DNA of 64,000 nt from Neorhizobium sp. JUb45. Its GTDB lineage: Bacteria; Pseudomonadota; Alphaproteobacteria; Rhizobiales; Rhizobiaceae. Below the pieces are notes generated by a model, which saw nothing but the letters and a program-made list of their open reading frames with translations, ran no database searches and was not told the DNA's origin. A program made the translations under genes and the position numbers. Below, piece by piece: positions 1 to 64,000 of the stretch. The stretch lies in assembly GCF_004343585.1 (NCBI RefSeq), contig NZ_SLYW01000009.1, forward strand, positions 1 to 64,000, in the 5' to 3' direction. Within the stretch, counting starts at the first letter, position 1, and the number at the start of each line of letters is the position of its first letter.

Positions 1-1794
1 GAGGAAGATGGCCTATTCTACTGGTTCAGCCATGAGGATGGCAAGCACAAGCTGCATGTCGCCGACACCGCCAATGGCTGGCTTGGACCGTCACCGTCCG
101 CGCAGGGCGAGGGCAGGGTGCGCCTGGCTCAAGGATCGTCCGACCGCAACCACATTAACGAATGGGCACGACAGTTTTCTTACGTGCCGGGCCAGCGCGC
201 CGGCGCCGACTGGAATTTTGAAACACCCCGTATGGTGCCGGGCACGATGACACCCTCGTTGGTGCAGATGCCGGATGCGACAAAGCGCGAGCTTTACGAA
301 TATCCGGCGCGTATTTCCTCGGTCGCCGAAGCCGAGCGTGCGCAAAAACTGCGGTCGCAGGCGTCGGAAGCGGATCATGACCGGGTTTATGGTGCCTCTA
401 CATCCCGCATCATCGAAACCGGCCGCCGGTTCACACCGTATGAAGTCGCCCATCCTGATCATGCCTATGACGAACATGTCGTCATCAAGTCGGTGCAGAC
501 GGTGGTGGATCGCTCTTATGAGACCAACAGCAACGAACCGGAATATCGCAACGAGTTCGAAGCGGTCCCCTCACGTGTGCCGATGACACCACATCGGGAA
601 ACGAAGCGCCCGCGTATCGAGGGCACGCAGGTGGCGATTGTCGCCGGGCCGGAAGGCGAAGAGATCCATCCGGACCAGTATGGCCGCATCAAAGTGTGGT
701 TCCCGTGGGACCGCAAGGCCAAGAAGGATGGATCGGATACGTGCTGGGTACGTGTGGCGCAAAGCTGGGGTGGTGGCACATGGGGTGCTCAGGTCATTCC
801 GCGTATCGGCATGGAAGTGATGATTGCTTATGTCGACGGCGACCCGGATCGGCCGCTTGTGACCGGCGTTGTGCCCAACCCCAGCAATTCTGTTCCTTAT
901 GACCTTCCGGCCAATAAGACGCGTATGGTCATGCGCTCGAACACGCACAAGGGGCAGGGCTTCAACGAAATGACGTTTGAAGACGAGGCCGGCAAGGAGA
1001 ACATGTTCTTTCATGCCCAGAAGGACCAGACGACCCGCGTGCTCAACGACCGCACCAAGCGTATCGATCGTCATGAAGTGTCAGCCATCGGCTCGAATCG
1101 CACGGTTGAAGTCGGCGGCAACCAGAAACACGAAGTCGGCGGCTCGATGAACACTGTCGTCGGCGGCACCGGGCCGATGGCCATGGCACTGATGGGGGCC
1201 GTACAGGGAATGGCTGGCCAGACTTCGGGACTTTTGGGGCAGGTAGCCCAGATCGCCGGCGCCAGCAATCCAAGTGTTGCAGCTTTCGCCGGCACTTTGG
1301 CGCAATCGGCGCTCGGGTTCCTTGGAGAAAGTGGATTGGGCAGCCGTCAGGGTGTGGTGGCTGGCTCCAGTCCTCGTGCCGATGCTGGCACAGCACTTGC
1401 GGGATCGGGTTCAGGTGTCGGCAATGCAGCCGCAAGCCTGTTTCCGCTGCCCGGCATCATGAACACTATCGTCGGTTCGTTCAAATCCGATACCGTCGGC
1501 ATAGCCCGTGTCGAGCAGATCGGTGTGTCGAAGGTGACCAATGTCGGTCAGACCGCGATCGAGAACGTCGGCAAATTCAAGAAGGTCATTGTTGGCGAAG
1601 AGTTCGTCATCGAGTGCGGCGCTTCAAAATTCATCATGCGCAAGGATGGCACGGTGATCATTCTCGGCACGCATTTCAATTTTACGGCGTCTGGGCCCAC
1701 GCAGATCAATGGCAGCGTTGTCGATCTCAATAAGCCTGGCGGAGGTTTCTCGGAGGCAGCACCTACATCTTCGGATATAGCAGCGAAGGGCTGA
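1..1794 (+). CDS. vgrG: Type VI secretion spike protein VgrG (5' end outside window)
   Basis: Trimeric spike protein at the tip of the type VI secretion tube, which carries PAAR-type effectors out of the cell. The reading frame is open from base 1, so the gp27-like N-terminus lies outside the window. Visible parts are the gp5 OB-fold region (roughly 580–900, with GRIKVWFPWD and WGAQVIPRIGMEV), then the needle repeats (DQTTRVLNDRTKRI and VEVGGNQKHEVGGS), and a last beta segment near 1590–1740. An Ala/Gly-rich hydrophobic stretch (about 1170–1460) interrupts the needle repeats, which is unusual. It is followed 7 bp later by a DUF2169 adaptor gene and a PAAR-like effector, the order of the Agrobacterium vgrG2 module. 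Its composition is GC-rich, unlike the AT-richer genes that follow. Confidence 0.95.
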   Translation, partial: EEDGLFYWFSHEDGKHKLHVADTANGWLGPSPSAQGEGRVRLAQGSSDRNHINEWARQFSYVPGQRAGADWNFETPRMVPGTMTPSLVQMPDATKRELYEYPARISSVAEAERAQKLRSQASEADHDRVYGASTSRIIETGRRFTPYEVAHPDHAYDEHVVIKSVQTVVDRSYETNSNEPEYRNEFEAVPSRVPMTPHRETKRPRIEGTQVAIVAGPEGEEIHPDQYGRIKVWFPWDRKAKKDGSDTCWVRVAQSWGGGTWGAQVIPRIGMEVMIAYVDGDPDRPLVTGVVPNPSNSVPYDLPANKTRMVMRSNTHKGQGFNEMTFEDEAGKENMFFHAQKDQTTRVLNDRTKRIDRHEVSAIGSNRTVEVGGNQKHEVGGSMNTVVGGTGPMAMALMGAVQGMAGQTSGLLGQVAQIAGASNPSVAAFAGTLAQSALGFLGESGLGSRQGVVAGSSPRADAGTALAGSGSGVGNAAASLFPLPGIMNTIVGSFKSDTVGIARVEQIGVSKVTNVGQTAIENVGKFKKVIVGEEFVIECGASKFIMRKDGTVIILGTHFNFTASGPTQINGSVVDLNKPGGGFSEAAPTSSDIAAKG

Positions 1795-1801
1795 GGCTCT
1801 A

Positions 1802-2863
1802 ATGTCAGTTGATAACCAAACTCCATTTCCGGCTTTAGCCTTTCGCCACTACAACTTGAAAGGTGAATTGCTCGGTGTCGTTGTATCGCGGGGAACGTTC
1901 AGATTGAGTAACGGGGGACCGTTACAGATTGACCCCGTTCAGCGCCCATTGGTGATGGCTGACACTTATGACGGCGACCCTCATCAGACGCCGCAGATGG
2001 CTTCCACAGATCTTGCTCCCTTCAAGCCGGGAACTGACGTCACGTTCATAGGAGCTGCATTTCCTCCAGGCGGTGAAGCAACTCCGTCTTGGACTTGCGG
2101 CTTAAAAGTAGCAGCGCTGGAGAAGCGGCTGCGGGTCTATGGACCGCGCGCATGGAAGGCGAAGACACGGAAGACGTGGCTTGGGCTTTTAGATCGTGAA
2201 AAGGAAGATGCGCTTGACGGCTGGGAACTGACACAGCCAGAGCCGGTTACTCACGTACCAATCGACTGGCGCCTAGCGTTCGGAGGTCAAATTGAGGGCC
2301 GTGAGACGATTGAAAGAAATCCTATCGGACGCGGACTTGTTGATGAATCTCTTTTCCGCGAGAGACCGGAGTGGCCAGCGCCCCAAATCGAGGACGAAAA
2401 TCAACCAATCCGTCATGTGTACGATCGGCCGCCACCGGCTGGACTAGGCCCCATCTCCCCGTTTTGGCAGGACCGCATTGAGCGAGCGGGAACATATGAT
2501 GACCACTGGTTAAACGAGCGGCACCCATTATTGCCGAAAGATTTCGATTTCGCATTTTGGCAGGCAGCCCATCCCGATTTAACCGCTGCAACATGGCTTG
2601 AGGGGAATGAGCCGTTTGAACTTGATAACCTGCTGCCTCAACGAGAAAAACTCATCGGAACGTTGCCATCAATAAAGCTAGAAGTTGTTCTCGATCAGGG
2701 CGATGGTCCGGCGCTCGGTCCTATGGTCCTCGATGGTATTCACTTCGACTTTCGACCAAACATAGGACGTGTTTTTCTAACGTGGCGAACAGGATTCCCT
2801 TGGCCGAAACGGCAAGGGTTACCGACCTTGCGGTATCGCACTAACGACAACGGTGCGGCATGA
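1802..2863 (+). CDS. DUF2169 domain protein, T6SS effector adaptor/chaperone
   Basis: A 353-residue protein of the DUF2169 family, recognised by its N-terminal pattern (TPFPALAFRHYNLKGE, then VVSRGTFRL, then QRPLVMADTYDGDP) and the later RLAFGGQIEG and NPIGRG motifs. Members sit between vgrG and DUF4150/PAAR-like effector genes and act as adaptors that load the effector onto the VgrG tip. It begins 7 bp after vgrG and overlaps the effector start by 4 bp (ATGA), so the three are probably cotranscribed and translationally coupled. Base composition drops compared with vgrG, which fits exchange of the adaptor together with its effector. The function is inferred from family and context. Confidence 0.9.
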   Translation: MSVDNQTPFPALAFRHYNLKGELLGVVVSRGTFRLSNGGPLQIDPVQRPLVMADTYDGDPHQTPQMASTDLAPFKPGTDVTFIGAAFPPGGEATPSWTCGLKVAALEKRLRVYGPRAWKAKTRKTWLGLLDREKEDALDGWELTQPEPVTHVPIDWRLAFGGQIEGRETIERNPIGRGLVDESLFRERPEWPAPQIEDENQPIRHVYDRPPPAGLGPISPFWQDRIERAGTYDDHWLNERHPLLPKDFDFAFWQAAHPDLTAATWLEGNEPFELDNLLPQREKLIGTLPSIKLEVVLDQGDGPALGPMVLDGIHFDFRPNIGRVFLTWRTGFPWPKRQGLPTLRYRTNDNGAA

Positions 2864-4479
2864 CCGACGGCTCGCTGCACCTGGGTACAATCAACGTAAA
2901 CTCGTATAGTTATAGTCCGACGCCCAACGCTGCCTTGGCCGCGGAACTTGGTATGCCTAGCTCAACTCTGTTTTTCAAACCGGATAGGGCGGGGGGGTAC
3001 GTCGACTACAGAGCGACTACTGGAGCGGATACCCAAACAGCATGGTTTGATGACGGTGATGACAGTGGTGGATCAACACCCGCCCCTACAGCAGCGGATC
3101 CAGCCCCGCCCGAGATTATCAACGATGACAGTGAAGCCATAGCAATTTGCCTGTCACCAGACGTTTGTCGTGCGCCGAATAAGCCTACACCATTCATGAC
3201 TTATGGGACCGCCAACAATGACTTCAACTACTCACCCGACGTGTTTTCAAATGGCTTACGAGTAAAACATCAGCAGTCAAAATTTTCATGTTGCTTTGGT
3301 GACGAGGCGGGGATTGGCCTTGGATGCAAATCGAATACGCTTGGAGATGTTGTCGAGCCTGTAACGTCATCGCAAATCGTATTCGTGAACGGGATGCCGG
3401 TTCAACGACATGGCGACCAATGCACCTTGAATGCTGGAAACACTGTAGGGGAATATTGTTACGTCGGCGCCACAGACGTAGCAGAAGCACCTCCTGCTTC
3501 AGATGAGCAGGATAAAGCTTGGTATGAAAACGCATGGGATTGGACGGGCGAGAAACTCAACGAAGCAGGACAGGCTATCAGCGAGTTTGATCAGAACAAT
3601 GGTCGGATCGTCACTAGGTCTGTAGGCGGCCTACAGGCAATCGGAGGCGCAGCTGAAACGCTTGCCGGAGCAGCGCTTGCAGGTGTCGGCGGTGTGGCAA
3701 CGGGTACCGGGGTAGGTGCTGCGCCGGGTGTGCCAGCGATGATTGGTGGCGGGCTACTCGTTGTAAATGGCGCTGATAATTTTCAAGCTGGGTTGCGTCA
3801 AGCGTGGACTGGTGAATCGACTGCCACCGCTATTGCCAGTGCTTCAGGCGATGTCGCAAGACTTGCCGGCGCATCCGAGCAGACAGCTCAGACGGTGGAG
3901 AACACCGTTGGTATGGTGCAAGGGGTTGCAGGCGGCACTGGTGCATTGGCAGCGGGAATGCGAGTTACTGGTCGTACGGCAGCGACTGCAGGTGCGGGTG
4001 GGATGCTCAATCCTTCTTCTAAGACTGTCGGGCGCGCAGTTGCAGAAAGCGGCGAGCAGGGAGCGAGGAGCACAAACGCACTTGGTGAGGCGCACAACGC
4101 CGCAATTTACGCCCGATATAGAGAACTCTTAAATGTAACGGAGCAAGCAAATCCGCTGGTTGAGAGCTTGCGTAACACTGGGAAGCTTCCGCCAAATTAC
4201 GTTACAAAAGCAGACGCCGCAAAGGCTGGCTGGGCTCCGGGCAAGGCGGTTGGAAATTATGTGCCGGGAGGCCAGATTGGCGGAGATGTTTTCGACAATA
4301 CAACCAATATCTTGCCCCCGGCAGCCGGCCGAACTTGGCAAGAAGCTGATGTAGGGCTTGTCAATACAATGTCTCGTAAAAAGCAGCCTGGAACTCGACT
4401 TCTTTATTCAAATGACGGCTTATTGTATGTGACCAGCGATCACTATGATACTGTCACATCAATCGGTACGTGGAAATGA
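2860..4479 (+). CDS. PAAR-like (DUF4150) T6SS effector with C-terminal barnase-type RNase domain
   Basis: A 539-residue polymorphic effector. Residues about 95–205 form a DUF4150 PAAR-like domain (APNKPTPFMTYG, SKFSCCFGDEAG, NGMPVQRHGD) that would cap VgrG. Residues about 250–345 are Ala/Gly-rich and hydrophobic. Residues about 425–539 closely resemble Bacillus barnase: LPPNYVTKADAAKAGW, GGQIGGDVFDN, GRTWQEADVG, LLYSNDGLLYVTSDHY. The barnase catalytic set is present as K450, E495 (general base), R513 and H528 (general acid), so the toxin is likely an active guanyl-type RNase delivered into neighbouring cells. The next gene is a barstar homologue. The domain order equals Agrobacterium Tde2, but that protein carries a DNase tip. 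There is no secretion signal, as expected for a T6SS cargo. Confidence 0.92.
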   Translation: MTDGSLHLGTINVNSYSYSPTPNAALAAELGMPSSTLFFKPDRAGGYVDYRATTGADTQTAWFDDGDDSGGSTPAPTAADPAPPEIINDDSEAIAICLSPDVCRAPNKPTPFMTYGTANNDFNYSPDVFSNGLRVKHQQSKFSCCFGDEAGIGLGCKSNTLGDVVEPVTSSQIVFVNGMPVQRHGDQCTLNAGNTVGEYCYVGATDVAEAPPASDEQDKAWYENAWDWTGEKLNEAGQAISEFDQNNGRIVTRSVGGLQAIGGAAETLAGAALAGVGGVATGTGVGAAPGVPAMIGGGLLVVNGADNFQAGLRQAWTGESTATAIASASGDVARLAGASEQTAQTVENTVGMVQGVAGGTGALAAGMRVTGRTAATAGAGGMLNPSSKTVGRAVAESGEQGARSTNALGEAHNAAIYARYRELLNVTEQANPLVESLRNTGKLPPNYVTKADAAKAGWAPGKAVGNYVPGGQIGGDVFDNTTNILPPAAGRTWQEADVGLVNTMSRKKQPGTRLLYSNDGLLYVTSDHYDTVTSIGTWK

Positions 4480-4488
4480 GGTATCCAA

Positions 4489-4776
4489 ATGAAAATGAGT
4501 ATCGACGGAACTGAAATCCGCGAATTAGGTGATTTTTATCAACAATTCTACGATTTGATCGACGTTAACCCGAAACAGGGCCGCAATTTGAATGCGCTTT
4601 GGGATCACATGAGCGGTTCCGTCGATCGCCCCCTGCATCTTGTTTGGGTCAACTCCGAGAACTCGAAGAAAAACCTAGGCCCTGAATTTGAAAAGCTTAT
4701 CGAAGTGTTCGAGCGCACCCGTGCTCAGGACATCGCGTGGGGCCTTGAAGAAAAGTTCACGTACGAATTGGAGTAG
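4489..4776 (+). CDS. Barstar-family immunity protein
   Basis: A 95-residue cytoplasmic inhibitor expected to bind and block the barnase-type domain encoded just upstream. It aligns with barstar across its length: an N-terminal strand with GTEIRELGDF, then the inhibitory helix segment GRNLNALWDHMSG, then a late helix and strand. Asp39, the key barnase-contacting residue, falls at the same number here. The partner Asp35 of classical barstar is Asn35. The gene starts 9 bp after the effector stop. Such immunity proteins protect the producer and its kin. The assignment is by recognised sequence similarity plus context. Confidence 0.92.
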   Translation: MKMSIDGTEIRELGDFYQQFYDLIDVNPKQGRNLNALWDHMSGSVDRPLHLVWVNSENSKKNLGPEFEKLIEVFERTRAQDIAWGLEEKFTYELE

Positions 4777-4978
4777 CGCCAAGCAGGCGAGGGCTTTGTC
4801 CAGAAGCGATCAAAAATGATGCTGATGAGATGCGCGCAAACGTGAATAAGCACAGCGCCGCCTTATCACCGATAAGAGGTACTTATCGATGGTCAGGACA
4901 CCATCTGGCGATCATACCATGTGAGGAACCCAAACTTAACGATAGCGTTCCTGTAGGACTTCGTTTACCATAAAATCA

Positions 4979-6103
4979 ATGGCTTACGATTTCGGCAAAC
5001 TGAAAATTTCGAACATTTTAGAACCGGCGTTTCGCGCCGGCATCGCCCTCACGCGTCTCGACGAGCGCATCGCCCGCTCGCCGGTCGGGCAGGGCTGGAT
5101 CGCGCGTACCCACTTCACCGACGCCTGCGCTTCGCTGTGGATCGACGGCGAACTCGTGCACCTCGAAGACCTCGTCCTGCACGACGCCACGAAGGATATT
5201 CGCACGCCCACCCATGAACTGACAATCGCCCGCGACGTCCTTCGCACTCGTCGGCGCATATCCGGCCAGTCCGCTGACTGGGCTTTGTCGGCGGATGGTA
5301 TCCGAACTTTGCGACAGACGTCGGACATCAACGCGGTAGGCCCCGAGGCGTCGACGGCAGACGTCATCCCGCGCGCGGTCCCGGCGGATCCGGAAGGGGA
5401 GGGGGAGGAAGACGACGCGGAAAACCTGCCCGGTGTCGACTATGCCGCGATCGATGCGGTGCTGGCCCGGTCGGAAGCGGCGATCGCGAACGCAAGGCGG
5501 CCCGGGCGTGGCAGCGGCCAAGACAAAGATCCGATGATCTACGATCTCGACTGGGACGAGGATGCACGGCTGGACGAATGGCGCGGCGTATTGCGGCAGG
5601 TGCAAGACCTGCCGGCGGTGCTGCAGGCGATCGTTGCCCTCGATGCCTGGAACGAGCTTTCCGTGCTACAGCACGGCCCTTGGCTCGGTCGGCTGCTGGC
5701 CGCCTCTATCCTTCGCGAAGCCGGCATCACCACCGGCGCGCATCTTGCCGCCATCAACCTTGGCCTGAAAACCATTTCGGTCGATCGGCGCCGGCATCGT
5801 GATCGGGAGACCAGATTACTCGCCATTGCTCACGGCCTGATCGCGGCCGCCGAGATAGGACTCAAAGAACATGACCGGCTGACGTTGGCAAAAACGATGA
5901 TGGATCGAAAACTGGAGGGGCGGCGGACGTCGTCCAGACTGCCGGAGCTGGTCGAGCTGGTGATGGCAAAGCCGCTGGTCTCGGCAAAGATGGTGGCGAA
6001 GACGCTGGAGGTGACGCCGCAGGCGGCGCGGCGGATTGTTTTGGAACTGGGCCTCAGAGAGATGACGGGGAGGGGGAGGTTTCGGGCGTGGGGCGTGATT
6101 TAG
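4979..6103 (+). CDS. RHE_PE00001-type protein with DUF1612 and C-terminal helix-turn-helix
   Basis: A 374-residue protein typical of Rhizobiaceae plasmids and accessory regions. The N-terminal part ([20 protein letters not shown], then [27 protein letters not shown]) and the middle helical segment (LNEL-like [17 protein letters not shown]) correspond to DUF1612. The last 55 residues ([20 protein letters not shown]) form an HTH_13-type DNA-binding domain followed by [11 protein letters not shown]. The biological role is unknown; a transcriptional or plasmid-maintenance role is a guess. It stands alone, about 200 bp after the immunity gene, and converges on the defence pair transcribed from the other strand. 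No strong ribosome binding site is visible before the ATG. Confidence 0.8.
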
Positions 6104-6277
6104 CTGGCCTGTCGGCGATCGCCCAAGGTGCCGTGCTGAGGGTCTGAGACGGTCGGATTTTAGAAGGTGTACTGGGTTAAAGGAGCAAGCGCTCTATGCG
6201 CTGTAGCCAATCCCGCCGCTTGAGAAAAGCTGCATGCAGGCCTGCAGATCCAGAACGAATGATTTAAGAAAGCCGGA

Positions 6278-8176
6278 TCAGAGCGTGGTGAGGGGGCATG
6301 CAAGCACATCTTTGGACAGGACGTCCTCCGGCCGAAAGAAGCCTTTTTCCAGGACGGCCGCCCTCGCGACATCGACGTCGGGCGCGAACCATACGACGGC
6401 GAGATCCAGAACGGCTCGTGAGCAGCAGACATAGAATAGGCGCCGCGTCCGCTCGATTGCAGAATCCTTGCCTATCGCGATGTTCTCAATGTCTGTAGGC
6501 GACAAGTCGGTGATGCCGAAGTACTTCCCGTAGGAAAACGACCTCATTGCCTCTCCCTCCTCGTCGTCGAGGAGGACCATGACCCTGTCGAACTGGGCGC
6601 CCTTCACACCTTGCTGAGTGGAGAAAGGAGAGAGGTCGTCGAGGTAGTTCCGGTAGCCAAAGAATTCCTTTGCCGGACAAGCCAGGAAGGCGAGCAGAGG
6701 CGGATACTCGGGATCGTGCTCGAGGTCGGGGGCAACTGGCAACGCCAAATGTTTCGCCAATCGTTCATCGACGGTCATCAACGACGTTGCGACGGCGTGT
6801 TCAAGCACCTGCCGGACCGTCACATTAGGATCTGTAAACAGGCGCTTCAATTCGGTCGTCGCCGCGTGTAGGCGCTTCAGGCTGTCTACAAAGCTCTCGC
6901 CGTCAGGCTGCCCTGGGAGAGCGTTCCCGCCCTTCAGAATCGATACGATCTCAAATTCGTCGCCGTCGCTTAGTGCATTGGCTAGAGGTAGGAGATAGTT
7001 CAGGAACGGCCGGAGCGGCCAGGCCGTGCCGTCTGCCAAGCCTTCCTTGAGGCTTTCGGTCGATCTGTCGTGCAAAGCCGAATATAGGCTCGGGAAGCCC
7101 AACCGGCTTGCGGCAGCACGATGCAGCAGAACAAGCATCCGAACGTCCGCGTCCTTTTCATCGCTCTTCCAATGCGGATCTGCATTCTTACGACTGAGGT
7201 ATTCGCGGACGTCTCCTATGCGCGCCGTACGGTGCTCATCAGCGGGAAGGATGAAGATTCTCGCTGTCCCAGCCATGGGTATGTCGCCGTCGCCCGACCG
7301 CTCGGTCCTGCCGCCTGTCTGGACGAGCCGGTCGTCTTCGGCTCGTATGGCGTTGATGACCTTAAGTACGGCCTGGGGACACCGGAAATTTTCCGGCTTC
7401 TTGATCTCGATCCAGCCGTCTTCGAGCGAAACTGCGCCGGCTCCTGTGGAAAAGATCTTCTGCATTGGGTCGCCGAAAAAACCAAGGCAGAACTCATGAT
7501 TCACGGTAAGGGTCACCGTTCGAAGCGCTTCTATAAATGCCGGCATGGTATCCTGGCTCTCGTCGACGAACAGGACTGGATACTTCGCGGCGAGAAGATC
7601 TCGGAGAAGCTGCTTCTCCCCAAGCAAGGTGGGCACGAGCTTGAGAATGTCTGCGTGCCCGAGGATGCCGTGCCCGTAGTCGCTGCCGGTACCGTAGGTG
7701 AACCTCTCCAGATAGGAAACCACTTCCTTCTGCTGGCGTAATCTCGTCATAGTGGCTTCTATCTTAGGCCGAGAGGCGGCCCGAGTTCTAGGATTTGCTT
7801 GGCGCGCTTCCTCCTCGGCGATCTTCTCGTCGATTCGAACGAGGACCCAGTCACGGATGTCCGACTGGAAAGGCTGGATCAGCGACCACAGGAAGCTATG
7901 GATCGTCGAGATGCGGCAAAGCGGGTCGTCGCCGACGTCGCTTCGAATCTCGTTCACCGCCACTTCGGTGTAGGTGATACAAGCGATATGCTGCCCGCGC
8001 ATCCGCAGTTGATCGCCCCGCGTCTCAGAAACATACCCCAGCGCCTTGATCAGCGACGTGGTCTTTCCCGACCCCGCGCCTGCGACCATCACGAAGTGCT
8101 TTGGAGGCCGGGCGCTCAACGCGTTGCGAAGTTCAACGTCGGCCTGGGTGTCCGGCTTGCCGCTCCTGCTCGTCAT
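6278..8176 (-). CDS. UvrD/Rep-like superfamily 1 helicase, Gabija GajB-like
   Basis: A 632-residue SF1A helicase. Walker A is GAGSGKTT (residues 33–40). Motif Ia is ITYTEVAVNEI, motif II LFVDESQDT, motif III GDPMQKIF, motif V GVKGAQFDRVMVLLDD, and motif VI RRLFYVCCSRA. The open frame extends upstream to 8305, but the ATG at 8176 overlaps the stop of the nuclease gene by 4 bp (ATGA) and gives the normal N-terminus just before the Walker A, so it is preferred. Paired OLD nuclease and UvrD-like helicase genes define class 2 OLD loci, including Gabija, where GajB senses DNA ends or nucleotide depletion and works with the GajA nuclease. That role here is inference from gene order and motifs. Confidence 0.85.
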   Translation of the reverse strand: MTSRSGKPDTQADVELRNALSARPPKHFVMVAGAGSGKTTSLIKALGYVSETRGDQLRMRGQHIACITYTEVAVNEIRSDVGDDPLCRISTIHSFLWSLIQPFQSDIRDWVLVRIDEKIAEEEARQANPRTRAASRPKIEATMTRLRQQKEVVSYLERFTYGTGSDYGHGILGHADILKLVPTLLGEKQLLRDLLAAKYPVLFVDESQDTMPAFIEALRTVTLTVNHEFCLGFFGDPMQKIFSTGAGAVSLEDGWIEIKKPENFRCPQAVLKVINAIRAEDDRLVQTGGRTERSGDGDIPMAGTARIFILPADEHRTARIGDVREYLSRKNADPHWKSDEKDADVRMLVLLHRAAASRLGFPSLYSALHDRSTESLKEGLADGTAWPLRPFLNYLLPLANALSDGDEFEIVSILKGGNALPGQPDGESFVDSLKRLHAATTELKRLFTDPNVTVRQVLEHAVATSLMTVDERLAKHLALPVAPDLEHDPEYPPLLAFLACPAKEFFGYRNYLDDLSPFSTQQGVKGAQFDRVMVLLDDEEGEAMRSFSYGKYFGITDLSPTDIENIAIGKDSAIERTRRLFYVCCSRAVLDLAVVWFAPDVDVARAAVLEKGFFRPEDVLSKDVLACPLTTL

Positions 8177-10515
8177 ACCAATAGTCCTAGATTGTCCGCT
8201 TCCGGTTCCGCACCGTCGTTCCCGATGTCGCCAACGGCAGGAGCCGGCGTGAGCTCGCTCTCGAGCCACCGGAGACCCTCGGCGATGTATGTGGGGACCT
8301 TCCATTCCTTCGGATCCTGCTCCAGAAGCGACAAAGCAAAGTCGGTCTTGCGGAACCCTGATGCTGCAATCTTCTTGTTGAGCCTTTCCGAAATGGCAGC
8401 CAGATCAAGGTTCGCAGAACCGTTCATCTTGAGCCTGAGCGCCTTGCGAGCCTTGTCCTGAGACCAGACGAGATTCTCCAGCGCGAAGGCCTCTTCCAAC
8501 GTCCGTCCGGCGATGGGTGCTACTTCCCCCCTCCATGAGACTTCTACTACGGTCTGGTAGGAGACACGTATTTGCGCGTCGTGCGGCGCGACCCTTGCCT
8601 GCACGCACTCATCGGTATCGGCAGCGAGAAGGTCGGCGATGAGGGTCTTGCCGGGCAGCCATTTAATGAGCGTTTGGTTCGAGGTCACAGCTCCCGGATG
8701 GCTAACGATGCAGGCAGTCCCAGGTCCGGGCTCGTCATCGTCGTCTTCCGGCTCCTCCTCCGCAGCCTCTGGGACTACCTCTGCTGCGGCTTCCACGTCA
8801 CCGATCAGGTCTTCAAAGATTCCATCTGCGACCGGTGCGACGTCTGCTTCGATTTCGTCCTCCGGTTCAGGCGCCGCGCCCGGCAGAACACTATCGATGT
8901 CGGTTATGACGAGCGTGGTGATGCCCAGGAATTCCACCAGTTTCCGGAAGCGATGGCCGAAGGCGCCGCCGATCTCAAGCACGCTGAGATACGCGGCTTG
9001 CAACCCCGGAGCCGCCTTCGCGATCATTGCAGGCAGCAGGAGGCGCTCGACGTTGCCCTCGACGAGAACCGCGGCGTCTGCGAAGAACAGATCGCAGTGC
9101 GTGAGCTTTAGGTAGCGTTCTAGAAAGAGCCGGGTCCGTGGCTTAGTGTCCCGATAGAACTCAGACAGGTTAAGGACCTGCGAGGTCTGCGACGCGCCCG
9201 GCATGCGTCGGAAGTAACGGATCGGGCGGAAACCCCTCTCGTACAGGATATGGGACGAATGCGTGGAGACCACGAGCTGGCTGGTGTAGTGCGCTGCCTC
9301 CGGGCCCTCGATCTTGAGGATGTCGAGCACCTTCCGCACGAACACCTGCTGGAGCTGGACATGCAGATGGGCCTCCGGTTCCTCGATGAAGACGAGATGG
9401 ACAGGCGGCCTGCTCTCCTCCACCTCCATCCACCTTGCATGAAGGTCCAGCAGTTCCACGACCATGTATATCAGGTTCTTGAAGCCCAGCCCATTGTATC
9501 GGTCGGGCAGTGTCGGAAAGACGCCGTGCTGGTCGGCTTCTCCTAGCGCGTAATGCACCCTTGTTCCGTCCTGCGAGCTCATGATCGCAGCAGGATTCAA
9601 CGCGGTCTTGATAAGCAGGCGCGGGTTGCCCAGACCCGGGTATCCAAGCTGGGACAGACGATCGAGAGTGGGTCCGAAAACCCTACCGAGGTGATCGTTG
9701 AGCATCGTTTCGGAATCTGCCAGGGCCCGCTGGGCGTCGAAGTCCTCGGTACGCTGCTCCAGGTTCCGCTGGTAGAACCGTCCAAGAACTCTCGACAGTT
9801 CTTCGGAACGGGTCCCGCCTGATGAATCCGAGAGATGCCGCTGCGCGTGCAGGAAGTCGACCTTTACGAGTCCAGCCAGAATCTCCCTTCCGCCGCGTCC
9901 GTTGTCTGAGGAGATGAGACGCGGCACGTATCCTGGCAGATCGCGGAACTCGCCGTCGAAGCGCGCCTTGTCCAAGACATAATAGCGAAGGTCGAATCCT
10001 TTCCGCAGCCGCGCGCCTCCATCGTCGCGAAGGTAGTCACAGAGTGTTCGTGGCGAGGGATGGTAGGCGGGCACTCCATCCGCCGCGGGGCGTGCGTTTG
10101 CTGCAGCGGCAGCATGAGCAGCCTGATATTCGTGGCGCAGCGTGGCGGCGTCGATCGCCGCGAACTCCACACGGATGCCGACCGTGCTGCCGGTGAAGGA
10201 GAGGTTCGGTAGGAGATCTGCTACCCGATGAAGATTCCCAGGTTCGACCTCAAACCAGATGTCCATGGAAATCGTCGGAAGCACGCTGTCTGGCAGGCCG
10301 GCTCCAAAGTTGTCGATGGAATCCCAGCAGTCCGAGCTGAAGTCATGGATCGAAAACCGTTCCCGCGACGCCGCGATGAAGAGTTGCAGCGCGTGCGTCG
10401 CCGACGTCTTTCCACTGTTGTTCGCCCCGACGAAGATCGAGATATCCGAGGCCAGATCGATACGGGCGTCTTTCAAGCGTCGGAAGTTACGGATACGAAG
10501 AGTTTCAATATGCAT
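8173..10515 (-). CDS. OLD-family ATP-dependent endonuclease (AAA ATPase + TOPRIM), Gabija GajA-like
   Basis: A 780-residue protein with an N-terminal ABC/SMC-type ATPase (IRNFRRLKDARIDL; Walker A GANNSGKT at residues 30–37; Walker B LVFIEEPEAHLH; then VVSTHSSHIL) and a C-terminal TOPRIM nuclease domain. TOPRIM metal-binding motifs are visible: VLVEGNVERLLLP near residue 483 and LVITDIDSV near 537. It is translationally coupled to the UvrD-like helicase gene. OLD nucleases nick or cut phage DNA in defence. It is longer than usual GajA (about 580 residues), with a very acidic Ala/Glu/Asp-rich insertion of about 55 residues right after the DxD motif. The start at 10515 (MHIETLRIRNF) is preferred over the upstream ATG at 10560 because homologues begin directly with this strand. 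Confidence 0.87.
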   Translation of the reverse strand: MHIETLRIRNFRRLKDARIDLASDISIFVGANNSGKTSATHALQLFIAASRERFSIHDFSSDCWDSIDNFGAGLPDSVLPTISMDIWFEVEPGNLHRVADLLPNLSFTGSTVGIRVEFAAIDAATLRHEYQAAHAAAAANARPAADGVPAYHPSPRTLCDYLRDDGGARLRKGFDLRYYVLDKARFDGEFRDLPGYVPRLISSDNGRGGREILAGLVKVDFLHAQRHLSDSSGGTRSEELSRVLGRFYQRNLEQRTEDFDAQRALADSETMLNDHLGRVFGPTLDRLSQLGYPGLGNPRLLIKTALNPAAIMSSQDGTRVHYALGEADQHGVFPTLPDRYNGLGFKNLIYMVVELLDLHARWMEVEESRPPVHLVFIEEPEAHLHVQLQQVFVRKVLDILKIEGPEAAHYTSQLVVSTHSSHILYERGFRPIRYFRRMPGASQTSQVLNLSEFYRDTKPRTRLFLERYLKLTHCDLFFADAAVLVEGNVERLLLPAMIAKAAPGLQAAYLSVLEIGGAFGHRFRKLVEFLGITTLVITDIDSVLPGAAPEPEDEIEADVAPVADGIFEDLIGDVEAAAEVVPEAAEEEPEDDDDEPGPGTACIVSHPGAVTSNQTLIKWLPGKTLIADLLAADTDECVQARVAPHDAQIRVSYQTVVEVSWRGEVAPIAGRTLEEAFALENLVWSQDKARKALRLKMNGSANLDLAAISERLNKKIAASGFRKTDFALSLLEQDPKEWKVPTYIAEGLRWLESELTPAPAVGDIGNDGAEPEADNLGLLV

Positions 10516-10866
10516 CAAACAATCCAGCATCAGTGCCATTCTGGATTGCACAATAGTCATTGATTAGTTGATTCGTCACCGTTCTGCTGCCATCGCCGCT
10601 AACGAATTCCGACTTTCGATCCAGTGCTTGGGAAAGTCTTCCAGAAAAGATCCAGGCTATGCAAAAGGCTGCGCATGCCGTCACCTGACAAAAATGCCAG
10701 ATTGACTTCATACGCTGCGGCTGACGCTGTTGCGTCAATCCTCTAATTCGGGCAGTAGGCTCCCAAGAGCAACCCACGGCGGTAGCGGTGAAATTCGTCA
10801 AGCGGGCGTTCCGAGACCATCAAAGGAAGGGGGGGCCCTGCGAGTGCTTCGCCAATGATTTCCGCA
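10516..10866. other. Intergenic gap between defence pair and glyco-operon
   Basis: About 350 bp without a convincing gene. It contains the upstream region of the nuclease gene (minus strand) and the 3' flank of the GT25–GH16 gene. Short open frames here lack ribosome binding sites and recognisable sequence. I saw no tRNA or insertion sequence in it. Confidence 0.5.
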
Positions 10867-12984
10867 TCAGGCCCATACTTTGATATTCCGGAACGTGGCG
10901 GTCGCAGGCAGCGCGCGGTCGTTCATGACACCCGCGAGGGCCTCAGATCGAGGGGCCCACAAGTTGGCGTGGAGGCGCATGGGCAGATGAGGAAGCGGCG
11001 TCGGATCCCATCCGACTCGCTGGTGGATTGCCTTACCGTCCACCGACCACGTTATGCAGCCCGGGCGCCAGTCTATCGCATACAGATGGAAGTCGGAGGT
11101 TGCATCGAACCCGAGGTCGATCCGACAGGGCGAGCCGCGATAACCAAATCCGATCGCTGCGCCGTCGTCGCCCGGATTGAAGTATACATTCAACAGCATG
11201 CGTCGCGGATCGTCGCCCGTCAGCTCGATATCAATCTCCTGCCGTGGCAAAGCCCGATGCAGAAAGAAGCCGGTAACAAGCCCGGCTCCGCAGGCCGGCC
11301 TGATCTCGGCTTCGAACCGACCGTGTTCAAAAGACCGCACCGAGGCGAAGGCTCCCGAGCGATATTTTCTATTGCCGCTTTCAACCTTGCTCAGCACGAG
11401 CTGGGCGCCGTCGGCGTTCTGCAACAGACCATCGGGATTGAACGCAGCACGATTGCCGGGAAATGTCTCGGTCGCGGCTGGAAGTATAGGCGTGGGTTTA
11501 GTCATCGCCTCGTTTATGAGGCAGTCGCCCACAGGGTGGATGCTTCGCGCGGAGGCTGTCCGGGTCGGCCAGGCCCGGTCAGGAACCAAGGCCCAAGCAG
11601 AGTCGTCTGTCAGACGCTCGGGACGGATGCCGTTGACTTGTCTCACGGGCTCGTGCCGATCGTCGCGCAGGATCCGCCATGACCTAGGAGCACCCGCGGG
11701 AAATGCATAAGGCGGTGGTGCGAGACCGAGCAAAGCGCACAACGGTTGCCACATTGCGTCGCTGGGTTCCCGGGCGTCGAATGCGACAGTGCGTGATGGC
11801 GGCAGTATTTTGCGGTTTTGCTGGCGATCCAGCCTTGGAGCCCCTTCGAGCACGAACCTGGAGTCGGACCGCGCTGTCGATGCAGCGAACGCCTTTGCCG
11901 AGAGTGGCGCATCCACGAGCGCGTCGAATGTTGTCAGTATGGATGCCAGATCTTCTTCACCCAGCTCTTTCTCATCGCCGTCGAATACCCGAACTCGGAG
12001 CCCAAGCATTGAGAGGGCCATGGCCAGCCCTTCGCGCTCGCGTTTGCCGGTCCACGCAAAAACCGGCCCTGCTGCACTTCTCTTGGGGACCGGCGTTGAG
12101 TTCGCGTCAACGATCCCGGCACGCGCCAGATAAGGGAGGATGGAATGGGAATTGTCTGAGCCTCCATCATCTCGCTGGAGGACAACAGGAGAAGAGAGCG
12201 CAAGCGCCCGCAGCTTTTCGAGGCGGTAGTTGATCCACATGTCAACCGGCCCGACAACGGGCATTGACTCCAGCAGGGTCCGCGCACCTCTGCGGGACAG
12301 AACGTAGCCTGACAGGAACCACAAACCACGCAGCGGACGAAAAACGGCGTCGCAAGCATCCAAGCGCGCGGCCGTGCCGCCGGCGTCCTCGTAGGAGAAG
12401 TAGAGAAGGTCTGGTCCTCCGTGCCCCCCCAGACGCTGCCATGATGCGCGCCATCCTCGATCGATGGCCGCAGCAGCACCGCGCGCGAACCATATATCGT
12501 CTTCTAGGACTAGAACGTGTTCCTGCTGACCAGAGGCAATCGCCTTCCATGTTTCTATGTGCGACCGTGCGACGGCCACTTCCTGTCGGGTCATCCGGAC
12601 TGGTTCTGAGGGGTCGAAGCACTCTTCAAGCCTTGTGTCCGGTTGGACGAAGAGCTGATGCGCCAGCCGGTAAGTCTGATCAACGTCGGAGGTGGATGCA
12701 ACTTCACGACCGTCTCGTGCGTCAATGGCGGGAAGCCTGTGCGATATCGTACACAGCGGGAGACCGTCGAAGTTCTTGTACCGGTTCAGCTCGCGCATCG
12801 TCCGGCGGAGTCTTCTTGGCTGCCGATCAAGGTTTATGATCATAACCATTCCGATCCTGCCCGCTCCAGTACCGAATGCTGAGATCTGACCGGCCGGAAT
12901 GACGCTCCACAATACGCGAGAGACACGGAAAGCTAGCGCCCGCATTGGACCGAAGACGTCCTTGAATCCTTTTGTAGACCTCAT
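10867..12984 (-). CDS. Multidomain glycosyltransferase family 25 / glycoside hydrolase family 16 fusion
   Basis: A 705-residue protein with two clear enzyme domains. Residues about 45–240 are a GT25 (LPS-type) glycosyltransferase: MIINLDRQPRRL, RLPAIDARDG, ARSHIETWKAI, VLVLEDDIWF. Residues about 505–705 are a GH16 beta-glucanase-like domain with the catalytic EIDIE signature at 583–587, and the flanking SGAFASVRSFEHGRFEAEI and LYAIDWRPGCITW motifs. The middle (about 305–425: VFAWTGKREREG, WQPLCALLG) loosely resembles a degenerate sulfotransferase, which is tentative. No signal peptide is visible. It is last in a tight three-gene operon; a GAGGT Shine–Dalgarno overlaps the stop of the preceding gene. 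It probably builds or trims a surface or secreted glycan. Confidence 0.85.
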   Translation of the reverse strand: MRSTKGFKDVFGPMRALAFRVSRVLWSVIPAGQISAFGTGAGRIGMVMIINLDRQPRRLRRTMRELNRYKNFDGLPLCTISHRLPAIDARDGREVASTSDVDQTYRLAHQLFVQPDTRLEECFDPSEPVRMTRQEVAVARSHIETWKAIASGQQEHVLVLEDDIWFARGAAAAIDRGWRASWQRLGGHGGPDLLYFSYEDAGGTAARLDACDAVFRPLRGLWFLSGYVLSRRGARTLLESMPVVGPVDMWINYRLEKLRALALSSPVVLQRDDGGSDNSHSILPYLARAGIVDANSTPVPKRSAAGPVFAWTGKREREGLAMALSMLGLRVRVFDGDEKELGEEDLASILTTFDALVDAPLSAKAFAASTARSDSRFVLEGAPRLDRQQNRKILPPSRTVAFDAREPSDAMWQPLCALLGLAPPPYAFPAGAPRSWRILRDDRHEPVRQVNGIRPERLTDDSAWALVPDRAWPTRTASARSIHPVGDCLINEAMTKPTPILPAATETFPGNRAAFNPDGLLQNADGAQLVLSKVESGNRKYRSGAFASVRSFEHGRFEAEIRPACGAGLVTGFFLHRALPRQEIDIELTGDDPRRMLLNVYFNPGDDGAAIGFGYRGSPCRIDLGFDATSDFHLYAIDWRPGCITWSVDGKAIHQRVGWDPTPLPHLPMRLHANLWAPRSEALAGVMNDRALPATATFRNIKVWA

Positions 12985-12996
12985 CGCTGACTGACC

Positions 12997-13851
12997 TCAG
13001 CAACCATATACGTTGCGCCAATTGCGAGAGTCGCCTCGGTAGGAGAGATCCCATCTCATTTCCGCTATCGCGTTCCAATTACGCAGGAGCTCAAAATCAA
13101 AGGGAAGGCCGGCTTGCTCGAGCTCCCAGGCGTGAATCACTAGAGCGATGGTGAAATTACCGGGCCCCGTCGTTGCTTGGATTTCTGGATCATCTTCTGC
13201 GCCAAGGAGCTTGGACGTCGCACGGTCAAGAGCTCGATGCAGGATCGGGTGGCCGGATGGCGAGGCGATGGGGTCGTTGTTGACGTAAAAATTCCTGCTA
13301 CCCTCCGGCAGCTCTGGACGCCAGATATCGGCTGCAGGCATCATTCCCCCGGCCGTGATATCGTAGCAAAGGGGCTGTATCTTGAGCTTGTCGTTGCGAA
13401 AGATCTGCCGCCACTCGTCTCCCAGTAGGACATCGTCTGCGTCGACGTAAAAGCCGCCCTCGGCCAGTATGAAGCACATGCGGAAATAGTCGCAACGCAT
13501 TGCAGGATGGCTGCAACGCGCAAACGCCTGCCGCTCTCTCTCGCTATAGGTATCGGCAATGTAACAAGCGGCGCTGGCATCGTCGAACAGATGGAAATCA
13601 AATCCCTCGTCGGCAAGGCGGTCCCAGCTCTGGAGGCAGGCATTGACGTCTTCCGGAAGGTCGGTCAGATCGTGCCAGTATCTCAGCAGCCGCCTGGGAA
13701 TAAGCGGCGCGCTGCTGGCGGGTCTTTCGTCGCTTCCGGCCGGAATCTCAACCTGCCGCAGCATCAGGTTTCTAATGGCGGCGGAACGGGCAGGCTCGTC
13801 CTTCTCCAGAGTTCGTGGGTCGAAGTCCATTTCTCGCGAATCCGTCTTCAC
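12997..13851 (-). CDS. DXD-containing glycosyltransferase (GT32 / Gly_transf_sug type)
   Basis: A 284-residue glycosyltransferase. Typical features are IPRRLLRYWHD (about residues 51–61), the FHLFDDASA segment, HPAMRCDYFRMCFILAEGGFY split around the nucleotide-sugar binding region, and the metal-binding D137-A-D139 in YVDADD. Such enzymes transfer a sugar from a nucleotide sugar to an oligosaccharide or lipid acceptor; donor and acceptor cannot be read from sequence. It overlaps the carbamoyltransferase gene by 4 bp and is followed 12 bp later by the GT25–GH16 gene, so the three products probably act on one glycan. It is cytoplasmic, with no membrane segment. Confidence 0.85.
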   Translation of the reverse strand: MKTDSREMDFDPRTLEKDEPARSAAIRNLMLRQVEIPAGSDERPASSAPLIPRRLLRYWHDLTDLPEDVNACLQSWDRLADEGFDFHLFDDASAACYIADTYSERERQAFARCSHPAMRCDYFRMCFILAEGGFYVDADDVLLGDEWRQIFRNDKLKIQPLCYDITAGGMMPAADIWRPELPEGSRNFYVNNDPIASPSGHPILHRALDRATSKLLGAEDDPEIQATTGPGNFTIALVIHAWELEQAGLPFDFELLRNWNAIAEMRWDLSYRGDSRNWRNVYGC

Positions 13852-15500
13852 ATAGTTCGATTTGGGTTGTGCATCGCATTCGTTCCCGTCGTCGGCGCTC
13901 CAGCATCCAGGTATGCTAGATAACGTGGCGAGTCCTTCAGCAGATACGCTCGTCCGTCGACCACGAATCCATCCAGTCCGTGTTCGACGGCGTAGGCATC
14001 AAGATCAACCATGTTGTTGATGAATCCCTTGCCGTTGAAATTAAGAGACGTGTTGCAAAGCACTCCGTAACCGGTGCGCGATCGGAATGCTTCCAGCAGG
14101 CTGCACAGTTCCATGTTGCTGGACGGCGTCACCGTTTGGAGGCGAGCCGTCCCGTTGACGTGGGTGACAGCCGAGAGAGCATCGGTGGTTGCACGGTAGG
14201 TGTAGAGCATATGAGGGCTTTCACGGTCGCATCCGAACCACTTCTCGGCCTCGTCCTGCAGGCAGATAGGGGCAATTGGTCGGAACTGTTCGCGCTGTTT
14301 GATCTCGTTCAGGCGAACCCTTGTCGCATCTCGAAACGGAGCTGCCAAGATTGATCTGTTCCCCAGCGCGCGAGGTCCGATCTCATAGCGGCCATGCGCC
14401 CATCCGAGGATAAGGTCGTTAGCCAGCATTGCCGCAACCCGGCTATCATCTTTCTCATAGATGTCGTACCTGCTCGGGTCGATCGGACTGTCCGTCCGGA
14501 AATCACGACCCGAGTATACGCTCCAGTCGATCTTGGGATTGCCAGTAAAGTAGAACTGCGCATCGATAGCGGTGCCGATCGCCGATCCCGAGTCGTTGGC
14601 GACGGGGGGAACGAAGATCTCAGAAAAGAGATTGGTGTCCCTCCATTTGGAATTCCAGTCGCAGTTTAGACCGCAGCCGCCAGCGATCAAGAGTGGCAGC
14701 CCGCCCCTCAGATTCTCCCTAGCAAACCTGTGAAAGCGGTCGAAGATCGCATCGCTGTATATGCCTGCGAAGTTCCGGAACTCCGCGTCGTCGAGTCCAA
14801 CATTGAGGTGCGGCGCGTCTGCAATCCGGTCGTAATCGCTGAGCTTTCGATAGGGATCGCGCAACAGGAAGCTCATCAGTCGCTGCTCCTCCGCCGTGGG
14901 GACGTCGCGTGTCGAGAACGATGCGATCGCCATCAACTTGCCGGCGTCAGAGGCGCGGGGGTAGGGCCCGTCCTTCGGAAAGGTGGGATCAGCCAGCCCG
15001 TAGAGAAGTCCGTACCGGTTTCCGGGCTGTGTGAGCGCATCGCCGATCAGCGTGATGTTGAGCTCCGGATCGATCTCGTAAAAGGAGCCCACCTCTCCTT
15101 CCCAAACGAGCGCGTAGCATGCAGTGCCCTTCGGGAAAGGTGACATGCCGAAGGCGCAAAGAATATGCGATCGCTCGTGCGACGAAGAGAAGTAGTCGAC
15201 CCTGCCTCGAAGCAACCGTCCCTTGTCCACGATGGTGCTCGAGCCCGAGACGCCCCGATAGCCCGAGTTACTGTGCGATCCGTGAAGATACTCGTGATGG
15301 TCGCGGGGCCACCACCCTCCCATGCATATGACATCCGGCAAATCATCAAGCTCGCCAATGGCGTCGAGGATGTCGGCTACTGACACATACGAGTATCGGT
15401 AACCGGAGTCCTTCTCCGCCTCGATCGAAAACATCAATCGGGAGTCCCGGAGATATGCGATCGCGCCGTCGTGGCCAGGATTGTATGAGAGAATTTTCAT
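13848..15500 (-). CDS. Carbamoyltransferase, NodU/CmcH family
   Basis: A 550-residue carbamoyltransferase that would transfer a carbamoyl group from carbamoyl phosphate to a hydroxyl of a sugar or small molecule. The N-terminal Kae1-like domain starts MKILSYNPGHDGAIAYL, and the C-terminal YrdC-like domain has the family signature GRYEIGPRALGNRSILA, then REQFRPIAPICLQ and CNTSLNFNGKGF. NodU decorates Nod factors and CmcH cephamycin; here the partners are two glycosyltransferase genes, so a carbamoylated glycan is the best guess. The start at 15500 is preferred to the open frame start at 15557 because family members begin with this strand, although the ribosome binding site is weak. It is the first gene of the operon. 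Confidence 0.88.
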   Translation of the reverse strand: MKILSYNPGHDGAIAYLRDSRLMFSIEAEKDSGYRYSYVSVADILDAIGELDDLPDVICMGGWWPRDHHEYLHGSHSNSGYRGVSGSSTIVDKGRLLRGRVDYFSSSHERSHILCAFGMSPFPKGTACYALVWEGEVGSFYEIDPELNITLIGDALTQPGNRYGLLYGLADPTFPKDGPYPRASDAGKLMAIASFSTRDVPTAEEQRLMSFLLRDPYRKLSDYDRIADAPHLNVGLDDAEFRNFAGIYSDAIFDRFHRFARENLRGGLPLLIAGGCGLNCDWNSKWRDTNLFSEIFVPPVANDSGSAIGTAIDAQFYFTGNPKIDWSVYSGRDFRTDSPIDPSRYDIYEKDDSRVAAMLANDLILGWAHGRYEIGPRALGNRSILAAPFRDATRVRLNEIKQREQFRPIAPICLQDEAEKWFGCDRESPHMLYTYRATTDALSAVTHVNGTARLQTVTPSSNMELCSLLEAFRSRTGYGVLCNTSLNFNGKGFINNMVDLDAYAVEHGLDGFVVDGRAYLLKDSPRYLAYLDAGAPTTGTNAMHNPNRTM

Positions 15501-15734
15501 CTTGAGTCTTGATCGTTGAACCGCCATGACATCACGCGGCCAGGTGCAAAATTGCAACCGCTCTTAGAGCGGATCGGCACTAAAGTTGTGATGCGACAGC
15601 TTTAAGCTGTGGATGGCGACAATGCTTGTGGGAGGCGGGGATATTTGCGCTGGCTGGCGAAGTGCAGACGTTTTTAAACGGCGGCCGTCCAGCTCGTCTT
15701 GATGCACGCCACGTATAGTGACTCGGATCGAGAC

Positions 15735-16004
15735 CTAGAGGAAGGATGTCAGCTTGCGCATTTGGACGAACTCGCCTCTGTGATACGTGCGGCGGATTCC
15801 GACGTGCTCGAAATGGTGGAAATACTCGATGCCGCCGGCACCTTTGCACTTCCCTATGCCGGCAATCGAGAGGTCATCCTTGTAGGATGTGTCCTTTGTT
15901 AGCATGGCGTCGGTTTGATCATCGCCAAAGCCGCAGCCACTATCGGTACAAGCGATCGAGATCCCGGCCTCGTCGCTAAAGACCGGATGCAGTAACTTCG
16001 ACCT
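15735..16004 (-). pseudogene. Unrecognised open frame, possible remnant upstream of carbamoyltransferase
   Basis: On the minus strand this stretch is open for about 90 codons and ends with TAG; the only in-frame ATG gives a 56-residue product at 15905–15735. The translation has coding-like composition (for example EYFHHFEHVGIRRTYHRGEF) but no family was recognised, and upstream it is closed by a stop. It could be the 3' end of a decayed gene that once preceded the carbamoyltransferase. Confidence 0.25.
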
Positions 16005-16827
16005 CTATGGAAACTTCGAGGCTGCGCTTCGTGGGATCGAGTTCTGTCTTATCAAAAAAGCATTGATCGAGTTGAAAATCAGCTCTTAAAGGATGATTTA
16101 ACGGCCCGAATTCGTCTTGGAGTTGTTCAAACTTCCGCGAATGTCGAGCGTCATTCGAATTCTGTTGGAAGTTTCGTCTCGGGCAAAGATTCCTGGCTTC
16201 GGATCTCCTTCGAAGTCACGAATATTTGCGACGGAACTGCTCTCCAACGTGGGTGTCTCAGCCCAACTGCCGGATAAATGCAACAATCCACTGAGACCGG
16301 TCCAGTGGGGCGATCTCTCGATCTGAAACGGTTTCCTGAGTATACAACACAATTACATGTGGAATGCCGAGGTTGGCGGGTTAGCCGTCGCGAGTCTATA
16401 GCTATCATCTGCAGATTCGCTTCCGACGCCATAGTGGATATTAGAGAGTAAGTATCTGGCCGTGTTTGGAATATTTCACGCTGGTGTAGCCAATGAATGA
16501 CGGGGCCTGCTGTTCGACAGCGCTTCTGCATATCCTCAAAGCCGACGCTAGTTCATGTTGTCTTTGTCTACATGACAGGTAAATACTGCCAGCCTGCGAC
16601 CAACCTCTTTCGGGCTGGTACAGGCACGTCTCCGACCATTGCTCGAAAGCGTGATCAACTGTCTATCAAGGGGTATCGAGACGGCAGTGATCTCAAACGC
16701 CAACGAGAAACTTCACTCCCCATGCTCAGGCCGTTTACATCTGAGGCTCCTGCCGGAAACAGATTCTGTGGAAAGTTCGAAATTGGTTCTGACGCGAATT
16801 GATCCATCACAACAACTTTATGTAATT
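16005..16827. other. Gene-poor stretch before the CBASS locus
   Basis: About 800 bp of lower-GC sequence with only short open frames on both strands, none with a convincing start signal or recognisable domain. It separates the glyco-operon from the CBASS genes and looks like decayed or non-coding DNA. No terminal repeats of an insertion sequence were seen. Confidence 0.5.
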
Positions 16828-16833
16828 TATAAT
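16828..16833 (+). promoter_or_regulatory. Putative -10 box (TATAAT) of the CBASS operon
   Basis: A perfect TATAAT lies 23 bp upstream of the GTG at 16856. It overlaps the ATG at 16832, so a transcript from this promoter could not use that ATG. No good -35 is seen at 17 bp; an extended or activator-dependent promoter is possible. Confidence 0.4.
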
Positions 16834-16855
16834 GATCTCAAAAAGGGACGGCAGC

Positions 16856-17500
16856 GTGTTTAAAGAACATGAATATGCCTTGTTAGGCGGATTGAACCGA
16901 TCCAACGTTGGCCGGCATTTGGGGAGACTTGCTGCCTTGATTTCCGCCGGTATCGTTTTCCTCCTCCTGTCGGCAGTCGATATCGCTGCCCGCTACGGCC
17001 TCCCTGTGAATCTGCCACCTACAGTGCTGTCTCTTGTCGGTGCAAGCATGGTATTTGGAGCACTGTATTGGTTTTTTGATCGCTTTCTGTGGCGTTGGCC
17101 CATTCTTGGGCGAATATTGAAAGTCCCGGATATCAGCGGCAAATGGGACTGCGAAGGACGCACATTCAACCGAGCGGACGGCACATTCCGAAACGACTGG
17201 GAAGGGAAGATTACCATTGTGCAGTCATGGGATAAGCTGTTTGTCCGCCTCAAAGGCCCTCAGTCAGGCTCCCATAGCATCGCCGCAGCGATAACATGTG
17301 ACCCGATAGAAGGATATCACCTGCTCTACAACTATGTGAATGAGCCCAAAGCAGGCGAAGCCGATCTGAAGTCCCATCGGGGTTTCGCGCAGATTACATT
17401 CGCGGGCGATCGCCAATCGGCCGAAGGTGAATACTTCAACGGCTTTTCGAGAGATACCTTCGGAACCCTCAAACTGACGAGGGCTGAGAATGGCTCGTGA
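16856..17500 (+). CDS. cap15: CBASS effector Cap15 (two transmembrane helices + beta-barrel cyclic nucleotide receptor)
   Basis: A 214-residue membrane effector. It has two transmembrane helices (about residues 25–45 and 56–76), then a beta-rich domain from about residue 91 (VPDISGKWDCEGR, WEGKITIVQSWDKLFVRL, GFAQITFAGDRQSAEGEYFNG) like the Cap15 receptor barrel. In Cap15, binding of the cyclic nucleotide made by the partner enzyme causes oligomerisation and loss of inner membrane integrity, killing infected cells. The GTG at 16856 is chosen because AGGGA lies 7 bp upstream, and because the ATG at 16832 coincides with a TATAAT box. It overlaps the nucleotidyltransferase gene by 11 bp. Confidence 0.82.
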   Translation: MFKEHEYALLGGLNRSNVGRHLGRLAALISAGIVFLLLSAVDIAARYGLPVNLPPTVLSLVGASMVFGALYWFFDRFLWRWPILGRILKVPDISGKWDCEGRTFNRADGTFRNDWEGKITIVQSWDKLFVRLKGPQSGSHSIAAAITCDPIEGYHLLYNYVNEPKAGEADLKSHRGFAQITFAGDRQSAEGEYFNGFSRDTFGTLKLTRAENGS

Positions 17501-18617
17501 TGTAAATAAACGGCTCGAACAGCTCGCGAAGCGCCGCAAAGGGACTGATCGTCTCGGAGAGCTTAATTATGCTGAGCAAGCAGAGGTCCTCAATAAGAGC
17601 ATTCTGGACGAATCTTGGCAGAAACGCGCTCTGGACAAGCCCAATACGCGTTACGCCTTGGGGGCCATGCAGGCCGTTGATCCAGAGTACACCCGTATCA
17701 GTTTGGATACGGCAGAGCGCGTAGGCAATCAACTTCTTACCAGACTGGAAAATCACGGGCTTTTTGTAGAATTCCGGATCCAGGGGTCTGTCGCGCTGGA
17801 TGTACATATCCGCGGCGTGAGCGACGTCGATCTGCTGACGTTGGACAGATATTTCTATTCCTACAATCGATTGGGACCGAAAGGCGGCAGCTACAGCGGC
17901 CTAGGGACCACAGAGTCCTCCCAAGAACGCCTGATGAAAATCAGGTTGAAATCGGAGGTAGCGCTAAAAGACGCCTTCCCAGCCGCAACGGTCGATAAAT
18001 CCGGCGGCAAGGCAATTGCCGTTTTTGGAGGATCGTTGGCACGGCCGGTAGATGTCGTCCCTTCCCATTGGTACGATACGGCGGAATACCAGACGTCGGG
18101 CCGCGAAGCGGACCGAGCCGTGACCATTTTGGACAAGAATGTTCCTACAACCATCGACAACTGGCCTTTTCTTCACATCCAGAAAATCCATGATCGAGAT
18201 TGCTCAGTAGCAGGGGGGGTGAAGAAAGCCATCCGCCTTGCCAAGAATGTAAAAAACGACGCTGAAACGGAAGGCACTACGATCGCCCTACCCAGTTTTG
18301 ACATCGCCTCTATCATGTATCATGCCGACCTCCAGGTGCTCTCGCGAGGGAGCATTTACGAGCTTTCTGTACTGGCTGAGGCCCAACGGCACCTCAATTT
18401 TCTTTCCAATAATCAGAGCTACGCACTGACACTCGAGGTGCCCGATGGTTCACGGAAAATCATCGACAAGGTCGAGAAGTTCAACGCATTACAAAAGTTA
18501 TCATTTGAATTTGATGACTTGGTGCGCGAGGTAGCTAGAGAACAGGGTAGGAATTTAGGTCTTATTCCTAGCCTTCAGGAACAGCGCAACATCCTACAAG
18601 ACAGCTATATTTTGTAG
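17490..18617 (+). CDS. CBASS CD-NTase (cGAS/DncV-like nucleotidyltransferase)
   Basis: A 375-residue nucleotidyltransferase of the SMODS/CD-NTase type. The catalytic core is visible: G99-S100 in IQGSVALDV, the metal-binding D112-x-D114 in VSDVDLLTL, and the third acidic residue D188 in RPVDVVPSHW. These enzymes make cyclic di- or trinucleotides on phage infection to trigger the linked effector, here the Cap15-like membrane protein whose gene it overlaps. No Cap2/Cap3 or HORMA/TRIP13 genes are adjacent, so this is a minimal two-gene (type I) CBASS. Nucleotide specificity and clade cannot be set from sequence alone. Confidence 0.88.
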   Translation: MARDVNKRLEQLAKRRKGTDRLGELNYAEQAEVLNKSILDESWQKRALDKPNTRYALGAMQAVDPEYTRISLDTAERVGNQLLTRLENHGLFVEFRIQGSVALDVHIRGVSDVDLLTLDRYFYSYNRLGPKGGSYSGLGTTESSQERLMKIRLKSEVALKDAFPAATVDKSGGKAIAVFGGSLARPVDVVPSHWYDTAEYQTSGREADRAVTILDKNVPTTIDNWPFLHIQKIHDRDCSVAGGVKKAIRLAKNVKNDAETEGTTIALPSFDIASIMYHADLQVLSRGSIYELSVLAEAQRHLNFLSNNQSYALTLEVPDGSRKIIDKVEKFNALQKLSFEFDDLVREVAREQGRNLGLIPSLQEQRNILQDSYIL

Positions 18618-18879
18618 TTAGACGCGAACACGGGTGGGTTTCGGCGTGACGTTTGACCTCACCATCGGCGCCGAAGGTTGAACGTCGCCAAGCCGAAGAA
18701 ACCGCAATTTGATCAGCGTGTTAACCTGGCCGGATCGGAGGCTCTCTTCCACGGCGCAAGGTCACAAGGGTTGACTGCTACTTGCTGAACTGTCCCATGA
18801 ACCTCTCCATGCCCCCTTTGAGGGGTAGCAGACGGCGTGATACTACTAGTCGGATCGGCTTTTTGCAGGGCCAGACTAC

Positions 18880-19386
18880 TCAGGCGTCGCTTGCATGATC
18901 ACGTCCAGATTGCTGACTGAATTTCGTTTCTAATTCAACGACAAGTTTCGACCAGCATTCCATGCAGTCTTCCGCAAGCTGAAGAGCATCTACGGAACCA
19001 TTGGAAGTGACGATCACGTACTTTGCTCGAAGTACCTCACCACCCTCGGAGCCGGTAAGCCAGGTTGACGCCTCGTATGTCTTGCCAGAGACGTGAGGTT
19101 GACTTCCGCTTCTAGTTGCTCGGTCGAGTTTGCAATGCTTGGTTCCATTACATAAATCAGCACAGAGTTGAAGACATCGATTTGTGTTGATGAAGTTGTC
19201 AACCTCCCCTGCCGTCAAACCAACTCTGTTTAGACGAATAATCCAATCTCGTATGTGATAGCAATGCATGAAGAACGAAAGCAAATCGTCTTCGTACAGA
19301 TCGCGATTATGAGACTGGGCGAAGGTGCCGGTGTAAATTGCGCGAATCCTTGCGAGGTACCGTTCGGCGCGCTTCAGTTGCTCCAT
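18880..19386 (-). CDS. Conserved hypothetical, helical HEPN-like protein near CBASS
   Basis: A 168-residue protein without a named family that I recognise with certainty. The N-terminal half is helical with FFMHCYHIRDWI and LCADLCNGTKHCKLDR, a pattern of small helical proteins with HEPN-like folds; the second half is likely beta-rich. It converges with the CBASS genes. An AGAGGG ribosome binding site precedes the ATG. Its position suggests an accessory or separate defence function, which is only inference. Confidence 0.6.
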   Translation of the reverse strand: MEQLKRAERYLARIRAIYTGTFAQSHNRDLYEDDLLSFFMHCYHIRDWIIRLNRVGLTAGEVDNFINTNRCLQLCADLCNGTKHCKLDRATRSGSQPHVSGKTYEASTWLTGSEGGEVLRAKYVIVTSNGSVDALQLAEDCMECWSKLVVELETKFSQQSGRDHASDA

Positions 19387-19532
19387 GAGAATCCCTCTTG
19401 TATTGCCGTGAGTCTGTCATAGAAGCGATATCCCTGCAGATCGAGAAGATCAAAGGTCGGCTCAGCTAGGGAGCAGGAACAGCAGCTATCGCTTAGCCCG
19501 TTTACAAACGGTCTGTCTGGAATCGGCCCCAT
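19374..19532 (-). CDS. Possible 52-residue small protein coupled to the HEPN-like gene
   Basis: A short frame starting with ATG at 19532, preceded by GAGGA at suitable distance, and overlapping the start of the next gene by 13 bp. The product (MGPIPDRPFVNG at its start, a Cys-rich middle, GYRFYDRLTAI near the end) matches nothing I know. Extending it to the upstream ATG at 19622 would run into a tRNA-like repeat, so that start is unlikely. It may be an authentic small gene or a fragment. Confidence 0.35.
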   Translation of the reverse strand: MGPIPDRPFVNGLSDSCCSCSLAEPTFDLLDLQGYRFYDRLTAIQEGFSWSN

Positions 19533-19580
19533 ATCCGTCGTTCCTCGGAAGACCAGCCCGCGCCCAATGCAGAGTAATCT

Positions 19581-19639
19581 CAGCGCGCTAGCTCTATTCA
19601 AGCAACTGGGTCGAAGGTTCATATCCGTTCACATCAGCC
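19581..19639 (+). repeat. tRNA 3'-half-like degenerate repeat, copy A
   Basis: Contains CAGCGCGCTAGCTCTATTCA followed by a GGGTCG segment and a T-arm-like GGTTCATATCC. It is very similar to copy F at 53338, matching over the first 20 positions with one mismatch. There is no complete tRNA cloverleaf. Confidence 0.55.
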
Positions 19640-20111
19640 GGTACGCAATGGAGCTCAAGCATCAGCCGCATGTGCTGGATACACATCTGACGCGTGATGA
19701 ATTCCTTGCCTTCGAGACTTATCCACATCTGTTGCGGTGGTACCGCGCCATCACAGCACGGCTGTCCGTGGCGCACGGTTGTCAGCCGCATATCGGGCGC
19801 ATCCGGCGAGGTCCTGCTGACGCGGGTGACGCGCTTAGATTGGGTATTATTCCCCCAGCAATTTCTCTTGAAGAGAAACATTCTCCGCCTATTTTTGGCA
19901 CTTGAAGATCGATTTCAACTGTATTTTTTACGTTATTAAAAAAGCTGCCGGGGACGGATGCGGGAACTCATAAGCGCTCAGCTGTGGCGTCTGCTCACGG
20001 AATTGTTCTTGCGCGGCTGTCATCTCTTCGTTGGGCTGCGGCATCACCTGACAAAGCATGACTGAAACACCGGAACGCTGTTACGGCCGCGACGCGGGTT
20101 GAGGAGTATTG
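19640..20111. other. Intergenic region upstream of the DUF4132–MoxR operon
   Basis: About 470 bp with no supported gene. It must contain the promoter of the five-gene operon; a GAGGAG ribosome binding site lies 5 bp before the ATG at 20112. Overlapping short frames on both strands show no recognisable product. Confidence 0.5.
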
Positions 20112-23100
20112 ATGAAGTTCGTTGAAGGTTTGAAAAAGATCATGGGTGGTGGCCGGTCCGAGACGGCAGCGATCATGTCGGCGGAAAGCGGGCTGACAGT
20201 CAATGACAGGCAGGCGATCATCGAAGATTTTGCGGCGTTCGAAGAGGTCGAGAAAGGGCTAGGGGCGGCGCTTGCGCGTTATGTCGTTGCCGGAACCGAT
20301 GAAGCCATGGTGCTGCATGTCGTCAACCTGATGAACAGCGGCAAGGATGATGTGGTCTCAAAGCTGCACGCCACCTTTAACGGTTATGATCATCGTGACG
20401 ACCGCAAGGCGGAAAACCAGCGTCGACGGGAGGCGCGGCAGGCGGTCCTCGTTCGCCCCGAAGGCTTCGATGCCGCGGCGATGCTTCGCTACATGACCGT
20501 GCATGGCAAATATCAGGGTCAGCACAGATGGTCGCGCCTTCCGGGCAGCGACAGCGCGCCCTTCTGGCTGCGCACCGCTGTCCAGATGATAGACAACAAT
20601 GTGTATCATAAAGACGGCGGATCCGCTTTCCTGACGGCGCAACGTGCCTTCGACATGATGACTGCCGCCGGCATCCAGCCGAGTGTCGGCACCCTCATCG
20701 ACTGCGCCTTCATGGACAAGGAAACCACCTACGGACAGAGCACCCAGCGCATGCTGGGCCTCCCCGGCCTTGACGAGGCGATGCTGGCCATGCCGGCCGA
20801 TGCGATTGCGATGATCGGTACGCTGACGGCTGGGGCGCGCGAAATCATGGTGCGTTTCGTCGGGCAGGCCGGCCTAGTCGATCACGACCTGCAATTTTTC
20901 GATTTCGCCTTCGCCATGGCGTCCGATGGGTCCAAGGCGGTGCGCGAAGCCGCCGCGATCGCCCTCAAATCGGGTGAGACGGCGAAGGTGCAGGCGCGTG
21001 CGGAGGAACTGCTGGCCTCACGCAAGGCCGGCGAACGGCTGGCCGGTGTCAATATTCTGGCGGCGCTGTTGCGCGAAAAGGCACTGCCGGTGCTCGATAA
21101 ACATGAGGCGGGGGAAAAATCCAGCGCGGTCCTGGCGGCGATCGCCACCACGCGCGCGACCTATGCGGCGGCAGGCGGACAGTCTGCCGCAAGCGACGAC
21201 GGCCGCGTCGACGGGCCGGATGGTTACGTCGCCTTCGACGGTCGTTTTGTGCCGGTTCCGGCCTTCTCTATGGACGAGGACGCTCTGCCGGAGGATCTGG
21301 AAGCGGCCTTCCGGGATGTGCTGACCAAGGCCAATGCCGAGGCACGTGTCGATTACGACCGGACGCCGCCGGGCAAGGACTGGAACCAGCGGCCGGCCAA
21401 GCCGTTCGTGGCGCCCTTCGATCCGGCCGTCGCCAAAAATATCGTCGCCGCCATGCGTGGCGATACGCTGGATCAGGCGAAAACGAGGGCCGTCTGGGAA
21501 GCCATTGACGCCAACAGCCCCGATCACTGGATGCGACAGACCCGAAAGGCAATGGAAGCCGGGTTCAAGACCATTTTTGCCCGCAGCGACGTGCCGTTCC
21601 CGGCGCTTGCCCGTCTGTTGTTCTGCGCCTCCGACGGCCGGAGCTGGGTGCATATCCTGCGTGTTTTGCTGGGAGGCTCGGAATATTGGCTGCGCGGACC
21701 GGACAAGGAAATCATGGCGCGGCTGAAGGCCGGCACGGATATTCGTGTTCTGGCGCAGGTGGCCGATCAGGCGGGCGTGCCTGATGTGTCGCGGAACCTC
21801 AATGCCGTGGCGGAGCGGACCTATATCAACCTTGGCGAAATGATCGACGAGCCTGTCCCGTCCACACTATGGATGCTGCTGGCCGACGATTTCGCAGCGC
21901 TCGACGCAGCACTGGCGGGCGACGGCATGCAGGAACGCTGGACCGAGGATTTTGTCTATTCCTGGCTGCGGACGTTCCCGCACTTGCCGCGAAGGTATTT
22001 TCCACTCGTTGCCGATCGCGCCCTTCAGGCGGGCGTGCGCCAGCGTGATTTTTCGCGCTACCTTTTGCGTGAGGTCGCGGATCTGACACCGCTGATCGTG
22101 CCGATGCTGACATCGGGCCCGGAAACAAAACGCCTTGCCGCGGCGCGCTGGCTGGCCGAGCGTCGTGATGCCAGCGCCATCGCCCCGCTGCGCGAGGCGT
22201 TGAAGAAGGAAAAATCCGTGGCGGTGCGCGCCGCCGCCATGACGGCACTGGCCGCCTGCGGTGACGACACGTCGGATTTCTTCTCCAAAAAGACGCTGCT
22301 GGCCGAGGCCGAAAAGGGACTAGCATCCACCAAGGCGGATTATTCGGCTCTGTTCGATGCGGAAAACCTGCCGGTCCTGCATTGGGCGGATGGGCGCGAA
22401 GTTTCGCCAATTCTGGTGCGCTGGTGGTTCGCCCGCTCGCACAAGCTGAAACTTCCAGGCGGTGACCCGATGATCCACATGGCCCTGGAAAGGCTGGACC
22501 GCAAGGATGCCGAAAAGCTCGGCGCCGCGATCTTTTCCGCCTTCATTTCCTGCGACACGCAGCGACCGACCAGCGAGGAAGCTAATGCCTATGCTTCGGC
22601 TGGGGCCAAGCAGCGTTACAACTACACGAAACAGTGGCGCAAGGATTTTACCGAGGAACTTGCCTTTGCCGAACTGCGCCGCGAAAAGCTGGCAATCTAT
22701 CTCAACAGCGCGCTCGACCATCGCGGCCTGCTGGCGCTGGCACGGTATGCGCCGCCGGCCGAAACCACGATCCTAGTCAAACGCTTCCTGAAGGATCACG
22801 GCAAGCGCCCGAACCAATGCCGTGCGCTGCTGGATGCGTTGATGGCCAATCCGGTGCCGCAGGTCTTGCAGCTCATGCTCACCGCCTCGCAGCGCCACAA
22901 ACAGCCAGGTCTGCGCAAATATGCAGGTGAGGTGGTGACCGCATTTGCCGAAAGCCGTGGTTGGACACCGGCCGAGCTTGGCGATCGCACCATTCCTTCG
23001 GCCGGTATCGATGAGGATGGTATTCTCGAACTGCCTATTGGCGAGCGTACTTACCGCGCGCGGCTGACCGTTGAACGTGCCAAGAATGGCAAGGAAGAGA

Positions 23101-23984
23101 TGAAGCTGGCTCTGGAAAATCCGGACGGCAAAACGATCGCTTCGCTGCCGAGCCCGACCGATCCGCAGGAAGCGGAAGAGGCAAAGGACGCCAAGAAGCT
23201 GCTTTCCAGCGCCAAGAAGGAATTGAAGCAGACGGCCGAACTTCAGGCCGGTCGTCTTTACGAAGCCATGTGTGCGGCCCGCATCTGGCCGCGTGAGGAT
23301 TTTGAAGCCTTCCTGCTCAACCAGCCGATTGTCGGACGGCTGCTGCGGCGTCTGGTGCTGAGCGGATCTGACGAGCAGGGCAAGCTGGTCACCAGCTTCC
23401 GGGCGCTTGATGATGGTTCGTTTACCGATGCCAATGACGATCCGGTCGACATTACCAGTTTCGCCGGCATTGCCATCGCACATCGCGTCAAGCTCGGCGA
23501 GGAAGCGGCCAAGGCCTGGCTCACGCATATCGAGGATTACGAAGTCAAACCGCTGTTCGAACAGCTCGATCGACCAGTTCTTGCCGATGGCAAGCCGGAC
23601 GCCACCGTGATCGACGACCGCCGTGGCTGGATGATCGATAACCTGACGTTACGCTCGGCCGCCGAAGGCCTCGGTTATATCCGGGGCCCCGTCGAGGACG
23701 GCGCCGGTTTCTACACCTATGAAAAGTCCTTTGCGGATTGTGGCTTTGCGGCCGTGATCGAATTCACCGGCAGTTATATCGGGGAAAATGACCGCGTCCT
23801 GAAAGCGCTGCAGGACATGCGATTTGCCCGCATCCTGCCAGGTGGCCGCGTGGTCTATGGTGGTGAAACGACGCTGTCGAAAGTGCCTGAAGTGCTGCTC
23901 AGCGAAACCTGGAACGATCTGCGCGCAATCGCCGACAAAGGCACCGGCTTTGATGCCGAATGGGAGAAAAAGGCATCATGGTAA
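20112..23984 (+). CDS. DUF4132 domain protein (YehI/MolR-like), first gene of MoxR–vWA operon
   Basis: A very large 1290-residue cytoplasmic protein, mostly alpha-helical with HEAT-like segments (for example KRLAAARWLAERRDASAIAPL around residue 680 and RAAAMTALAACGDD). The C-terminal DUF4132 region lies at about 1040–1230 (AELQAGRLYEAMCAARIW, then HRVKLGEEAAKAWLTH, then EVKPLFEQLDRPV). It resembles E. coli YehI. Biochemical function is unknown; in this gene order it may be a scaffold or substrate adaptor for the MoxR ATPase. The ATG at 20112 has GAGGAG 5 bp upstream and is preferred to the TTG three bases earlier. Its stop overlaps the ATPase start. Confidence 0.85.
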   Translation: MKFVEGLKKIMGGGRSETAAIMSAESGLTVNDRQAIIEDFAAFEEVEKGLGAALARYVVAGTDEAMVLHVVNLMNSGKDDVVSKLHATFNGYDHRDDRKAENQRRREARQAVLVRPEGFDAAAMLRYMTVHGKYQGQHRWSRLPGSDSAPFWLRTAVQMIDNNVYHKDGGSAFLTAQRAFDMMTAAGIQPSVGTLIDCAFMDKETTYGQSTQRMLGLPGLDEAMLAMPADAIAMIGTLTAGAREIMVRFVGQAGLVDHDLQFFDFAFAMASDGSKAVREAAAIALKSGETAKVQARAEELLASRKAGERLAGVNILAALLREKALPVLDKHEAGEKSSAVLAAIATTRATYAAAGGQSAASDDGRVDGPDGYVAFDGRFVPVPAFSMDEDALPEDLEAAFRDVLTKANAEARVDYDRTPPGKDWNQRPAKPFVAPFDPAVAKNIVAAMRGDTLDQAKTRAVWEAIDANSPDHWMRQTRKAMEAGFKTIFARSDVPFPALARLLFCASDGRSWVHILRVLLGGSEYWLRGPDKEIMARLKAGTDIRVLAQVADQAGVPDVSRNLNAVAERTYINLGEMIDEPVPSTLWMLLADDFAALDAALAGDGMQERWTEDFVYSWLRTFPHLPRRYFPLVADRALQAGVRQRDFSRYLLREVADLTPLIVPMLTSGPETKRLAAARWLAERRDASAIAPLREALKKEKSVAVRAAAMTALAACGDDTSDFFSKKTLLAEAEKGLASTKADYSALFDAENLPVLHWADGREVSPILVRWWFARSHKLKLPGGDPMIHMALERLDRKDAEKLGAAIFSAFISCDTQRPTSEEANAYASAGAKQRYNYTKQWRKDFTEELAFAELRREKLAIYLNSALDHRGLLALARYAPPAETTILVKRFLKDHGKRPNQCRALLDALMANPVPQVLQLMLTASQRHKQPGLRKYAGEVVTAFAESRGWTPAELGDRTIPSAGIDEDGILELPIGERTYRARLTVERAKNGKEEMKLALENPDGKTIASLPSPTDPQEAEEAKDAKKLLSSAKKELKQTAELQAGRLYEAMCAARIWPREDFEAFLLNQPIVGRLLRRLVLSGSDEQGKLVTSFRALDDGSFTDANDDPVDITSFAGIAIAHRVKLGEEAAKAWLTHIEDYEVKPLFEQLDRPVLADGKPDATVIDDRRGWMIDNLTLRSAAEGLGYIRGPVEDGAGFYTYEKSFADCGFAAVIEFTGSYIGENDRVLKALQDMRFARILPGGRVVYGGETTLSKVPEVLLSETWNDLRAIADKGTGFDAEWEKKASW

Positions 23985-25078
23985 GCACGGATCAGGCAGT
24001 TCTCAGACCCGCACCGGAAAGCCAGCACAAGGTGGAACTCGCAAAGCTCCTGGCGGCGGATACCGGGTTGAAGCCGCCGGGCTGGCGGCTTTCGGCCCGT
24101 TCCGTGCGGGCATTCATTCTCGGCGATGTGTCGCTTGGCATCACTCGAAAATTCTATGGCGACGATGCGCTTGTCGAACGGGCAATCGTCAGCCTGATGG
24201 GCGAACAAGGGCTGATGCTTGTCGGCGAGCCGGGTACGGCGAAGTCGATGCTGGGTGAGCTGCTCTCGGCCGCGGTGACAGGTTCGACACGGCTCGTCGT
24301 GCAGGGATCGGCGGGAACCACCGAAGAACATCTGCGATATGGCTGGAATTATGCTCTGTTGATCGCCGAAGGGCCGAGCGAAAAGGCGCTGGTGCCATCG
24401 CCCGTCCTGCAGGCCATGCGAGCAGGGGTAATCGTGCGCATCGAGGAGTTGACGCGTTGCCCGCCGGAAATCCAGGACGGGCTGATTTCCATCCTGTCTG
24501 AAAAGATGATCGCCATTCCCGAACTCGGAGAAAACGCGATCGTTCGCGCCGCCCCGGGTTTCAACATCATCGGCACCGCCAACCTGCGCGACCGCGGCGT
24601 TAGCGAGATGTCGAGCGCTCTGAAGCGACGCTTCAATTTCGAAACGGTGCATCCGGTCACCGATCCGGCCTTCGAGCGTGAACTGATCCAGCGCCGTTTG
24701 GCCGACAGGCTTACGCCGTCGGGAATAACCCCGAACATGCCTGGCGCAGCGCTCGATATTCTCGTCGCCTGTTTCCAGGATCTGCGGGCAGGGCGCACGG
24801 CAGAGGGGATCACATTGCAGAAACCGACGGCCGTGATGTCGACGGCTGAAGCCGTCAATGTCGCGCATGCGGCGGCGCTCGAAGCGGCCTATCTGGGCGA
24901 TGGCACGGTCACAGGCGCGCATCTGGCCCGCCAGATCGGCGGCGTGGTGCTGAAGGACGACCCCGAGGATGGACGCAAGTTCAAGTCCTATGTCGATCAC
25001 ATCATCAAGGACAGGGCGCGTTCGGGTGGCGACTGGCGATCCTTCTACGACGCTGCGCGCGGGCTGAGGCTCGACTGA
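23978..25078 (+). CDS. MoxR-family AAA+ ATPase (YehL-like)
   Basis: A 366-residue AAA+ ATPase. Walker A is GEPGTAKSM (about residue 82), Walker B VIVRIEELTRCP, sensor 1 GFNIIGTANLRDRG, and an arginine-rich segment SALKRRFNFE. MoxR ATPases act as remodelling chaperones together with vWA proteins, here encoded two genes downstream. The ATG at 23978 overlaps the stop of the DUF4132 gene (ATGGTAA) and has GGGAG/AAGG upstream; the frame also opens at 23960 but without support. The gene order equals that around E. coli yehL. Confidence 0.92.
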   Translation: MVSTDQAVLRPAPESQHKVELAKLLAADTGLKPPGWRLSARSVRAFILGDVSLGITRKFYGDDALVERAIVSLMGEQGLMLVGEPGTAKSMLGELLSAAVTGSTRLVVQGSAGTTEEHLRYGWNYALLIAEGPSEKALVPSPVLQAMRAGVIVRIEELTRCPPEIQDGLISILSEKMIAIPELGENAIVRAAPGFNIIGTANLRDRGVSEMSSALKRRFNFETVHPVTDPAFERELIQRRLADRLTPSGITPNMPGAALDILVACFQDLRAGRTAEGITLQKPTAVMSTAEAVNVAHAAALEAAYLGDGTVTGAHLARQIGGVVLKDDPEDGRKFKSYVDHIIKDRARSGGDWRSFYDAARGLRLD

Positions 25079-27583
25079 ATGGAAACGCAGGCGGCAGAAC
25101 GCGACGGTTTCATCAAGTACGGTGAAAGGCTGACGGCGGGCGAAAACGGTTTCGTTTTTTTTCCAATCCGCCACCATAGTCCTGCCTGCGCACTCAATCT
25201 CGCCTCTGCTTTTGCGGAGATCCGACCGCGGGCCCTGGTGCTCGAGATGCCGTCAGATTTTGCACCGATTCTACCTTTGCTGTCGCATCCAGACATTCGC
25301 CTGCCGATCGCCATCGTGTCGGTGGCCGAGGGTGAAAAATCGACAGACGAGCGGCTGCCGGTCGGCTACTGGCCGTTTTCGGCAACCTCGCCGGAATGGG
25401 TGGCGATCCGGCTGGCGCAGGACATCGGCTGCCCCGTCATCCTCGCGGACCAGCACAGCGGTGCACGCATTGCGGCAATGCGGGCGGATGTGAAGCGCCG
25501 GGCGGACGATGCGGATGGTGACGAGACGGAAAAACAGGAAAAAGCCGATGACACCGCGCCGTCGCTTTTGACCGAAGAACGGCAGCTTGCCTACTCGGAC
25601 TATGCCGAGGAAGTGGTGCGGCGGTTGGGCGTGCGCGATTTCAACGAAGCATGGGACCGTCTGTTCGAAACACGTGTGACCGACAGTGACTGGCGCGGTT
25701 TTTTCCGCGATGTCGGCATCCATTGCATGCTATCGCGGCTGGCGACACCGGAGACGGAGATCGCCGCGGATGACACGCTGGACCGCGAAAAGGATATGCG
25801 CAACGCGATGGCGCAAGCGGCGGCCATTGCCGGGGAAGGACCTGTTGCGGTTGTGACGGGCGGCTTTCATACTCCGGTGCTAATTGATCCACAGGCAGGA
25901 TCGGGGTCGGACAGGCGCAAAGCTGCGATGCCGGTTCAGACGAAGCCTTATCTCGTGCGTTATACGCATGATCATCTCGATCGCATCAACGGCTACGGCG
26001 CTGGCATGCCTTCGCCGCGCTGGTACGAACGGCTGCATGACCGTGTGCGTGATGGTGCCATCGATCCGTTTACCGAAGCGGCGACCGACATCGTGCTCGA
26101 CCTCTCGGCACGGCTGCGCGGTGACCGGCCGAATTTCACGCCGCCATTGCCGGCGCTTTCCGCTACCCTGCAACATGCACAGGCGCTTGCAGACCTGCGC
26201 GGATTGCCGGGGCCAGGGAGGGCCGAAATTCTCGATGCGGCGCGTTCCTGCCTGCTGAAGGGCGAGGATCCACGTTACGGTTCGCCGCTCTTGGACGCGC
26301 TTCTGTCCGAATTGACCGGTGAAGGCATCGGCGAGGTGCCGCGCAGTGCAGGTGCGCCACCGCTGGTGGAGGCCGTTCGCAACCGTGCGCGCGCGCTGGG
26401 TTTCAAGATCGATGACGGTACCGAACGCAATCGTCTCCTCGATATCCACCGTAAGCCGCGGCATCTGGCGGCCAGCCGTTTCCTGCATGCGATGACTTTG
26501 CTCGGCAGCGGTTTCGGCCGCTGCGTGCGTGGACCGGACTGGGCGAGCGGCGCCTCCACCGATGTCCTGTTCGAGGAATGGGTCTATCGCTGGTCTCCGG
26601 CCGTTGAAAGCCGATTGGTGGCGCTGTCCGTTGATGGCGATACCGTCGAGCGGGCGGCGCAGGCGATTCTGTCACGCAAGCGGAGGGAACTGGGGGAGGA
26701 CGGGAAAGATCGCAATGCCGTGGCTGCGATCCAGCTTCTTATCGTCGCGGCACAGGCAGGACTTGCTCGTTCCTGCGGGGCACTGATCGCTGCCATCGTG
26801 CCGGCGGTTGCCACCGATCCCGATCTCGGTCGCGTTGCCATCTGCCTGTCCATGCTCGACAATCTGCAACGCGGTCGAAAGGTGCTGGGGCTGGCCGGGA
26901 TCAGTGGACCAGAGGAATTGCGCCTTGCTGCCTATCGCCGGGCTATAGACCTGTTGCCAAATCTCGAAAACGCCAAGGAAGAAGATGTGCCGCGTTACGT
27001 AACGGCTTTAGCAACATTGAACGAAATCGCCGAAGCCGGAGCGGGGGAGGGCGAACAACCGCTGGATCTTGATCTGTTGGATGAGGCCGTCGCCGCGTTG
27101 ATGGAGGCGAATCTGGCGCCACGGGTTGCCGGCGCAATAACGGCGCTGGCACACCTGTCCGGCCGCGTTAGCGCCGAGGCGCTGGCGACGCGGGTGATCG
27201 GCCCGTTTCAGTTCAGTGTTGGCGAACCGCAGGAGCGCATTGAGCCTCTGACCGGCCTTTTGGCGGTGCAGCCGGCACTTCTCAAGCGTACCCCTCTTTT
27301 TCTGCAAAAGCTGGATCAGGCTCTGGCCACACTCGATGAGAGCACGTTCATCGAGGCGCTGCCGGCCCTGCGTTATGCGTTCACGGCGCTGGCGCCGAAT
27401 GAAACCGATGCTTTGGCTGCCGTTATCGCTGATGCCAAGGGCGGCAAGCTGGACCTTGCCCCCCGACTGGCCGGTAGCCTGACAGAGGCGGAGATGCTCG
27501 CCAATATTCGGCTCAATGCCGGTTTCGCTGAACTTATGCAGGAAAACGGACTTGGTTCTTGGCTTGGGGAGGAAGATCGATGA
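25079..27583 (+). CDS. DUF5682 family protein (YehM-like)
   Basis: An 834-residue protein. The N-terminus has the family pattern FFPIRHHSPACALNLASAF followed by PRALVLEMPSDF, and later IHCMLSRLATPETE and VVTGGFHTPVL, which suggests an alpha/beta TraB/ChaN-like domain; the second half is helical. The role is unknown. It starts directly after the ATPase stop (TGA then ATG) and overlaps the vWA gene by 4 bp. It is found with MoxR, vWA and SWIM proteins in many bacteria, so it is probably a part of one complex or pathway. Confidence 0.85.
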   Translation: METQAAERDGFIKYGERLTAGENGFVFFPIRHHSPACALNLASAFAEIRPRALVLEMPSDFAPILPLLSHPDIRLPIAIVSVAEGEKSTDERLPVGYWPFSATSPEWVAIRLAQDIGCPVILADQHSGARIAAMRADVKRRADDADGDETEKQEKADDTAPSLLTEERQLAYSDYAEEVVRRLGVRDFNEAWDRLFETRVTDSDWRGFFRDVGIHCMLSRLATPETEIAADDTLDREKDMRNAMAQAAAIAGEGPVAVVTGGFHTPVLIDPQAGSGSDRRKAAMPVQTKPYLVRYTHDHLDRINGYGAGMPSPRWYERLHDRVRDGAIDPFTEAATDIVLDLSARLRGDRPNFTPPLPALSATLQHAQALADLRGLPGPGRAEILDAARSCLLKGEDPRYGSPLLDALLSELTGEGIGEVPRSAGAPPLVEAVRNRARALGFKIDDGTERNRLLDIHRKPRHLAASRFLHAMTLLGSGFGRCVRGPDWASGASTDVLFEEWVYRWSPAVESRLVALSVDGDTVERAAQAILSRKRRELGEDGKDRNAVAAIQLLIVAAQAGLARSCGALIAAIVPAVATDPDLGRVAICLSMLDNLQRGRKVLGLAGISGPEELRLAAYRRAIDLLPNLENAKEEDVPRYVTALATLNEIAEAGAGEGEQPLDLDLLDEAVAALMEANLAPRVAGAITALAHLSGRVSAEALATRVIGPFQFSVGEPQERIEPLTGLLAVQPALLKRTPLFLQKLDQALATLDESTFIEALPALRYAFTALAPNETDALAAVIADAKGGKLDLAPRLAGSLTEAEMLANIRLNAGFAELMQENGLGSWLGEEDR

Positions 27584-28740
27584 GCGACCGGAAAGGCTCT
27601 GAAGAAAGCCTTCGCCGTTGGCGGCTGGTGTTAGGCCGCTTCGCCGAACAGCAGCTTTCGGGTGCCTGCTCGGCCGACGATCTGCGCCGTGATGCTGCCC
27701 TCGACCGGATCTATGGCGAATCCTATCGTCGCCGGGGTATCCGCACCGGTGGCCCGCAGGCCAAGGCGAAGAACCGCAAAGGCGGCACGGAACCGCCGCA
27801 GATGACCATGCCGGAATGGTATGGCGAGATGCGGTCATTGTTTCCGCGCTCAGTCCTTGAGCAGGTCGAAAAAGATGCGCTCGGACGGTTCGGCATGACC
27901 GAGCTTCTCAATGACCCCAAGGCATTGGCAGAACTGACACCCGATCCTTCCCTCCTGGCGGCGCTTTTGTCCCACCGTGGGCGCTCTGACCCTGTCGTGG
28001 CCGAAAAAATCCGGCAGGTGGCAAAACGTGTTGTAGAGGAACTGACCAAGCGGTTGCGGCTGCAGTTGAGCCGCGCCATGTCGGGTGCGCGGCGCCGTGG
28101 TGAAACCACAGCGCGCCGATCGACTGCCCGCGACATCGCCTGGAATGATACGATCCGCAGGAACCTGAAAAATTGGGATAGGGAGAGGCAGGTTCTGATC
28201 GCCGAACATTTGCGTTTTCACGCATCTGCGCGCCGTCATTTGCCATGGCGCATCGTGTTGTGCATCGACCAGTCGGGCTCGATGGCAACATCGCTGATCT
28301 ATAGCGCAGTGATGGCCTCCATCCTTTCCACCCTCCCGGCGGTGACCGTCAAGCTCGTTTTGTTTGATACCACGATTGTCGATCTTAGCGACGAGATCGG
28401 CGATCCGGTCGATGTGCTGATGTCGGTCCAGTTGGGCGGCGGAACCGATATCGGCAAGGCTGTCGCCTATTGCGAGGCAACCCATATCGCCCAGCCGGAG
28501 CGGACAGTCTTCGTACTCGTGTCGGATTTCTGCGAAGGCGCGCCAGCCCGTAATCTGTTTGCGGCAGTGCGCAGGCTTGCCGCCTCGCGCGTGAAGCTTC
28601 TCGGACTGGCCGCATTGGATGACGCGGCCCAGCCTGCCTATGACCGCGATACGGCTGCGCGTCTGGCGGACGCCGGCATGGAGATCGCGGCCCTGACGCC
28701 GGAACATTTTGCCGATTGGGTTGCGGGGCATATGCGGTGA
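27580..28740 (+). CDS. vWA domain protein (YehP-like), MoxR partner
   Basis: A 386-residue protein with an N-terminal basic helical region and a C-terminal von Willebrand A domain. The MIDAS is complete: D-x-S-x-S in LCIDQSGSMATS (about residue 229), threonine in GGGTDIGKA, and aspartate in VLVSDFCEGAP. vWA proteins of this kind bind targets under control of MoxR ATPases. The ATG at 27580 overlaps the DUF5682 stop (ATGA) and follows a strong GGGGAGGAAG ribosome binding site, so the open extension to 27559 is dismissed. It overlaps the SWIM gene as GTGA. Confidence 0.92.
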   Translation: MSDRKGSEESLRRWRLVLGRFAEQQLSGACSADDLRRDAALDRIYGESYRRRGIRTGGPQAKAKNRKGGTEPPQMTMPEWYGEMRSLFPRSVLEQVEKDALGRFGMTELLNDPKALAELTPDPSLLAALLSHRGRSDPVVAEKIRQVAKRVVEELTKRLRLQLSRAMSGARRRGETTARRSTARDIAWNDTIRRNLKNWDRERQVLIAEHLRFHASARRHLPWRIVLCIDQSGSMATSLIYSAVMASILSTLPAVTVKLVLFDTTIVDLSDEIGDPVDVLMSVQLGGGTDIGKAVAYCEATHIAQPERTVFVLVSDFCEGAPARNLFAAVRRLAASRVKLLGLAALDDAAQPAYDRDTAARLADAGMEIAALTPEHFADWVAGHMR

Positions 28741-30905
28741 GCAAAGCCAAGATGGACACATCGGTGATGTTCGATGCCACGCCCCTGAGCGACGAGGTGC
28801 TCGAAGCCGCGTCTTCCAGAGGCTTGTTGCGTCGTGCCCGTCGTGACGTTGAAGCCGGGTTGGTGCGGATTACCGGACGAGACGGCGGAACCATTTTGAC
28901 GGAGGCCGATGGCGAGACGGTACAGTTGCCTGCCGGCCCGCTTTCGGCGGCGCGTTGCAGTTGCCCCGCGAGCGGCCTTTGTCGCCATATCCTCGCCAGC
29001 ATCGTGTTTATTCGCGAGGCGGAGGAGGTAAACGCTTCTCCAGCCGCTGAAGAGGAGATTACGCACACACAGGTCGGGCCGGGTGAGCCACTTTCCTCGG
29101 CGCCGGTTGTGGCCGCGGCGGAAAACGAACCGGGCGAGCCGGACCCCAAGCCGGACATCCCCGCGGAGATACGGGCGCTCGGCGATGCCACGATCGTCAA
29201 GGCATTCGGTCGTGCTGCCCATATCCGTGCGCAGGCGCTGATCGCCGCGCTCGAGCCCAACGATATCCGCATGGAAGCGAACGGCAACACTCTGCGTATC
29301 GAACTCGGCACGCATCCGGTCGTCCATTATCTTGCCGGCGGCGGACCGGCCGGAATGATTTCTAAATCGACCAGTTCGGAACGTATGGTGTTGCATGCGG
29401 CCGCGCTGGTGGCCGTCCTTGGTCCGGCAAATGACCGTAAGGCTGACGATCCGACAGAGGTGGCGTCGGATGTGGCGCCTGGCCTCGGGGCGGCGGTGTC
29501 CGCGGACAGTCTGGCCGATGCCACGCTTTTGCTTCGGCATGCGGCGCGGCTTGCTCTTTCGAAGGCACCAATTGGCCTCGAAGAGCGAACAGCCGACCTG
29601 ACGCTGTCGTCGCGGGCGGAATCCATTCCCCGTCTCGCCGCCGAATTGCGCACGATTGCCGCGATGATCCGGCGGCGGCGTGAGCGGCTGGATGGGGCGG
29701 AACCCGCCGACCTTTTGCGCATGCTGGCGCGCAGTTATGCCTTGATCGAGGCACTGAAAACCCGACCTTCCGACCCTCTGCTGAGTGGTTTCGGTGGTGA
29801 GGCGCCACAGAAACGGGCGGCAATCGATCTTGTCGGCTGCGGTCTGCAGCTATGGCAGACAGACAGTGGTGCACGTGGAGTGACGGGTTATTACATCTCC
29901 GCCGAAGGTGAAAATTTTAATGCGACGCTGGCGCGTGGTGCCGGCAGTGATACGTCTTTTTCGCCAAGTGGAGCGGCAACCGGCGACCCCGTCTTCGGGC
30001 ATTCGTTAGCGGCTTTGGCCGGACGAGCATTCCGTCTTGATGGTGGTGCTGCTACCAGCACCGGCCGCCTGCAGGTCGGCGGCGGTCGGGCACATGTCGA
30101 TGACAGGGGCTGGGCTGCGTCGATTGGGGCGATTGATGGTGCCGTCCTTGACGATTGGCAGCAATGCGCCGCCCGGCTTGTCGCAAATTTCAGGCCTAAA
30201 CTGGCAATGACGCCGCGCCGCGCCGTGCCACTGGTGTTGAAGCCTACGAGGCTTGGCGCCCTGCGTTTCGATGAGGTGTCGCAGGTTGGGTACTGGCCGA
30301 TCGGCGACATGCATGGTGCGTGGCTGGAATTGGAAATCGATGGTGACGACCGCATGGATGCGAAATTCGAACTGCTTGGTGCGCTTGATGCACGCAAGCC
30401 GCCCTTGATTGTGGTTCTGGCGGAAGAACGCGGCGCCGAGATCCTGATGACACCACTGGGGTTCGGATCGGATGCCCTGACCTTGCTCGACCTGCCGCCT
30501 ATTGCCGATAGACCGCCGGAGCAGAAGGCCAGCCTGCTTTCCCGTCTCGCCAAAGGTCTTTCGTTTTCCGGCACGTCGCGTCACGGCGGCGATGACAGTC
30601 TCCGCTTTGAAGCCATGTCGCTGCCGCGGGCGAAAAGCATGCGGCTGGTATCGGGCGCCTTCGACGGACTGTTGGCGCTGGCCGAATTGGGTGGGCGGAT
30701 GGAAGACGCCGATCGCCTGCAAGCAATGGAACAATCGGGACAAGCTATGGAGGAGGCGGGTCTTATGTTGGCAGGACGATTGGTGGCAAACGTGGCTACC
30801 GCTCCAAGCGCGGAGAGGCCGGACCGCCTGCTGCGCGCAGCCTATGCCCTTGATCTCTTGACAAGGACTGAGCCGCGGCTGCCCTTCGTCAGGCCATTGC
30901 CTTGA
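28737..30905 (+). CDS. SWIM zinc-finger protein (YehQ-like)
   Basis: A 722-residue protein. Near residue 75 it carries a SWIM zinc-binding motif, CxC…CxH, seen as ARCSCPASGLCRHI. An acidic linker and a long mixed region follow. SWIM domains bind DNA or proteins. It is the last gene of the five-gene operon, with a GTG start that overlaps the vWA stop (GTGA); the frame is also open to 28716 but lacks a ribosome binding site. The combination DUF4132–MoxR–DUF5682–vWA–SWIM has been proposed by comparative genomics as an NTP-dependent conflict-type system, though no function is established. Confidence 0.88.
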   Translation: MSKAKMDTSVMFDATPLSDEVLEAASSRGLLRRARRDVEAGLVRITGRDGGTILTEADGETVQLPAGPLSAARCSCPASGLCRHILASIVFIREAEEVNASPAAEEEITHTQVGPGEPLSSAPVVAAAENEPGEPDPKPDIPAEIRALGDATIVKAFGRAAHIRAQALIAALEPNDIRMEANGNTLRIELGTHPVVHYLAGGGPAGMISKSTSSERMVLHAAALVAVLGPANDRKADDPTEVASDVAPGLGAAVSADSLADATLLLRHAARLALSKAPIGLEERTADLTLSSRAESIPRLAAELRTIAAMIRRRRERLDGAEPADLLRMLARSYALIEALKTRPSDPLLSGFGGEAPQKRAAIDLVGCGLQLWQTDSGARGVTGYYISAEGENFNATLARGAGSDTSFSPSGAATGDPVFGHSLAALAGRAFRLDGGAATSTGRLQVGGGRAHVDDRGWAASIGAIDGAVLDDWQQCAARLVANFRPKLAMTPRRAVPLVLKPTRLGALRFDEVSQVGYWPIGDMHGAWLELEIDGDDRMDAKFELLGALDARKPPLIVVLAEERGAEILMTPLGFGSDALTLLDLPPIADRPPEQKASLLSRLAKGLSFSGTSRHGGDDSLRFEAMSLPRAKSMRLVSGAFDGLLALAELGGRMEDADRLQAMEQSGQAMEEAGLMLAGRLVANVATAPSAERPDRLLRAAYALDLLTRTEPRLPFVRPLP

Positions 30906-31418
30906 TTGTTCGTTTTCGTCTGATCTGCTTTTGCATTTTGGCGTGATCCGCTTCCAGCGAGAAAAATATGGGTTCGTCAACATCTTGAACAGACTTAGGT
31001 TGCCCAGTGCAAGATGGAAAAGCGGGTTAAAATCTAGTGGAATTCAACAGTCAGTCTTCATAAGGCCAAGCATGCCAGGATATCCTGCGGCAATCACTTC
31101 CTTCGCACTTGAGGCGTAAGTGCCAATAACAAAGACTACGGTGGACGGCCTGCTGTTTTTTCGCGAAACATGTAAACTTTCAGATGTTTATCGATATCGC
31201 ATTGCGTGTTGGCGGTTCGAGTCCCTTCAAGGCGAAGGCGCCCGCCGGGCAAATGGCTTAAACTTCTCTGGAGTTCACGCTGAACGGTGGCTTTTCACCT
31301 CGACCCCAGCTGTACACGCCGTCGTTTGCCTTTCCTGAGCGGTCATCATTCTCGGCGAAGTCTCGTCGGCTTCGCACCAGAATCAGACGCTCGGCGTCTG
31401 TATAGAGCGCTCGGGTGG
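30906..31418. other. Intergenic region after the MoxR–vWA operon
   Basis: About 510 bp without a supported gene, lower in GC than the operon. It contains tRNA-like repeat copy B around 31200. Short open frames here have no recognisable product. Confidence 0.5.
31200..31236 (+). repeat. tRNA 3'-half-like degenerate repeat, copy B
   Basis: Contains GTTGGCGGTTCGAGTCC followed by CTTCAAGGCG, matching the shared core GGTTCGANTCC–NNTCAAGNCG of the repeat family. It has only the T-arm-like part; no tRNA body is seen. Confidence 0.5.
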
Positions 31419-32000
31419 CTACGTCAGATCGTGGAGGTCTTTACCCAAAGCCCGCCCGAATCGCCACTCACTAAATCTCACCTCCAAACCTGCACGCTCT
31501 GGAGTGCAGCACATTGGGCCAACCAGGTAATGATCCGCTTCTGGGAATGGGCAGAGGCGGACCAATGGCCAAGCTTGCCCATCGTATGAGGCTTGTATTC
31601 TCAGAACGCCGCTCTGGACTGTCACCCTGATCCAAAAATCTGATGGGTCGCCGTCATATCGCCCCGTTGCCCAGTCGGAGGTTTCATTGGTTAGCACACT
31701 GCCGAGCAAGCCATATCCGTCCGAGAACTCGATCCCGGTCTTGACCCACCGTCTTTCGTCGAGCCTGACCATGAGGCCAGCTTGGTCGTAAAGATGTTTG
31801 AAATGTGCCTGGATCCGAACCTGGGCGGTGAAATCGCGTTGGGCCTGGAATGCGTAGAAGTGGCCGCTGTCGCGCACAAAGCCATAGTGTGTCTCTCGCC
31901 AAAAGTCCGTGTTGGCGTCGGTCGTTACGGAAAGTTCAGTATTCGAAGCTTCTGCTTTTGTGGGCTCATTGAGCCACCGTCCATTTTCAAGACTCTGCAA
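31419..32000 (-). CDS. DUF1349 domain protein (beta-sandwich, concanavalin-like)
   Basis: A 193-residue protein of the DUF1349 family, recognised from RETHYGFVRDSGHFY, FTAQVRIQAHFKHLYDQAG, LMVRLDERRWVKTGIEF and the end EVRFSEWRFG. The fold is a carbohydrate-binding-like beta sandwich; function is not known. The start is set at the TTG at 32000, because AAGGAG lies 8 bp before it on the coding strand and homologues begin about here. The open frame reaches an ATG at 32075 that lacks a ribosome binding site. It is a single gene, facing away from the MFS gene at 32382. Confidence 0.8.
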   Translation of the reverse strand: MQSLENGRWLNEPTKAEASNTELSVTTDANTDFWRETHYGFVRDSGHFYAFQAQRDFTAQVRIQAHFKHLYDQAGLMVRLDERRWVKTGIEFSDGYGLLGSVLTNETSDWATGRYDGDPSDFWIRVTVQSGVLRIQASYDGQAWPLVRLCPFPEADHYLVGPMCCTPERAGLEVRFSEWRFGRALGKDLHDLT

Positions 32001-32381
32001 CGGTGTCTCCTTATGACGACTAGCGGACTTGCTCAGCACATCCCCTGCAAAGCGGTTAGTTCCTAGAGAGCCCAATTGCTGCCAACAGGCAAGCTCTGAG
32101 AAGGCATCTTACGCTCTGGGCGGCCAAGGCGGTCTGAACCGCCGCGAGCAACTTGAAAGCGGGCTTCGTGTCGACGGGAGTTTGTCCCGTTCGCGGTATG
32201 AGCGGCGGCTGAGTCGGTCGGCCTCAAATTTTGGAAGAGGGCACGCCAGACCATAGCCTCGGATGTCGGTTAAGGGTCTTCGTCATCGCGCCATGGCGAA
32301 ACAACGGGAACACTTCGATCATGACCGAAGCTTCTGGTCGTTGAGCCTGCGATAAGGGCTAATGACCAATGGAACACTTTC
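32001..32381. other. Intergenic region between DUF1349 gene and MFS gene
   Basis: About 380 bp between two divergent genes. No coding frame is supported. It should hold both promoters, but no clear boxes or operator symmetry were found. Confidence 0.45.
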
Positions 32382-33605
32382 ATGACATCTAAAGCCTCAT
32401 CATTTTTCGGCTGGCATGTGGTCGCTGCCACTTTCCTCGTCGCTATGTTTGGCTGGGGGGTCGGTTTTTACGGACCGCCCATCTATTTGCAGATGGTGGT
32501 TCAGCGGACTGGATGGCCCTTCGCGCTCGTATCCGCCGCTGTCACGCTGCATTTTCTCATTGGAGCGGTCGTCGTCGCAAACCTGCCTCGACTTTATCGG
32601 CGTTGGGGCGTTCCAGTGACAACGTCTGCCGGAGCGGTTGTGCTTGCCATCGGTGTCGGCGGGTGGTCACTGGCCAGCCATCCTTGGCACCTTTTTGCAG
32701 CTGCTCTTCTGAGTGGGGCAGGTTGGGTTGCCATGGGAGCTGCGGCGGTGAATGCAATTATCGCTCCATGGTTTGTCCGCAAACGTCCGGCAGCACTGTC
32801 CATGGCATACAATGGAGCGAGCGTGGGTGGCGTAGTTTTTTCGCCCTTGTGGGTCGTTCTCATCGCTTGGAGCGGGTTTTCACAGGCTGCGATGATTGTC
32901 GGGATTTCCATGACCGCCACAGTCGCGGTCCTGTCTGCTCTGGTGTTTTCCAAATCGCCAGAAGCCTTGAGGCAGTCTCCAGACGGAGCGAAGTCAAACC
33001 AAGTGCAGACGATGGCAGCGTCTTCGCCGGCTCCATCCCTGGCACGCGGTTTGCTGTGGCGCGATCGTCGCTTCATAACGCTCTCAGCGGGTATGGCCGC
33101 CGGACTGTTTGCGCAGATAGGACTGTTGGCACATATGTTTTCGATCGTTGTTCCTTTCTTTGGTCCGCAAGGCGCGGGCGTACTGATGGGTGGCGCAACC
33201 GCTGCTGCAGTTGCGGGGCGCACTGGCATGGGCTGGTTTATGCCGGTTTCGGCGGACCGCCGTCTTATCGCTTCCGCAAGTTACGGCGTCCAGGTCATCG
33301 GCTCCGTCACGCTTCTGCTGGCAGGTGGAGACCATGCGGCTGCAATGATAGCCGGGGTCCTCCTTTTCGGCCTGGGCATTGGCAACGCTACGTCGCTCCC
33401 GCCTCTCATCGCACAGGTGGAATTTGACAAGGCCGATGTTTCACGAGTCGTGCCGCTGATCGTGGCTCTTAGTCAAGCGACGTATGCCCTTGCACCCGCC
33501 GTGTTCGGCATCGTCAGGACAATCTCCGAACCTGGCGTTTTTATACTGGCGGCGGCGATCCAACTTGTTGCGGTAGCGACCTTTGTTTACGGCCGCCAAA
33601 AATGA
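32382..33605 (+). CDS. Major facilitator superfamily transporter
   Basis: A 407-residue inner-membrane transporter with about 12 hydrophobic segments in two halves separated by a polar loop near residue 200 (SPEALRQSPDGAKS). The beginning (FFGWHVVAATFLVAMFGWGV) and the segment GAGWVAMGAAAVNAIIAPWF resemble the monocarboxylate/oxalate-formate type of MFS protein. The substrate cannot be told. It has no partner gene nearby and is followed by a tRNA-like repeat and a non-coding stretch. Confidence 0.85.
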   Translation: MTSKASSFFGWHVVAATFLVAMFGWGVGFYGPPIYLQMVVQRTGWPFALVSAAVTLHFLIGAVVVANLPRLYRRWGVPVTTSAGAVVLAIGVGGWSLASHPWHLFAAALLSGAGWVAMGAAAVNAIIAPWFVRKRPAALSMAYNGASVGGVVFSPLWVVLIAWSGFSQAAMIVGISMTATVAVLSALVFSKSPEALRQSPDGAKSNQVQTMAASSPAPSLARGLLWRDRRFITLSAGMAAGLFAQIGLLAHMFSIVVPFFGPQGAGVLMGGATAAAVAGRTGMGWFMPVSADRRLIASASYGVQVIGSVTLLLAGGDHAAAMIAGVLLFGLGIGNATSLPPLIAQVEFDKADVSRVVPLIVALSQATYALAPAVFGIVRTISEPGVFILAAAIQLVAVATFVYGRQK

Positions 33606-34171
33606 CCGATTCGAGTCCAGTCCCGACCCCGGCGGCAAGAACCCTAATGTCCGTTTCTCTGTCAACGTGCCCTGGGAACGCGCGGTCGGCAATCTGGCTC
33701 AGATCGGTCGTTCTCCATACGGCGTACCGGCGTTTTCCGCTAAGCAGCTTCCGTGCGTTAGTTCTCGCATAACAGGGTCGGAAGTTCGAATCCTATCAAG
33801 ACGTAAGACCTGCAGTAGCAGTGAATAGCTTAGCGGCTGCAGCAGGACGGCGCTGTCAATGCGGCATAATGGTGCCATTCGTTAGTGTCGTTTAGCGCGG
33901 CAGTAAGTGCTTGCGGCACCACCACCGACAACTACCTTGAATAAGGCACCAATGAGTGCCCGCTGCCTCTAAGTCGGCACGGGACAGTTTGGTCCCCGAA
34001 AAAGTAGCTTCAGGCCATCCGTCCAGATGCCGTAAGCCGGATCTTATGCGGGTATAATCAGCCAAGTTTTTCAGCTGACAAACGGATATCCAAATCCAGC
34101 AATAATTTGGATTTTCGATATTTTTTTATGCTAATTCACTCATATAGATTCGGGCGGGAAATGGCTAATCG
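33606..34171. other. Intergenic region before the autotransporter gene
   Basis: About 565 bp with no supported gene. It includes tRNA-like copy C at 33752, then AT-rich sequence (for example ATATTTTTTTATGC near 34120) that is likely the promoter region of the autotransporter. Confidence 0.5.
33752..33803 (+). repeat. tRNA 3'-half-like degenerate repeat, copy C
   Basis: Contains GTGCGTTAGTTCTCGCATAA, then CAGGGTCG and GAAGTTCGAATCC plus TATCAAGACG. It looks like the anticodon 3' arm, variable loop and T-arm of a tRNA; the acceptor stem is not restored, and the 5' half is missing. Confidence 0.55.
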
Positions 34172-37100
34172 ATGAGTACAGGTGCGGGATTGTGGAAATG
34201 CTCGAACCAATGCGACAGCAACCAGCGTTTTAGCCGCCTTTCACTGGTTCAAATGCTCATTTCGTTCGTCGTGGCATTGTTAGCTGTCGGTGCGACTGGC
34301 TTTTCGCCCGCCTACGCTTTGTCTGCCGCATGCAGCACCTTGAATAACCAGAGTGGGACGACGTCGTACACCGGCCGATTTGCGGCTTCTGCCTTTGACA
34401 CGGGCGAAACGATCACTGTGTCGTTTACTGATAACGGGACGGATCCCAAAACTAATCAAACTGCTTCTGCTAATATTCGACTTTCGACTTACGACCTTGC
34501 CGCAGTTTATGTCTACTCAAGTTATTCAGGCTCTCAAGGACAGCAGTCCGGCACCAACAACTCTCTAAGTACCTCAGGGCTTTATATTGCTTTGAACGCA
34601 CGGACCTACCTCAGCGCTTTCTCCATCGTTTGCTCGGGCCAGCTATCCACACCAAGTGTGATATCTGTGAACCCCAACGCTGGCACGACGGCCGGCGGTA
34701 CTTTGGTAACGATCACCGGGACCAACTTTACCGGTGCGACAGGCGTGACCTTCGGTGGGACGGCTGCGACCAGTTATACGGTCAACAGCGCCACCTCGGT
34801 CACCGCGGCAACCCCAGCGCACGCTGCAGGCTCCGTCGATGTCGTGGTGACCACGGCTAACGGAACGGCAACGCTTTCTAGCGGATATAGCTATACGGCG
34901 GCGAACCTGAGCCTGATGCCTCCTTCTGGAGCACTAAACTCAGGCACCGTCGGCACGGTCTTTTCTCAGACCATTACGGTTTCAGGTGGGAGCTTGCCCT
35001 ATTCCTACTCTGTCAATTCAGGTGCGCTTCCAGCGGGCGTGACGCTCAACACTGCGACTGGTGCCATCGTCGGGACGCCGACGACGGCTGGCAGCTACAG
35101 CTTTGCTGTCACAGCAACGGATGCAAACAACACTGCAGCATCGGCAAGTTATACGCTGGCCATAGCTGCCATATCGGTGCCACTCACAGTCTCGCCGAGC
35201 TCGGGCGCTTTGACAACCGGGACAGTTGGAACGGCTTACAGCGAGGCCGTTTCGGTTTCGGGGGGTACATCACCCTATAGCTATGCCGTAACCTCCGGAT
35301 CGCTTCCTGCGGGTCTGGCGCTGAATACCTCAACAGGGGTGATCTCAGGCACCCCGACGACAGGTGGATACGCCGCCTTCACTGTGGCGGCCACCGATGC
35401 CAACAGCGCAACGGGCAGTGCGAGCTATACGCTCGCCATTGCAGCCGTGGTTCCCGGCGCTCCAACGATCGGGGCAGCAACGGCAGGCGATGGCGGGGCG
35501 ACTGTGTCCTTCACCGCACCGTCCGCCAATGGCGGAGCCGCGATCACCGGATATACCTTCACGGCCAGCCCCGGCGGCGCAACCGCGACCGGTGCGGCGA
35601 GCCCGATCACAGTGACCGGCCTGACCAATGGCACGGCCTATACCTTCACCGTCGTCGCTACCAACAGCGTCGGTTCAAGCGCCGCATCCGCTGCATCCAA
35701 TTCGGTGACCCCGGCGGCGGCCGTTCAGCTTCCTGTTGCCAACAATGTCAGCGCGACGGTTGCGGCCAATTCGTTGGCCAATCCGATTGCCCTCAACATT
35801 ACCGGTGGCGCTGCAAACTCTGTTGCCATCGCATCGAACCCCGCCCACGGCACGGCGAGCATCGCCGGAACATCGATCACCTACACGCCGACGGCTGGTT
35901 ACTCCGGAGCTGACAGTTTCACTTATACCGCGACCAACACGGCCGGAACCTCGACGGCCGCAACTGTCAGCATCACGGTATCGGCCCCAACCTTTGCCTT
36001 CTCGCCAGCGGCTGGCACGCTGACGGGCGCAACGGTCGGAACGGCTTACAGCCAGACTGTTGCAGCCTCCGGGGGCGCTTCGCCCTACACTTATGCCGTA
36101 AGTTCCGGATCGCTTCCTGCGGGCCTGACGCTGGATATGTCGACAGGGGTGATCTCCGGCACACTGACGACGGCTGGAAACGCAAGCTTCACCGTGACGG
36201 CAACCGATGCCAACAATGCAGCAGGCAGTTCGGCCTATGCGCTCGCAGTGACGTCGCAAGCTGTAACACTCACCGTCTCGCCAGCATCTGGTGCCTTGAC
36301 GTCTGGAACAGTCGGAACCGCCTATTCCGGCTCCGTCAGTGCAACGGGTGGGACCGCACCTTACACCTATGACGCTACCGGACTGCCGGCGGGCCTTACT
36401 CTCAACGCCTCAACCGGTACGATATCTGGTACTCCGACGGCAGCTGGCAATTCCTCTGTCGTGGTAACGGTCAACGATAGCAGCACTCCGGCCAATACCG
36501 GTGATGCGAATTACACACTGGCGATCGCGGCTGCTCCGGCCGTTTCCTTCACCTTCTCCCCCTCCGGCGGTGCGCTGACGGAGGCGATGGCTGGCGAAGA
36601 CTATAGTCAGGCCATCTCAGCCACAGGCGGCGCAGCGCCGCTGATCTACAGCCTCTCGTCTGGAAGTTTACCGAACGGCGTGGTTCTCAATGTCTCGACA
36701 GGTGAACTCACTGGCCCGCTGGCCGCTGGATCCGAAGGAGACTACAGCTTTACCATCCAGGCGCGCGACAACAACGGTGATATAGGCACGGCTAGCTATA
36801 CCTTGAAAGTTGCGCCTCGTGCCGTCACCGTCGATGACAAGGTCGTATCGGTTCCAGCTGGCTCTTCACCTGCAAACGTCAATCTGGCGGGAGGGGCGAC
36901 AGGGGGGCCCTTTGTTTCAGGCGATCTGACGTTTGTGGAGCCAGCAAACGCCGGCACGGTCAGTATCGTCAATGGCGAGTTTGCCCAAGCAGGTGGCCCA
37001 ACGCCGACCGGCTGGTACCTGAAGTTCATTCCCAACCCTGCATATGCGGGTCAGGTCCGCATCGGCTTCCGTCTCACCAGCGCGCTCGGAGTCTCAAATA

Positions 37101-38119
37101 CTGGCACGGTCACCTACAATATTGGCTTTAGCCCAACTCAGGTCGCCGAGGATATCGACAATCTGGTGCGTGGTTTCGTGCAGACACGGCAAAACATGAT
37201 AGCCTCGTCCATCAAGGTTCCCGGCCTGATGGAACGACGCCGTATGGCAACAGCAACCGATCCGGTCACGGCCCGCATGATGCCATCTGCAGAGGGTATG
37301 ACACTCGGCTTCTCTACCAGCCTTGCACAGTTGGAGTCTGCAAGAGATGCCGTCGATGGTGGGGCAGGGGGATACTTCTCTTCGTTCAACATCTGGATCG
37401 ATGGAACCTTCTTCGCCCATAATCGCGAGGAAAACGGAAACAAGTGGGGTAACTTTGCAATGGTTTCCGCCGGGGCGGATTACCTGCTTTCCGATAAGGC
37501 GCTGCTAGGAGTCTCTTTCCACTACGACCGGATGACGGATCCAACCAATGAGGATACGACCCTGACCGGCAACGGCTGGCTCGCCGGCCCCTACGCTTCA
37601 TTCGAAATTGGCAAGAATGTCTTCTGGGATACGAGTCTGCTTTACGGCGGCTCTGCCAACGATATCGATACCCGGTTCTGGGACGGCACATTCGATACCA
37701 GTCGCTGGCTGTTCGACACCTCCATCAAGGGGCAGTGGAACCTTGATGAGGTCACGGTGCTCACGCCCAAGCTTCGTGCGGTCTACATGTCGGAAACGGT
37801 TGACGATTATTCCGTTACGAACGGCGCGGGTGATATCCTTGATCTCGACGGCTTCACCAGCGAGCAATTACGCGCCAGCCTTGGTGCAGAAATATCGCGG
37901 CAGGTCACGCTGGACAACGACCTCGTGTTGACACCGAAGATCGGCGCCACAGCTGGCTTCTCTGGGATGGATGGCGCCGGTGCATTCGCGCAGGTGTCCG
38001 CCGGATTGTCGATGCAGACGAGCCAGGAGTTCGATGTCGATTTCGGCTTGCTGTTCAACATCGAAGGCGATGGCGAGCAATCGGCTGGTGCAAGAGTGGG
38101 AATCAGTGGGCGGTTCTAG
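34172..38119 (+). CDS. Autotransporter adhesin with IPT/TIG, putative-Ig (He_PIG) repeats and FN3 domain
   Basis: A 1315-residue surface protein. It has an extended signal peptide (hydrophobic core about residues 27–48, cut near AYALSA). Then follow a secreted head, an IPT/TIG domain (about 158–243: VNPNAGTTAGGTLVTITGTN), He_PIG repeats at about 246–333 and 337–425, an FN3 domain (427–515), a cadherin/Ig-like domain (521–605), and more He_PIG repeats at about 607–695, 697–786 and 790–881. After a linker, residues about 1040–1315 form an autotransporter beta-barrel ending in the typical aromatic residue (GISGRF). The repeats share LPAGLTLNxSTGxISGTPT-like motifs. It is expected to act in adhesion or cell–cell contact. 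It stands alone. Confidence 0.9.
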   Translation: MSTGAGLWKCSNQCDSNQRFSRLSLVQMLISFVVALLAVGATGFSPAYALSAACSTLNNQSGTTSYTGRFAASAFDTGETITVSFTDNGTDPKTNQTASANIRLSTYDLAAVYVYSSYSGSQGQQSGTNNSLSTSGLYIALNARTYLSAFSIVCSGQLSTPSVISVNPNAGTTAGGTLVTITGTNFTGATGVTFGGTAATSYTVNSATSVTAATPAHAAGSVDVVVTTANGTATLSSGYSYTAANLSLMPPSGALNSGTVGTVFSQTITVSGGSLPYSYSVNSGALPAGVTLNTATGAIVGTPTTAGSYSFAVTATDANNTAASASYTLAIAAISVPLTVSPSSGALTTGTVGTAYSEAVSVSGGTSPYSYAVTSGSLPAGLALNTSTGVISGTPTTGGYAAFTVAATDANSATGSASYTLAIAAVVPGAPTIGAATAGDGGATVSFTAPSANGGAAITGYTFTASPGGATATGAASPITVTGLTNGTAYTFTVVATNSVGSSAASAASNSVTPAAAVQLPVANNVSATVAANSLANPIALNITGGAANSVAIASNPAHGTASIAGTSITYTPTAGYSGADSFTYTATNTAGTSTAATVSITVSAPTFAFSPAAGTLTGATVGTAYSQTVAASGGASPYTYAVSSGSLPAGLTLDMSTGVISGTLTTAGNASFTVTATDANNAAGSSAYALAVTSQAVTLTVSPASGALTSGTVGTAYSGSVSATGGTAPYTYDATGLPAGLTLNASTGTISGTPTAAGNSSVVVTVNDSSTPANTGDANYTLAIAAAPAVSFTFSPSGGALTEAMAGEDYSQAISATGGAAPLIYSLSSGSLPNGVVLNVSTGELTGPLAAGSEGDYSFTIQARDNNGDIGTASYTLKVAPRAVTVDDKVVSVPAGSSPANVNLAGGATGGPFVSGDLTFVEPANAGTVSIVNGEFAQAGGPTPTGWYLKFIPNPAYAGQVRIGFRLTSALGVSNTGTVTYNIGFSPTQVAEDIDNLVRGFVQTRQNMIASSIKVPGLMERRRMATATDPVTARMMPSAEGMTLGFSTSLAQLESARDAVDGGAGGYFSSFNIWIDGTFFAHNREENGNKWGNFAMVSAGADYLLSDKALLGVSFHYDRMTDPTNEDTTLTGNGWLAGPYASFEIGKNVFWDTSLLYGGSANDIDTRFWDGTFDTSRWLFDTSIKGQWNLDEVTVLTPKLRAVYMSETVDDYSVTNGAGDILDLDGFTSEQLRASLGAEISRQVTLDNDLVLTPKIGATAGFSGMDGAGAFAQVSAGLSMQTSQEFDVDFGLLFNIEGDGEQSAGARVGISGRF

Positions 38120-38320
38120 AAGGGTGCCATGCGTCCGAGCGACGACCACTGCTCAACCGTGCGGCGAGCTGTGCTTACCGTACGCTTGCCGCGACACCAA
38201 AATTCAGAGGGCAATCCTTCTCAACAATCATCGTGCTGCGTCAGTTTCTTCGCACAGACTGCTTGAGCTAGATACTTCGGCTGAATCAAAGGAACAACGC
38301 ATTGACCTGCCTACATTTTT

Positions 38321-38364
38321 TAGCACGCAAATAAACAGGTCGACGGTTCAGATCCTATCAACGC
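38321..38364 (+). repeat. tRNA 3'-half-like degenerate repeat, copy D
   Basis: Reads TTAGCACGCAAATAAACAGG, then TCGACGGTTCAGATCC and TATCAACGCG, and aligns with copies C and F from the TTAGC box to the end. It lies about 200 bp after the autotransporter stop. Confidence 0.5.
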
Positions 38365-38386
38365 GTTCAGATCACCGGAAACGCAT

Positions 38387-38806
38387 TTACTCACGTTCGA
38401 TTTTGATGGTGACCTTGCCGGGACGGTCAAAAACCGAGACATCTCCTTGGACTTCACCAAGAATGACGATACCCGGCTGAGGAACGCGTCCATCACGGTA
38501 GTAGATGACGAAATCGCCGGAACTCCAGAGACCAAGCGTTCCAGCAGAGAATTCGCGCTGTCGCGAAGCGGCCGGTAGTGCAGCGGGCAGGTTGCCTGTC
38601 TTTTCCTGGCGCAGATGATCGTCCATCTCGATCGTCAACGGCAGCATGTCGGCAAGTGCGCGAGCAGCCGCGTTGTCGGCCAGCTCGGCCGTGATGTTGC
38701 CCCAGTTGGATGAAATTGAAATGCGGTCCTGCGCCAAGGCGGCTCCTCCAAGCGTTAGTGTGAGCAAAGCGACGGCAATCATCGATGTTTCTGCGGGACG
38801 TTTCAT
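38387..38806 (-). CDS. Exported cyclophilin-like fold protein
   Basis: A 139-residue protein with a signal peptide (hydrophobic core about residues 9–22, cut near ALAQD). The mature part matches the cyclophilin-like family: ITAELADNAAARALADMLPL, then EMDDHLRQEKTGNLP, then SSGDFVIYYRDG and GIVILGEVQGDV. The fold resembles prolyl isomerases but members usually lack a proven activity. It lies 17 bp after the DUF4405 gene and is likely the last gene of a minus-strand operon beginning with the MFS exporter. It probably sits in the periplasm. Confidence 0.8.
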   Translation of the reverse strand: MKRPAETSMIAVALLTLTLGGAALAQDRISISSNWGNITAELADNAAARALADMLPLTIEMDDHLRQEKTGNLPAALPAASRQREFSAGTLGLWSSGDFVIYYRDGRVPQPGIVILGEVQGDVSVFDRPGKVTIKIERE

Positions 38807-38823
38807 GTTCCACCATTCTGTAA

Positions 38824-39531
38824 CTAAGAACGAAGCTTTCCGGCTGACCTCAAACCAGCCAACGCGTAGTGTGAAAGTACCGCGACACCTGTGACGACCG
38901 CAGTCCAGTGCGCGAAAAACGGAGCTACGGAGGCAGTAAAATCCCAGAACTCAATGCTGTAACCGAACATCAGCTTCGTTGAGACGCCGAGCACAACGAA
39001 ACTCCAGGCGCCAAGAGCTACGAAGATCACCGCAACAAGTCTGAACATGCCGGTCCTGATCCGCGAGTGAGTTAGATTGAATATTGTCCCGGCCGTCGCC
39101 ATCACACGTGTCCAATGGCTGCCGACATGAACGGCGATGATCATCGCCACCCAGTGGGCCGAGAACCAGTGGAGTTCGATGACGCTGATACTGTCCGTGA
39201 ACTGGATGAAGCTCAGCACCGAGCGGGATATCAGCACGCTGGTCGCCAACAGCACCGCCATGTTGATCACGAGCCAGAAATGTACCACCGCGACTGCCCA
39301 GCGGCGGGCGTCATAACGCCTGATACGAAGTTTCAAGAACCAGCGCCTATTGGTGTAGAGGTGCCATGCCAAAAGTCCGAACATGGCTGTCCCAAAAATC
39401 TCATGGGGGCCATTGTCGAGCCACCAGTAGGCGAGCGATAGCAACAAGAGTGCTGCCATACTGGCGGGAAGAAAAAGACGGTTGGTCGCTAGTCGCAGCG
39501 GCACGCCACTGACATCAAAGCGCATCGTCAT
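38824..39531 (-). CDS. DUF4405 membrane protein, cytochrome b-like
   Basis: A 235-residue integral membrane protein with about six helices (approximately residues 20–40, 45–62, 82–105, 127–147, 170–192 and 204–226). Several histidines lie inside helices (GLLAWHLY, AVVHFWLV, HWFSAHWVAMIIAVHVGSHW), which suggests haem b ligation as in cytochrome b561-type proteins. The ATG at 39531 (MTMRFDVSG) overlaps the end of the P460-like gene by 17 bp; the open frame to 39729 is inside that gene and is dismissed. Together with the haem protein upstream it may form a membrane electron-transfer unit. Confidence 0.78.
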   Translation of the reverse strand: MTMRFDVSGVPLRLATNRLFLPASMAALLLLSLAYWWLDNGPHEIFGTAMFGLLAWHLYTNRRWFLKLRIRRYDARRWAVAVVHFWLVINMAVLLATSVLISRSVLSFIQFTDSISVIELHWFSAHWVAMIIAVHVGSHWTRVMATAGTIFNLTHSRIRTGMFRLVAVIFVALGAWSFVVLGVSTKLMFGYSIEFWDFTASVAPFFAHWTAVVTGVAVLSHYALAGLRSAGKLRS

Positions 39532-39997
39532 CGGAGATCGCTCCATCAAACGTAAACATGAACTGTTCGGATTGCTTTGACCGGTGGCAGGAATAACAGC
39601 GAGCGACATTCTCGTCCGCTTTGACGATCTGATCGGGCCAGAACCACTGGTATTCCCACTGATCGGCGCCATCACTGATTTTCTGTCCGACGAGATACCG
39701 CGTGAGAACATCGCTCTGATAGTCGACAAGAACCATATGTGTGCCGGTGGGAACAGGCTGCCCGGCCTTGAGCGCGGCCAGCGCCTCGGGGCTTGTCAGC
39801 ATGTGCTCGCGGGTGATTCCCCTCCGAACCGTCGTATAATGTTCGAGCTGATCGAGAGGCGGGAATGTCACCGAGTTCGACGCCGCGAGTGCTGTGGTCG
39901 GCGTCAGCTCGGTTTCGACCAGAAAATAGCCTGCCAGAACGATCACGAAGGGTAGGGCCATCAAGCCGAACCAGCGAAAGATCTTCATAGTGTTCAT
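39515..39997 (-). CDS. Cytochrome P460-like exported haem protein
   Basis: A 160-residue protein with an N-terminal signal or anchor helix (about residues 8–26) and a c-type haem motif CYSCH near residue 136, close to the C-terminus. The region before it (THMVLVDYQSD, QWEYQWFWPDQIV) resembles the cytochrome P460 family. These periplasmic haem proteins oxidise small nitrogen compounds or bind ligands; the substrate here is unknown. It overlaps the DUF4405 gene, so haem protein and membrane protein probably work together. Confidence 0.72.
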   Translation of the reverse strand: MNTMKIFRWFGLMALPFVIVLAGYFLVETELTPTTALAASNSVTFPPLDQLEHYTTVRRGITREHMLTSPEALAALKAGQPVPTGTHMVLVDYQSDVLTRYLVGQKISDGADQWEYQWFWPDQIVKADENVARCYSCHRSKQSEQFMFTFDGAISDDDAL

Positions 39998-40127
39998 CCC
40001 TTATGCCCATCGATTAGCGGCCGCCGCACTCTCTGCCTCGCACTGCGTACGCAATTGTCGAGCTGGCAAATACAGATGGAAGGACTGAGGCCACGAGCAC
40101 CGCCCGCAGCCCCATTCCGCTTACCGG

Positions 40128-41240
40128 TCAAGCGAGGTGTTGATCGAAGAAGCCTTTCAGCTTGTCGAACGGGATCAAATCGACACGGTCGTAGAGATCA
40201 ACGTGACCGGCGCCCTTCACCCAGACCAATTCTTTCGGCTCGGAAGCACGCTTGTAGGCATCCTCACTAAATACCTTCGAATGCGCCTGGTCGCCGGAGA
40301 TAAACAGCATCGGCCGCGGCGAGATCGTCTCGATATCGTTGAACGGGTAGAAGTTTGCGAACTTGACCACGCTGCTCATCGTCGGCTTGGTGGTCGTCTG
40401 CTTCGTTGCACCAGCTGGGGTGAACTCGCCGCGCGGCGTCCGGTAGAAGTCGAAGAACTCGCGCTGCACTGGATCTGTATCGGCTGTCAGTTCCAGAGTG
40501 GTGCCGCCGACATATTGGACAGGGGCGCCATCTGCTTCTGCCCAGCGCTGTTCCGCTGCTGCGGCGATGAACGCCTTGCGCTGCTCGACGCTCTGAGAGT
40601 GGTTGAGTGCATCACGGAAGGCCGAGCCCATATCGTACATGCTGACGGTTGCGACCGCCTTGATACGGGGGTCGATCTTGGCCGCGCTGACGACGAAGCT
40701 GCCACTGCCGCAGACACCAATTGCACCGATGTTGGCGCGGTCAACGAAAGCATTTGAACCAAGGAAATCGACACCGGCGCTGAACGCCTCGGAATAAACT
40801 TCCGGGGAAACCAGGTTACGCGATTGCCCTTCGCTCTCGCCCCAGAAGGGCAAATCTATGGACATCGTGACAAAGCCCTGTTCCGCCATTTTGGTGGCGT
40901 AGAGATTAGCGCTCTGCTCTTTCACCGCCCCCATCGGATGACCGACGATGATCGCCGGGTTCTTCGTCGCACGGTCCAGATCTTTGGGAAGATAGAGATT
41001 GCCGGCAACATTCGTTTCGTACTGGGTCTTGAACGTGACCTTCTGCAGGGTCACCCGGTCACTGGTGTAGAAATTTGACGCGCCATTGGACATGTCTTGA
41101 GCCTCTGCATTTGTGATGTTGAAAATGGACATCGCCCCAAGGGCAGCGACGCCGGCACCTGTCATCTTGAGAAGATGTCGGCGGTCGATACCGGTCGTCG
41201 AAGTCCTTTTGTCGTCTTGGTTTTGGTTGGTCATCTGCAT
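40128..41240 (-). CDS. Tat-exported alpha/beta hydrolase (dienelactone hydrolase-like)
   Basis: A 370-residue hydrolase. Residues 20–21 are a twin arginine in IDRRHLLKMTGAG followed by a hydrophobic segment and AEAQ, so export by the Tat pathway is likely. The catalytic domain shows PAIIVGHPMGAVKEQSANLY, a nucleophile elbow GVCGSGSF, and a late acid/His region (FISGDQAHS and KGAGHVDLYD). The ATG at 41240 has GGAGAC in front and is preferred to the long upstream frame. The gene lies between an MFS exporter and the haem-protein genes, all on the minus strand and divergent from a LysR gene. The substrate is unknown. Confidence 0.82.
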   Translation of the reverse strand: MQMTNQNQDDKRTSTTGIDRRHLLKMTGAGVAALGAMSIFNITNAEAQDMSNGASNFYTSDRVTLQKVTFKTQYETNVAGNLYLPKDLDRATKNPAIIVGHPMGAVKEQSANLYATKMAEQGFVTMSIDLPFWGESEGQSRNLVSPEVYSEAFSAGVDFLGSNAFVDRANIGAIGVCGSGSFVVSAAKIDPRIKAVATVSMYDMGSAFRDALNHSQSVEQRKAFIAAAAEQRWAEADGAPVQYVGGTTLELTADTDPVQREFFDFYRTPRGEFTPAGATKQTTTKPTMSSVVKFANFYPFNDIETISPRPMLFISGDQAHSKVFSEDAYKRASEPKELVWVKGAGHVDLYDRVDLIPFDKLKGFFDQHLA

Positions 41241-41296
41241 GTCTCCGTGAGTGGTGATGAGATGGAAATTGAGCTGGCGGGAGTGACCGCCGCGTT

Positions 41297-42529
41297 TCAT
41301 CGGCGTGTGAACCGCCAGGCGGCGATGGCGAAAATGAATGAGCCGACCAGCAGAACGGCTGCGAACAAGAAGGTGGTCCACCAGCCTGAGCCGTCGAACA
41401 GAACGCCGCCGATAGAAGCGCCAAGGGTGATTGCAAGCTGGATGGTCGCTACCTGCAGCCCGCCGCCTGCCTCCGTATCGTCGGGCATGGTCCGGCTAAG
41501 CCAGGTTCCCCAGCCGACAGGAGCGGCCGTGCTAAACAGGCCCCAGCCGATTAGGAGGATTGCGGTGATGGTCGAGGATGACCCGAATGCGATCAGCCCC
41601 AATGCAATGATGGCCATGATCAGCGGGATTGCAGCGAGAATGACGAACAATCGCTTTTGAAGCGAATGGCTGACGATCGTGGTCCCGGCTACACCCGCCA
41701 GGCCCATCAACAGGAGCAGGAGCGACAGAGTCGGTATCGACACCGAGGTCACGGTCTCCAGGAATGGGCGTAGGTATGTGAACAGCGCGAACTGGCCTAT
41801 GAAGAGCAGCATGATCGAGACCATGCCGATCGCCACCGGGGGGCGGAGAAGCAACCGAAAAACATTCGGCGAGCCCTCGTTGCAACGCGGAGGCAGAGAC
41901 GGAAGGCTGATCCACTGCCAGACGAGAGCCAAAAGCGCCAGCGGGACGACGGCGAAGAAAGCGCCCCGCCATCCGATATAGCTGCCGAGCAGGCTTCCGA
42001 GTGGTGCCGCGATCGTCGCGGCGATGGCATTGCCTGCGTTCAGCATCGCCAGGCCTTTAGGCACAGAGTTTTCCGGCACCAACCGCATGACGATCGAAGT
42101 CGACATCGACCAGAAGCCGCCGATGGCGATACCGAGCAGGGCGCGCCCGATCATCAGCACGAGATAGTTCGGGGCAAATGTCACGATCGTTCCCGAGATC
42201 ACCAGGATCAGCGAGAATGACGCAAGAACCAGTCGCCTGTCTAATCTACGTGTTAGCCCCGCCACCAAAATACTGGTGACAACGGCGAAGATACCGGAGA
42301 TCGAGATCGCCTGGCCGGCTCGACCCTCACTCACGCCCAACTCAGCCGCGATCGGCGAGAGAAGGCTGACGGGCATAAACTCTGATGCAATCAGGACGGC
42401 TACGCACAAGGCCATCGAGATGACTGCGCCCCAGGCAGCAACCGGTACTGCCGAGGTTGGAGTTCTCCCGACCGCAGCTTTGATGTCGCCATGGTTGAAG
42501 TCAGATCGTGTGAGAGCGTGTTGTGTCAT
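41297..42529 (-). CDS. MFS efflux transporter, DHA1 (NepI/YdhP/AraJ-like)
   Basis: A 410-residue, 12-helix major facilitator protein. The sequence EFMPVSLLSPIAAELGVSEG, the TRRLDRRLVL loop, and GRALLGIAIGGFWSMSTSI are typical of the DHA1 family of sugar, nucleoside or drug exporters such as NepI. It is the first gene of the minus-strand group and lies 98 bp from a divergent LysR gene, the usual layout in which the regulator controls the exporter. Confidence 0.85.
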   Translation of the reverse strand: MTQHALTRSDFNHGDIKAAVGRTPTSAVPVAAWGAVISMALCVAVLIASEFMPVSLLSPIAAELGVSEGRAGQAISISGIFAVVTSILVAGLTRRLDRRLVLASFSLILVISGTIVTFAPNYLVLMIGRALLGIAIGGFWSMSTSIVMRLVPENSVPKGLAMLNAGNAIAATIAAPLGSLLGSYIGWRGAFFAVVPLALLALVWQWISLPSLPPRCNEGSPNVFRLLLRPPVAIGMVSIMLLFIGQFALFTYLRPFLETVTSVSIPTLSLLLLLMGLAGVAGTTIVSHSLQKRLFVILAAIPLIMAIIALGLIAFGSSSTITAILLIGWGLFSTAAPVGWGTWLSRTMPDDTEAGGGLQVATIQLAITLGASIGGVLFDGSGWWTTFLFAAVLLVGSFIFAIAAWRFTRR

Positions 42530-42627
42530 GGCGGCAATATATGCCGAGGGGAGTCCGAAGATTAGTCATTGCAATTCGCTTGGACTTATCGGTCTATGAC
42601 ATCAATCAATGACGCTTGGAGGTAACC
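42530..42627. promoter_or_regulatory. Divergent promoter region between MFS/hydrolase operon and LysR gene
   Basis: A 98-bp AT-richer gap between divergently transcribed genes. A strong GGAGGT lies 5 bp before the LysR ATG. LysR proteins bind T-N11-A dyads in such gaps; a candidate site around 42562–42605 exists, but no one dyad is convincing. Confidence 0.4.
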
Positions 42628-43515
42628 ATGAAGCGGGAAGATCTCAACGACATGCTCTGGTTCCTGGCAGTGGCTGAGGAGCGGAGTTTCACCAAAGCGG
42701 CCGCGAAACTCGGGACGTCGCAATCAACCATCAGCCATACGATCAAGAAGCTCGAAGCCCGGATGGGGCTGCGCCTTTTGACGCGCACCACCCGCAGTGT
42801 CGTTCCGACGGAGGCGGGCGAGAGGCTGATCCGCTCATTGGCACCGCGTATCGAAGAGCTCGAAACCGAGATCGACGAGTTGATGGCAATCCGGGACAAG
42901 CCATCCGGCCTGGTTCGGATAACCCTCTCGGATTTCGCACTGGAGCGTTTCGTCTGGCCAAAACTGCGATCGGTTCTCAGGGACTACCCCGATATCAAGG
43001 TCGAACTCATCACCGACAACGGTCTCAATAATATCGTGGAGGAAAAGTTCGATGCTGGAGTGCGGCTTGGCGAAAGCCTGGACAAGGACATGATAGCAGT
43101 CCGGATCGGTCGTGACTGGCGTCTGGTCGCTGTCGGGTCACCCGGATATTTCGCATCCAACTCCACCCCGGTGACACCCCAGGAGCTCGTGGGTCACAAC
43201 TGCATCAACCACCGGCAGTCCAGTGCCGGGGGCCTCTACGCCTGGGAATTTGAAAAGGATGGTCGAGAGCTCCGGGTTCGTGTCGAGGGACAACTGACGT
43301 TCAACACCTCGTACGCTATGATCGATGCAGCCGTAAACCACTATGGGATCGCATATGTACCTGAGGATCTCGTTGAACCGCAGCTTGCCTCGGGACATTT
43401 GGTGCAGGTCCTGGATGACTGGACGCCGCTGTTTTCGGGCTATTACCTCTATTATCCAAGCAGACGGCAGAATTCGCCGGCCTTCAAGGTCGTTGTGGAG
43501 GCGCTACGTGTATGA
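42628..43515 (+). CDS. LysR-family transcriptional regulator
   Basis: A 295-residue regulator with an N-terminal winged HTH (LNDMLWFLAVAEERSFTKAA, TSQSTISHTIKKLE, RLLTRTTRSVVPTEAG) and a periplasmic-binding-like effector domain. It is close to the group of regulators of DHA1 exporters and quinone-type stress genes (YafC/DmlR-like). The ATG at 42628 is chosen because of GGAGGT upstream; the TTG at 42616 is in frame but not needed. It likely controls the divergent MFS–hydrolase genes. Confidence 0.9.
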   Translation: MKREDLNDMLWFLAVAEERSFTKAAAKLGTSQSTISHTIKKLEARMGLRLLTRTTRSVVPTEAGERLIRSLAPRIEELETEIDELMAIRDKPSGLVRITLSDFALERFVWPKLRSVLRDYPDIKVELITDNGLNNIVEEKFDAGVRLGESLDKDMIAVRIGRDWRLVAVGSPGYFASNSTPVTPQELVGHNCINHRQSSAGGLYAWEFEKDGRELRVRVEGQLTFNTSYAMIDAAVNHYGIAYVPEDLVEPQLASGHLVQVLDDWTPLFSGYYLYYPSRRQNSPAFKVVVEALRV

Positions 43516-43560
43516 TTCCGCAGCCCACGGCGATGGATGCTTTTAGGTTCGACATTCCAG

Positions 43561-43620
43561 ATCTGTCAACGACTTCCGTGTTTCGGTAAGGGCGTCGATG
43601 GTTCCGATCCCATCAAGGCG
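43561..43620 (+). repeat. tRNA 3'-half-like degenerate repeat, copy E
   Basis: Contains GGTAAGGGCGTCGATGGTTC and CGATCCCATCAAGGCG, matching the T-arm-like core of the repeat family. It starts 46 bp after the LysR stop. Confidence 0.45.
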
Positions 43621-43752
43621 AAGTTGTTCTTCCCCTCGAATCGCCCGTGGCCGCCATGCAGAGCCTGGGCATCAGGATTTCAAACCGCTTGCGATTGGAT
43701 GGCGCGGGTGTTGACCTCCAAACCGGCGAATGCGTCCATCAGTAGAACATCC

Positions 43753-44652
43753 TTATCCCTTCAGTCTTGCGGTCAACATATCCACGAATGCTGAGACTTT
43801 GGGCGGTCTGAAGCGGGCTGCCGGGTATACCGTGTAGACACCGCCTGAGGGCAGATGCCAGTCCGGCAGGACATGAACCAGGCGTCCGCTCGCTATGTCA
43901 TTGGCCGCCAGAAAATCCGGCAGGACCGACAGCCCGCCGCCTTGCCTCACTGCCTCCATGACCGCTGGCGTTGTGTTTATCGCGATGTCGGACCTGAAAC
44001 GCACGGTGCGCGTCTCGCCTCTTTCCTTGCGGGTAAACGTCCATTCCAAGGGTTCTTTGAGCGCATTGTTGGCGACGAAGGGAAGCGATGGCAAATCGCT
44101 CGGTCCATTAAGTTCGGCGACCTTGCTCGCGAGATGGGGCGGGCTTACCAAATATTGGCGAAACGTGCCGATCCGACGTGCCTGCAAGCTTGAATCAGCC
44201 AGCCAGCCGACGCGAATGGCAAGATCCATATTGTCAGCGACGAGATCGACCATTCTGTCGCTGAGGCTCAACTCGACCTTGCATTCCGCATAGCGGGCAG
44301 TGAAGGCGGTCATCAGGGGAACGACCACCGAGGTGCCATAGTCGTACGGTGCCGTGATCCTCAGCAGACCCTTTGGCTCTGTCCGGGCTTGAGCCAATTC
44401 TCTCAAGGCATCCTCGGCCTCGCGCAAGACAAAGACGCAGCGAAGGTGAAACATTCGCCCCGCCTCGGTCGGCTGGAGACGTCGTGTCGTGCGCATCAAT
44501 AGCGTGGTGCCGACTTCTTCTTCAAGTTTTGCCACCTGCTGGCTGACGACAGCCTTGGTGATGCCGAGATATTCGGCTGCGCGCGTAAACGAACCCGCAT
44601 CGACGACAGCGACGAAATAGGCCAGCCGATTGAGATTGGTCGATTCCTGCAC
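43753..44652 (-). CDS. LysR-family transcriptional regulator
   Basis: A 299-residue LysR protein: HTH in LNRLAYFVAVVDAGSFTRAA, ITKAVVSQQVAKLE, RTTRRLQPTEAG; then an effector-binding domain. The GTG at 44652 is preferred because GGGAG lies 7 bp upstream; the open frame begins at 44691. It is divergent from the DsbA–haem-binding–MBL–NTF2 gene group, which starts 108 bp away, and probably controls it. Confidence 0.88.
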   Translation of the reverse strand: MQESTNLNRLAYFVAVVDAGSFTRAAEYLGITKAVVSQQVAKLEEEVGTTLLMRTTRRLQPTEAGRMFHLRCVFVLREAEDALRELAQARTEPKGLLRITAPYDYGTSVVVPLMTAFTARYAECKVELSLSDRMVDLVADNMDLAIRVGWLADSSLQARRIGTFRQYLVSPPHLASKVAELNGPSDLPSLPFVANNALKEPLEWTFTRKERGETRTVRFRSDIAINTTPAVMEAVRQGGGLSVLPDFLAANDIASGRLVHVLPDWHLPSGGVYTVYPAARFRPPKVSAFVDMLTARLKG

Positions 44653-44760
44653 GCACACGCTCCCTATTGATTGTTTGCTTTTAGCATACATTCTGTCGCG
44701 TTCGACGGACTTCTCGCTTCAATCCTCTCATGCCATCTATAACTTCATAAGGAGCAAGAC

Positions 44761-45441
44761 ATGAGCGACAAGGCCCACATCACCTACTTATTTGATCCCC
44801 TCTGCGGTTGGTGCTATGGCGCGTCGCCATTGCTCGCACAACTCGCTGCGCTTCCAAACCTCATCGTCACACTGGCGCCGACGGGACTGTTCTCGGGGAC
44901 GGGCACGCGGCCGGTGGATGAACAATTTGCCGCCTTTGCCTGGTCCAACGATGTTCGCATCGCGAGCTTAACGGGGCAGCGGTTCACCGAAGATTATCAC
45001 GTGCAGGTGCTAGGCGGCGGTGGAATGCTGGACTCTGGCCCAGCGACGCTGGCAGTCACAGCCGTTTCTCTGACAGAGCCTTCTCGCGAAATCGATGCGC
45101 TCAAGCTCATTCAAGAAGCGCGTTATGATTCCGGTCTCAACATTACCGATCTGCCGGAGCTGCGCGCAATTCTGGAGCATGCCGGCCTTAAGGCCGCTTC
45201 GGACCGCCTTGCAACACCGGATGCGGAACTGCTCGCGGCAAATCGCAAGCGCATCGAGCGGGCCCGGTTGCTCATGCGGGAGTTCGAGGCCGGTGGCGTG
45301 CCAGCGCTGATTGTCGATGACGGACAGCGTCGCGCTCTGGTCAAGGCACATGAACTGTTCGGCAGTGCCGCCGATCTTGTGGCCAGGCTTTCCGCCATCG
45401 GCAGCTCCCGGCCCCTCAATATCCGCCAGAACAAAACCTGA
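44761..45441 (+). CDS. DsbA-family (FrnE-like) thioredoxin-fold protein
   Basis: A 226-residue thiol-disulfide oxidoreductase-like protein without a signal peptide. The active-site pair is C15-G-W-C18 in FDPLCGWCYGASPLL; the cis-proline loop is GVPALIVDDG. It belongs to the cytosolic FrnE/DsbA-like group, which takes part in oxidative stress or polyketide-type reactions. AAGGAG lies 8 bp before the ATG. It is the first gene of a plus-strand group of four, divergent from a LysR gene. Confidence 0.87.
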   Translation: MSDKAHITYLFDPLCGWCYGASPLLAQLAALPNLIVTLAPTGLFSGTGTRPVDEQFAAFAWSNDVRIASLTGQRFTEDYHVQVLGGGGMLDSGPATLAVTAVSLTEPSREIDALKLIQEARYDSGLNITDLPELRAILEHAGLKAASDRLATPDAELLAANRKRIERARLLMREFEAGGVPALIVDDGQRRALVKAHELFGSAADLVARLSAIGSSRPLNIRQNKT

Positions 45442-45477
45442 GGGAGGAAACGATCATGACGATGGAACGAATGACCC

Positions 45478-45888
45478 ATGTCCCTCTTACCGTGTCGATG
45501 CCAAGCGTTTGTCCAGAGCATGCCGCCCTATGGCGCGCCGATCACACTTAAGCGTACCAAACAGGCTGTAGCTGCCGCCGTCGTCGATTCCGGCAGCAAC
45601 CTTGCCTACCTGGAGCGCTCGGATCAGGCCGGCATTGGCACGATCGATGCCGCGATCGGCAAGGCCAAGGCGGCAAACTGCATTAAGACGCCGACCAAGG
45701 CGATCGAGGACATGATCGTCAATCGAAACCAAAACAACCTGCTTGCCGTGTCAGGTGCATTCTCCCTCGAAGGCGGTGTGCCGATCATTGTCGATGACAA
45801 GGTCATCGGCGCCATTGGTGCCAGCGCTGGCATGCCTGCCGACGATGGCGCGGTTGCCAATGCTGGAGCGAAGGATCGGCAGCCTTGA
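45478..45888 (+). CDS. HbpS/GlcG-like haem-binding protein, N-terminus probably frameshifted
   Basis: A 136-residue frame matching the HbpS/DUF336 family (AVAAAVVDSGSNLAYLERSD, IDAAIGKAKAA, GGVPIIVDDKVIGAIGASAG). Such proteins bind haem or act as cofactor chaperones. A strong GGGAGGAAA ribosome binding site precedes the ATG at 45456, but that frame (MTMERMTHVPLTVSM...) ends with TAA at 45549–45551. The conserved body lies in another frame. A single-base shift in the first 90 bp probably broke the N-terminus, or the ATG at 45478 is used with an odd N-terminus. Confidence 0.65.
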   Translation: MSLLPCRCQAFVQSMPPYGAPITLKRTKQAVAAAVVDSGSNLAYLERSDQAGIGTIDAAIGKAKAANCIKTPTKAIEDMIVNRNQNNLLAVSGAFSLEGGVPIIVDDKVIGAIGASAGMPADDGAVANAGAKDRQP

Positions 45889-45942
45889 GACGAGGCGGAT
45901 GATCCAACACCCTTTCCCAAAACCCTAAACCAGGAGAAAATC

Positions 45943-46839
45943 ATGTTCACGAGGAGAACCATCATGAAAACCACTCTCGCCGCTGGCGTCACCGCCGTAT
46001 TCGCCCCCGCTGATCTCGGCCACGCCGCCGGAAGCCTCACCTGGAAACATTTCCCCGCTGGGCAGAATGGCTTCTTCCGCGCACCTGTTCTAATCTCCGG
46101 CGCCACGGAAGCCGTGCTGATCGACGGCGGCTTCACGCTTCCCGATGGCAAGGCCGTGGCCGAGGCGATCAAGGCAACGGGCAAGACACTGACCAGCATC
46201 TATATCAGCCAATCCGACCCGGATTATTACTTCAGCCTCGGTCCGATCAAGGCTGCTTTCCCCGACGCTAAGGTGATCGCTGCCTCGGCCACGGTCGATG
46301 CAATCAAGGCCAGCGTTGAGAAGAAGCTCGCCGTTTGGGGACCGCAGCTCAAGGAAAATGGCCCGCTGGCGTTGGCCGACGTTGTGATGCCGGAAGTCTT
46401 TGATGAAAAGACACTGACCGTTGACGGCGAAGCGATCGAAATCGTCGAAGCAGAAGGCCTCGCCAACCGGCGTTATCTGTTCGTTCCATCCCTGAATGCC
46501 GTGTTCGGCGGCGTGATGATCTTCAACGGCGTGCACGTCTGGACGGCGGACACCAACAGTGCCGAACTGAGGGCCGCTTGGGTCGCAAATCTCGAAAAGA
46601 TCGCGGCGCGCAAGCCGGCTGTTGTCGTGGCTGGACACATGGTGCCCGACGCCAAGACCGATCTTTCAGGCGTCGAGCATACCATTGCCTACCTGAAGGC
46701 ATTCGACGAAGAACTGGCCAAGCATAAGGACTCCGCCTCGCTCAAGGTCGCGATGGAAGCACGCTTCCCGGGCCTTGGCATGGGTGTCGCCCTTGACATC
46801 GGCTCCAAGGTCGCCACCGGCGAAATGAAGTGGGGCTGA
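45943..46839 (+). CDS. Exported metallo-beta-lactamase-fold protein with degenerate metal site
   Basis: A 298-residue protein with an N-terminal signal (hydrophobic residues about 11–28, cut near HAAG). The MBL fold is recognised from EAVLIDGGFTLPDGK and the later VVVAGHMVPD. The canonical H-x-H-x-D-H metal motif is replaced by Q90-x-D92-x-D94-Y95 in YISQSDPDYYFSLG, so zinc binding must differ or be lost. It is followed 5 bp later by an NTF2-like gene. The family often appears with DsbA-like, haem-binding and SnoaL-like genes under LysR control, but has no proven substrate. Confidence 0.8.
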   Translation: MFTRRTIMKTTLAAGVTAVFAPADLGHAAGSLTWKHFPAGQNGFFRAPVLISGATEAVLIDGGFTLPDGKAVAEAIKATGKTLTSIYISQSDPDYYFSLGPIKAAFPDAKVIAASATVDAIKASVEKKLAVWGPQLKENGPLALADVVMPEVFDEKTLTVDGEAIEIVEAEGLANRRYLFVPSLNAVFGGVMIFNGVHVWTADTNSAELRAAWVANLEKIAARKPAVVVAGHMVPDAKTDLSGVEHTIAYLKAFDEELAKHKDSASLKVAMEARFPGLGMGVALDIGSKVATGEMKWG

Positions 46840-46844
46840 TCGCC

Positions 46845-47243
46845 ATGGGTGCCAATCTCGATCTTGTCAGGGCCACCTATGAAGGCTCATCGGAAGACAA
46901 CGGCCGCAACTTAGCTGCGGCCCTGGCACCCGATGCGACATGGACGGAAGCCGAAGGCTTTCCATATGCCGGCACCTATATTGGCCCAGACGCTATTGTC
47001 GCTGGGGTCTTCCACAGGCTCGGCACGGAGTGGATCGGCTACAGTGCCAAGGTCCACACATTCATGGAGGATGGCGATCGCGTCGCGGCGTTCGGTGTCT
47101 ACTCCGGCACCTACAAGGCGACGGGCAAGTCGATGACGGCGCACTTCGCTCATCTCTATGAGGTCCGAAACGGTAAGATCGGCACCATGGTCCAATATGT
47201 CGACAGCCATATGGTGATGCAGGCGCTGAGTGCTGCAGAATAG
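46845..47243 (+). CDS. NTF2/SnoaL-like small protein
   Basis: A 132-residue alpha+beta barrel protein of the nuclear transport factor 2-like superfamily: VRATYEGSSEDNGRNLAAAL, ATWTEAEGFPYAGTY, YSGTYKATGKSMTAHFAHLY, MVQYVDSHMVMQAL. These are small-molecule isomerases, hydratases or binding proteins. The ATG at 46845 is used; the frame opens slightly earlier but inside the MBL gene. It is the last gene of the LysR-headed group and is followed by an inverted repeat. Confidence 0.85.
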   Translation: MGANLDLVRATYEGSSEDNGRNLAAALAPDATWTEAEGFPYAGTYIGPDAIVAGVFHRLGTEWIGYSAKVHTFMEDGDRVAAFGVYSGTYKATGKSMTAHFAHLYEVRNGKIGTMVQYVDSHMVMQALSAAE

Positions 47244-47259
47244 GATTATGACCGTGAAT

Positions 47260-47298
47260 AACCTGACATGGTTTCCTTACGGGATTCGATGTCAGGTT
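47260..47298 (+). terminator. Inverted repeat after the NTF2-like gene
   Basis: Perfect 10-bp arms AACCTGACAT and ATGTCAGGTT with a 19-base loop, 16 bp after the stop codon and before the convergent DUF4239 gene. There is no long T-run directly after it, so a terminator role is plausible but unproven. Confidence 0.4.
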
Positions 47299-47349
47299 TC
47301 CGATCGTTTTACGCACAAGCAATGCGGAATCTAAGGATTGCGTGCGGGC

Positions 47350-48036
47350 CTAAAGCCTGACTTCTGAAAGGGCACGTCTTAGGGGAGCATCCGAAATCTG
47401 GATCGTGCTGTGGAAAGGGATGTCCATATCCAGGACCAGATAGAACGCTGTTGCGATCAGGCCGGCACCAACAACAAACGATGTGACCACGACTAAGTTT
47501 GCAGGCGCCCGGTAGCCAAAACTGGCAAAGGTGAGTGTGAGCCACGCAGCCACCAGAGCGATCAACGGCCTTGGTATCGCGCCTTCAGCGTTTTCGACGA
47601 TCCCACATCTCTGCTCTACCAGTCGGTGATACTGCTGGCGGATATCCACGAGAAGATCGCTGTGAAACTGATCTGACGCGGCCATCGATAGAAGCACGTT
47701 GCCAACCGCATCGAGCGCGCGTCCTGCCGCGTCTGGCTGCGACAGATCGGCTCTCGCAGGATTGGAAATCGCATACTCCAGAAACTCTTGGAGTTTGCCA
47801 CGAGCTTCGTTACCAGCAAGACCGTAAGTTTTTAATGACCTGTCCAGCAGGATGATGTTCGTCGCAAAGGCGTGGAGGCTGGTGTCGATGTTCTCATAGG
47901 TATTCTTTGCGGAGTTAATCATCAGGCCAAATACGAGAGAAGACATTACCACGAAGATGTTGGCGATGAGCCGGATGTCTCCGGTTCTGACAGCGTTTTG
48001 GCTCTTGTCACTAAGGCCAGATGACCTAGAACCCAT
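47350..48036 (-). CDS. DUF4239 membrane protein, probably lacking its first transmembrane segment
   Basis: A 228-residue frame from the ATG at 48036 with a membrane helix near the start (RLIANIFVVMSSLVFGLMINSAK), a soluble helical middle, and two C-terminal helices (RPLIALVAAWLTLTFASFG, VVTSFVVGAGLIATAFYLV). This matches DUF4239 proteins except that these normally begin with an extra N-terminal helix, absent in any frame upstream here. The open frame runs to 48123, but its first 29 residues are not family-like. It may be truncated at the 5' end. It is head-to-head with a response regulator gene. Confidence 0.65.
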   Translation of the reverse strand: MGSRSSGLSDKSQNAVRTGDIRLIANIFVVMSSLVFGLMINSAKNTYENIDTSLHAFATNIILLDRSLKTYGLAGNEARGKLQEFLEYAISNPARADLSQPDAAGRALDAVGNVLLSMAASDQFHSDLLVDIRQQYHRLVEQRCGIVENAEGAIPRPLIALVAAWLTLTFASFGYRAPANLVVVTSFVVGAGLIATAFYLVLDMDIPFHSTIQISDAPLRRALSEVRL

Positions 48037-48136
48037 CAAGCAGCTTGAGCAGGAAATCCTCGGAACGATGCCGGAGGTGCTAGGTTTGGCTGATGGAATT
48101 GAACAGGAATGGTGTTTAGGCATAAAGGCAATTTCG

Positions 48137-48520
48137 ATGGGGCAGCATCAACCAACTGATAAGGCCGTCGTCCTTGTGGTTGAGGATGAGCCGTTGATAC
48201 GGTTTCTCGCGGTCGAGTTTATTCAGGAAGCTGGTTTCGATGTCGTCGAGGCTGCAAACGCGGATGAAGCCATTGGCATCCTGGAAGCGCGTACCGACAT
48301 CCGCATTGTATTCACGGATATCGACATGCCAGGCGGCATGGATGGCATGAAACTCGCCGCAGCGGTGCGCGATCGCTGGCCGCCCATTGAAATCATCATC
48401 GTCTCGGGCCTTAAGCGCCACCGTGACGACGAGCTGCCGCCACGAGCGGTCTTCTTTTCCAAACCGTACGACCTTGAAGCCGTCACAGCTACTCTCAGGT
48501 ATATGGTGGCGGCCATTTGA
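48137..48520 (+). CDS. Single-domain response regulator (CheY-like)
   Basis: A 127-residue receiver domain without an output domain. Phosphoacceptor D61 lies in IVFTDIDMPGG, acidic pocket in VVEDEPLIR (E16, D17), and the conserved Lys in VFFSKPYD. Rhizobia often have such small regulators linked to HWE-type kinases and the general stress response. The ATG at 48137 is preceded by AAAGG and gives a normal receiver N-terminus, so the longer open frame from 47957 is rejected. Confidence 0.85.
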   Translation: MGQHQPTDKAVVLVVEDEPLIRFLAVEFIQEAGFDVVEAANADEAIGILEARTDIRIVFTDIDMPGGMDGMKLAAAVRDRWPPIEIIIVSGLKRHRDDELPPRAVFFSKPYDLEAVTATLRYMVAAI

Positions 48521-48526
48521 GCGCAG

Positions 48527-48724
48527 TCATCCGTACCAGATGCGAATGATCGCGTCCTCCAACTGCTCTTCGGTCAATTGGAAGTGGAAACGATAACCGT
48601 CCTGTCCCTCGATGTCATAGGTCGCCGGAGGGTCGCGACGGACCTGGCCGACGACTTTTATGGCCGCTTCTTTCGGGTCATCGGCTTCAACCGCGATCGT
48701 GCAGCTGACTTTGAATGTTGGCAT
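48527..48724 (-). CDS. Small conserved hypothetical protein (65 residues)
   Basis: A small soluble protein (MPTFKVSCTIAVEADDPKEA start; LTEEQLEDAIIRIWYG end) of alternating strands and helices. Similar small proteins occur in rhizobial genomes, but no function is known to me. It converges on the response regulator gene with 6 bp between the stops. Confidence 0.6.
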   Translation of the reverse strand: MPTFKVSCTIAVEADDPKEAAIKVVGQVRRDPPATYDIEGQDGYRFHFQLTEEQLEDAIIRIWYG

Positions 48725-48885
48725 TGGCGTTACTCATGATGGCCTGCAACGCACCCATGAGCTGTTAGCTGCATGGTGGGTCAATTTGCCGGACAACAGG
48801 ATGTGATCTCCAGCTGGGGAACGACTTTGCCCAGATGTCCGTTGTCGCGGCCGCAAGAAATCTCGCTGCGTGATGGAGACTTCTG

Positions 48886-49077
48886 ATGGGTAGCACCGCT
48901 GACAAAGTGTCGGGAATGGCCAACGAACTCGCTGGCAAAGCCAAGCAGGGTATTGGCAAGGTGATCGATAACAAGGAGATGCAGGCCGAAGGCCTGGCTC
49001 AGGAAGCCAAGGGCGATGCCCAGCAGGCCAAGGGTAAGGCCAAGGACACCGTCAAGAATATCGTCGATCGGGCGTGA
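48886..49077 (+). CDS. CsbD-family stress protein
   Basis: A 63-residue hydrophilic protein rich in Lys, Ala, Gly and Asp, with the typical pattern MANELAGKAKQGIGKVIDNK and GDAQQAKGKAKDTVKNIV. CsbD proteins are made in the general stress response in many bacteria; the molecular role is unclear. It lies in a cluster of stress-type genes. No other function is likely from its sequence. Confidence 0.9.
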   Translation: MGSTADKVSGMANELAGKAKQGIGKVIDNKEMQAEGLAQEAKGDAQQAKGKAKDTVKNIVDRA

Positions 49078-49134
49078 TCGCCTCGCTGTCCGTGTAGAGG
49101 CCCGTTGCTGAAAGTGGCGGGCCAAAACGGCAGA

Positions 49135-49452
49135 TCAGAATGAACGCAGGGTCTGGGGCAAGGCAAATATCTCTTCAAGAACCTTCAATAGGCCCATCAC
49201 TTCTTCTGATTGGCTGGAATAATAGATCGTCTGGGCATCTCTGCGGGTTGTCACTAGACCCTCGCTGCGCAGCTTCGCCAGATGTTGCGACAAAGCTGAT
49301 TGGCGAATCCCGACCGCCTTCGCGAGAGCTCCAACAACGACCTCCTGCTGGGTAATCAGCACCAGGATCTCAATCCGTTTGGCGTTCGACATTGCCACGA
49401 GCAGGGCACTGGCTTTTTCCAGGCTCGCTTCGTCCGGATCCGACTTCAACAT
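49135..49452 (-). CDS. ArsR-family transcriptional regulator
   Basis: A 105-residue winged-helix regulator: LEKASALLVAMSNAKRIEIL, then ALAKAVGIRQSALSQHLAKL as recognition region, then EGLVTTRRDAQTIYYS wing. No cysteine metal-binding motif of the ArsR/SmtB type (ELCVCDL) is present, so it is probably not a metal sensor; redox or other signals are possible (BigR/NolR-like group). Its target is not clear from context. Confidence 0.88.
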   Translation of the reverse strand: MLKSDPDEASLEKASALLVAMSNAKRIEILVLITQQEVVVGALAKAVGIRQSALSQHLAKLRSEGLVTTRRDAQTIYYSSQSEEVMGLLKVLEEIFALPQTLRSF

Positions 49453-49513
49453 GAATGACCTTGGGGACAGTAACGCGCATTTTTAACGGCGCGCCGTCCA
49501 CGGTGACGCGGCA

Positions 49514-49831
49514 TTACAGACGGAACTTGGCGGTCGCGATATCGACCTCATTGCGCATTGCGTCCAATGAGCCCCGGATAACGCGTATGTCGGCGCTCAT
49601 TGCGGGCGCCGCGTCCTGCTCTTCCCAGAAGAGAAGGGTATTGTGCCATCCGGTGAAAGTTTCTAGCAGGCCGCGCGCACGTTGCAAGACCCTCTCATCT
49701 ACGGGGGTTGCAGCACGCTCTGCATTGCCTGCCAGCTCAATCAGGTCGTTGGCTTCGACGCCCCAGATAGGCATTGCCGTGCGAAGCTTTTCCATCTGCT
49801 TGTGAATGTCGTCGGTCTGATTGTTTTCCAT
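49514..49831 (-). CDS. Hypothetical helical protein (105 residues)
   Basis: A soluble, mostly helical protein (HKQMEKLRTAMPIWGVEAND, then ERVLQRARGLLETFTGWHN). No family is recognised. Codon use is normal for the region, but the ATG has a poor ribosome binding site. It lies 62 bp upstream of the ArsR gene on the same strand. Confidence 0.55.
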   Translation of the reverse strand: MENNQTDDIHKQMEKLRTAMPIWGVEANDLIELAGNAERAATPVDERVLQRARGLLETFTGWHNTLLFWEEQDAAPAMSADIRVIRGSLDAMRNEVDIATAKFRL

Positions 49832-49947
49832 GAATGCGATATGGGCTCATATCGCCATAAGTCGAGAGCAACCATAAAACTAAAAGTTGAGATGGTGTAT
49901 TTGCATCTATTTTTAGTTTCGCCTGAAGAGCTCGTGACCATAGGAAG

Positions 49948-50043
49948 TTAGGAGTGGACGAGACTGTAGAAAAGGCCGCCGACGCCCGCCAGCCACACCA
50001 GGCAAACTGTCGATATAATATCGGTGAACACGACACGGTTCAT
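49948..50043 (-). CDS. Possible 31-residue single-helix membrane protein
   Basis: From ATG at 50043 the frame encodes MNRVVFTDIISTVCLVWLAG and a short tail, essentially one transmembrane helix. The frame extends upstream to 50256, but that part has no coding character. No clear ribosome binding site is seen, so this remains tentative. Confidence 0.3.
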   Translation of the reverse strand: MNRVVFTDIISTVCLVWLAGVGGLFYSLVHS

Positions 50044-50213
50044 CGGCTCGGTCAGGCTTGCTTCGCAGGAGGCCGGTAACGAAAGCGTCCTGTCCATCGG
50101 CTCCTGCAAGCTGCGAAGGCTAGAGCGAAATCGCGAACCGTCCGAGCCATTCGGCCAACGTGCCAGAAGCGACGCGGTGCGCGTGGCCAGATGCCGCTCA
50201 TCGGCACGCACCC

Positions 50214-50420
50214 ATGCGGCTCCGGCGACCGCACGATGTCGTGTTCGCGCCCTCACTTTCGCAGGACGACAAACGCGCGATCCTGGCCGCGTGGGCGTCC
50301 GATTTCTACGCGGTCGATTCGAAACCGGCTCGTCGTAAGTTGCCCGGAACGAATGAGCCTGTCGTAATCGACGAGATCCAGTCTGCGCTTAAAGAACTCG
50401 ATCGGCAGGGTCCTTCGTAG
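50214..50420 (+). CDS. Small conserved rhizobial hypothetical protein
   Basis: A 68-residue protein with the pattern LSQDDKRAILAAWASDFYAV and IDEIQSALKELDRQ, which I recognise as a small family frequent in rhizobia and relatives; function unknown. In homologues the segment before this usually reads like a longer N-terminal stretch, and here the upstream part looks frameshifted. The ATG at 50214 is a best guess. Confidence 0.6.
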   Translation: MRLRRPHDVVFAPSLSQDDKRAILAAWASDFYAVDSKPARRKLPGTNEPVVIDEIQSALKELDRQGPS

Positions 50421-50634
50421 CAATCTCGATGCGGCGGGCTGGGTCGTCGAACTGGCAGATCATTTCTCGGTTCGAGCGGCCCAGTCTGTCCACTCGCCTG
50501 GCGTTGAGTACGACGTCCGTGACGAAGCAGACCGACAAAATTGTCCCATAGTCTGGTTCGATCAGGGCGGTCAGTACCCTCTCAAGCACTTTGAGCGGAG
50601 TGGCTTCCTTGCATGTGACGCGGGTTGGCTGCAT
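50389..50634 (-). CDS. Hypothetical small protein (81 residues)
   Basis: A frame from ATG at 50634 with amino-acid composition that looks coding (MQPTRVTCKEATPLKVLERV, FVTDVVLNARRVDRLGRSN). No family is recognised. It overlaps the 3' end of the preceding convergent gene by 32 bp. It may be a real small gene or chance. Confidence 0.4.
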   Translation of the reverse strand: MQPTRVTCKEATPLKVLERVLTALIEPDYGTILSVCFVTDVVLNARRVDRLGRSNREMICQFDDPARRIEIATKDPADRVL

Positions 50635-50898
50635 CGCCACTACGGGTCGTGGCAATTCGCCGATTGTGCTCGAGAAATTACAACCAGAGGATCAAGCCTG
50701 CGGATATTTCAAAACTAAACGTTGACCTTTGGCTATCATTCCCCTAATAACAGGTAATCGATCTTTTGCTTGCCGAGCTTTGTCTACCGCGCGATTGGCA
50801 CCGCGCTTTAAGCGAACTTCCCTTTCAAAAATATTCGGTTTTCATCTGCGCGGCACGAGCCTCGCGGTTCCTTACTCTATGCTTTGAAAGGGTTCATC

Positions 50899-51108
50899 AT
50901 GACCACTGGCACAGTAAAATGGTTTAATTCCACCAAGGGCTTCGGCTTTATCCAGCCTGACAATGGCGGCGCTGACGCCTTCGTGCATATTTCTGCTGTC
51001 GAGCGCGCTGGCATGCGCGAAATCGTCGAAGGCCAGAAGATTGGCTACGATCTCGAGCGCGACAACAAGTCGGGCAAGATGTCGGCCTGCAATCTGCAGA
51101 ACGCTTAA
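50899..51108 (+). CDS. CspA-family cold shock protein
   Basis: A 69-residue single cold-shock domain: RNP1 KGFGFI (residues 13–18) and RNP2 FVHI (28–31), start MTTGTVKWFNSTKGFGF. It binds single-stranded RNA/DNA and acts as an RNA chaperone. AAAGGG precedes the ATG at 50899. A strong hairpin terminator follows about 60 bp after the stop. The long AT-rich leader (from about 50700) may form a regulatory 5' UTR as in other csp genes. Confidence 0.95.
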   Translation: MTTGTVKWFNSTKGFGFIQPDNGGADAFVHISAVERAGMREIVEGQKIGYDLERDNKSGKMSACNLQNA

Positions 51109-51170
51109 TAGATATCTGCTTCCCTTTGACCACGGATGTACTGGCATCGCCGGAAGCAATTATCAGTTTG

Positions 51171-51198
51171 AGGCCAGGCAGTTCGCCTGGCCTTTTTC
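51171..51198 (+). terminator. Rho-independent terminator of the cold shock gene
   Basis: Perfect 9-bp stem AGGCCAGGC / GCCTGGCCT with a 5-base loop, followed directly by a T-run (TTTT, counting on from the stem). A textbook terminator 62 bp after the csp stop. Confidence 0.88.
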
Positions 51199-51232
51199 GT
51201 TTTGGCCTCACAGCCAAGATTGAGGACACTCA

Positions 51233-51457
51233 ATGACAGAGACATATAGTAAATCTCGCCAGCAGGCCGAGACCGCCTTCGGCAGTCTTCAGACCGAGTT
51301 CTTCGCCAAGAACAACGCGGCGGAAGAGCTCCAATCCGTGGCTCAGGCGCGCGATGCCAAAACTGTCAGGCTGCGCGAAGCGCGGCTCGCTAAGGAGCAA
51401 GCCGACCAGACGTCTGCAACATCCGCGCTGCTTGCCAAACGATCCAATGCCGGCTGA
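51233..51457 (+). CDS. Small helical hypothetical protein (74 residues)
   Basis: A highly charged, coiled-coil-like small protein (RQQAETAFGSLQTEFFAKNN; QARDAKTVRLREARLAKEQA). GAGGA lies before the ATG. Similar short helical proteins follow csp genes in rhizobia, but no function is known. It is probably transcribed with the DUF6481 gene that starts 31 bp later. Confidence 0.65.
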   Translation: MTETYSKSRQQAETAFGSLQTEFFAKNNAAEELQSVAQARDAKTVRLREARLAKEQADQTSATSALLAKRSNAG

Positions 51458-51488
51458 CCATCCCAAACACGAATACCAGGATAAACAT

Positions 51489-51869
51489 TTGAGACACGCC
51501 AGAAACAACGAACTTACCGACCGACGCTCCGCTGCTGCGGAGGCCAAGGCATCTCTTCTCACGGCCTACCGAGCAGCAAAGACGGCGGCCGAGCCGTCAC
51601 AAGCCAGCAGACAGGCTGAGCGCATCTCCCTTGTTGACGCGCGCGAGGCGCGCCGTGCGGAAAGGGAACGACTAAAGCATGAGGAGCGCACTCGGGTCGA
51701 GACCTCTGCGGCTCAAGAGCATGCGGCCATGGAGGCAGCCGCCGTAGCCGAGATCGAGGCACGACATTCGGCCGAGAATGCGCGGATATCGCGGGTCGTT
51801 CAAGATGAGGCCGCTCGCAAGGCTGAACGAGACAGACGTTACGCCGCCCGCAAATCACGGCAGGCCTAA
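51489..51869 (+). CDS. DUF6481 family protein
   Basis: A 126-residue Ala/Arg/Glu-rich, almost entirely helical protein (ELTDRRSAAAEAKASLLTAY near the start; EARRAERERLKHEERTRVET; ending ERDRRYAARKSRQA). DUF6481 members have exactly this shape and lie next to cold-shock genes in rhizobia. The TTG at 51489 with AGGA upstream gives the typical family N-terminus; the open frame also contains an ATG at 51447 inside the preceding gene. Function unknown, perhaps nucleic-acid binding. Confidence 0.75.
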   Translation: MRHARNNELTDRRSAAAEAKASLLTAYRAAKTAAEPSQASRQAERISLVDAREARRAERERLKHEERTRVETSAAQEHAAMEAAAVAEIEARHSAENARISRVVQDEAARKAERDRRYAARKSRQA

Positions 51870-51965
51870 GAGTCAGGCGCCAGCCCTTCAATTGGATGGG
51901 TCCGTGGAATAGATCAGGGCGCGACACCGTCATGCCCGAACTTACTCATTTCTAAGGAGCCAAAC

Positions 51966-52241
51966 ATGGCACTCGATACGAATGAAATACAGGCAATCAA
52001 CACGTCCTGGCAAATTGCGATTCAGGAAATCCTGCGCATGGTCATTAGAGACATGTATCATGCCGGCGGTGAGGCGTCATTTAACAAGCATATCAAGCGG
52101 ATCGAAGAAGCCGCAGTGGACAGCATTTACACGGATCTGAGGCTTCGCGGCACTGACGAGTGGACGGAGGTGCTGGTCAAGGAAAGGGCTAGCAATTTCG
52201 TGACGACCTTGCTGACTTCATTTACCTACGACCGTGCCTGA
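51966..52241 (+). CDS. Hypothetical helical protein (91 residues)
   Basis: A helical soluble protein (MALDTNEIQAINTSWQIAIQ start; WTEVLVKERASNFVTTLLTS near the end) with a strong AAGGAG 6 bp before the ATG, so it is very likely expressed. No family recognised. It stands between the DUF6481 gene and a broken kinase gene. Confidence 0.65.
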   Translation: MALDTNEIQAINTSWQIAIQEILRMVIRDMYHAGGEASFNKHIKRIEEAAVDSIYTDLRLRGTDEWTEVLVKERASNFVTTLLTSFTYDRA

Positions 52242-52381
52242 TTACGATTGGCGGTCATACGAGCCGCTAATCTCTGAGTAAGAGATACCGTGCCTAAACT
52301 TCTTTTGGTTTGCGAGGTTGATCTGTCAGGCTGCTGCCTAGATCACACCGAAGTAAGCAGCAGGAAGCCAAGCGGTCGGGC

Positions 52382-53211
52382 ATGGATGAACACATCGCAG
52401 AACGCCTTGCAGCCATCGTCGAGTCCTCCTTCGATGCGATCATAAGTAAGGATCTTTCCGGGACGATCGTCAGCTGGAATAAAGCCGCCGAGCGCATGTT
52501 CGGCTATGCGGCAACCGAGGTGGTCGGAAAGCCGATCTATCTGCTCATACCGGACGACAAACGGGAAGCGGAGGCGGACATCCTGCGCCGGCTGAAACTG
52601 GGGGAGCGCATTGAACCGTTCCAGACGACGCGCCGCCACCAAGACGGCCGGATAGTCCCGATCTCGATCACTATTTCCCCAATCAAAAGTAGGACTGGGA
52701 CCCTTGTCGGTGCATCGAGCGGGACATCTCGGAGACACGCGAAAGCGATCGCCGGCTCCGCCTTTTGATGCGCGAAATCAATCATCGCATCAAAAATCAG
52801 TATGTCATCGTCCTTGCCGTTATCCGGCAGACGGCGACACGCTCCCGTTCAATCGAAGATTTCGAGAAGCGGCTCCGCGAAAGTATCATGGCGCTTTCTC
52901 ATTCACACGATCTGCTGTCGCAGGTCGATTGGGCGGGGGTGAGGCTTGCCGATCTCGTGGCGCATCAACTAAAACCCTTTGAGGCGCTACTGCCGGTCCA
53001 GATTCAAGGCCCTGAGATCGTCCTTGACGCCAACGCTGTCCTTAATCTTGGCATGGCCTTCCTGGAACTGATCATGAATGCGATGCGCTTTGGGGTCACG
53101 GATGTGGGCGGAATATCCGTCACATGGGGACTGATGGGCGAAGAGGGCGGCGACATATGCAGAGAGCCCCTGCATCGTGCAGGGCATCGTCACGAAATCC
53201 GCCAGATCTGA
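52382..53211 (+). pseudogene. PAS–HWE-type histidine kinase, broken by frameshift and truncated
   Basis: Two frames together give one kinase. 52382–52768 encodes a PAS domain (LAAIVESSFDAIISKDLSGT, FGYAATEVVGKP). The following segment in the other frame (RDISETRESDRRLRLLMREI then NHRIKNQ) is the H-box with the phosphoacceptor His typical of HWE/HisKA_2 kinases. The frames meet near 52715–52740, so one base was lost or two gained there. The ATP-binding domain begins (LNLGMAFLELIMNAMRFGV) but loses the G-boxes before 53211. The gene is most likely inactive. Confidence 0.8.
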
Positions 53212-53337
53212 GAGCAATGGCGCCTATTCCACACGCCTTTGCCGCCTGGATATCGTATGGCGTATCACCGACCACGAGCGCGTCCGAGGCTTCACACCTG
53301 ACAGCTTTGCCAAACGATGGTCCCCGCTGTGGAATTT

Positions 53338-53395
53338 CAGCGCGTTAGCTCTATTCAAATAAGAGGATCGTGGGTTCGAACCCTTTCAAGAGCTT
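53338..53395 (+). repeat. tRNA 3'-half-like degenerate repeat, copy F
   Basis: The most tRNA-like copy: CAGCGCGTTAGCTCTATTCA, then AATAAGAGGATCG and a perfect T-arm stem-loop GTGGGTTCGAACCC, then TTTCAAGAGC. It shares 19 of the first 20 bases with copy A, 34 kb away. No matching 5' acceptor arm exists just upstream. Confidence 0.6.
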
Positions 53396-53465
53396 ATCTA
53401 AACACAATTGGTTTGCAGTCGCCCCGAAGCAGTCATCCCGTATCGCCCCTTTGCCCAGGCTACTC

Positions 53466-54074
53466 TCACGTCGCCATGTGCAGATCCCATATCTGCATCA
53501 GTGCTGTCACAGCTTCGTTGATATCGCCGCCATCAGCACCGTCCCGTGCTTCAAATGCGATACCCATCAGAAAGGTATGAAACAGGGTCGCCAACCCACG
53601 TACATTCGTGGTGCTGACAAGCTCTCCTGCATCGACTGCACGCCTGATGCAGGTTTCGATGCCCGTACGATTTCGCATCCGATCCGCTGCGAGCACATTA
53701 TCTACGTGGCGATTGTCGGGCGTGCAGTTGCTGGCCCCGAGGATCATCAAGCATCCCGGCGGGTGCGTCTTGTCGGTTTGCATCTTTGCTGAAAGCCTCA
53801 GAGCCGTCTCGATAGCCTCGCGTGGTGGCAGTGCCTCATCCTTCAGGCTCGCGGTTACGCGCCCGTAGGAGGACTGATAGCGCAGGACGACCTCGTCGAA
53901 GAGGGCTTCCTTAGACCCGAAGGCCGCATAAAAACTTGCCGGAGAAATGTCTCCCATCGCGGCTTTCAGTTGATTGAGAGAGGTCGGTTCATAGCCCTGC
54001 TCCCAGAATAGGATCATCGCGGCATCCAGTGCCTTCTCCCTGTCAAACGCCCTGGGCCGCCCAGTTCGAGCCAT
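53466..54074 (-). CDS. TetR/AcrR-family transcriptional regulator
   Basis: A 202-residue repressor: N-terminal HTH (RPRAFDREKALDAAMILFWE, TSLNQLKAAMGDISPASFYA, AFGSKEALFDEV) and a helical ligand domain. It is divergent from an MFS exporter gene, with a palindromic operator candidate between them, so it most likely represses the exporter until a toxic ligand binds. Residues CxxD near CLMILGASNC are typical of the group around AcuR/YdeS-like regulators. Confidence 0.9.
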   Translation of the reverse strand: MARTGRPRAFDREKALDAAMILFWEQGYEPTSLNQLKAAMGDISPASFYAAFGSKEALFDEVVLRYQSSYGRVTASLKDEALPPREAIETALRLSAKMQTDKTHPPGCLMILGASNCTPDNRHVDNVLAADRMRNRTGIETCIRRAVDAGELVSTTNVRGLATLFHTFLMGIAFEARDGADGGDINEAVTALMQIWDLHMAT

Positions 54075-54093
54075 ATCGTGCCTCCGTAAACTT

Positions 54094-54117
54094 ATTCTGT
54101 ACTATTCGATCCAGAAT
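54094..54117. promoter_or_regulatory. Candidate TetR operator
   Basis: Inverted repeat ATTCTG-N12-CAGAAT, 20 bp from the regulator start and within the 102-bp gap shared with the divergent MFS gene. Its size and place fit a TetR-type operator. Confidence 0.55.
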
Positions 54118-54176
54118 GTGTTGCCAAGCGTATTTGGCGCAGATATGTGGACCGCTCGATCCATATATAGAGGTGC

Positions 54177-55397
54177 ATGAACTCAATGAAAACTGCCGAA
54201 CATCAAAACGATACCGAACGATTGCCCGTTGCTGGCCTACTCGCACTGGCGATGACTGGCTTTATCTGCATTCTCACAGAGACGCTTCCCGCGGGGCTGC
54301 TGCCGCAGATCACTGAGGGGTTGGGCGTTTCTCCATCCCTCGCTGGCCAGATGGTGACTGTCTACGCCCTCGGTTCGCTGCTAGCGGCGATACCTTTGAC
54401 CATTGCCACAAGCAGTTGGCGGCGCAGGACAGTTCTGCTGTCCACCATCTTTGGGTTTCTGATCTTCAACTCTGTTACAGCGATTTCGTCCAATTATACG
54501 CTTACCTTGGTCGCACGTTTCTTTGCCGGCGTTGCAGCTGGTCTGGCCTGGAGCCTATTAGCGGGCTATGCGCGACGCATGGTCCCTTCACATCAACAGG
54601 GGAAGGCGATGGCGATCGCTATGGTAGGCACGCCGATCGCGCTGTCGCTCGGCGTACCCATGGGGACGTGGCTTGGTGCGCAAGTCGGCTGGCGAACTGC
54701 CTTCTGGATCATGTCGATATTGACATTGGTCCTGATCGGCTGGGTCGTGATGAAAGTGCCGGATTATCCAGGCCAGAAGAAGGGCGATCGACTGCCTCTG
54801 CTTCGGGTATTTTCAACCCCCGGCGTTCGACCGGTCCTTTCCGTCGTCGTTGCATGGATGCTCGCTCACAACATTCTCTACACCTACATCGCACCATTCG
54901 TTGAGTCGGCTGGGATGCAGGATCGGGTCGACCTTGTTCTCCTGGTCTTTGGATTGGCTGCGCTCGTCGGCATCTGGATGGCGGGAAAGCTGGTCGACCG
55001 TCACCTGCGAGCAACCGTGCTGACCAGTCTAGCCGCCTTCGGACTGGTATCCCTGCTTTTCGGGATCGTTTCGATGTCGCCTTGGGTGATATATGGTGGC
55101 GTTGCCATTTGGGGCCTGACATTCGGCGGCGCCGCAACGCTCTTGCAAACCGCCCTGGCAGACACCGCGGGTAATGGTGCAGACGTTGCACTGTCGATGA
55201 ACGTCGTCGCCTGGAATGGCGCCATCGCAGGTGGCGGAATCATGGGCGGTATTCTTTTGGATGCGTATGGACCCACGGCGTTTCCCTGGGCGCTGACCGT
55301 TCTGCTCGTCATTGCCCTTCTGATCGTTTGGTCCGGACGGGTGCGCGGATTTACGCCAGGTGCACGTAGCTCCAACGTAAAGGTGGGGGGACACTGA
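54177..55397 (+). CDS. MFS efflux transporter, DHA1 family
   Basis: A 406-residue, 12-helix drug/solute exporter of the DHA1 type: TGFICILTETLPAGLLPQIT (TM1 with the Glu typical of this group), GVSPSLAGQMVTVYALGSLL, LVARFFAGVAAGLAWSLLAG, GTPIALSLGVPMGTWLG (motif C-like). It is under likely control of the divergent TetR repressor. The substrate is unknown; chloramphenicol- or sugar-type exporters are nearest in motif. Confidence 0.88.
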   Translation: MNSMKTAEHQNDTERLPVAGLLALAMTGFICILTETLPAGLLPQITEGLGVSPSLAGQMVTVYALGSLLAAIPLTIATSSWRRRTVLLSTIFGFLIFNSVTAISSNYTLTLVARFFAGVAAGLAWSLLAGYARRMVPSHQQGKAMAIAMVGTPIALSLGVPMGTWLGAQVGWRTAFWIMSILTLVLIGWVVMKVPDYPGQKKGDRLPLLRVFSTPGVRPVLSVVVAWMLAHNILYTYIAPFVESAGMQDRVDLVLLVFGLAALVGIWMAGKLVDRHLRATVLTSLAAFGLVSLLFGIVSMSPWVIYGGVAIWGLTFGGAATLLQTALADTAGNGADVALSMNVVAWNGAIAGGGIMGGILLDAYGPTAFPWALTVLLVIALLIVWSGRVRGFTPGARSSNVKVGGH

Positions 55398-55830
55398 CGC
55401 CTCACGAAGACAATCATCGGTCCTGTCGTTGCGGCGATGGGGCCGAAACACGACCGCGACCGAAATGCGGAGCCATGTCTCCCATTGGCGCGTAGTAACA
55501 ACGGGTCAGCGGTTCGTATCGGTTCAAGAGCTTAAAATCCATTCCGTTCTGGTCCAGGCGATCTCCGGCGTCCTCAGCCATGGCGAAGGGGACCCATATC
55601 CGAAGTGAGTTTTTGCGCACGGGTGTCGAAGCTAACATTGTTCCTCGGTTCCCGGGAGTTGGAGCCCCGACTACATAAGCTGCGGTACGTTGCGGGTGCT
55701 GAAAAATGCTTTACCCTACGTCTTCGAAAAGCCAGAGAACGGGTTTGCTGTAATGAAGTTTTTTGTGGCGACAGAACTAGGGAAGGGCAGTAGGGATTTG
55801 CTCGGTGACAAGCATAGCCCGAAATTGGTC
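55398..55830. other. Intergenic region after the MFS gene
   Basis: About 430 bp. Besides repeat copy G, no gene is supported; an open frame runs in from 55690 into the next gene, but its first 47 codons do not look coding. Confidence 0.45.
55487..55532 (+). repeat. tRNA 3'-half-like degenerate repeat, copy G
   Basis: Contains GGCGCGTAGTAACAACGGGT, CAGCGGTTCGTATCGG and TTCAAGAGC, about 90 bp after the MFS stop. It shares the T-arm-like core and the TTCAAGAGCTTA tail of copy F. Confidence 0.45.
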
Positions 55831-56244
55831 ATGCGGAATTTAACGATTATTGCCAGTGCCATCATCTTCACGTGTTCGGTTCCTGCAAAGGCTGATCGAC
55901 TTGTTTGTTCCGAGTCTGAGCATGCGCGTTACATGACAGTGGTCGGCGAGGTCGGCGAAATGGGTATCGACCTCAATCCTGTGGGGCAGGATCGTGCAAC
56001 TTTTGAGAGGTTGACCGCAGCATATGAAAAAATCGACCCGAAGGGGCCGGAGACGGCACTTTTCGTTGCGCATGTTCCCACCGGTCAATTTTACAGTCAG
56101 GCATGTGCGGACGAGCGCTGCACGATGATGGAAATGTCAGCGCCAGAGCAAGCATGCCTCATCGAGCATATGAATCAGTGCAGCTATGTTGCACTCCGCT
56201 TCCGTGGCGAGGAGTTCTGCTTACTTCGTTCGCCGAAAGATTAG
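55831..56244 (+). CDS. Exported hypothetical protein (137 residues)
   Basis: From the ATG at 55831 the product has a signal peptide (MRNLTIIASAIIFTCSVPAKA) and a Cys-containing mature domain (QACADERCTMMEMS, EQACLIEHMNQCSYVALRF, EEFCLLRSP). Six or more cysteines suggest disulfides in the periplasm. No family recognised. The upstream in-frame ATG at 55690 would hide the signal peptide, so it is rejected. Confidence 0.6.
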   Translation: MRNLTIIASAIIFTCSVPAKADRLVCSESEHARYMTVVGEVGEMGIDLNPVGQDRATFERLTAAYEKIDPKGPETALFVAHVPTGQFYSQACADERCTMMEMSAPEQACLIEHMNQCSYVALRFRGEEFCLLRSPKD

Positions 56245-56354
56245 GTGTTTGATTGTGGTATCGACGCGGAATAAAGCCCGTTTTGCAGTGAACACCAAGA
56301 CCTGCTCCAACGCTGCGGTGGTACAGCGGCCCACTCGTACCCATATCACTGCGT

Positions 56355-56501
56355 ATGGAAAACAACCATTCTCGAGCTGCCGCAATTCTCGCATCGATCT
56401 GCCTTGCAATGTGCGTCGTCGTTTACGGCACTAAGCTGTGGATGACCGACGACACAGGGATTGTCGACACTAAAGGCAGCATTACTGAACCGCCGAGATG
56501 A
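56355..56501 (+). CDS. Possible 48-residue membrane-anchored small protein
   Basis: A short frame: MENNHSRAAAILASICLAMC then a rest of the helix and a polar tail ending GSITEPPR. It would be anchored by one helix with the tail outside. No ribosome binding site is obvious. It is too short to be certain. Confidence 0.35.
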   Translation: MENNHSRAAAILASICLAMCVVVYGTKLWMTDDTGIVDTKGSITEPPR

Positions 56502-56750
56502 CATCCAGCCGGAGCCGTTACTCTGCCCTCGGCCTGTGGTGCGCTCGCGGCGCCCCTAGATCTGACTTGCAGCCCACGATTAGTCCTGCGAATGACGTCA
56601 AAGACCGAAGATACCGCGGGAATATCCGCGATGGCGTCGATGTCAGCTTGAAACTCGTGCGGCAATAATCCTGTCCGGTCTCGACGGTTCACTGGCAATT
56701 ATCGAAACGGACAGGGAGCCGCTTGCTGTCCGAATCCTGATATCATCAAC

Positions 56751-57134
56751 TTAATCGCACAATTCTCTGATCGTCGTCAAAACAAGTTCTTGATTGATCG
56801 GTTTGTTGAGGAAACGAGCGCGTGTCGGAAGAGCGCCTTCTTCGGGTATGACAGCGCCAGAGGCGACGATGATCGAGATATCTGGCCAGTGTTCGCCGAC
56901 GTAATTGGCCAGCTCGATCCCGTTGAGGCGGCCGGGCATCTGCACATCCGTGACAATCAGCTTCAAGGTATTGTGTTGTTTTAGGAGGGCGAGGGCCTCA
57001 TCGGCCGTGCGGGCCTCGATAACGTGGTAGCCGGCCTCGCTCACCATATCCGCCGTATCCATCAGTATGAGCGGCTCATCATCGACGACGAGAGCGATCG
57101 GGTGAGGTAATCCAGCGAATGTTTGTTTATCCAT
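56751..57134 (-). CDS. Single-domain response regulator (CheY-like)
   Basis: A 127-residue receiver: acidic pocket VVDDEPLIL (D18, D19), phosphoacceptor D63 in LIVTDVQMPGR, and Lys in ARFLNKPINQ. There is no output domain. It is the second receiver-only protein in the window, about 45% similar by eye to that at 48137; both may be phosphate partners of HWE kinases in stress signalling. Confidence 0.88.
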   Translation of the reverse strand: MDKQTFAGLPHPIALVVDDEPLILMDTADMVSEAGYHVIEARTADEALALLKQHNTLKLIVTDVQMPGRLNGIELANYVGEHWPDISIIVASGAVIPEEGALPTRARFLNKPINQELVLTTIRELCD

Positions 57135-57262
57135 GCTTCACAACCCGCCGAAGGTGGTTCAGTTCCTAGGACTCCTCCTTTCGTCCAGGGTGCGCGGTTC
57201 AGCCCCTGTCAATCCTATCAGTCTCAGCGATAAGATTTACTGAAAAGCCCAAGTCCGGCTTG

Positions 57263-57505
57263 CTAAGAGAAGTCGCCTAACCTCCCAGACTGGAAGACGA
57301 TTTCAGGTTCACCTTCCTCTCCAACGACTGGATCGCCCTCTCGCTTCCAAACGACCACGCCGGCATGCCGCTCAGCTAAATCTCGGGCTTCCTCTATGGC
57401 TGCCTCTTCGGTCGCCGCAGGGCGCGGATCGAAAGCTCTAAGGGGCTGTCCGCGCTCATCGAGATCGAATGCTAGGACATAGATAGACACAAAGGTTCCG
57501 GGCAT
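57263..57505 (-). CDS. Small conserved hypothetical protein (80 residues)
   Basis: Begins MPGTFVSIYVLAFDLDERGQ and continues with EAAIEEARDLAERHAGVVVW; AGGAG lies 7 bp before the ATG, so expression is likely. Such short acidic proteins with this start occur in rhizobia. No function is known to me. Confidence 0.65.
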   Translation of the reverse strand: MPGTFVSIYVLAFDLDERGQPLRAFDPRPAATEEAAIEEARDLAERHAGVVVWKREGDPVVGEEGEPEIVFQSGRLGDFS

Positions 57506-57582
57506 TGAGACTTCTCCTAACGGCGCACGAACGTCGCCCCGACCACTTCCGTTTGCCAGACCGCGGGCTCTGGCCGGCTTAC

Positions 57583-57828
57583 TTAGTCATCTTCCGTCAG
57601 TCTCTGCTGCCGGTTCACATGGGTCATCGCGTTCTGCTGGTCGAGGAGATATCGCTCCACGTCACCGCCACAAGCCCCCTTGATTTCGGCAACGGTGAAA
57701 CCTTCGGCTCCAGCACTCTCTACCAAAACTTTCGCCTGGTCGCGGAAATCGGCCTTGTCATCATGCAAGCCTGGTGAGCGAATGATTTCCGGTACTCGAT
57801 CATCTAGCCAATCGGCGATAGCAGCCAT
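57583..57828 (-). CDS. Small hypothetical protein (81 residues)
   Basis: The frame begins at ATG 57828 (MAAIADWLDDRVPEIIRSPG), 6 bp after AAGGAA. The rest (DFRDQAKVLVESAGAEGFTV, then CGGDVERYLLDQQNA) is acidic and helical. It resembles small rhizobial proteins of unknown function. Confidence 0.6.
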   Translation of the reverse strand: MAAIADWLDDRVPEIIRSPGLHDDKADFRDQAKVLVESAGAEGFTVAEIKGACGGDVERYLLDQQNAMTHVNRQQRLTEDD

Positions 57829-57896
57829 GTTCATTTCCTTTCCGAAAAAGGTCCCGTTGGGCGATGGAGTTTCAACAATGGTTTCCTATTGGCAGG

Positions 57897-58097
57897 TCAA
57901 GGCGCTAGACACTCATCGCAAATGCCGCAGCCATCTTCGTCCATCATGGAGCGCAGGCGCTGGCGACAACAACAAGCGCAGACAGACGTTTCGCACTCGG
58001 TGACATGCTCTGGCGGCAGAATTTCCATGTCAGAATCCGAAAATAGGTCGCTCGCTAAATCGTCCATCTCGATGCTCCCAAGTCGAGGATTGGACAT
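57897..58097 (-). CDS. Small Cys-rich protein, possible zinc ribbon (66 residues)
   Basis: From ATG at 58097: an acidic N-terminus (MSNPRLGSIEMDDLASDLFS), then CETSVCACCCRQRLRSMMDE and CGICDECLAP. The spaced Cys pairs suggest one zinc-binding site. The open frame extends to 58361 but that part crosses the Hsp20 leader. Function unknown. Confidence 0.55.
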   Translation of the reverse strand: MSNPRLGSIEMDDLASDLFSDSDMEILPPEHVTECETSVCACCCRQRLRSMMDEDGCGICDECLAP

Positions 58098-58202
58098 CGA
58101 AATAGGATGGCTTTCGCGACGAACAAGATGCCAATAATTCACTCGAAAAATTTCTGCACGGGCTCTTGAACGGAGAAATCTGAGAAACCAAATCAATCGG
58201 CG

Positions 58203-58287
58203 CCGACGGCCCAATGAGGGGGTCGGTTGACCGGGGAAGCGGGTAGACCGCTTCCTTCCATGTTGCTTTACGGAGGATATGGTTATG
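58203..58287 (+). promoter_or_regulatory. ROSE-type RNA thermometer in the hsp20 leader
   Basis: Three stem-loops precede the Hsp20 start. Stem 1 is CCGAC/GTCGG (58203–58207 with 58222–58226). Stem 2 is GGAAGCGG/CCGCTTCC (58235–58242 with 58248–58255). The last one pairs CCAT with ATGG around TTGCTTTACGGAGGA, so the Shine–Dalgarno GGAGG faces the conserved TTGCT, as in ROSE elements of rhizobial heat-shock genes, which melt at high temperature. A CTTGAA sequence at 58164 could be part of an RpoH promoter. Confidence 0.8.
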
Positions 58288-58752
58288 AGAACTGAACTGG
58301 ATTTCGCCCCGCTGTACCGCTCAAGCATTGGCTTCGACCGTGTGTTCAACCTGTTGAACAATACGCAGCGCCTGAATGCAATCGATACCTGGCCCGCCTA
58401 TGACATCGTAAAGACCGGTGAGGACGACTATCGCATCACGATGGCTGTAGCCGGCTTCGGCGACGGCGATCTGGATATCACCCAGGAGCGCAATGTCCTT
58501 TTCGTCAAAGGCGGCAAAGCCGAAGAGCCCCAGGGCGAATATCTCCACCGCGGCATTGCTGGTCGTTCGTTCGAGCGGAAATTCGAACTCGCTGATCACG
58601 TCAGAGTCGAAGGCGCCGATCTCCGGCACGGCCTGCTGACGATTAGCTTGAAACGCGAGGTGCCGGAAGCGATGAAGCCACGCAAGATAGAGATCGGCGT
58701 TGCATCGTCTAGCGAGCCGCTTCGGTTGGAAACTGACCGTCAGGTTGCCTGA
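58285..58752 (+). CDS. Small heat shock protein, Hsp20/IbpA family
   Basis: A 155-residue alpha-crystallin-type chaperone holding unfolded proteins. It has FDRVFNLLNN at the N-terminus, the domain from about residue 38 (WPAYDIVKTGEDDYRITMAV), the motif YLHRGIAGRSFERKFELADH, and the end LKREVPEAMKPRKIEI. The ATG at 58285 is 8 bp from GGAGG; the ATG at 58279 is too near. Control by the ROSE thermometer upstream is expected. A hairpin terminator lies about 95 bp after the stop. Confidence 0.95.
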   Translation: MRTELDFAPLYRSSIGFDRVFNLLNNTQRLNAIDTWPAYDIVKTGEDDYRITMAVAGFGDGDLDITQERNVLFVKGGKAEEPQGEYLHRGIAGRSFERKFELADHVRVEGADLRHGLLTISLKREVPEAMKPRKIEIGVASSSEPLRLETDRQVA

Positions 58753-58822
58753 GCAAGAACCCGGAAATTGGGGGCATTCGCGAGATAGTCCTCAGGTGGT
58801 GATCGGGTAACGTACGACTAGA

Positions 58823-59200
58823 ATGTCTCGTATCATCCATAGCATGGCCGGCCTCAGCAGGGCCGGCTTTCCCCTTACATGCAGAGCAAAGAAGGAGGTT
58901 CCAACGTTACTCGCTCTGTTCGACAAACCAATCTATGCGCAGCGCCGGTATTTCGTGCAGGAAATCACCGGGCTGGATGACGTGTTCGATTTCCTAGACG
59001 AGTGGCCGCAGGAGAAGCGCAACCTCGCCTATGAGACGCTCATTAGATATTGTCGCGAGGCCGCAAACGGTCGCTGGCCGATCAACGCGGTCCGCGAGAA
59101 CTTTTGCGTATTTCTGAAACAGAATGGCAGGCTTGCCGAACTCGAAGATGTACCGGCGCATCTGCGGCTCGACAGACACGCCAAGCTCGGCGGACTGTAA
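58823..59200 (+). CDS. DUF982-like protein
   Basis: A 125-residue open frame whose last 98 residues match DUF982 (LFDKPIYAQRRYFVQEITGL, FLDEWPQEKRNLAYETLIRY, REAANGRWPINAVRENFCVF). DUF982 proteins are small rhizobial proteins of unknown function. The ATG at 58823 lies before a hairpin terminator. A perfect AAGGAGGT at 58892–58899 is followed 5 bp later by ACG at 58904, the expected N-terminus of the family. Either ACG is used or an ATG start was mutated, so the true start is uncertain. Confidence 0.7.
   Translation: MSRIIHSMAGLSRAGFPLTCRAKKEVPTLLALFDKPIYAQRRYFVQEITGLDDVFDFLDEWPQEKRNLAYETLIRYCREAANGRWPINAVRENFCVFLKQNGRLAELEDVPAHLRLDRHAKLGGL
58847..58876 (+). terminator. Hairpin terminator, probably of hsp20
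   Basis: GCCGGCC (58847–58853) pairs with GGCCGGC (58861–58867) around a 7-base loop, followed by TTTCCCCTT. It falls inside the 5' part of the following open frame, which suggests that the next gene starts after it. Confidence 0.55.
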
Positions 59201-59219
59201 ATCGCCGGTCTAGCTTATG

Positions 59220-59242
59220 GGTGCCGGCACTAAACCGGCACC
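59220..59242 (+). terminator. Hairpin after the DUF982-like gene
   Basis: Perfect 8-bp stem GGTGCCGG/CCGGCACC with a 7-base loop, 20 bp after the stop; only a short T-containing tail (TTGATT) follows. Confidence 0.6.
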
Positions 59243-59301
59243 TTGATTATCGTCCTCTAAAGCACACCTAACGCGGTGAGGCTCTTGTCTTTGGAGGAAA
59301 G

Positions 59302-60585
59302 ATGGTAGCGGAACCCTACACGGCCGATGATCCCGAAACCCGCCTGGCGCTTTTCGACTTCGCCTTCGAGAGCGCTCCTATAGGTATCGCTCTCGTAGAC
59401 CTTGAGGGCCGCATCATTCGCGGCAACGCCGCCTTTGCCAAGCTGTTATCGCTTCCTCTTGATAAGGTGCTTGGGACGCATTTCAGGGATTTTACCTACC
59501 CGGACGATATCGAAGCAGACCTAATCCTGTTTCAGCAGGTATTGGAGGGGAGGCGGGACGGATACACGATCGAAAAGCGCTACCTGCGGCCTTTCGGAGA
59601 GATCGTGAACGTCCTGATCCACATCGCTGCGATGCGCGATCGTGCCGGTAAGGTCGTACGCTTCATCTCGCAGATCGAGGACATCACCCACCACAAGGAA
59701 CACGAGCGTCAGCTCGCCGAGCGCGCAGCGCAGCTTGAGCTGGCGCTTGAAGCCGTGCGTGGGGGCTTCTGGCAGATGGATATTTTGACAGGCAAGTTCG
59801 AGACGTCAGATCGGCTGGCGCAGTTTATCGGTGGGCCGACGGCGGCGCGGCTCGACCTTGAGCGCTACATCAACCGGGTCAACGTAAATGACGGCGCCCA
59901 GGCCGATCTGACGCCGCTGATTGCCGGAAAGCTCGATCAGAATGTTGCCGAGTATCGTCTCGATACTGTTTACGGCGAACGCTGGATGCGCTGTGATCGA
60001 CGGCTTCTGCGCGACGGAGATGGCCGGCCGATCAAAATTGCCGGAATGGCGATTGATTTTACCGAAGAGCGGCGCCGGATCGAGACGCTGGAAGAGACAG
60101 CGCGCACGGATGCCCTGACCGGGCTGTTGAACCGGCGCGGGTTGTCGATCGAGTTCGCAACTCTAAAATCTGCGGATGGCTTTGCCATTCTCGCGCTGGA
60201 CCTCGATGGCTTCAAGCAGGTGAACGATGCTCACGGCCATGCGGTGGGAGATATTGTCCTGCAAACGACCGCTACGCGCCTGACGTCAGCCGTCAGAGAC
60301 CGAGACCTAGTGGCGCGCACGGGCGGGGATGAATTTGTCGTGGTCGTCGCCGGTGATCGATCTGCAGGCCAGGCCGCTGCTGAACGCATTCTCGAGCGGA
60401 TGAGGGAGCCTCTTCCGATCGACGATGGAACCGCCGATGTGCGCGTAAGCATCGGTGGGATCTGGACGGGCGAAAAGCGTGAAGTGACGGAGCTCCTGAA
60501 AGAGGCCGATGCGCTTCTGTACGAAGCTAAGGCGGCCGGAAAAGACGCCGTCAGGTTTCAGTCGGAATCCCGGCCACTGGGATAA
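59302..60585 (+). CDS. PAS–PAS–GGDEF diguanylate cyclase
   Basis: A 427-residue soluble signalling enzyme making cyclic di-GMP. A first PAS domain (residues about 20–135: FAFESAPIGIALVDLEGRII) ends in a PAC motif (FISQIEDITHHKEHERQL). A second, less typical PAS lies at about 145–260. The GGDEF domain follows: active site G341-G-D-E-F345 and product-inhibition I-site R332-D-R-D335 five residues upstream, so the enzyme is likely active and feedback-controlled. GGAGG precedes the ATG. No EAL domain is present. Confidence 0.93.
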   Translation: MVAEPYTADDPETRLALFDFAFESAPIGIALVDLEGRIIRGNAAFAKLLSLPLDKVLGTHFRDFTYPDDIEADLILFQQVLEGRRDGYTIEKRYLRPFGEIVNVLIHIAAMRDRAGKVVRFISQIEDITHHKEHERQLAERAAQLELALEAVRGGFWQMDILTGKFETSDRLAQFIGGPTAARLDLERYINRVNVNDGAQADLTPLIAGKLDQNVAEYRLDTVYGERWMRCDRRLLRDGDGRPIKIAGMAIDFTEERRRIETLEETARTDALTGLLNRRGLSIEFATLKSADGFAILALDLDGFKQVNDAHGHAVGDIVLQTTATRLTSAVRDRDLVARTGGDEFVVVVAGDRSAGQAAAERILERMREPLPIDDGTADVRVSIGGIWTGEKREVTELLKEADALLYEAKAAGKDAVRFQSESRPLG

Positions 60586-60857
60586 ATGGGATCAGTATCG
60601 AAACTAGGGATATCGATCTGTTCTGCATCAGTGACGGTCGGTTCCAATGCGACAGGGACAGACCGCGCTCGTTGTGCTCGACGGACTGTGAGGTCGTTGT
60701 ATCGAGACCTCAGCTCAGAAATGTCATATTCGCCGTCGATCCAGAGCTCGACCCATCCCAGGAACTATGGGTCATCATCGATGGGCATTCCCCGCGCAAT
60801 CGCTTTATCGCGAACCTGGTCGAAGATCGTCCGCCGTCTGTCGCTATCGATCGCCAA
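60586..60857 (-). pseudogene. Small rhizobial hypothetical gene interrupted by an amber codon
   Basis: On the minus strand the frame from a TTG at 60857 (GGAG upstream) reads DQVRDKAIARGMPIDDDP, then TAG, then FLGWVELWIDGEYDISELRS and RY. In intact relatives that I recall, the IDDDP motif continues directly into F..WV..WI.GEID..ELR.RY. A single nonsense change has probably inactivated it. Its 3' end is not well defined and touches the cyclase stop. Confidence 0.5.
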
Positions 60858-60885
60858 TTTGCATCTCCGCCGATGTTGAAACGGT

Positions 60886-61122
60886 CTAGAGGAAGACCGC
60901 GACACCCTCCGTATTGACGACGTAGATGAATTCTTCCCAAGCCTCATGAGCGAAAGCGAAAGATTCATTCCAGTCAGTGACCTGGTCTTCTAGGCTGGTG
61001 ACCTCCATCCGCCAATCATCACTACCTGAAGGACGGAAAATTTCCACATTCACTGTAATCCCGCCTTCAGTGTAGCGGCCGGAGAGTTCTGAGCGTTCGG
61101 ATAGCGGCTGGTGCTGGTTCAT
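60886..61122 (-). CDS. Small hypothetical protein (78 residues)
   Basis: MNQHQPLSERSELSGRYTEG start and EGGITVNVEIFRPSGSDDW; acidic C-terminal half with WNESFAFAHEAWEEFIYVVN. This kind of short protein is common in rhizobial accessory DNA; function unknown. It lies on the same strand as the broken gene after it. Confidence 0.65.
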   Translation of the reverse strand: MNQHQPLSERSELSGRYTEGGITVNVEIFRPSGSDDWRMEVTSLEDQVTDWNESFAFAHEAWEEFIYVVNTEGVAVFL

Positions 61123-61218
61123 TGGGTCACTAAAACTGTTGGTTCGTGGCCGATAATATGTTTTGCCGACGAGGTTGCAATACGGAAGGAAACGAAGACC
61201 GAGCTCGCCGTCTCGGCG

Positions 61219-61264
61219 AGGCAGTAATCAAGGTGTCGCGGGTTCGATACTCATCAAGACCGTA
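61219..61264 (+). repeat. tRNA 3'-half-like degenerate repeat, copy H
   Basis: Contains GGCAGTAATCAAGGTGTCGC, then GGGTTCGATACTC and ATCAAGACCG, matching the core of the repeat family. It sits in the gap before the LacI-headed locus. Confidence 0.5.
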
Positions 61265-61417
61265 ATAACCGGCCGATATTGGCGCGGCCGCGCCCACGCA
61301 CAACGCGGTCCAGCAAAGAAGACGAACCAGAATCCTGCTCACGAAATAGCAGGCTTATTCCTTTCCCTTCATAACTTTCGCTGCAGGCGAGGCAATTAGA
61401 TCTTTCACAATCACCTC

Positions 61418-61473
61418 TTGACAGACCGCACGGTTGTTGTGCTAATGCGCATTAGCTGCTAATACGTATTAGC
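61418..61473 (+). promoter_or_regulatory. lacI-type gene promoter with two tandem palindromic operators
   Basis: A TTGACA -35 box (61418–61423) is followed after 17 bp by a -10-like GCTAAT (61441–61446). Two perfect 16-bp palindromes overlap and follow the -10: GCTAATGCGCATTAGC (61441–61456) and GCTAATACGTATTAGC (61458–61473). They have the form of LacI/GalR-family operators and imply strong autorepression of the gene downstream. Confidence 0.82.
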
Positions 61474-61502
61474 GCATTCTCGGATGTTTGGGAGGGCATC
61501 AC

Positions 61503-62549
61503 GTGACCGGCCACAAGCGACTAACTCAGAACGATATCGCTAAACTTGCCGGCGTCAGCCAGGCTACGGTTTCGCTTGTGCTCAACGGCGCGCCTACCGC
61601 GTTGGCACGTATCCCTGCCGAGACCCGCGAGCGCGTCCAAGGCGTCATCCGCACGACCGGTTATGTCGCCGACCCGATCGCGAGGCGGATGGCCAAGGGG
61701 CTGAACCGCATCCTCGGCGTCTTCACCTACGAGCCGGCTTTTCCGAGCGCGCAGGCCGACTTCTTCACGCCCTTCCTGCTCGGTATCGAGGAGGAGGCGC
61801 AGCAGCAGAACTACGATCTCCTGCTTCTGACGAGCGCCGGTGTCGGCAATAACCGCAAGATATTCTCCGAGAACAACCGGCTCCGCATCGCCGACGGCTG
61901 CCTCGTGCTCGGCCGCGAATTCGACCGCAAGGAACTCGCCCGGCTGGTGGCGGAGGATTACCCGTTCGTGGCGATCGGCCGTCGCGACGATGCCGGCGGG
62001 CCGGTTCCCTATGTCGGCGGCGACTATGCGGCCGGCACCCGGAAACTCGTCGAAAAGGCCGTTTCGCTCGGCCACTCGATGCTTGCCTATGTCGGTCCGG
62101 AAGGACCGGCGGAATCCATTGCCGATCGCTGGCGCGGTTTCGGTTCCGCGATGGGTGAGGGGCCGGAGCTTGCCCTGCATGTCGATGCCGTCAACCGGCC
62201 GGCCGGTGAGATCGTCGACGGGATCGTGTCGAGCGGTGCGACGGCCGCTTTCTTCATCGAGTTGGCGGATGCGGTGAGAGTCGAGGCTGAAGCGCGCGAG
62301 CGCGGGCTTTCCGTGCCGCGGGATTTCTCAATGGTCGTGCTTGGAAGCCATATCCGCGCCGGCCGCAGCCCGGTGCGTTTCACCTCCTACGAAATCCCGC
62401 GTGAGGAAATGGGACGGCAGGCAACGGCGATGCTGGTTAACCGGATCGAGACCGGCAGCGCCGGCAGCCAGATCCTCCTGACTTGTGGGCCCGTCGAGGG
62501 CGAAACACTGGGACCCTGTCCTTCGGGTCCAGCGAAGAAACGCCAATAG
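61503..62549 (+). CDS. LacI/GalR-family transcriptional regulator
   Basis: A 348-residue repressor. The HTH is RLTQNDIAKLAGVSQATVSL with the hinge VGYVADPIARRMAKGLNRIL-like region, followed by a periplasmic-binding-like sugar domain (LGIEEEAQQQNYDLLLLTS, DGCLVLGREF, YVGGDYAAGTRKLVEKAV). The GTG at 61503 has GGGAGG 7 bp upstream and gives the normal short N-terminus. It likely binds the two tandem palindromes upstream and controls itself plus the FAD oxidoreductase gene that starts 17 bp later. Confidence 0.92.
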   Translation: MTGHKRLTQNDIAKLAGVSQATVSLVLNGAPTALARIPAETRERVQGVIRTTGYVADPIARRMAKGLNRILGVFTYEPAFPSAQADFFTPFLLGIEEEAQQQNYDLLLLTSAGVGNNRKIFSENNRLRIADGCLVLGREFDRKELARLVAEDYPFVAIGRRDDAGGPVPYVGGDYAAGTRKLVEKAVSLGHSMLAYVGPEGPAESIADRWRGFGSAMGEGPELALHVDAVNRPAGEIVDGIVSSGATAAFFIELADAVRVEAEARERGLSVPRDFSMVVLGSHIRAGRSPVRFTSYEIPREEMGRQATAMLVNRIETGSAGSQILLTCGPVEGETLGPCPSGPAKKRQ

Positions 62550-62566
62550 AGAACGGATGTAATGAC

Positions 62567-64000
62567 GTGAAAGAGATGCGAGCAGATATTCTTGTCGTCG
62601 GCGGCGGACTTGGTGGCGTCGCGGCAGCACTTGGCGCGGCACGCGCAGGCAAGCGCGTCATCATGACGGAGGAATTCGACTGGATCGGCGGGCAGTTGAC
62701 CAGTCAGGCCGTGCCGTCGGATGAACACACCTGGGTCGAGCAGTTTGGCATCACACGGTCCTACCGCAAACTGCGCAGTGGTGTCCGGCAATATTATCGC
62801 GACCACTATCCGCTGACCGAAGGCGCCCGCGCCTGGGGTGATCTCAATCCCGGCGGCGGCTGGGTGAGCCGCATCTGCGCCGAACCACGCGTCAGCCTGG
62901 CGGTGATGGAAAGCATGCTGATGCCTTATATCGGTGCCGGCCGGCTGACGGTGCTGAAACCCTATCGGCCGGTTGCCGCTGATGTCGAGGGCGATACGGT
63001 TCGCTCGATTACGGTTCGCCAGCGCGATACGGATGCCGAGATCGTCATTTCCGCCGACTACGTTCTCGACGCGACCGAACTCGGCGATCTTCTGCCGATG
63101 ACGGGTACGGAATACGCAAAAGGCTTCGAGGCGCAGTCCGACACAGGCGAACCGAGTGCGCCGGCGGAAGCCCAGCCGGACAATGTTCAGGCGGTCTCAA
63201 TCTGCTTTGCGATCGATCATGTCGATGGCGACCAGACGATCGACAAGCCGGAAAATTATGACTACTGGCGCAAGTACCAGCCGCATTTCTGGGGTGGGCC
63301 GCTGCTTGGCTTGACGGCGCCGCATCCGCGCACGCTGGAACATACGACACGCTCGTTCACGCCGAACCCGGATGATGATCCGCTTCTCGTCGATGCAGAC
63401 CAGCGCAAGGGCGGTGGCGATGAGAACCTCTGGATTTTTCGCCGGATCGCAGCGCGCAAAAACTTTGCGCCTGGTTTCTACCAGTCCGACATCTGCCTCG
63501 TGAATTGGCCGATGATCGACTACATGGACGGCACGATTATCGACGTTCCGGACGAGGAAAAGGCGCGCCATCTGAAATCGGCGGCCGACCTTTCTTATTC
63601 CGTCTTCTACTGGCTGCAGACGGAAGCACCGCGTCTTGACGGGGGGCAGGGTTACCGCGGCCTGCGTCTGCGTGGTGATATCACCGGCACCGAACATGGC
63701 CTTGCCATGGCGCCCTATATCCGCGAAGGCCGGCGCATCAAGCCGGTAACTCGGATCGTTGAACAGGACCTGTCCTTTACAGTGCGCGGGGAAAAAGGCG
63801 CGATGCGTTATCGGGACAGTATCGGCGTCGGCATGTACCGCATCGACCTGCATCCCTCGACCGGCGGTGACAATTATGTCGACGTCCCGTCCTGCCCATT
63901 CGAGATCCCACTCGGTGCGTTGCTGCCGCAGCGAATGAAGAACCTCATCCCGGCCGGCAAGAATATCGGCACAACGCATATCACCAACGGTTGCTACCGC
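62567..64000 (+). CDS. FAD-dependent oxidoreductase (3' end outside window)
   Basis: An open frame of 478 codons that continues beyond base 64000. The N-terminus has a Rossmann FAD-binding motif VVGGGLGGVAAALGAARAGK and FDWIGGQLTSQAVPSDEH, typical of the FAD_oxidored family found with sugar-type ABC transporters in rhizobia. Near 63050 lies the second FAD contact, VLDATELGDLLPMTG. The GTG at 62567 is 17 bp after the LacI stop, so it is probably cotranscribed and controlled by the sugar-type regulator. Its substrate is unknown. Confidence 0.88.
   Translation, partial: MKEMRADILVVGGGLGGVAAALGAARAGKRVIMTEEFDWIGGQLTSQAVPSDEHTWVEQFGITRSYRKLRSGVRQYYRDHYPLTEGARAWGDLNPGGGWVSRICAEPRVSLAVMESMLMPYIGAGRLTVLKPYRPVAADVEGDTVRSITVRQRDTDAEIVISADYVLDATELGDLLPMTGTEYAKGFEAQSDTGEPSAPAEAQPDNVQAVSICFAIDHVDGDQTIDKPENYDYWRKYQPHFWGGPLLGLTAPHPRTLEHTTRSFTPNPDDDPLLVDADQRKGGGDENLWIFRRIAARKNFAPGFYQSDICLVNWPMIDYMDGTIIDVPDEEKARHLKSAADLSYSVFYWLQTEAPRLDGGQGYRGLRLRGDITGTEHGLAMAPYIREGRRIKPVTRIVEQDLSFTVRGEKGAMRYRDSIGVGMYRIDLHPSTGGDNYVDVPSCPFEIPLGALLPQRMKNLIPAGKNIGTTHITNGCYR

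Follow-up and report, generated by a model that had tools for sequence, protein, structure and literature searches.

An operon in Neorhizobium sp. JUb45 that joins a MoxR-type ATPase and a vWA protein to members of the DUF4132, DUF5682 and SWIM families raises the question of what these five proteins do together. Within the window, by which we mean the whole stretch of 64,000 nucleotides analysed, positions 20112-30905 of the plus strand hold five intact, co-directional open reading frames (ORFs): a DUF4132 protein of 1290 residues (20112..23984), a YehL-like MoxR AAA+ ATPase (23978..25078), a DUF5682 protein of 834 residues (25079..27583), a CoxE-type vWA protein (27580..28740) and a SWIM zinc-finger protein of 722 residues (28737..30905). 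Inspection of the sequence places a Shine-Dalgarno-like gaggag at 20101..20106 (plus strand), 5' of the ATG at 20112, and the ORFs overlap or adjoin at ATGGTAA (23978-23984), TGA/ATG (25076-25081), ATGA (27580-27583) and GTGA (28737-28740). The five-gene operon and its four junctions are thus as the original prediction described them, and by gene content the operon belongs with the yeh-type MoxR-DUF5682-vWA-SWIM-DUF4132 operons, the SWIM protein being assigned through its motif. By contrast, the claim that the proteins are made in fixed proportion goes too far, as the coupled junctions suggest co-expression of the five genes and not a ratio. Promoter and terminator scans around the operon came out near chance, and LexA boxes showed no excess in the window. 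DUF5682 does not occur by name in the literature searched, where we found no described function, and the label of an uncharacterised chaperone-type operon stands.

The five genes are associated by more than chance, since the complete set is present at 42 of 50 DUF5682 loci seen in full context, although they had been picked by DUF5682 alone, while 7 have a sister arrangement. These 50 come from the best 80 of at least 574 relatives, retrieved with a peptide pattern requiring R31, H32 and H33, and are those flanked by 8 kb or more on each side. A vWA gene is present at 49, a SWIM gene at 49, DUF4132 at 42 and MoxR directly upstream at 44 of them; 15 have at least two DUF4132 ORFs, some of which are fragments. 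Among 59 loci selected because the full set of genes is present (L003, L004, L005 and L007 dropped), mean pairwise identity was 0.55 for MoxR, 0.48 for vWA, 0.33 for DUF5682, 0.26 for DUF4132 and 0.24 for SWIM, and the nearest same-family operon fetched gave the same order relative to the window (81, 74, 61, 54 and 48%, respectively). The motor genes, MoxR and vWA, are therefore the most constrained of the five.

The original prediction would have been undermined by a distribution that follows the species tree, and the picture is mixed. Near the window DUF5682 is patchy, occurring in 5 of 200 and 14 of 394 genomes (partly overlapping sets that include the window's own genome, with DUF5682 counted in any arrangement), whereas yehM is near-core in E. 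coli, with a match in 5284 of 5426 complete genomes, the matches being chromosomal in 5289 of 5291 places. In our sample, nine phylum labels occur among loci of either arrangement, and the DUF5682 tree, a quick midpoint-rooted one made without bootstrap, is partly phylum-structured (15 label changes against a minimum of 8 and a shuffled mean of 42.5). Plasmid records matching DUF5682 numbered 35 of 72,556, several of them chromosome-sized. As a separate matter, no viral origin of DUF5682 was seen, given the few matches: 5 in viral contigs, none of them a relative (one peptide pattern), and one among 50,697 phage records, at 24.6%. PHROG families match four of the five operon proteins.

The closest parallel is the E. 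coli yehI-(yehK)-yehL-yehM-yehP-yehQ locus, in which the same five families stand in identical order. The original prediction equated the two sets; this holds for gene order, but E. coli adds yehK and a second DUF4132 ORF, neither of which is in the window operon, and its DUF5682 protein is only 26% identical to that of the window and sits in another part of the midpoint-rooted tree. LexA boxes were not in excess at the E. coli locus either (8 matches versus 6.65 expected). SWIM-DUF5691-MoxR-DUF5682-vWA operons share the MoxR-DUF5682-vWA-SWIM core but have DUF5691 in place of DUF4132 and the SWIM gene first, and those checked score about 800-980 bits against PF18934, compared to 332 for the window. 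The RavA-ViaA operon is not known to have a DUF5682, DUF4132 or SWIM gene. Passages available from PMC3893208 describe RavA-ViaA as likewise a MoxR and vWA pair in one operon, and name YehL as a MoxR subfamily.

The MoxR protein matches AAA_5 (9.3e-34), has midasin as its closest solved relative by sequence and is taken to start at 23978, a choice based on the ATGGTAA overlap (the alternative is 23960). Its Walker A motif lies at 24224 and a Walker-B-like RIEELTR lies within the stretch beginning at 24428; the vWA protein matches VWA_CoxE (4.8e-49) and has a full MIDAS, made up of DxSxS from 28267, the T of GGTD (beginning at 28438) and the D of SDFCEG (beginning at 28522). Complete Walker and MIDAS motifs had been predicted, and the MIDAS is full as stated; Walker B is Glu-Glu (RIEEL) and not Asp-Glu, though each Glu, like the MIDAS residues, is conserved in at least 93% of those 59 loci. 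The SWIM protein scores 18.8 bits in Pfam, slightly below the 19.6-bit cut-off, and carries a CxCx5CxH finger at 28956-28988, with its four ligands conserved in 93% or more of the same loci; SWIM is matched at E<=0.01 by 36 of the 56 aligned homologues (56 of 57 SWIM ORFs, the window's among them), and no solved structure matched by sequence. The DUF4132 protein (PF13569, E 2.4e-33, plus HEAT_2) is a HEAT-like scaffold in which HEAT-like repeats are followed by the conserved DUF4132 region and, at the C terminus, by a domain resembling YugN/ZipA/KA1; its best sequence match to a solved structure had an E value of 0.17. When 38 of 60 DUF4132 ORFs were scanned, HEAT_2 was found in 19 and WGR, a nucleic-acid-linked domain, in 6.

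The DUF5682 protein (PF18934, 5.9e-99; AF2 prediction with pLDDT 88.6) consists of a ChaN/TIKI-superfamily-like N-terminal domain (residues ~20-300) followed by a mostly helical C-terminal part. Solved structures gave no convincing match by sequence (best E 0.35 and 0.27), and Foldseek gave nothing beyond weak rows for either DUF5682 or DUF4132, with none reaching E<=0.001. In profile comparison, however, the N-terminal domain (32 sequences from a hand-picked set of 47 complete DUF5682 proteins) matched ChaN (26 sequences) at 90.3% (E 1.5e-6, 221 columns), whereas four unrelated operon families used as controls reached at most 3.8%; ChaN versus TraB gave 94.3% by the same method. Similarity to the ChaN/TIKI/TraB/Ere superfamily over the whole domain is thus seen via ChaN, with low values for TraB (7.9 and 8.1% with wider sets, 1.2% with a narrow selection, 24 same-genus TraB/GumN proteins) and Ere (0.3%, 8 rows). 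In the comparison behind the values of 7.9%, 0.3% and 3.8%, a few ChaN and TraB rows, from loci touching contig ends, were partial (one was empty); the repeat drew on 26 of 29 ChaN and 26 of 27 TraB rows, with one ChaN row (L232) still partial.

Ten putative site residues (R31, H32, H33, E56, E106, D124, R236, E237, G261 and H264) are invariant in 22 of 22 DUF5682 proteins found by HMM or tblastn without a peptide pattern (the window, 14 from HMM searches and 7 from plasmid loci, with close kin among them). The same ten are invariant in the 47-protein alignment, in which identities to the window go down to 23% and R31, H32 and H33, being part of the search pattern, are not independent. Such invariance is difficult to account for unless these residues have a chemical or binding role. 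Of the 2His/2Glu catalytic set of the superfamily (PMC6254334), H32, E56 and H264 are invariant in 22 of 22, while the first Glu aligns to I30; the TraB consensus likewise has GTxH without the first catalytic Glu. DUF5682 thus resembles the superfamily in its domain-length profile match to ChaN and in a GxxH near the domain end, and differs in the missing first Glu and in its fusion to a large helical part. By profile, the N-terminal domain would lie near the ChaN (TIKI/TraB/Ere) enzyme superfamily, a placement that is new here.

Our preferred reading, to which we assign a probability of roughly 45%, is a remodelling complex of the cytoplasm, driven by ATP, whose MoxR-vWA motor gates a ChaN/TIKI-type hydrolase, DUF5682. 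MoxR, as a ring, and the vWA protein would together supply the motor and the client adaptor, as other MoxR-vWA or midasin-type pairs do; the HEAT-like DUF4132 scaffold and the SWIM zinc-finger protein may recognise or hold a client, probably choosing it; and DUF5682 would be the enzymatic subunit, a hydrolase-type domain on a helical arm, with its access to the client controlled by the motor. All five proteins may form one complex, and the putative catalysis could be peptide or ester hydrolysis. A bolder version, which we regard as doubtful, would make DUF5682 the proteolytic subunit of an unrecognised class of ATP-dependent bacterial protease, MoxR-vWA feeding clients chosen by DUF4132 and SWIM to the ChaN/TIKI-type site and E. 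coli YehL-YehM-YehP being a member. No co-encoded client was evident, as no neighbour recurred across the 114 proteins flanking 35 loci, apart from sets that three Proteus species share and one further pair. For the trigger or client context, DNA damage or general stress is our leading guess. Among single genes, depletion of DdrO in Deinococcus raises DRA0166 (DUF4132) and DR2173 (WGR), according to the available part of PMC8533742, and molR stands on an E. coli SOS list in that of PMC3978071; these mark a candidate stress link and do not imply action with the five-gene operon.

The original prediction pointed towards conflict systems. An anti-phage or anti-plasmid conflict system, in which DUF4132 and SWIM would sense an invader, MoxR-vWA set a threshold and DUF5682 be the toxic effector, is in our view unlikely. 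The two defence systems beside the operon are real, Gabija at 6278-10560 (minus strand, ~9.5 kb away) and CBASS at 16832-18617 (plus strand, ~1.5 kb away across a single minus-strand ORF); moreover, DUF5682 is patchy among relatives, plasmid copies in Iodobacter and Hymenobacter lie next to a type I R-M set and a PDDEXK nuclease, respectively, DUF4132 and SWIM change fast and DUF4132 is duplicated at some loci. Yet a defence-island neighbourhood was not upheld as a general trait in the 35-locus sample (both arrangements, about four sister-type, plus L031 with DUF5682 alone), where flank genes (nearest two complete ORFs of <=900 aa on each side, longest-ORF rule) showed no PADLOC excess: five system names among 114 proteins versus at least 4 proteins among 133 from 35 same-contig controls, small and low-powered counts that are approximate because they were made per model, the control figure being among 25 of 58 families listed. 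Nor did the operon proteins match any PADLOC family beyond a 16-bit match in the HEAT part of DUF4132, and yehM is near-core and chromosomal in E. coli. The MoxR-vWA core is indeed that of the ternary conflict systems in the available text of Kaur 2020, but their further components there are VMAP, iSTAND, FtsH or beta-propeller proteins and not DUF5682, and yeh, SWIM, WGR and DUF4132 are all absent from its main text, so that the supposed assignment of these types to conflict systems by comparative genomics is not supported. By Pfam, none of the five proteins has an FtsH or beta-propeller component (bpMoxR at 22.7 bits, below the 27-bit cut-off) or a VMAP or iSTAND match, though Pfam may not hold models for both of the latter. 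The conflict-system reading is thus not supported, and nothing shows anti-phage action.

A role in metal or cofactor maturation on the pattern of CoxD-CoxE, NorQ-NorD or Mg-chelatase, with metal or haem carried by the ChaN-like DUF5682 domain, is likewise improbable, even if the vWA protein falls in the VWA_CoxE family and Pfam calls the ChaN family Cofac_haem_bdg. As a rule, known maturation pairs are encoded next to their client, whereas no client enzyme gene recurs in the flanks (nearest two genes on each side, with the Proteus and single-pair exceptions above). CoxD-CoxE does figure as a metal-cluster insertion system in the available text of Kaur 2020, and the title of reference 69 in PMC8533742 calls molR essential for molybdate use, but the accessible part of the latter reports Deinococcus moeA and moeB as unchanged. 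We hold it quite improbable that the complex acts as a chaperone for protein quality control under general stress or DNA damage, with DUF5682 devoid of enzyme activity: the stress-linked DUF4132 and WGR genes (PMC8533742 and PMC3978071, as far as available) and the dispensability in the laboratory of the yeh block, deleted in E. coli DGF-298 (PMC10652928, available part), are in its favour, but the ten invariant DUF5682 site residues, kept also down to 23% identity, speak against it.

The operon type spans many bacterial phyla and its signature gene, DUF5682, is near-core in E. coli, yet no described function was found. Placing DUF5682 near ChaN/TIKI would offer a testable putative site (H32, E56 and H264) and turns an "uncharacterised chaperone operon" into the concrete question of whether a MoxR-vWA motor gates a hydrolase, in a set of genes that E. 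coli K-12 also carries.

The operon comprises five intact and co-directional genes at 20112-30905 (+), encoding a DUF4132 protein, a MoxR/AAA_5 ATPase, a DUF5682 protein, a VWA_CoxE protein and a SWIM-type protein. As originally noted, all four of its gene junctions overlap or adjoin, reading ATGGTAA, TGA|ATG, ATGA and GTGA, and its G+C content is 62.1% versus 57.9% for the window. The window copy has an intact Walker A motif together with the MIDAS residues and SWIM ligands, and all of these are conserved in 93% or more of the 59 related loci compared, a set chosen for having all five genes. The original statement of complete motifs held for Walker A and MIDAS, but has to be qualified for Walker B, which is Glu-Glu in this operon group (59 related loci). 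Four of the five operon proteins also matched PHROG families of unknown function (phrog_20839, phrog_30700, phrog_31592 and phrog_29006), a hint that the operon may have rare counterparts in viruses or prophages.

Scanning species genomes recovered at least 574 DUF5682 relatives. The best 80 loci were retained, and gene content was counted in those 50 that have 8 kb or more of sequence on both sides. The vWA gene and the SWIM gene each occur in 49 of these 50 loci, while DUF4132, and with it the whole five-gene set, is found in 42, and 15 carry two or more DUF4132 ORFs (fragments included among the ORFs). Seven loci show a sister arrangement, SWIM-DUF5691-MoxR-DUF5682-vWA, which was found on Rhizobium and Deinococcus plasmids and also elsewhere, and a single locus (L031) has DUF5682 bare. 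Both DUF5682 score classes co-occur in some genomes. In a rapidly built tree comprising 87 DUF5682 proteins we counted 15 changes among nine phylum labels (minimum possible 8, shuffled mean 42.5), indicating that the history of DUF5682 is deeply structured but includes some exchange.

Among relatives of the window's genome the distribution of DUF5682 is patchy: it occurs in 5 of 200 genomes, and it was detected in 14 of 394 genomes of the same family (12 above the cut-off), the window's own genome being included in both counts. The closest operon fetched from the family, in genome G237, shares 61% identity in DUF5682 and 81% in MoxR with that of the window. Two genomes of the same genus differ from this picture: G032 has a DUF5682 copy that is 26% identical and lies in a different gene order, and G005 retains a degraded DUF5682 copy at a locus (L244, 7006-8633) holding pieces of vWA and DUF5682, which shows that the system has been lost there.

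The E. coli DUF5682 gene, yehM, was matched in 5284 of 5426 complete E. coli genomes (in 5166 of them the match spans 80% or more of the gene), and 5289 of its 5291 places are chromosomal. The yeh block is dispensable in the laboratory, having been deleted from E. coli DGF-298 (PMC10652928), and disruption of the yeh DUF4132 region is reported for 184 ST131 isolates (PMC9334617). In the largely open-access literature searched, DUF5682 is not mentioned and DUF4132 appears in three papers. No study of the yeh genes as one system was among the matches listed, to which chance matches between these short names and unrelated words also contributed.

Elsewhere the window encodes, at 118-4479 (+), a VgrG-like type VI secretion spike and, two ORFs further along, a PAAR-like protein that includes a ribonuclease domain. 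It also contains a possible surface-sugar cluster of glycosyltransferase, glycosyl hydrolase 16 and carbamoyltransferase genes (10867-15557, -), as well as a 1315-aa protein with repeated Ig-like and fibronectin-type domains (34172-38119, +). A ROSE RNA thermometer (58203-58291, +; 47.9 bits versus a gathering score of 45) lies where the ORF 58279-58752 begins. Two known defence systems lie upstream of the operon, as had been noted from the sequence: a Gabija pair, GajB and GajA (6278-10560, -; PADLOC E 2.1e-215 and 2.2e-260), and a CBASS with a Cap15 effector and a CD-NTase (16832-18617, +). About 43 bases upstream of the CBASS lies a perfect GTTCN7GTTC repeat (16775-16789), the form taken by the LexA box in alphaproteobacteria; the window has three such perfect matches, counting both strands, which is near the roughly two expected by chance.

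Such surroundings raise the possibility that the operon is itself a conflict system, and restriction or nuclease genes do adjoin single plasmid-borne loci. The genes lying closest on each side of 35 loci, 114 proteins in all, were compared with 35 control stretches from the same contigs (133 proteins) at PADLOC E<=1e-10. The flanks showed no excess over the controls, the counts being small: flank matches covered five system names, each model represented by one protein, and the controls gave at least four proteins among the matches listed. The expected association with defence islands was thus not borne out in these flanks. Nor did any of the five window proteins have a good PADLOC match. The original statement that comparative genomics assigned these types to conflict systems is not supported either: judged by two components, FtsH and beta-propeller, the operon falls outside the four kinds of MoxR-vWA system described by Kaur 2020. 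A role in conflict is possible, but not supported.

We favour a different reading. Across the 59 loci constraint is strongest on MoxR and vWA and weakest on DUF4132 and SWIM, a gradient that fits a fixed motor with changeable parts for client recognition: MoxR and vWA would form the invariable motor, and DUF4132 and SWIM may be the exchangeable parts that recognise the client. The nearest flanking genes of the 35 loci include no recurring neighbours, except in three Proteus species and one pair, and the operon thus looks self-contained and independent of any client enzyme encoded next door. Taken with the enzyme-like DUF5682 in mid-operon, the motor pattern makes the five-gene system read as a putative motor-gated hydrolase, in which DUF5682 would be the enzyme-like part.
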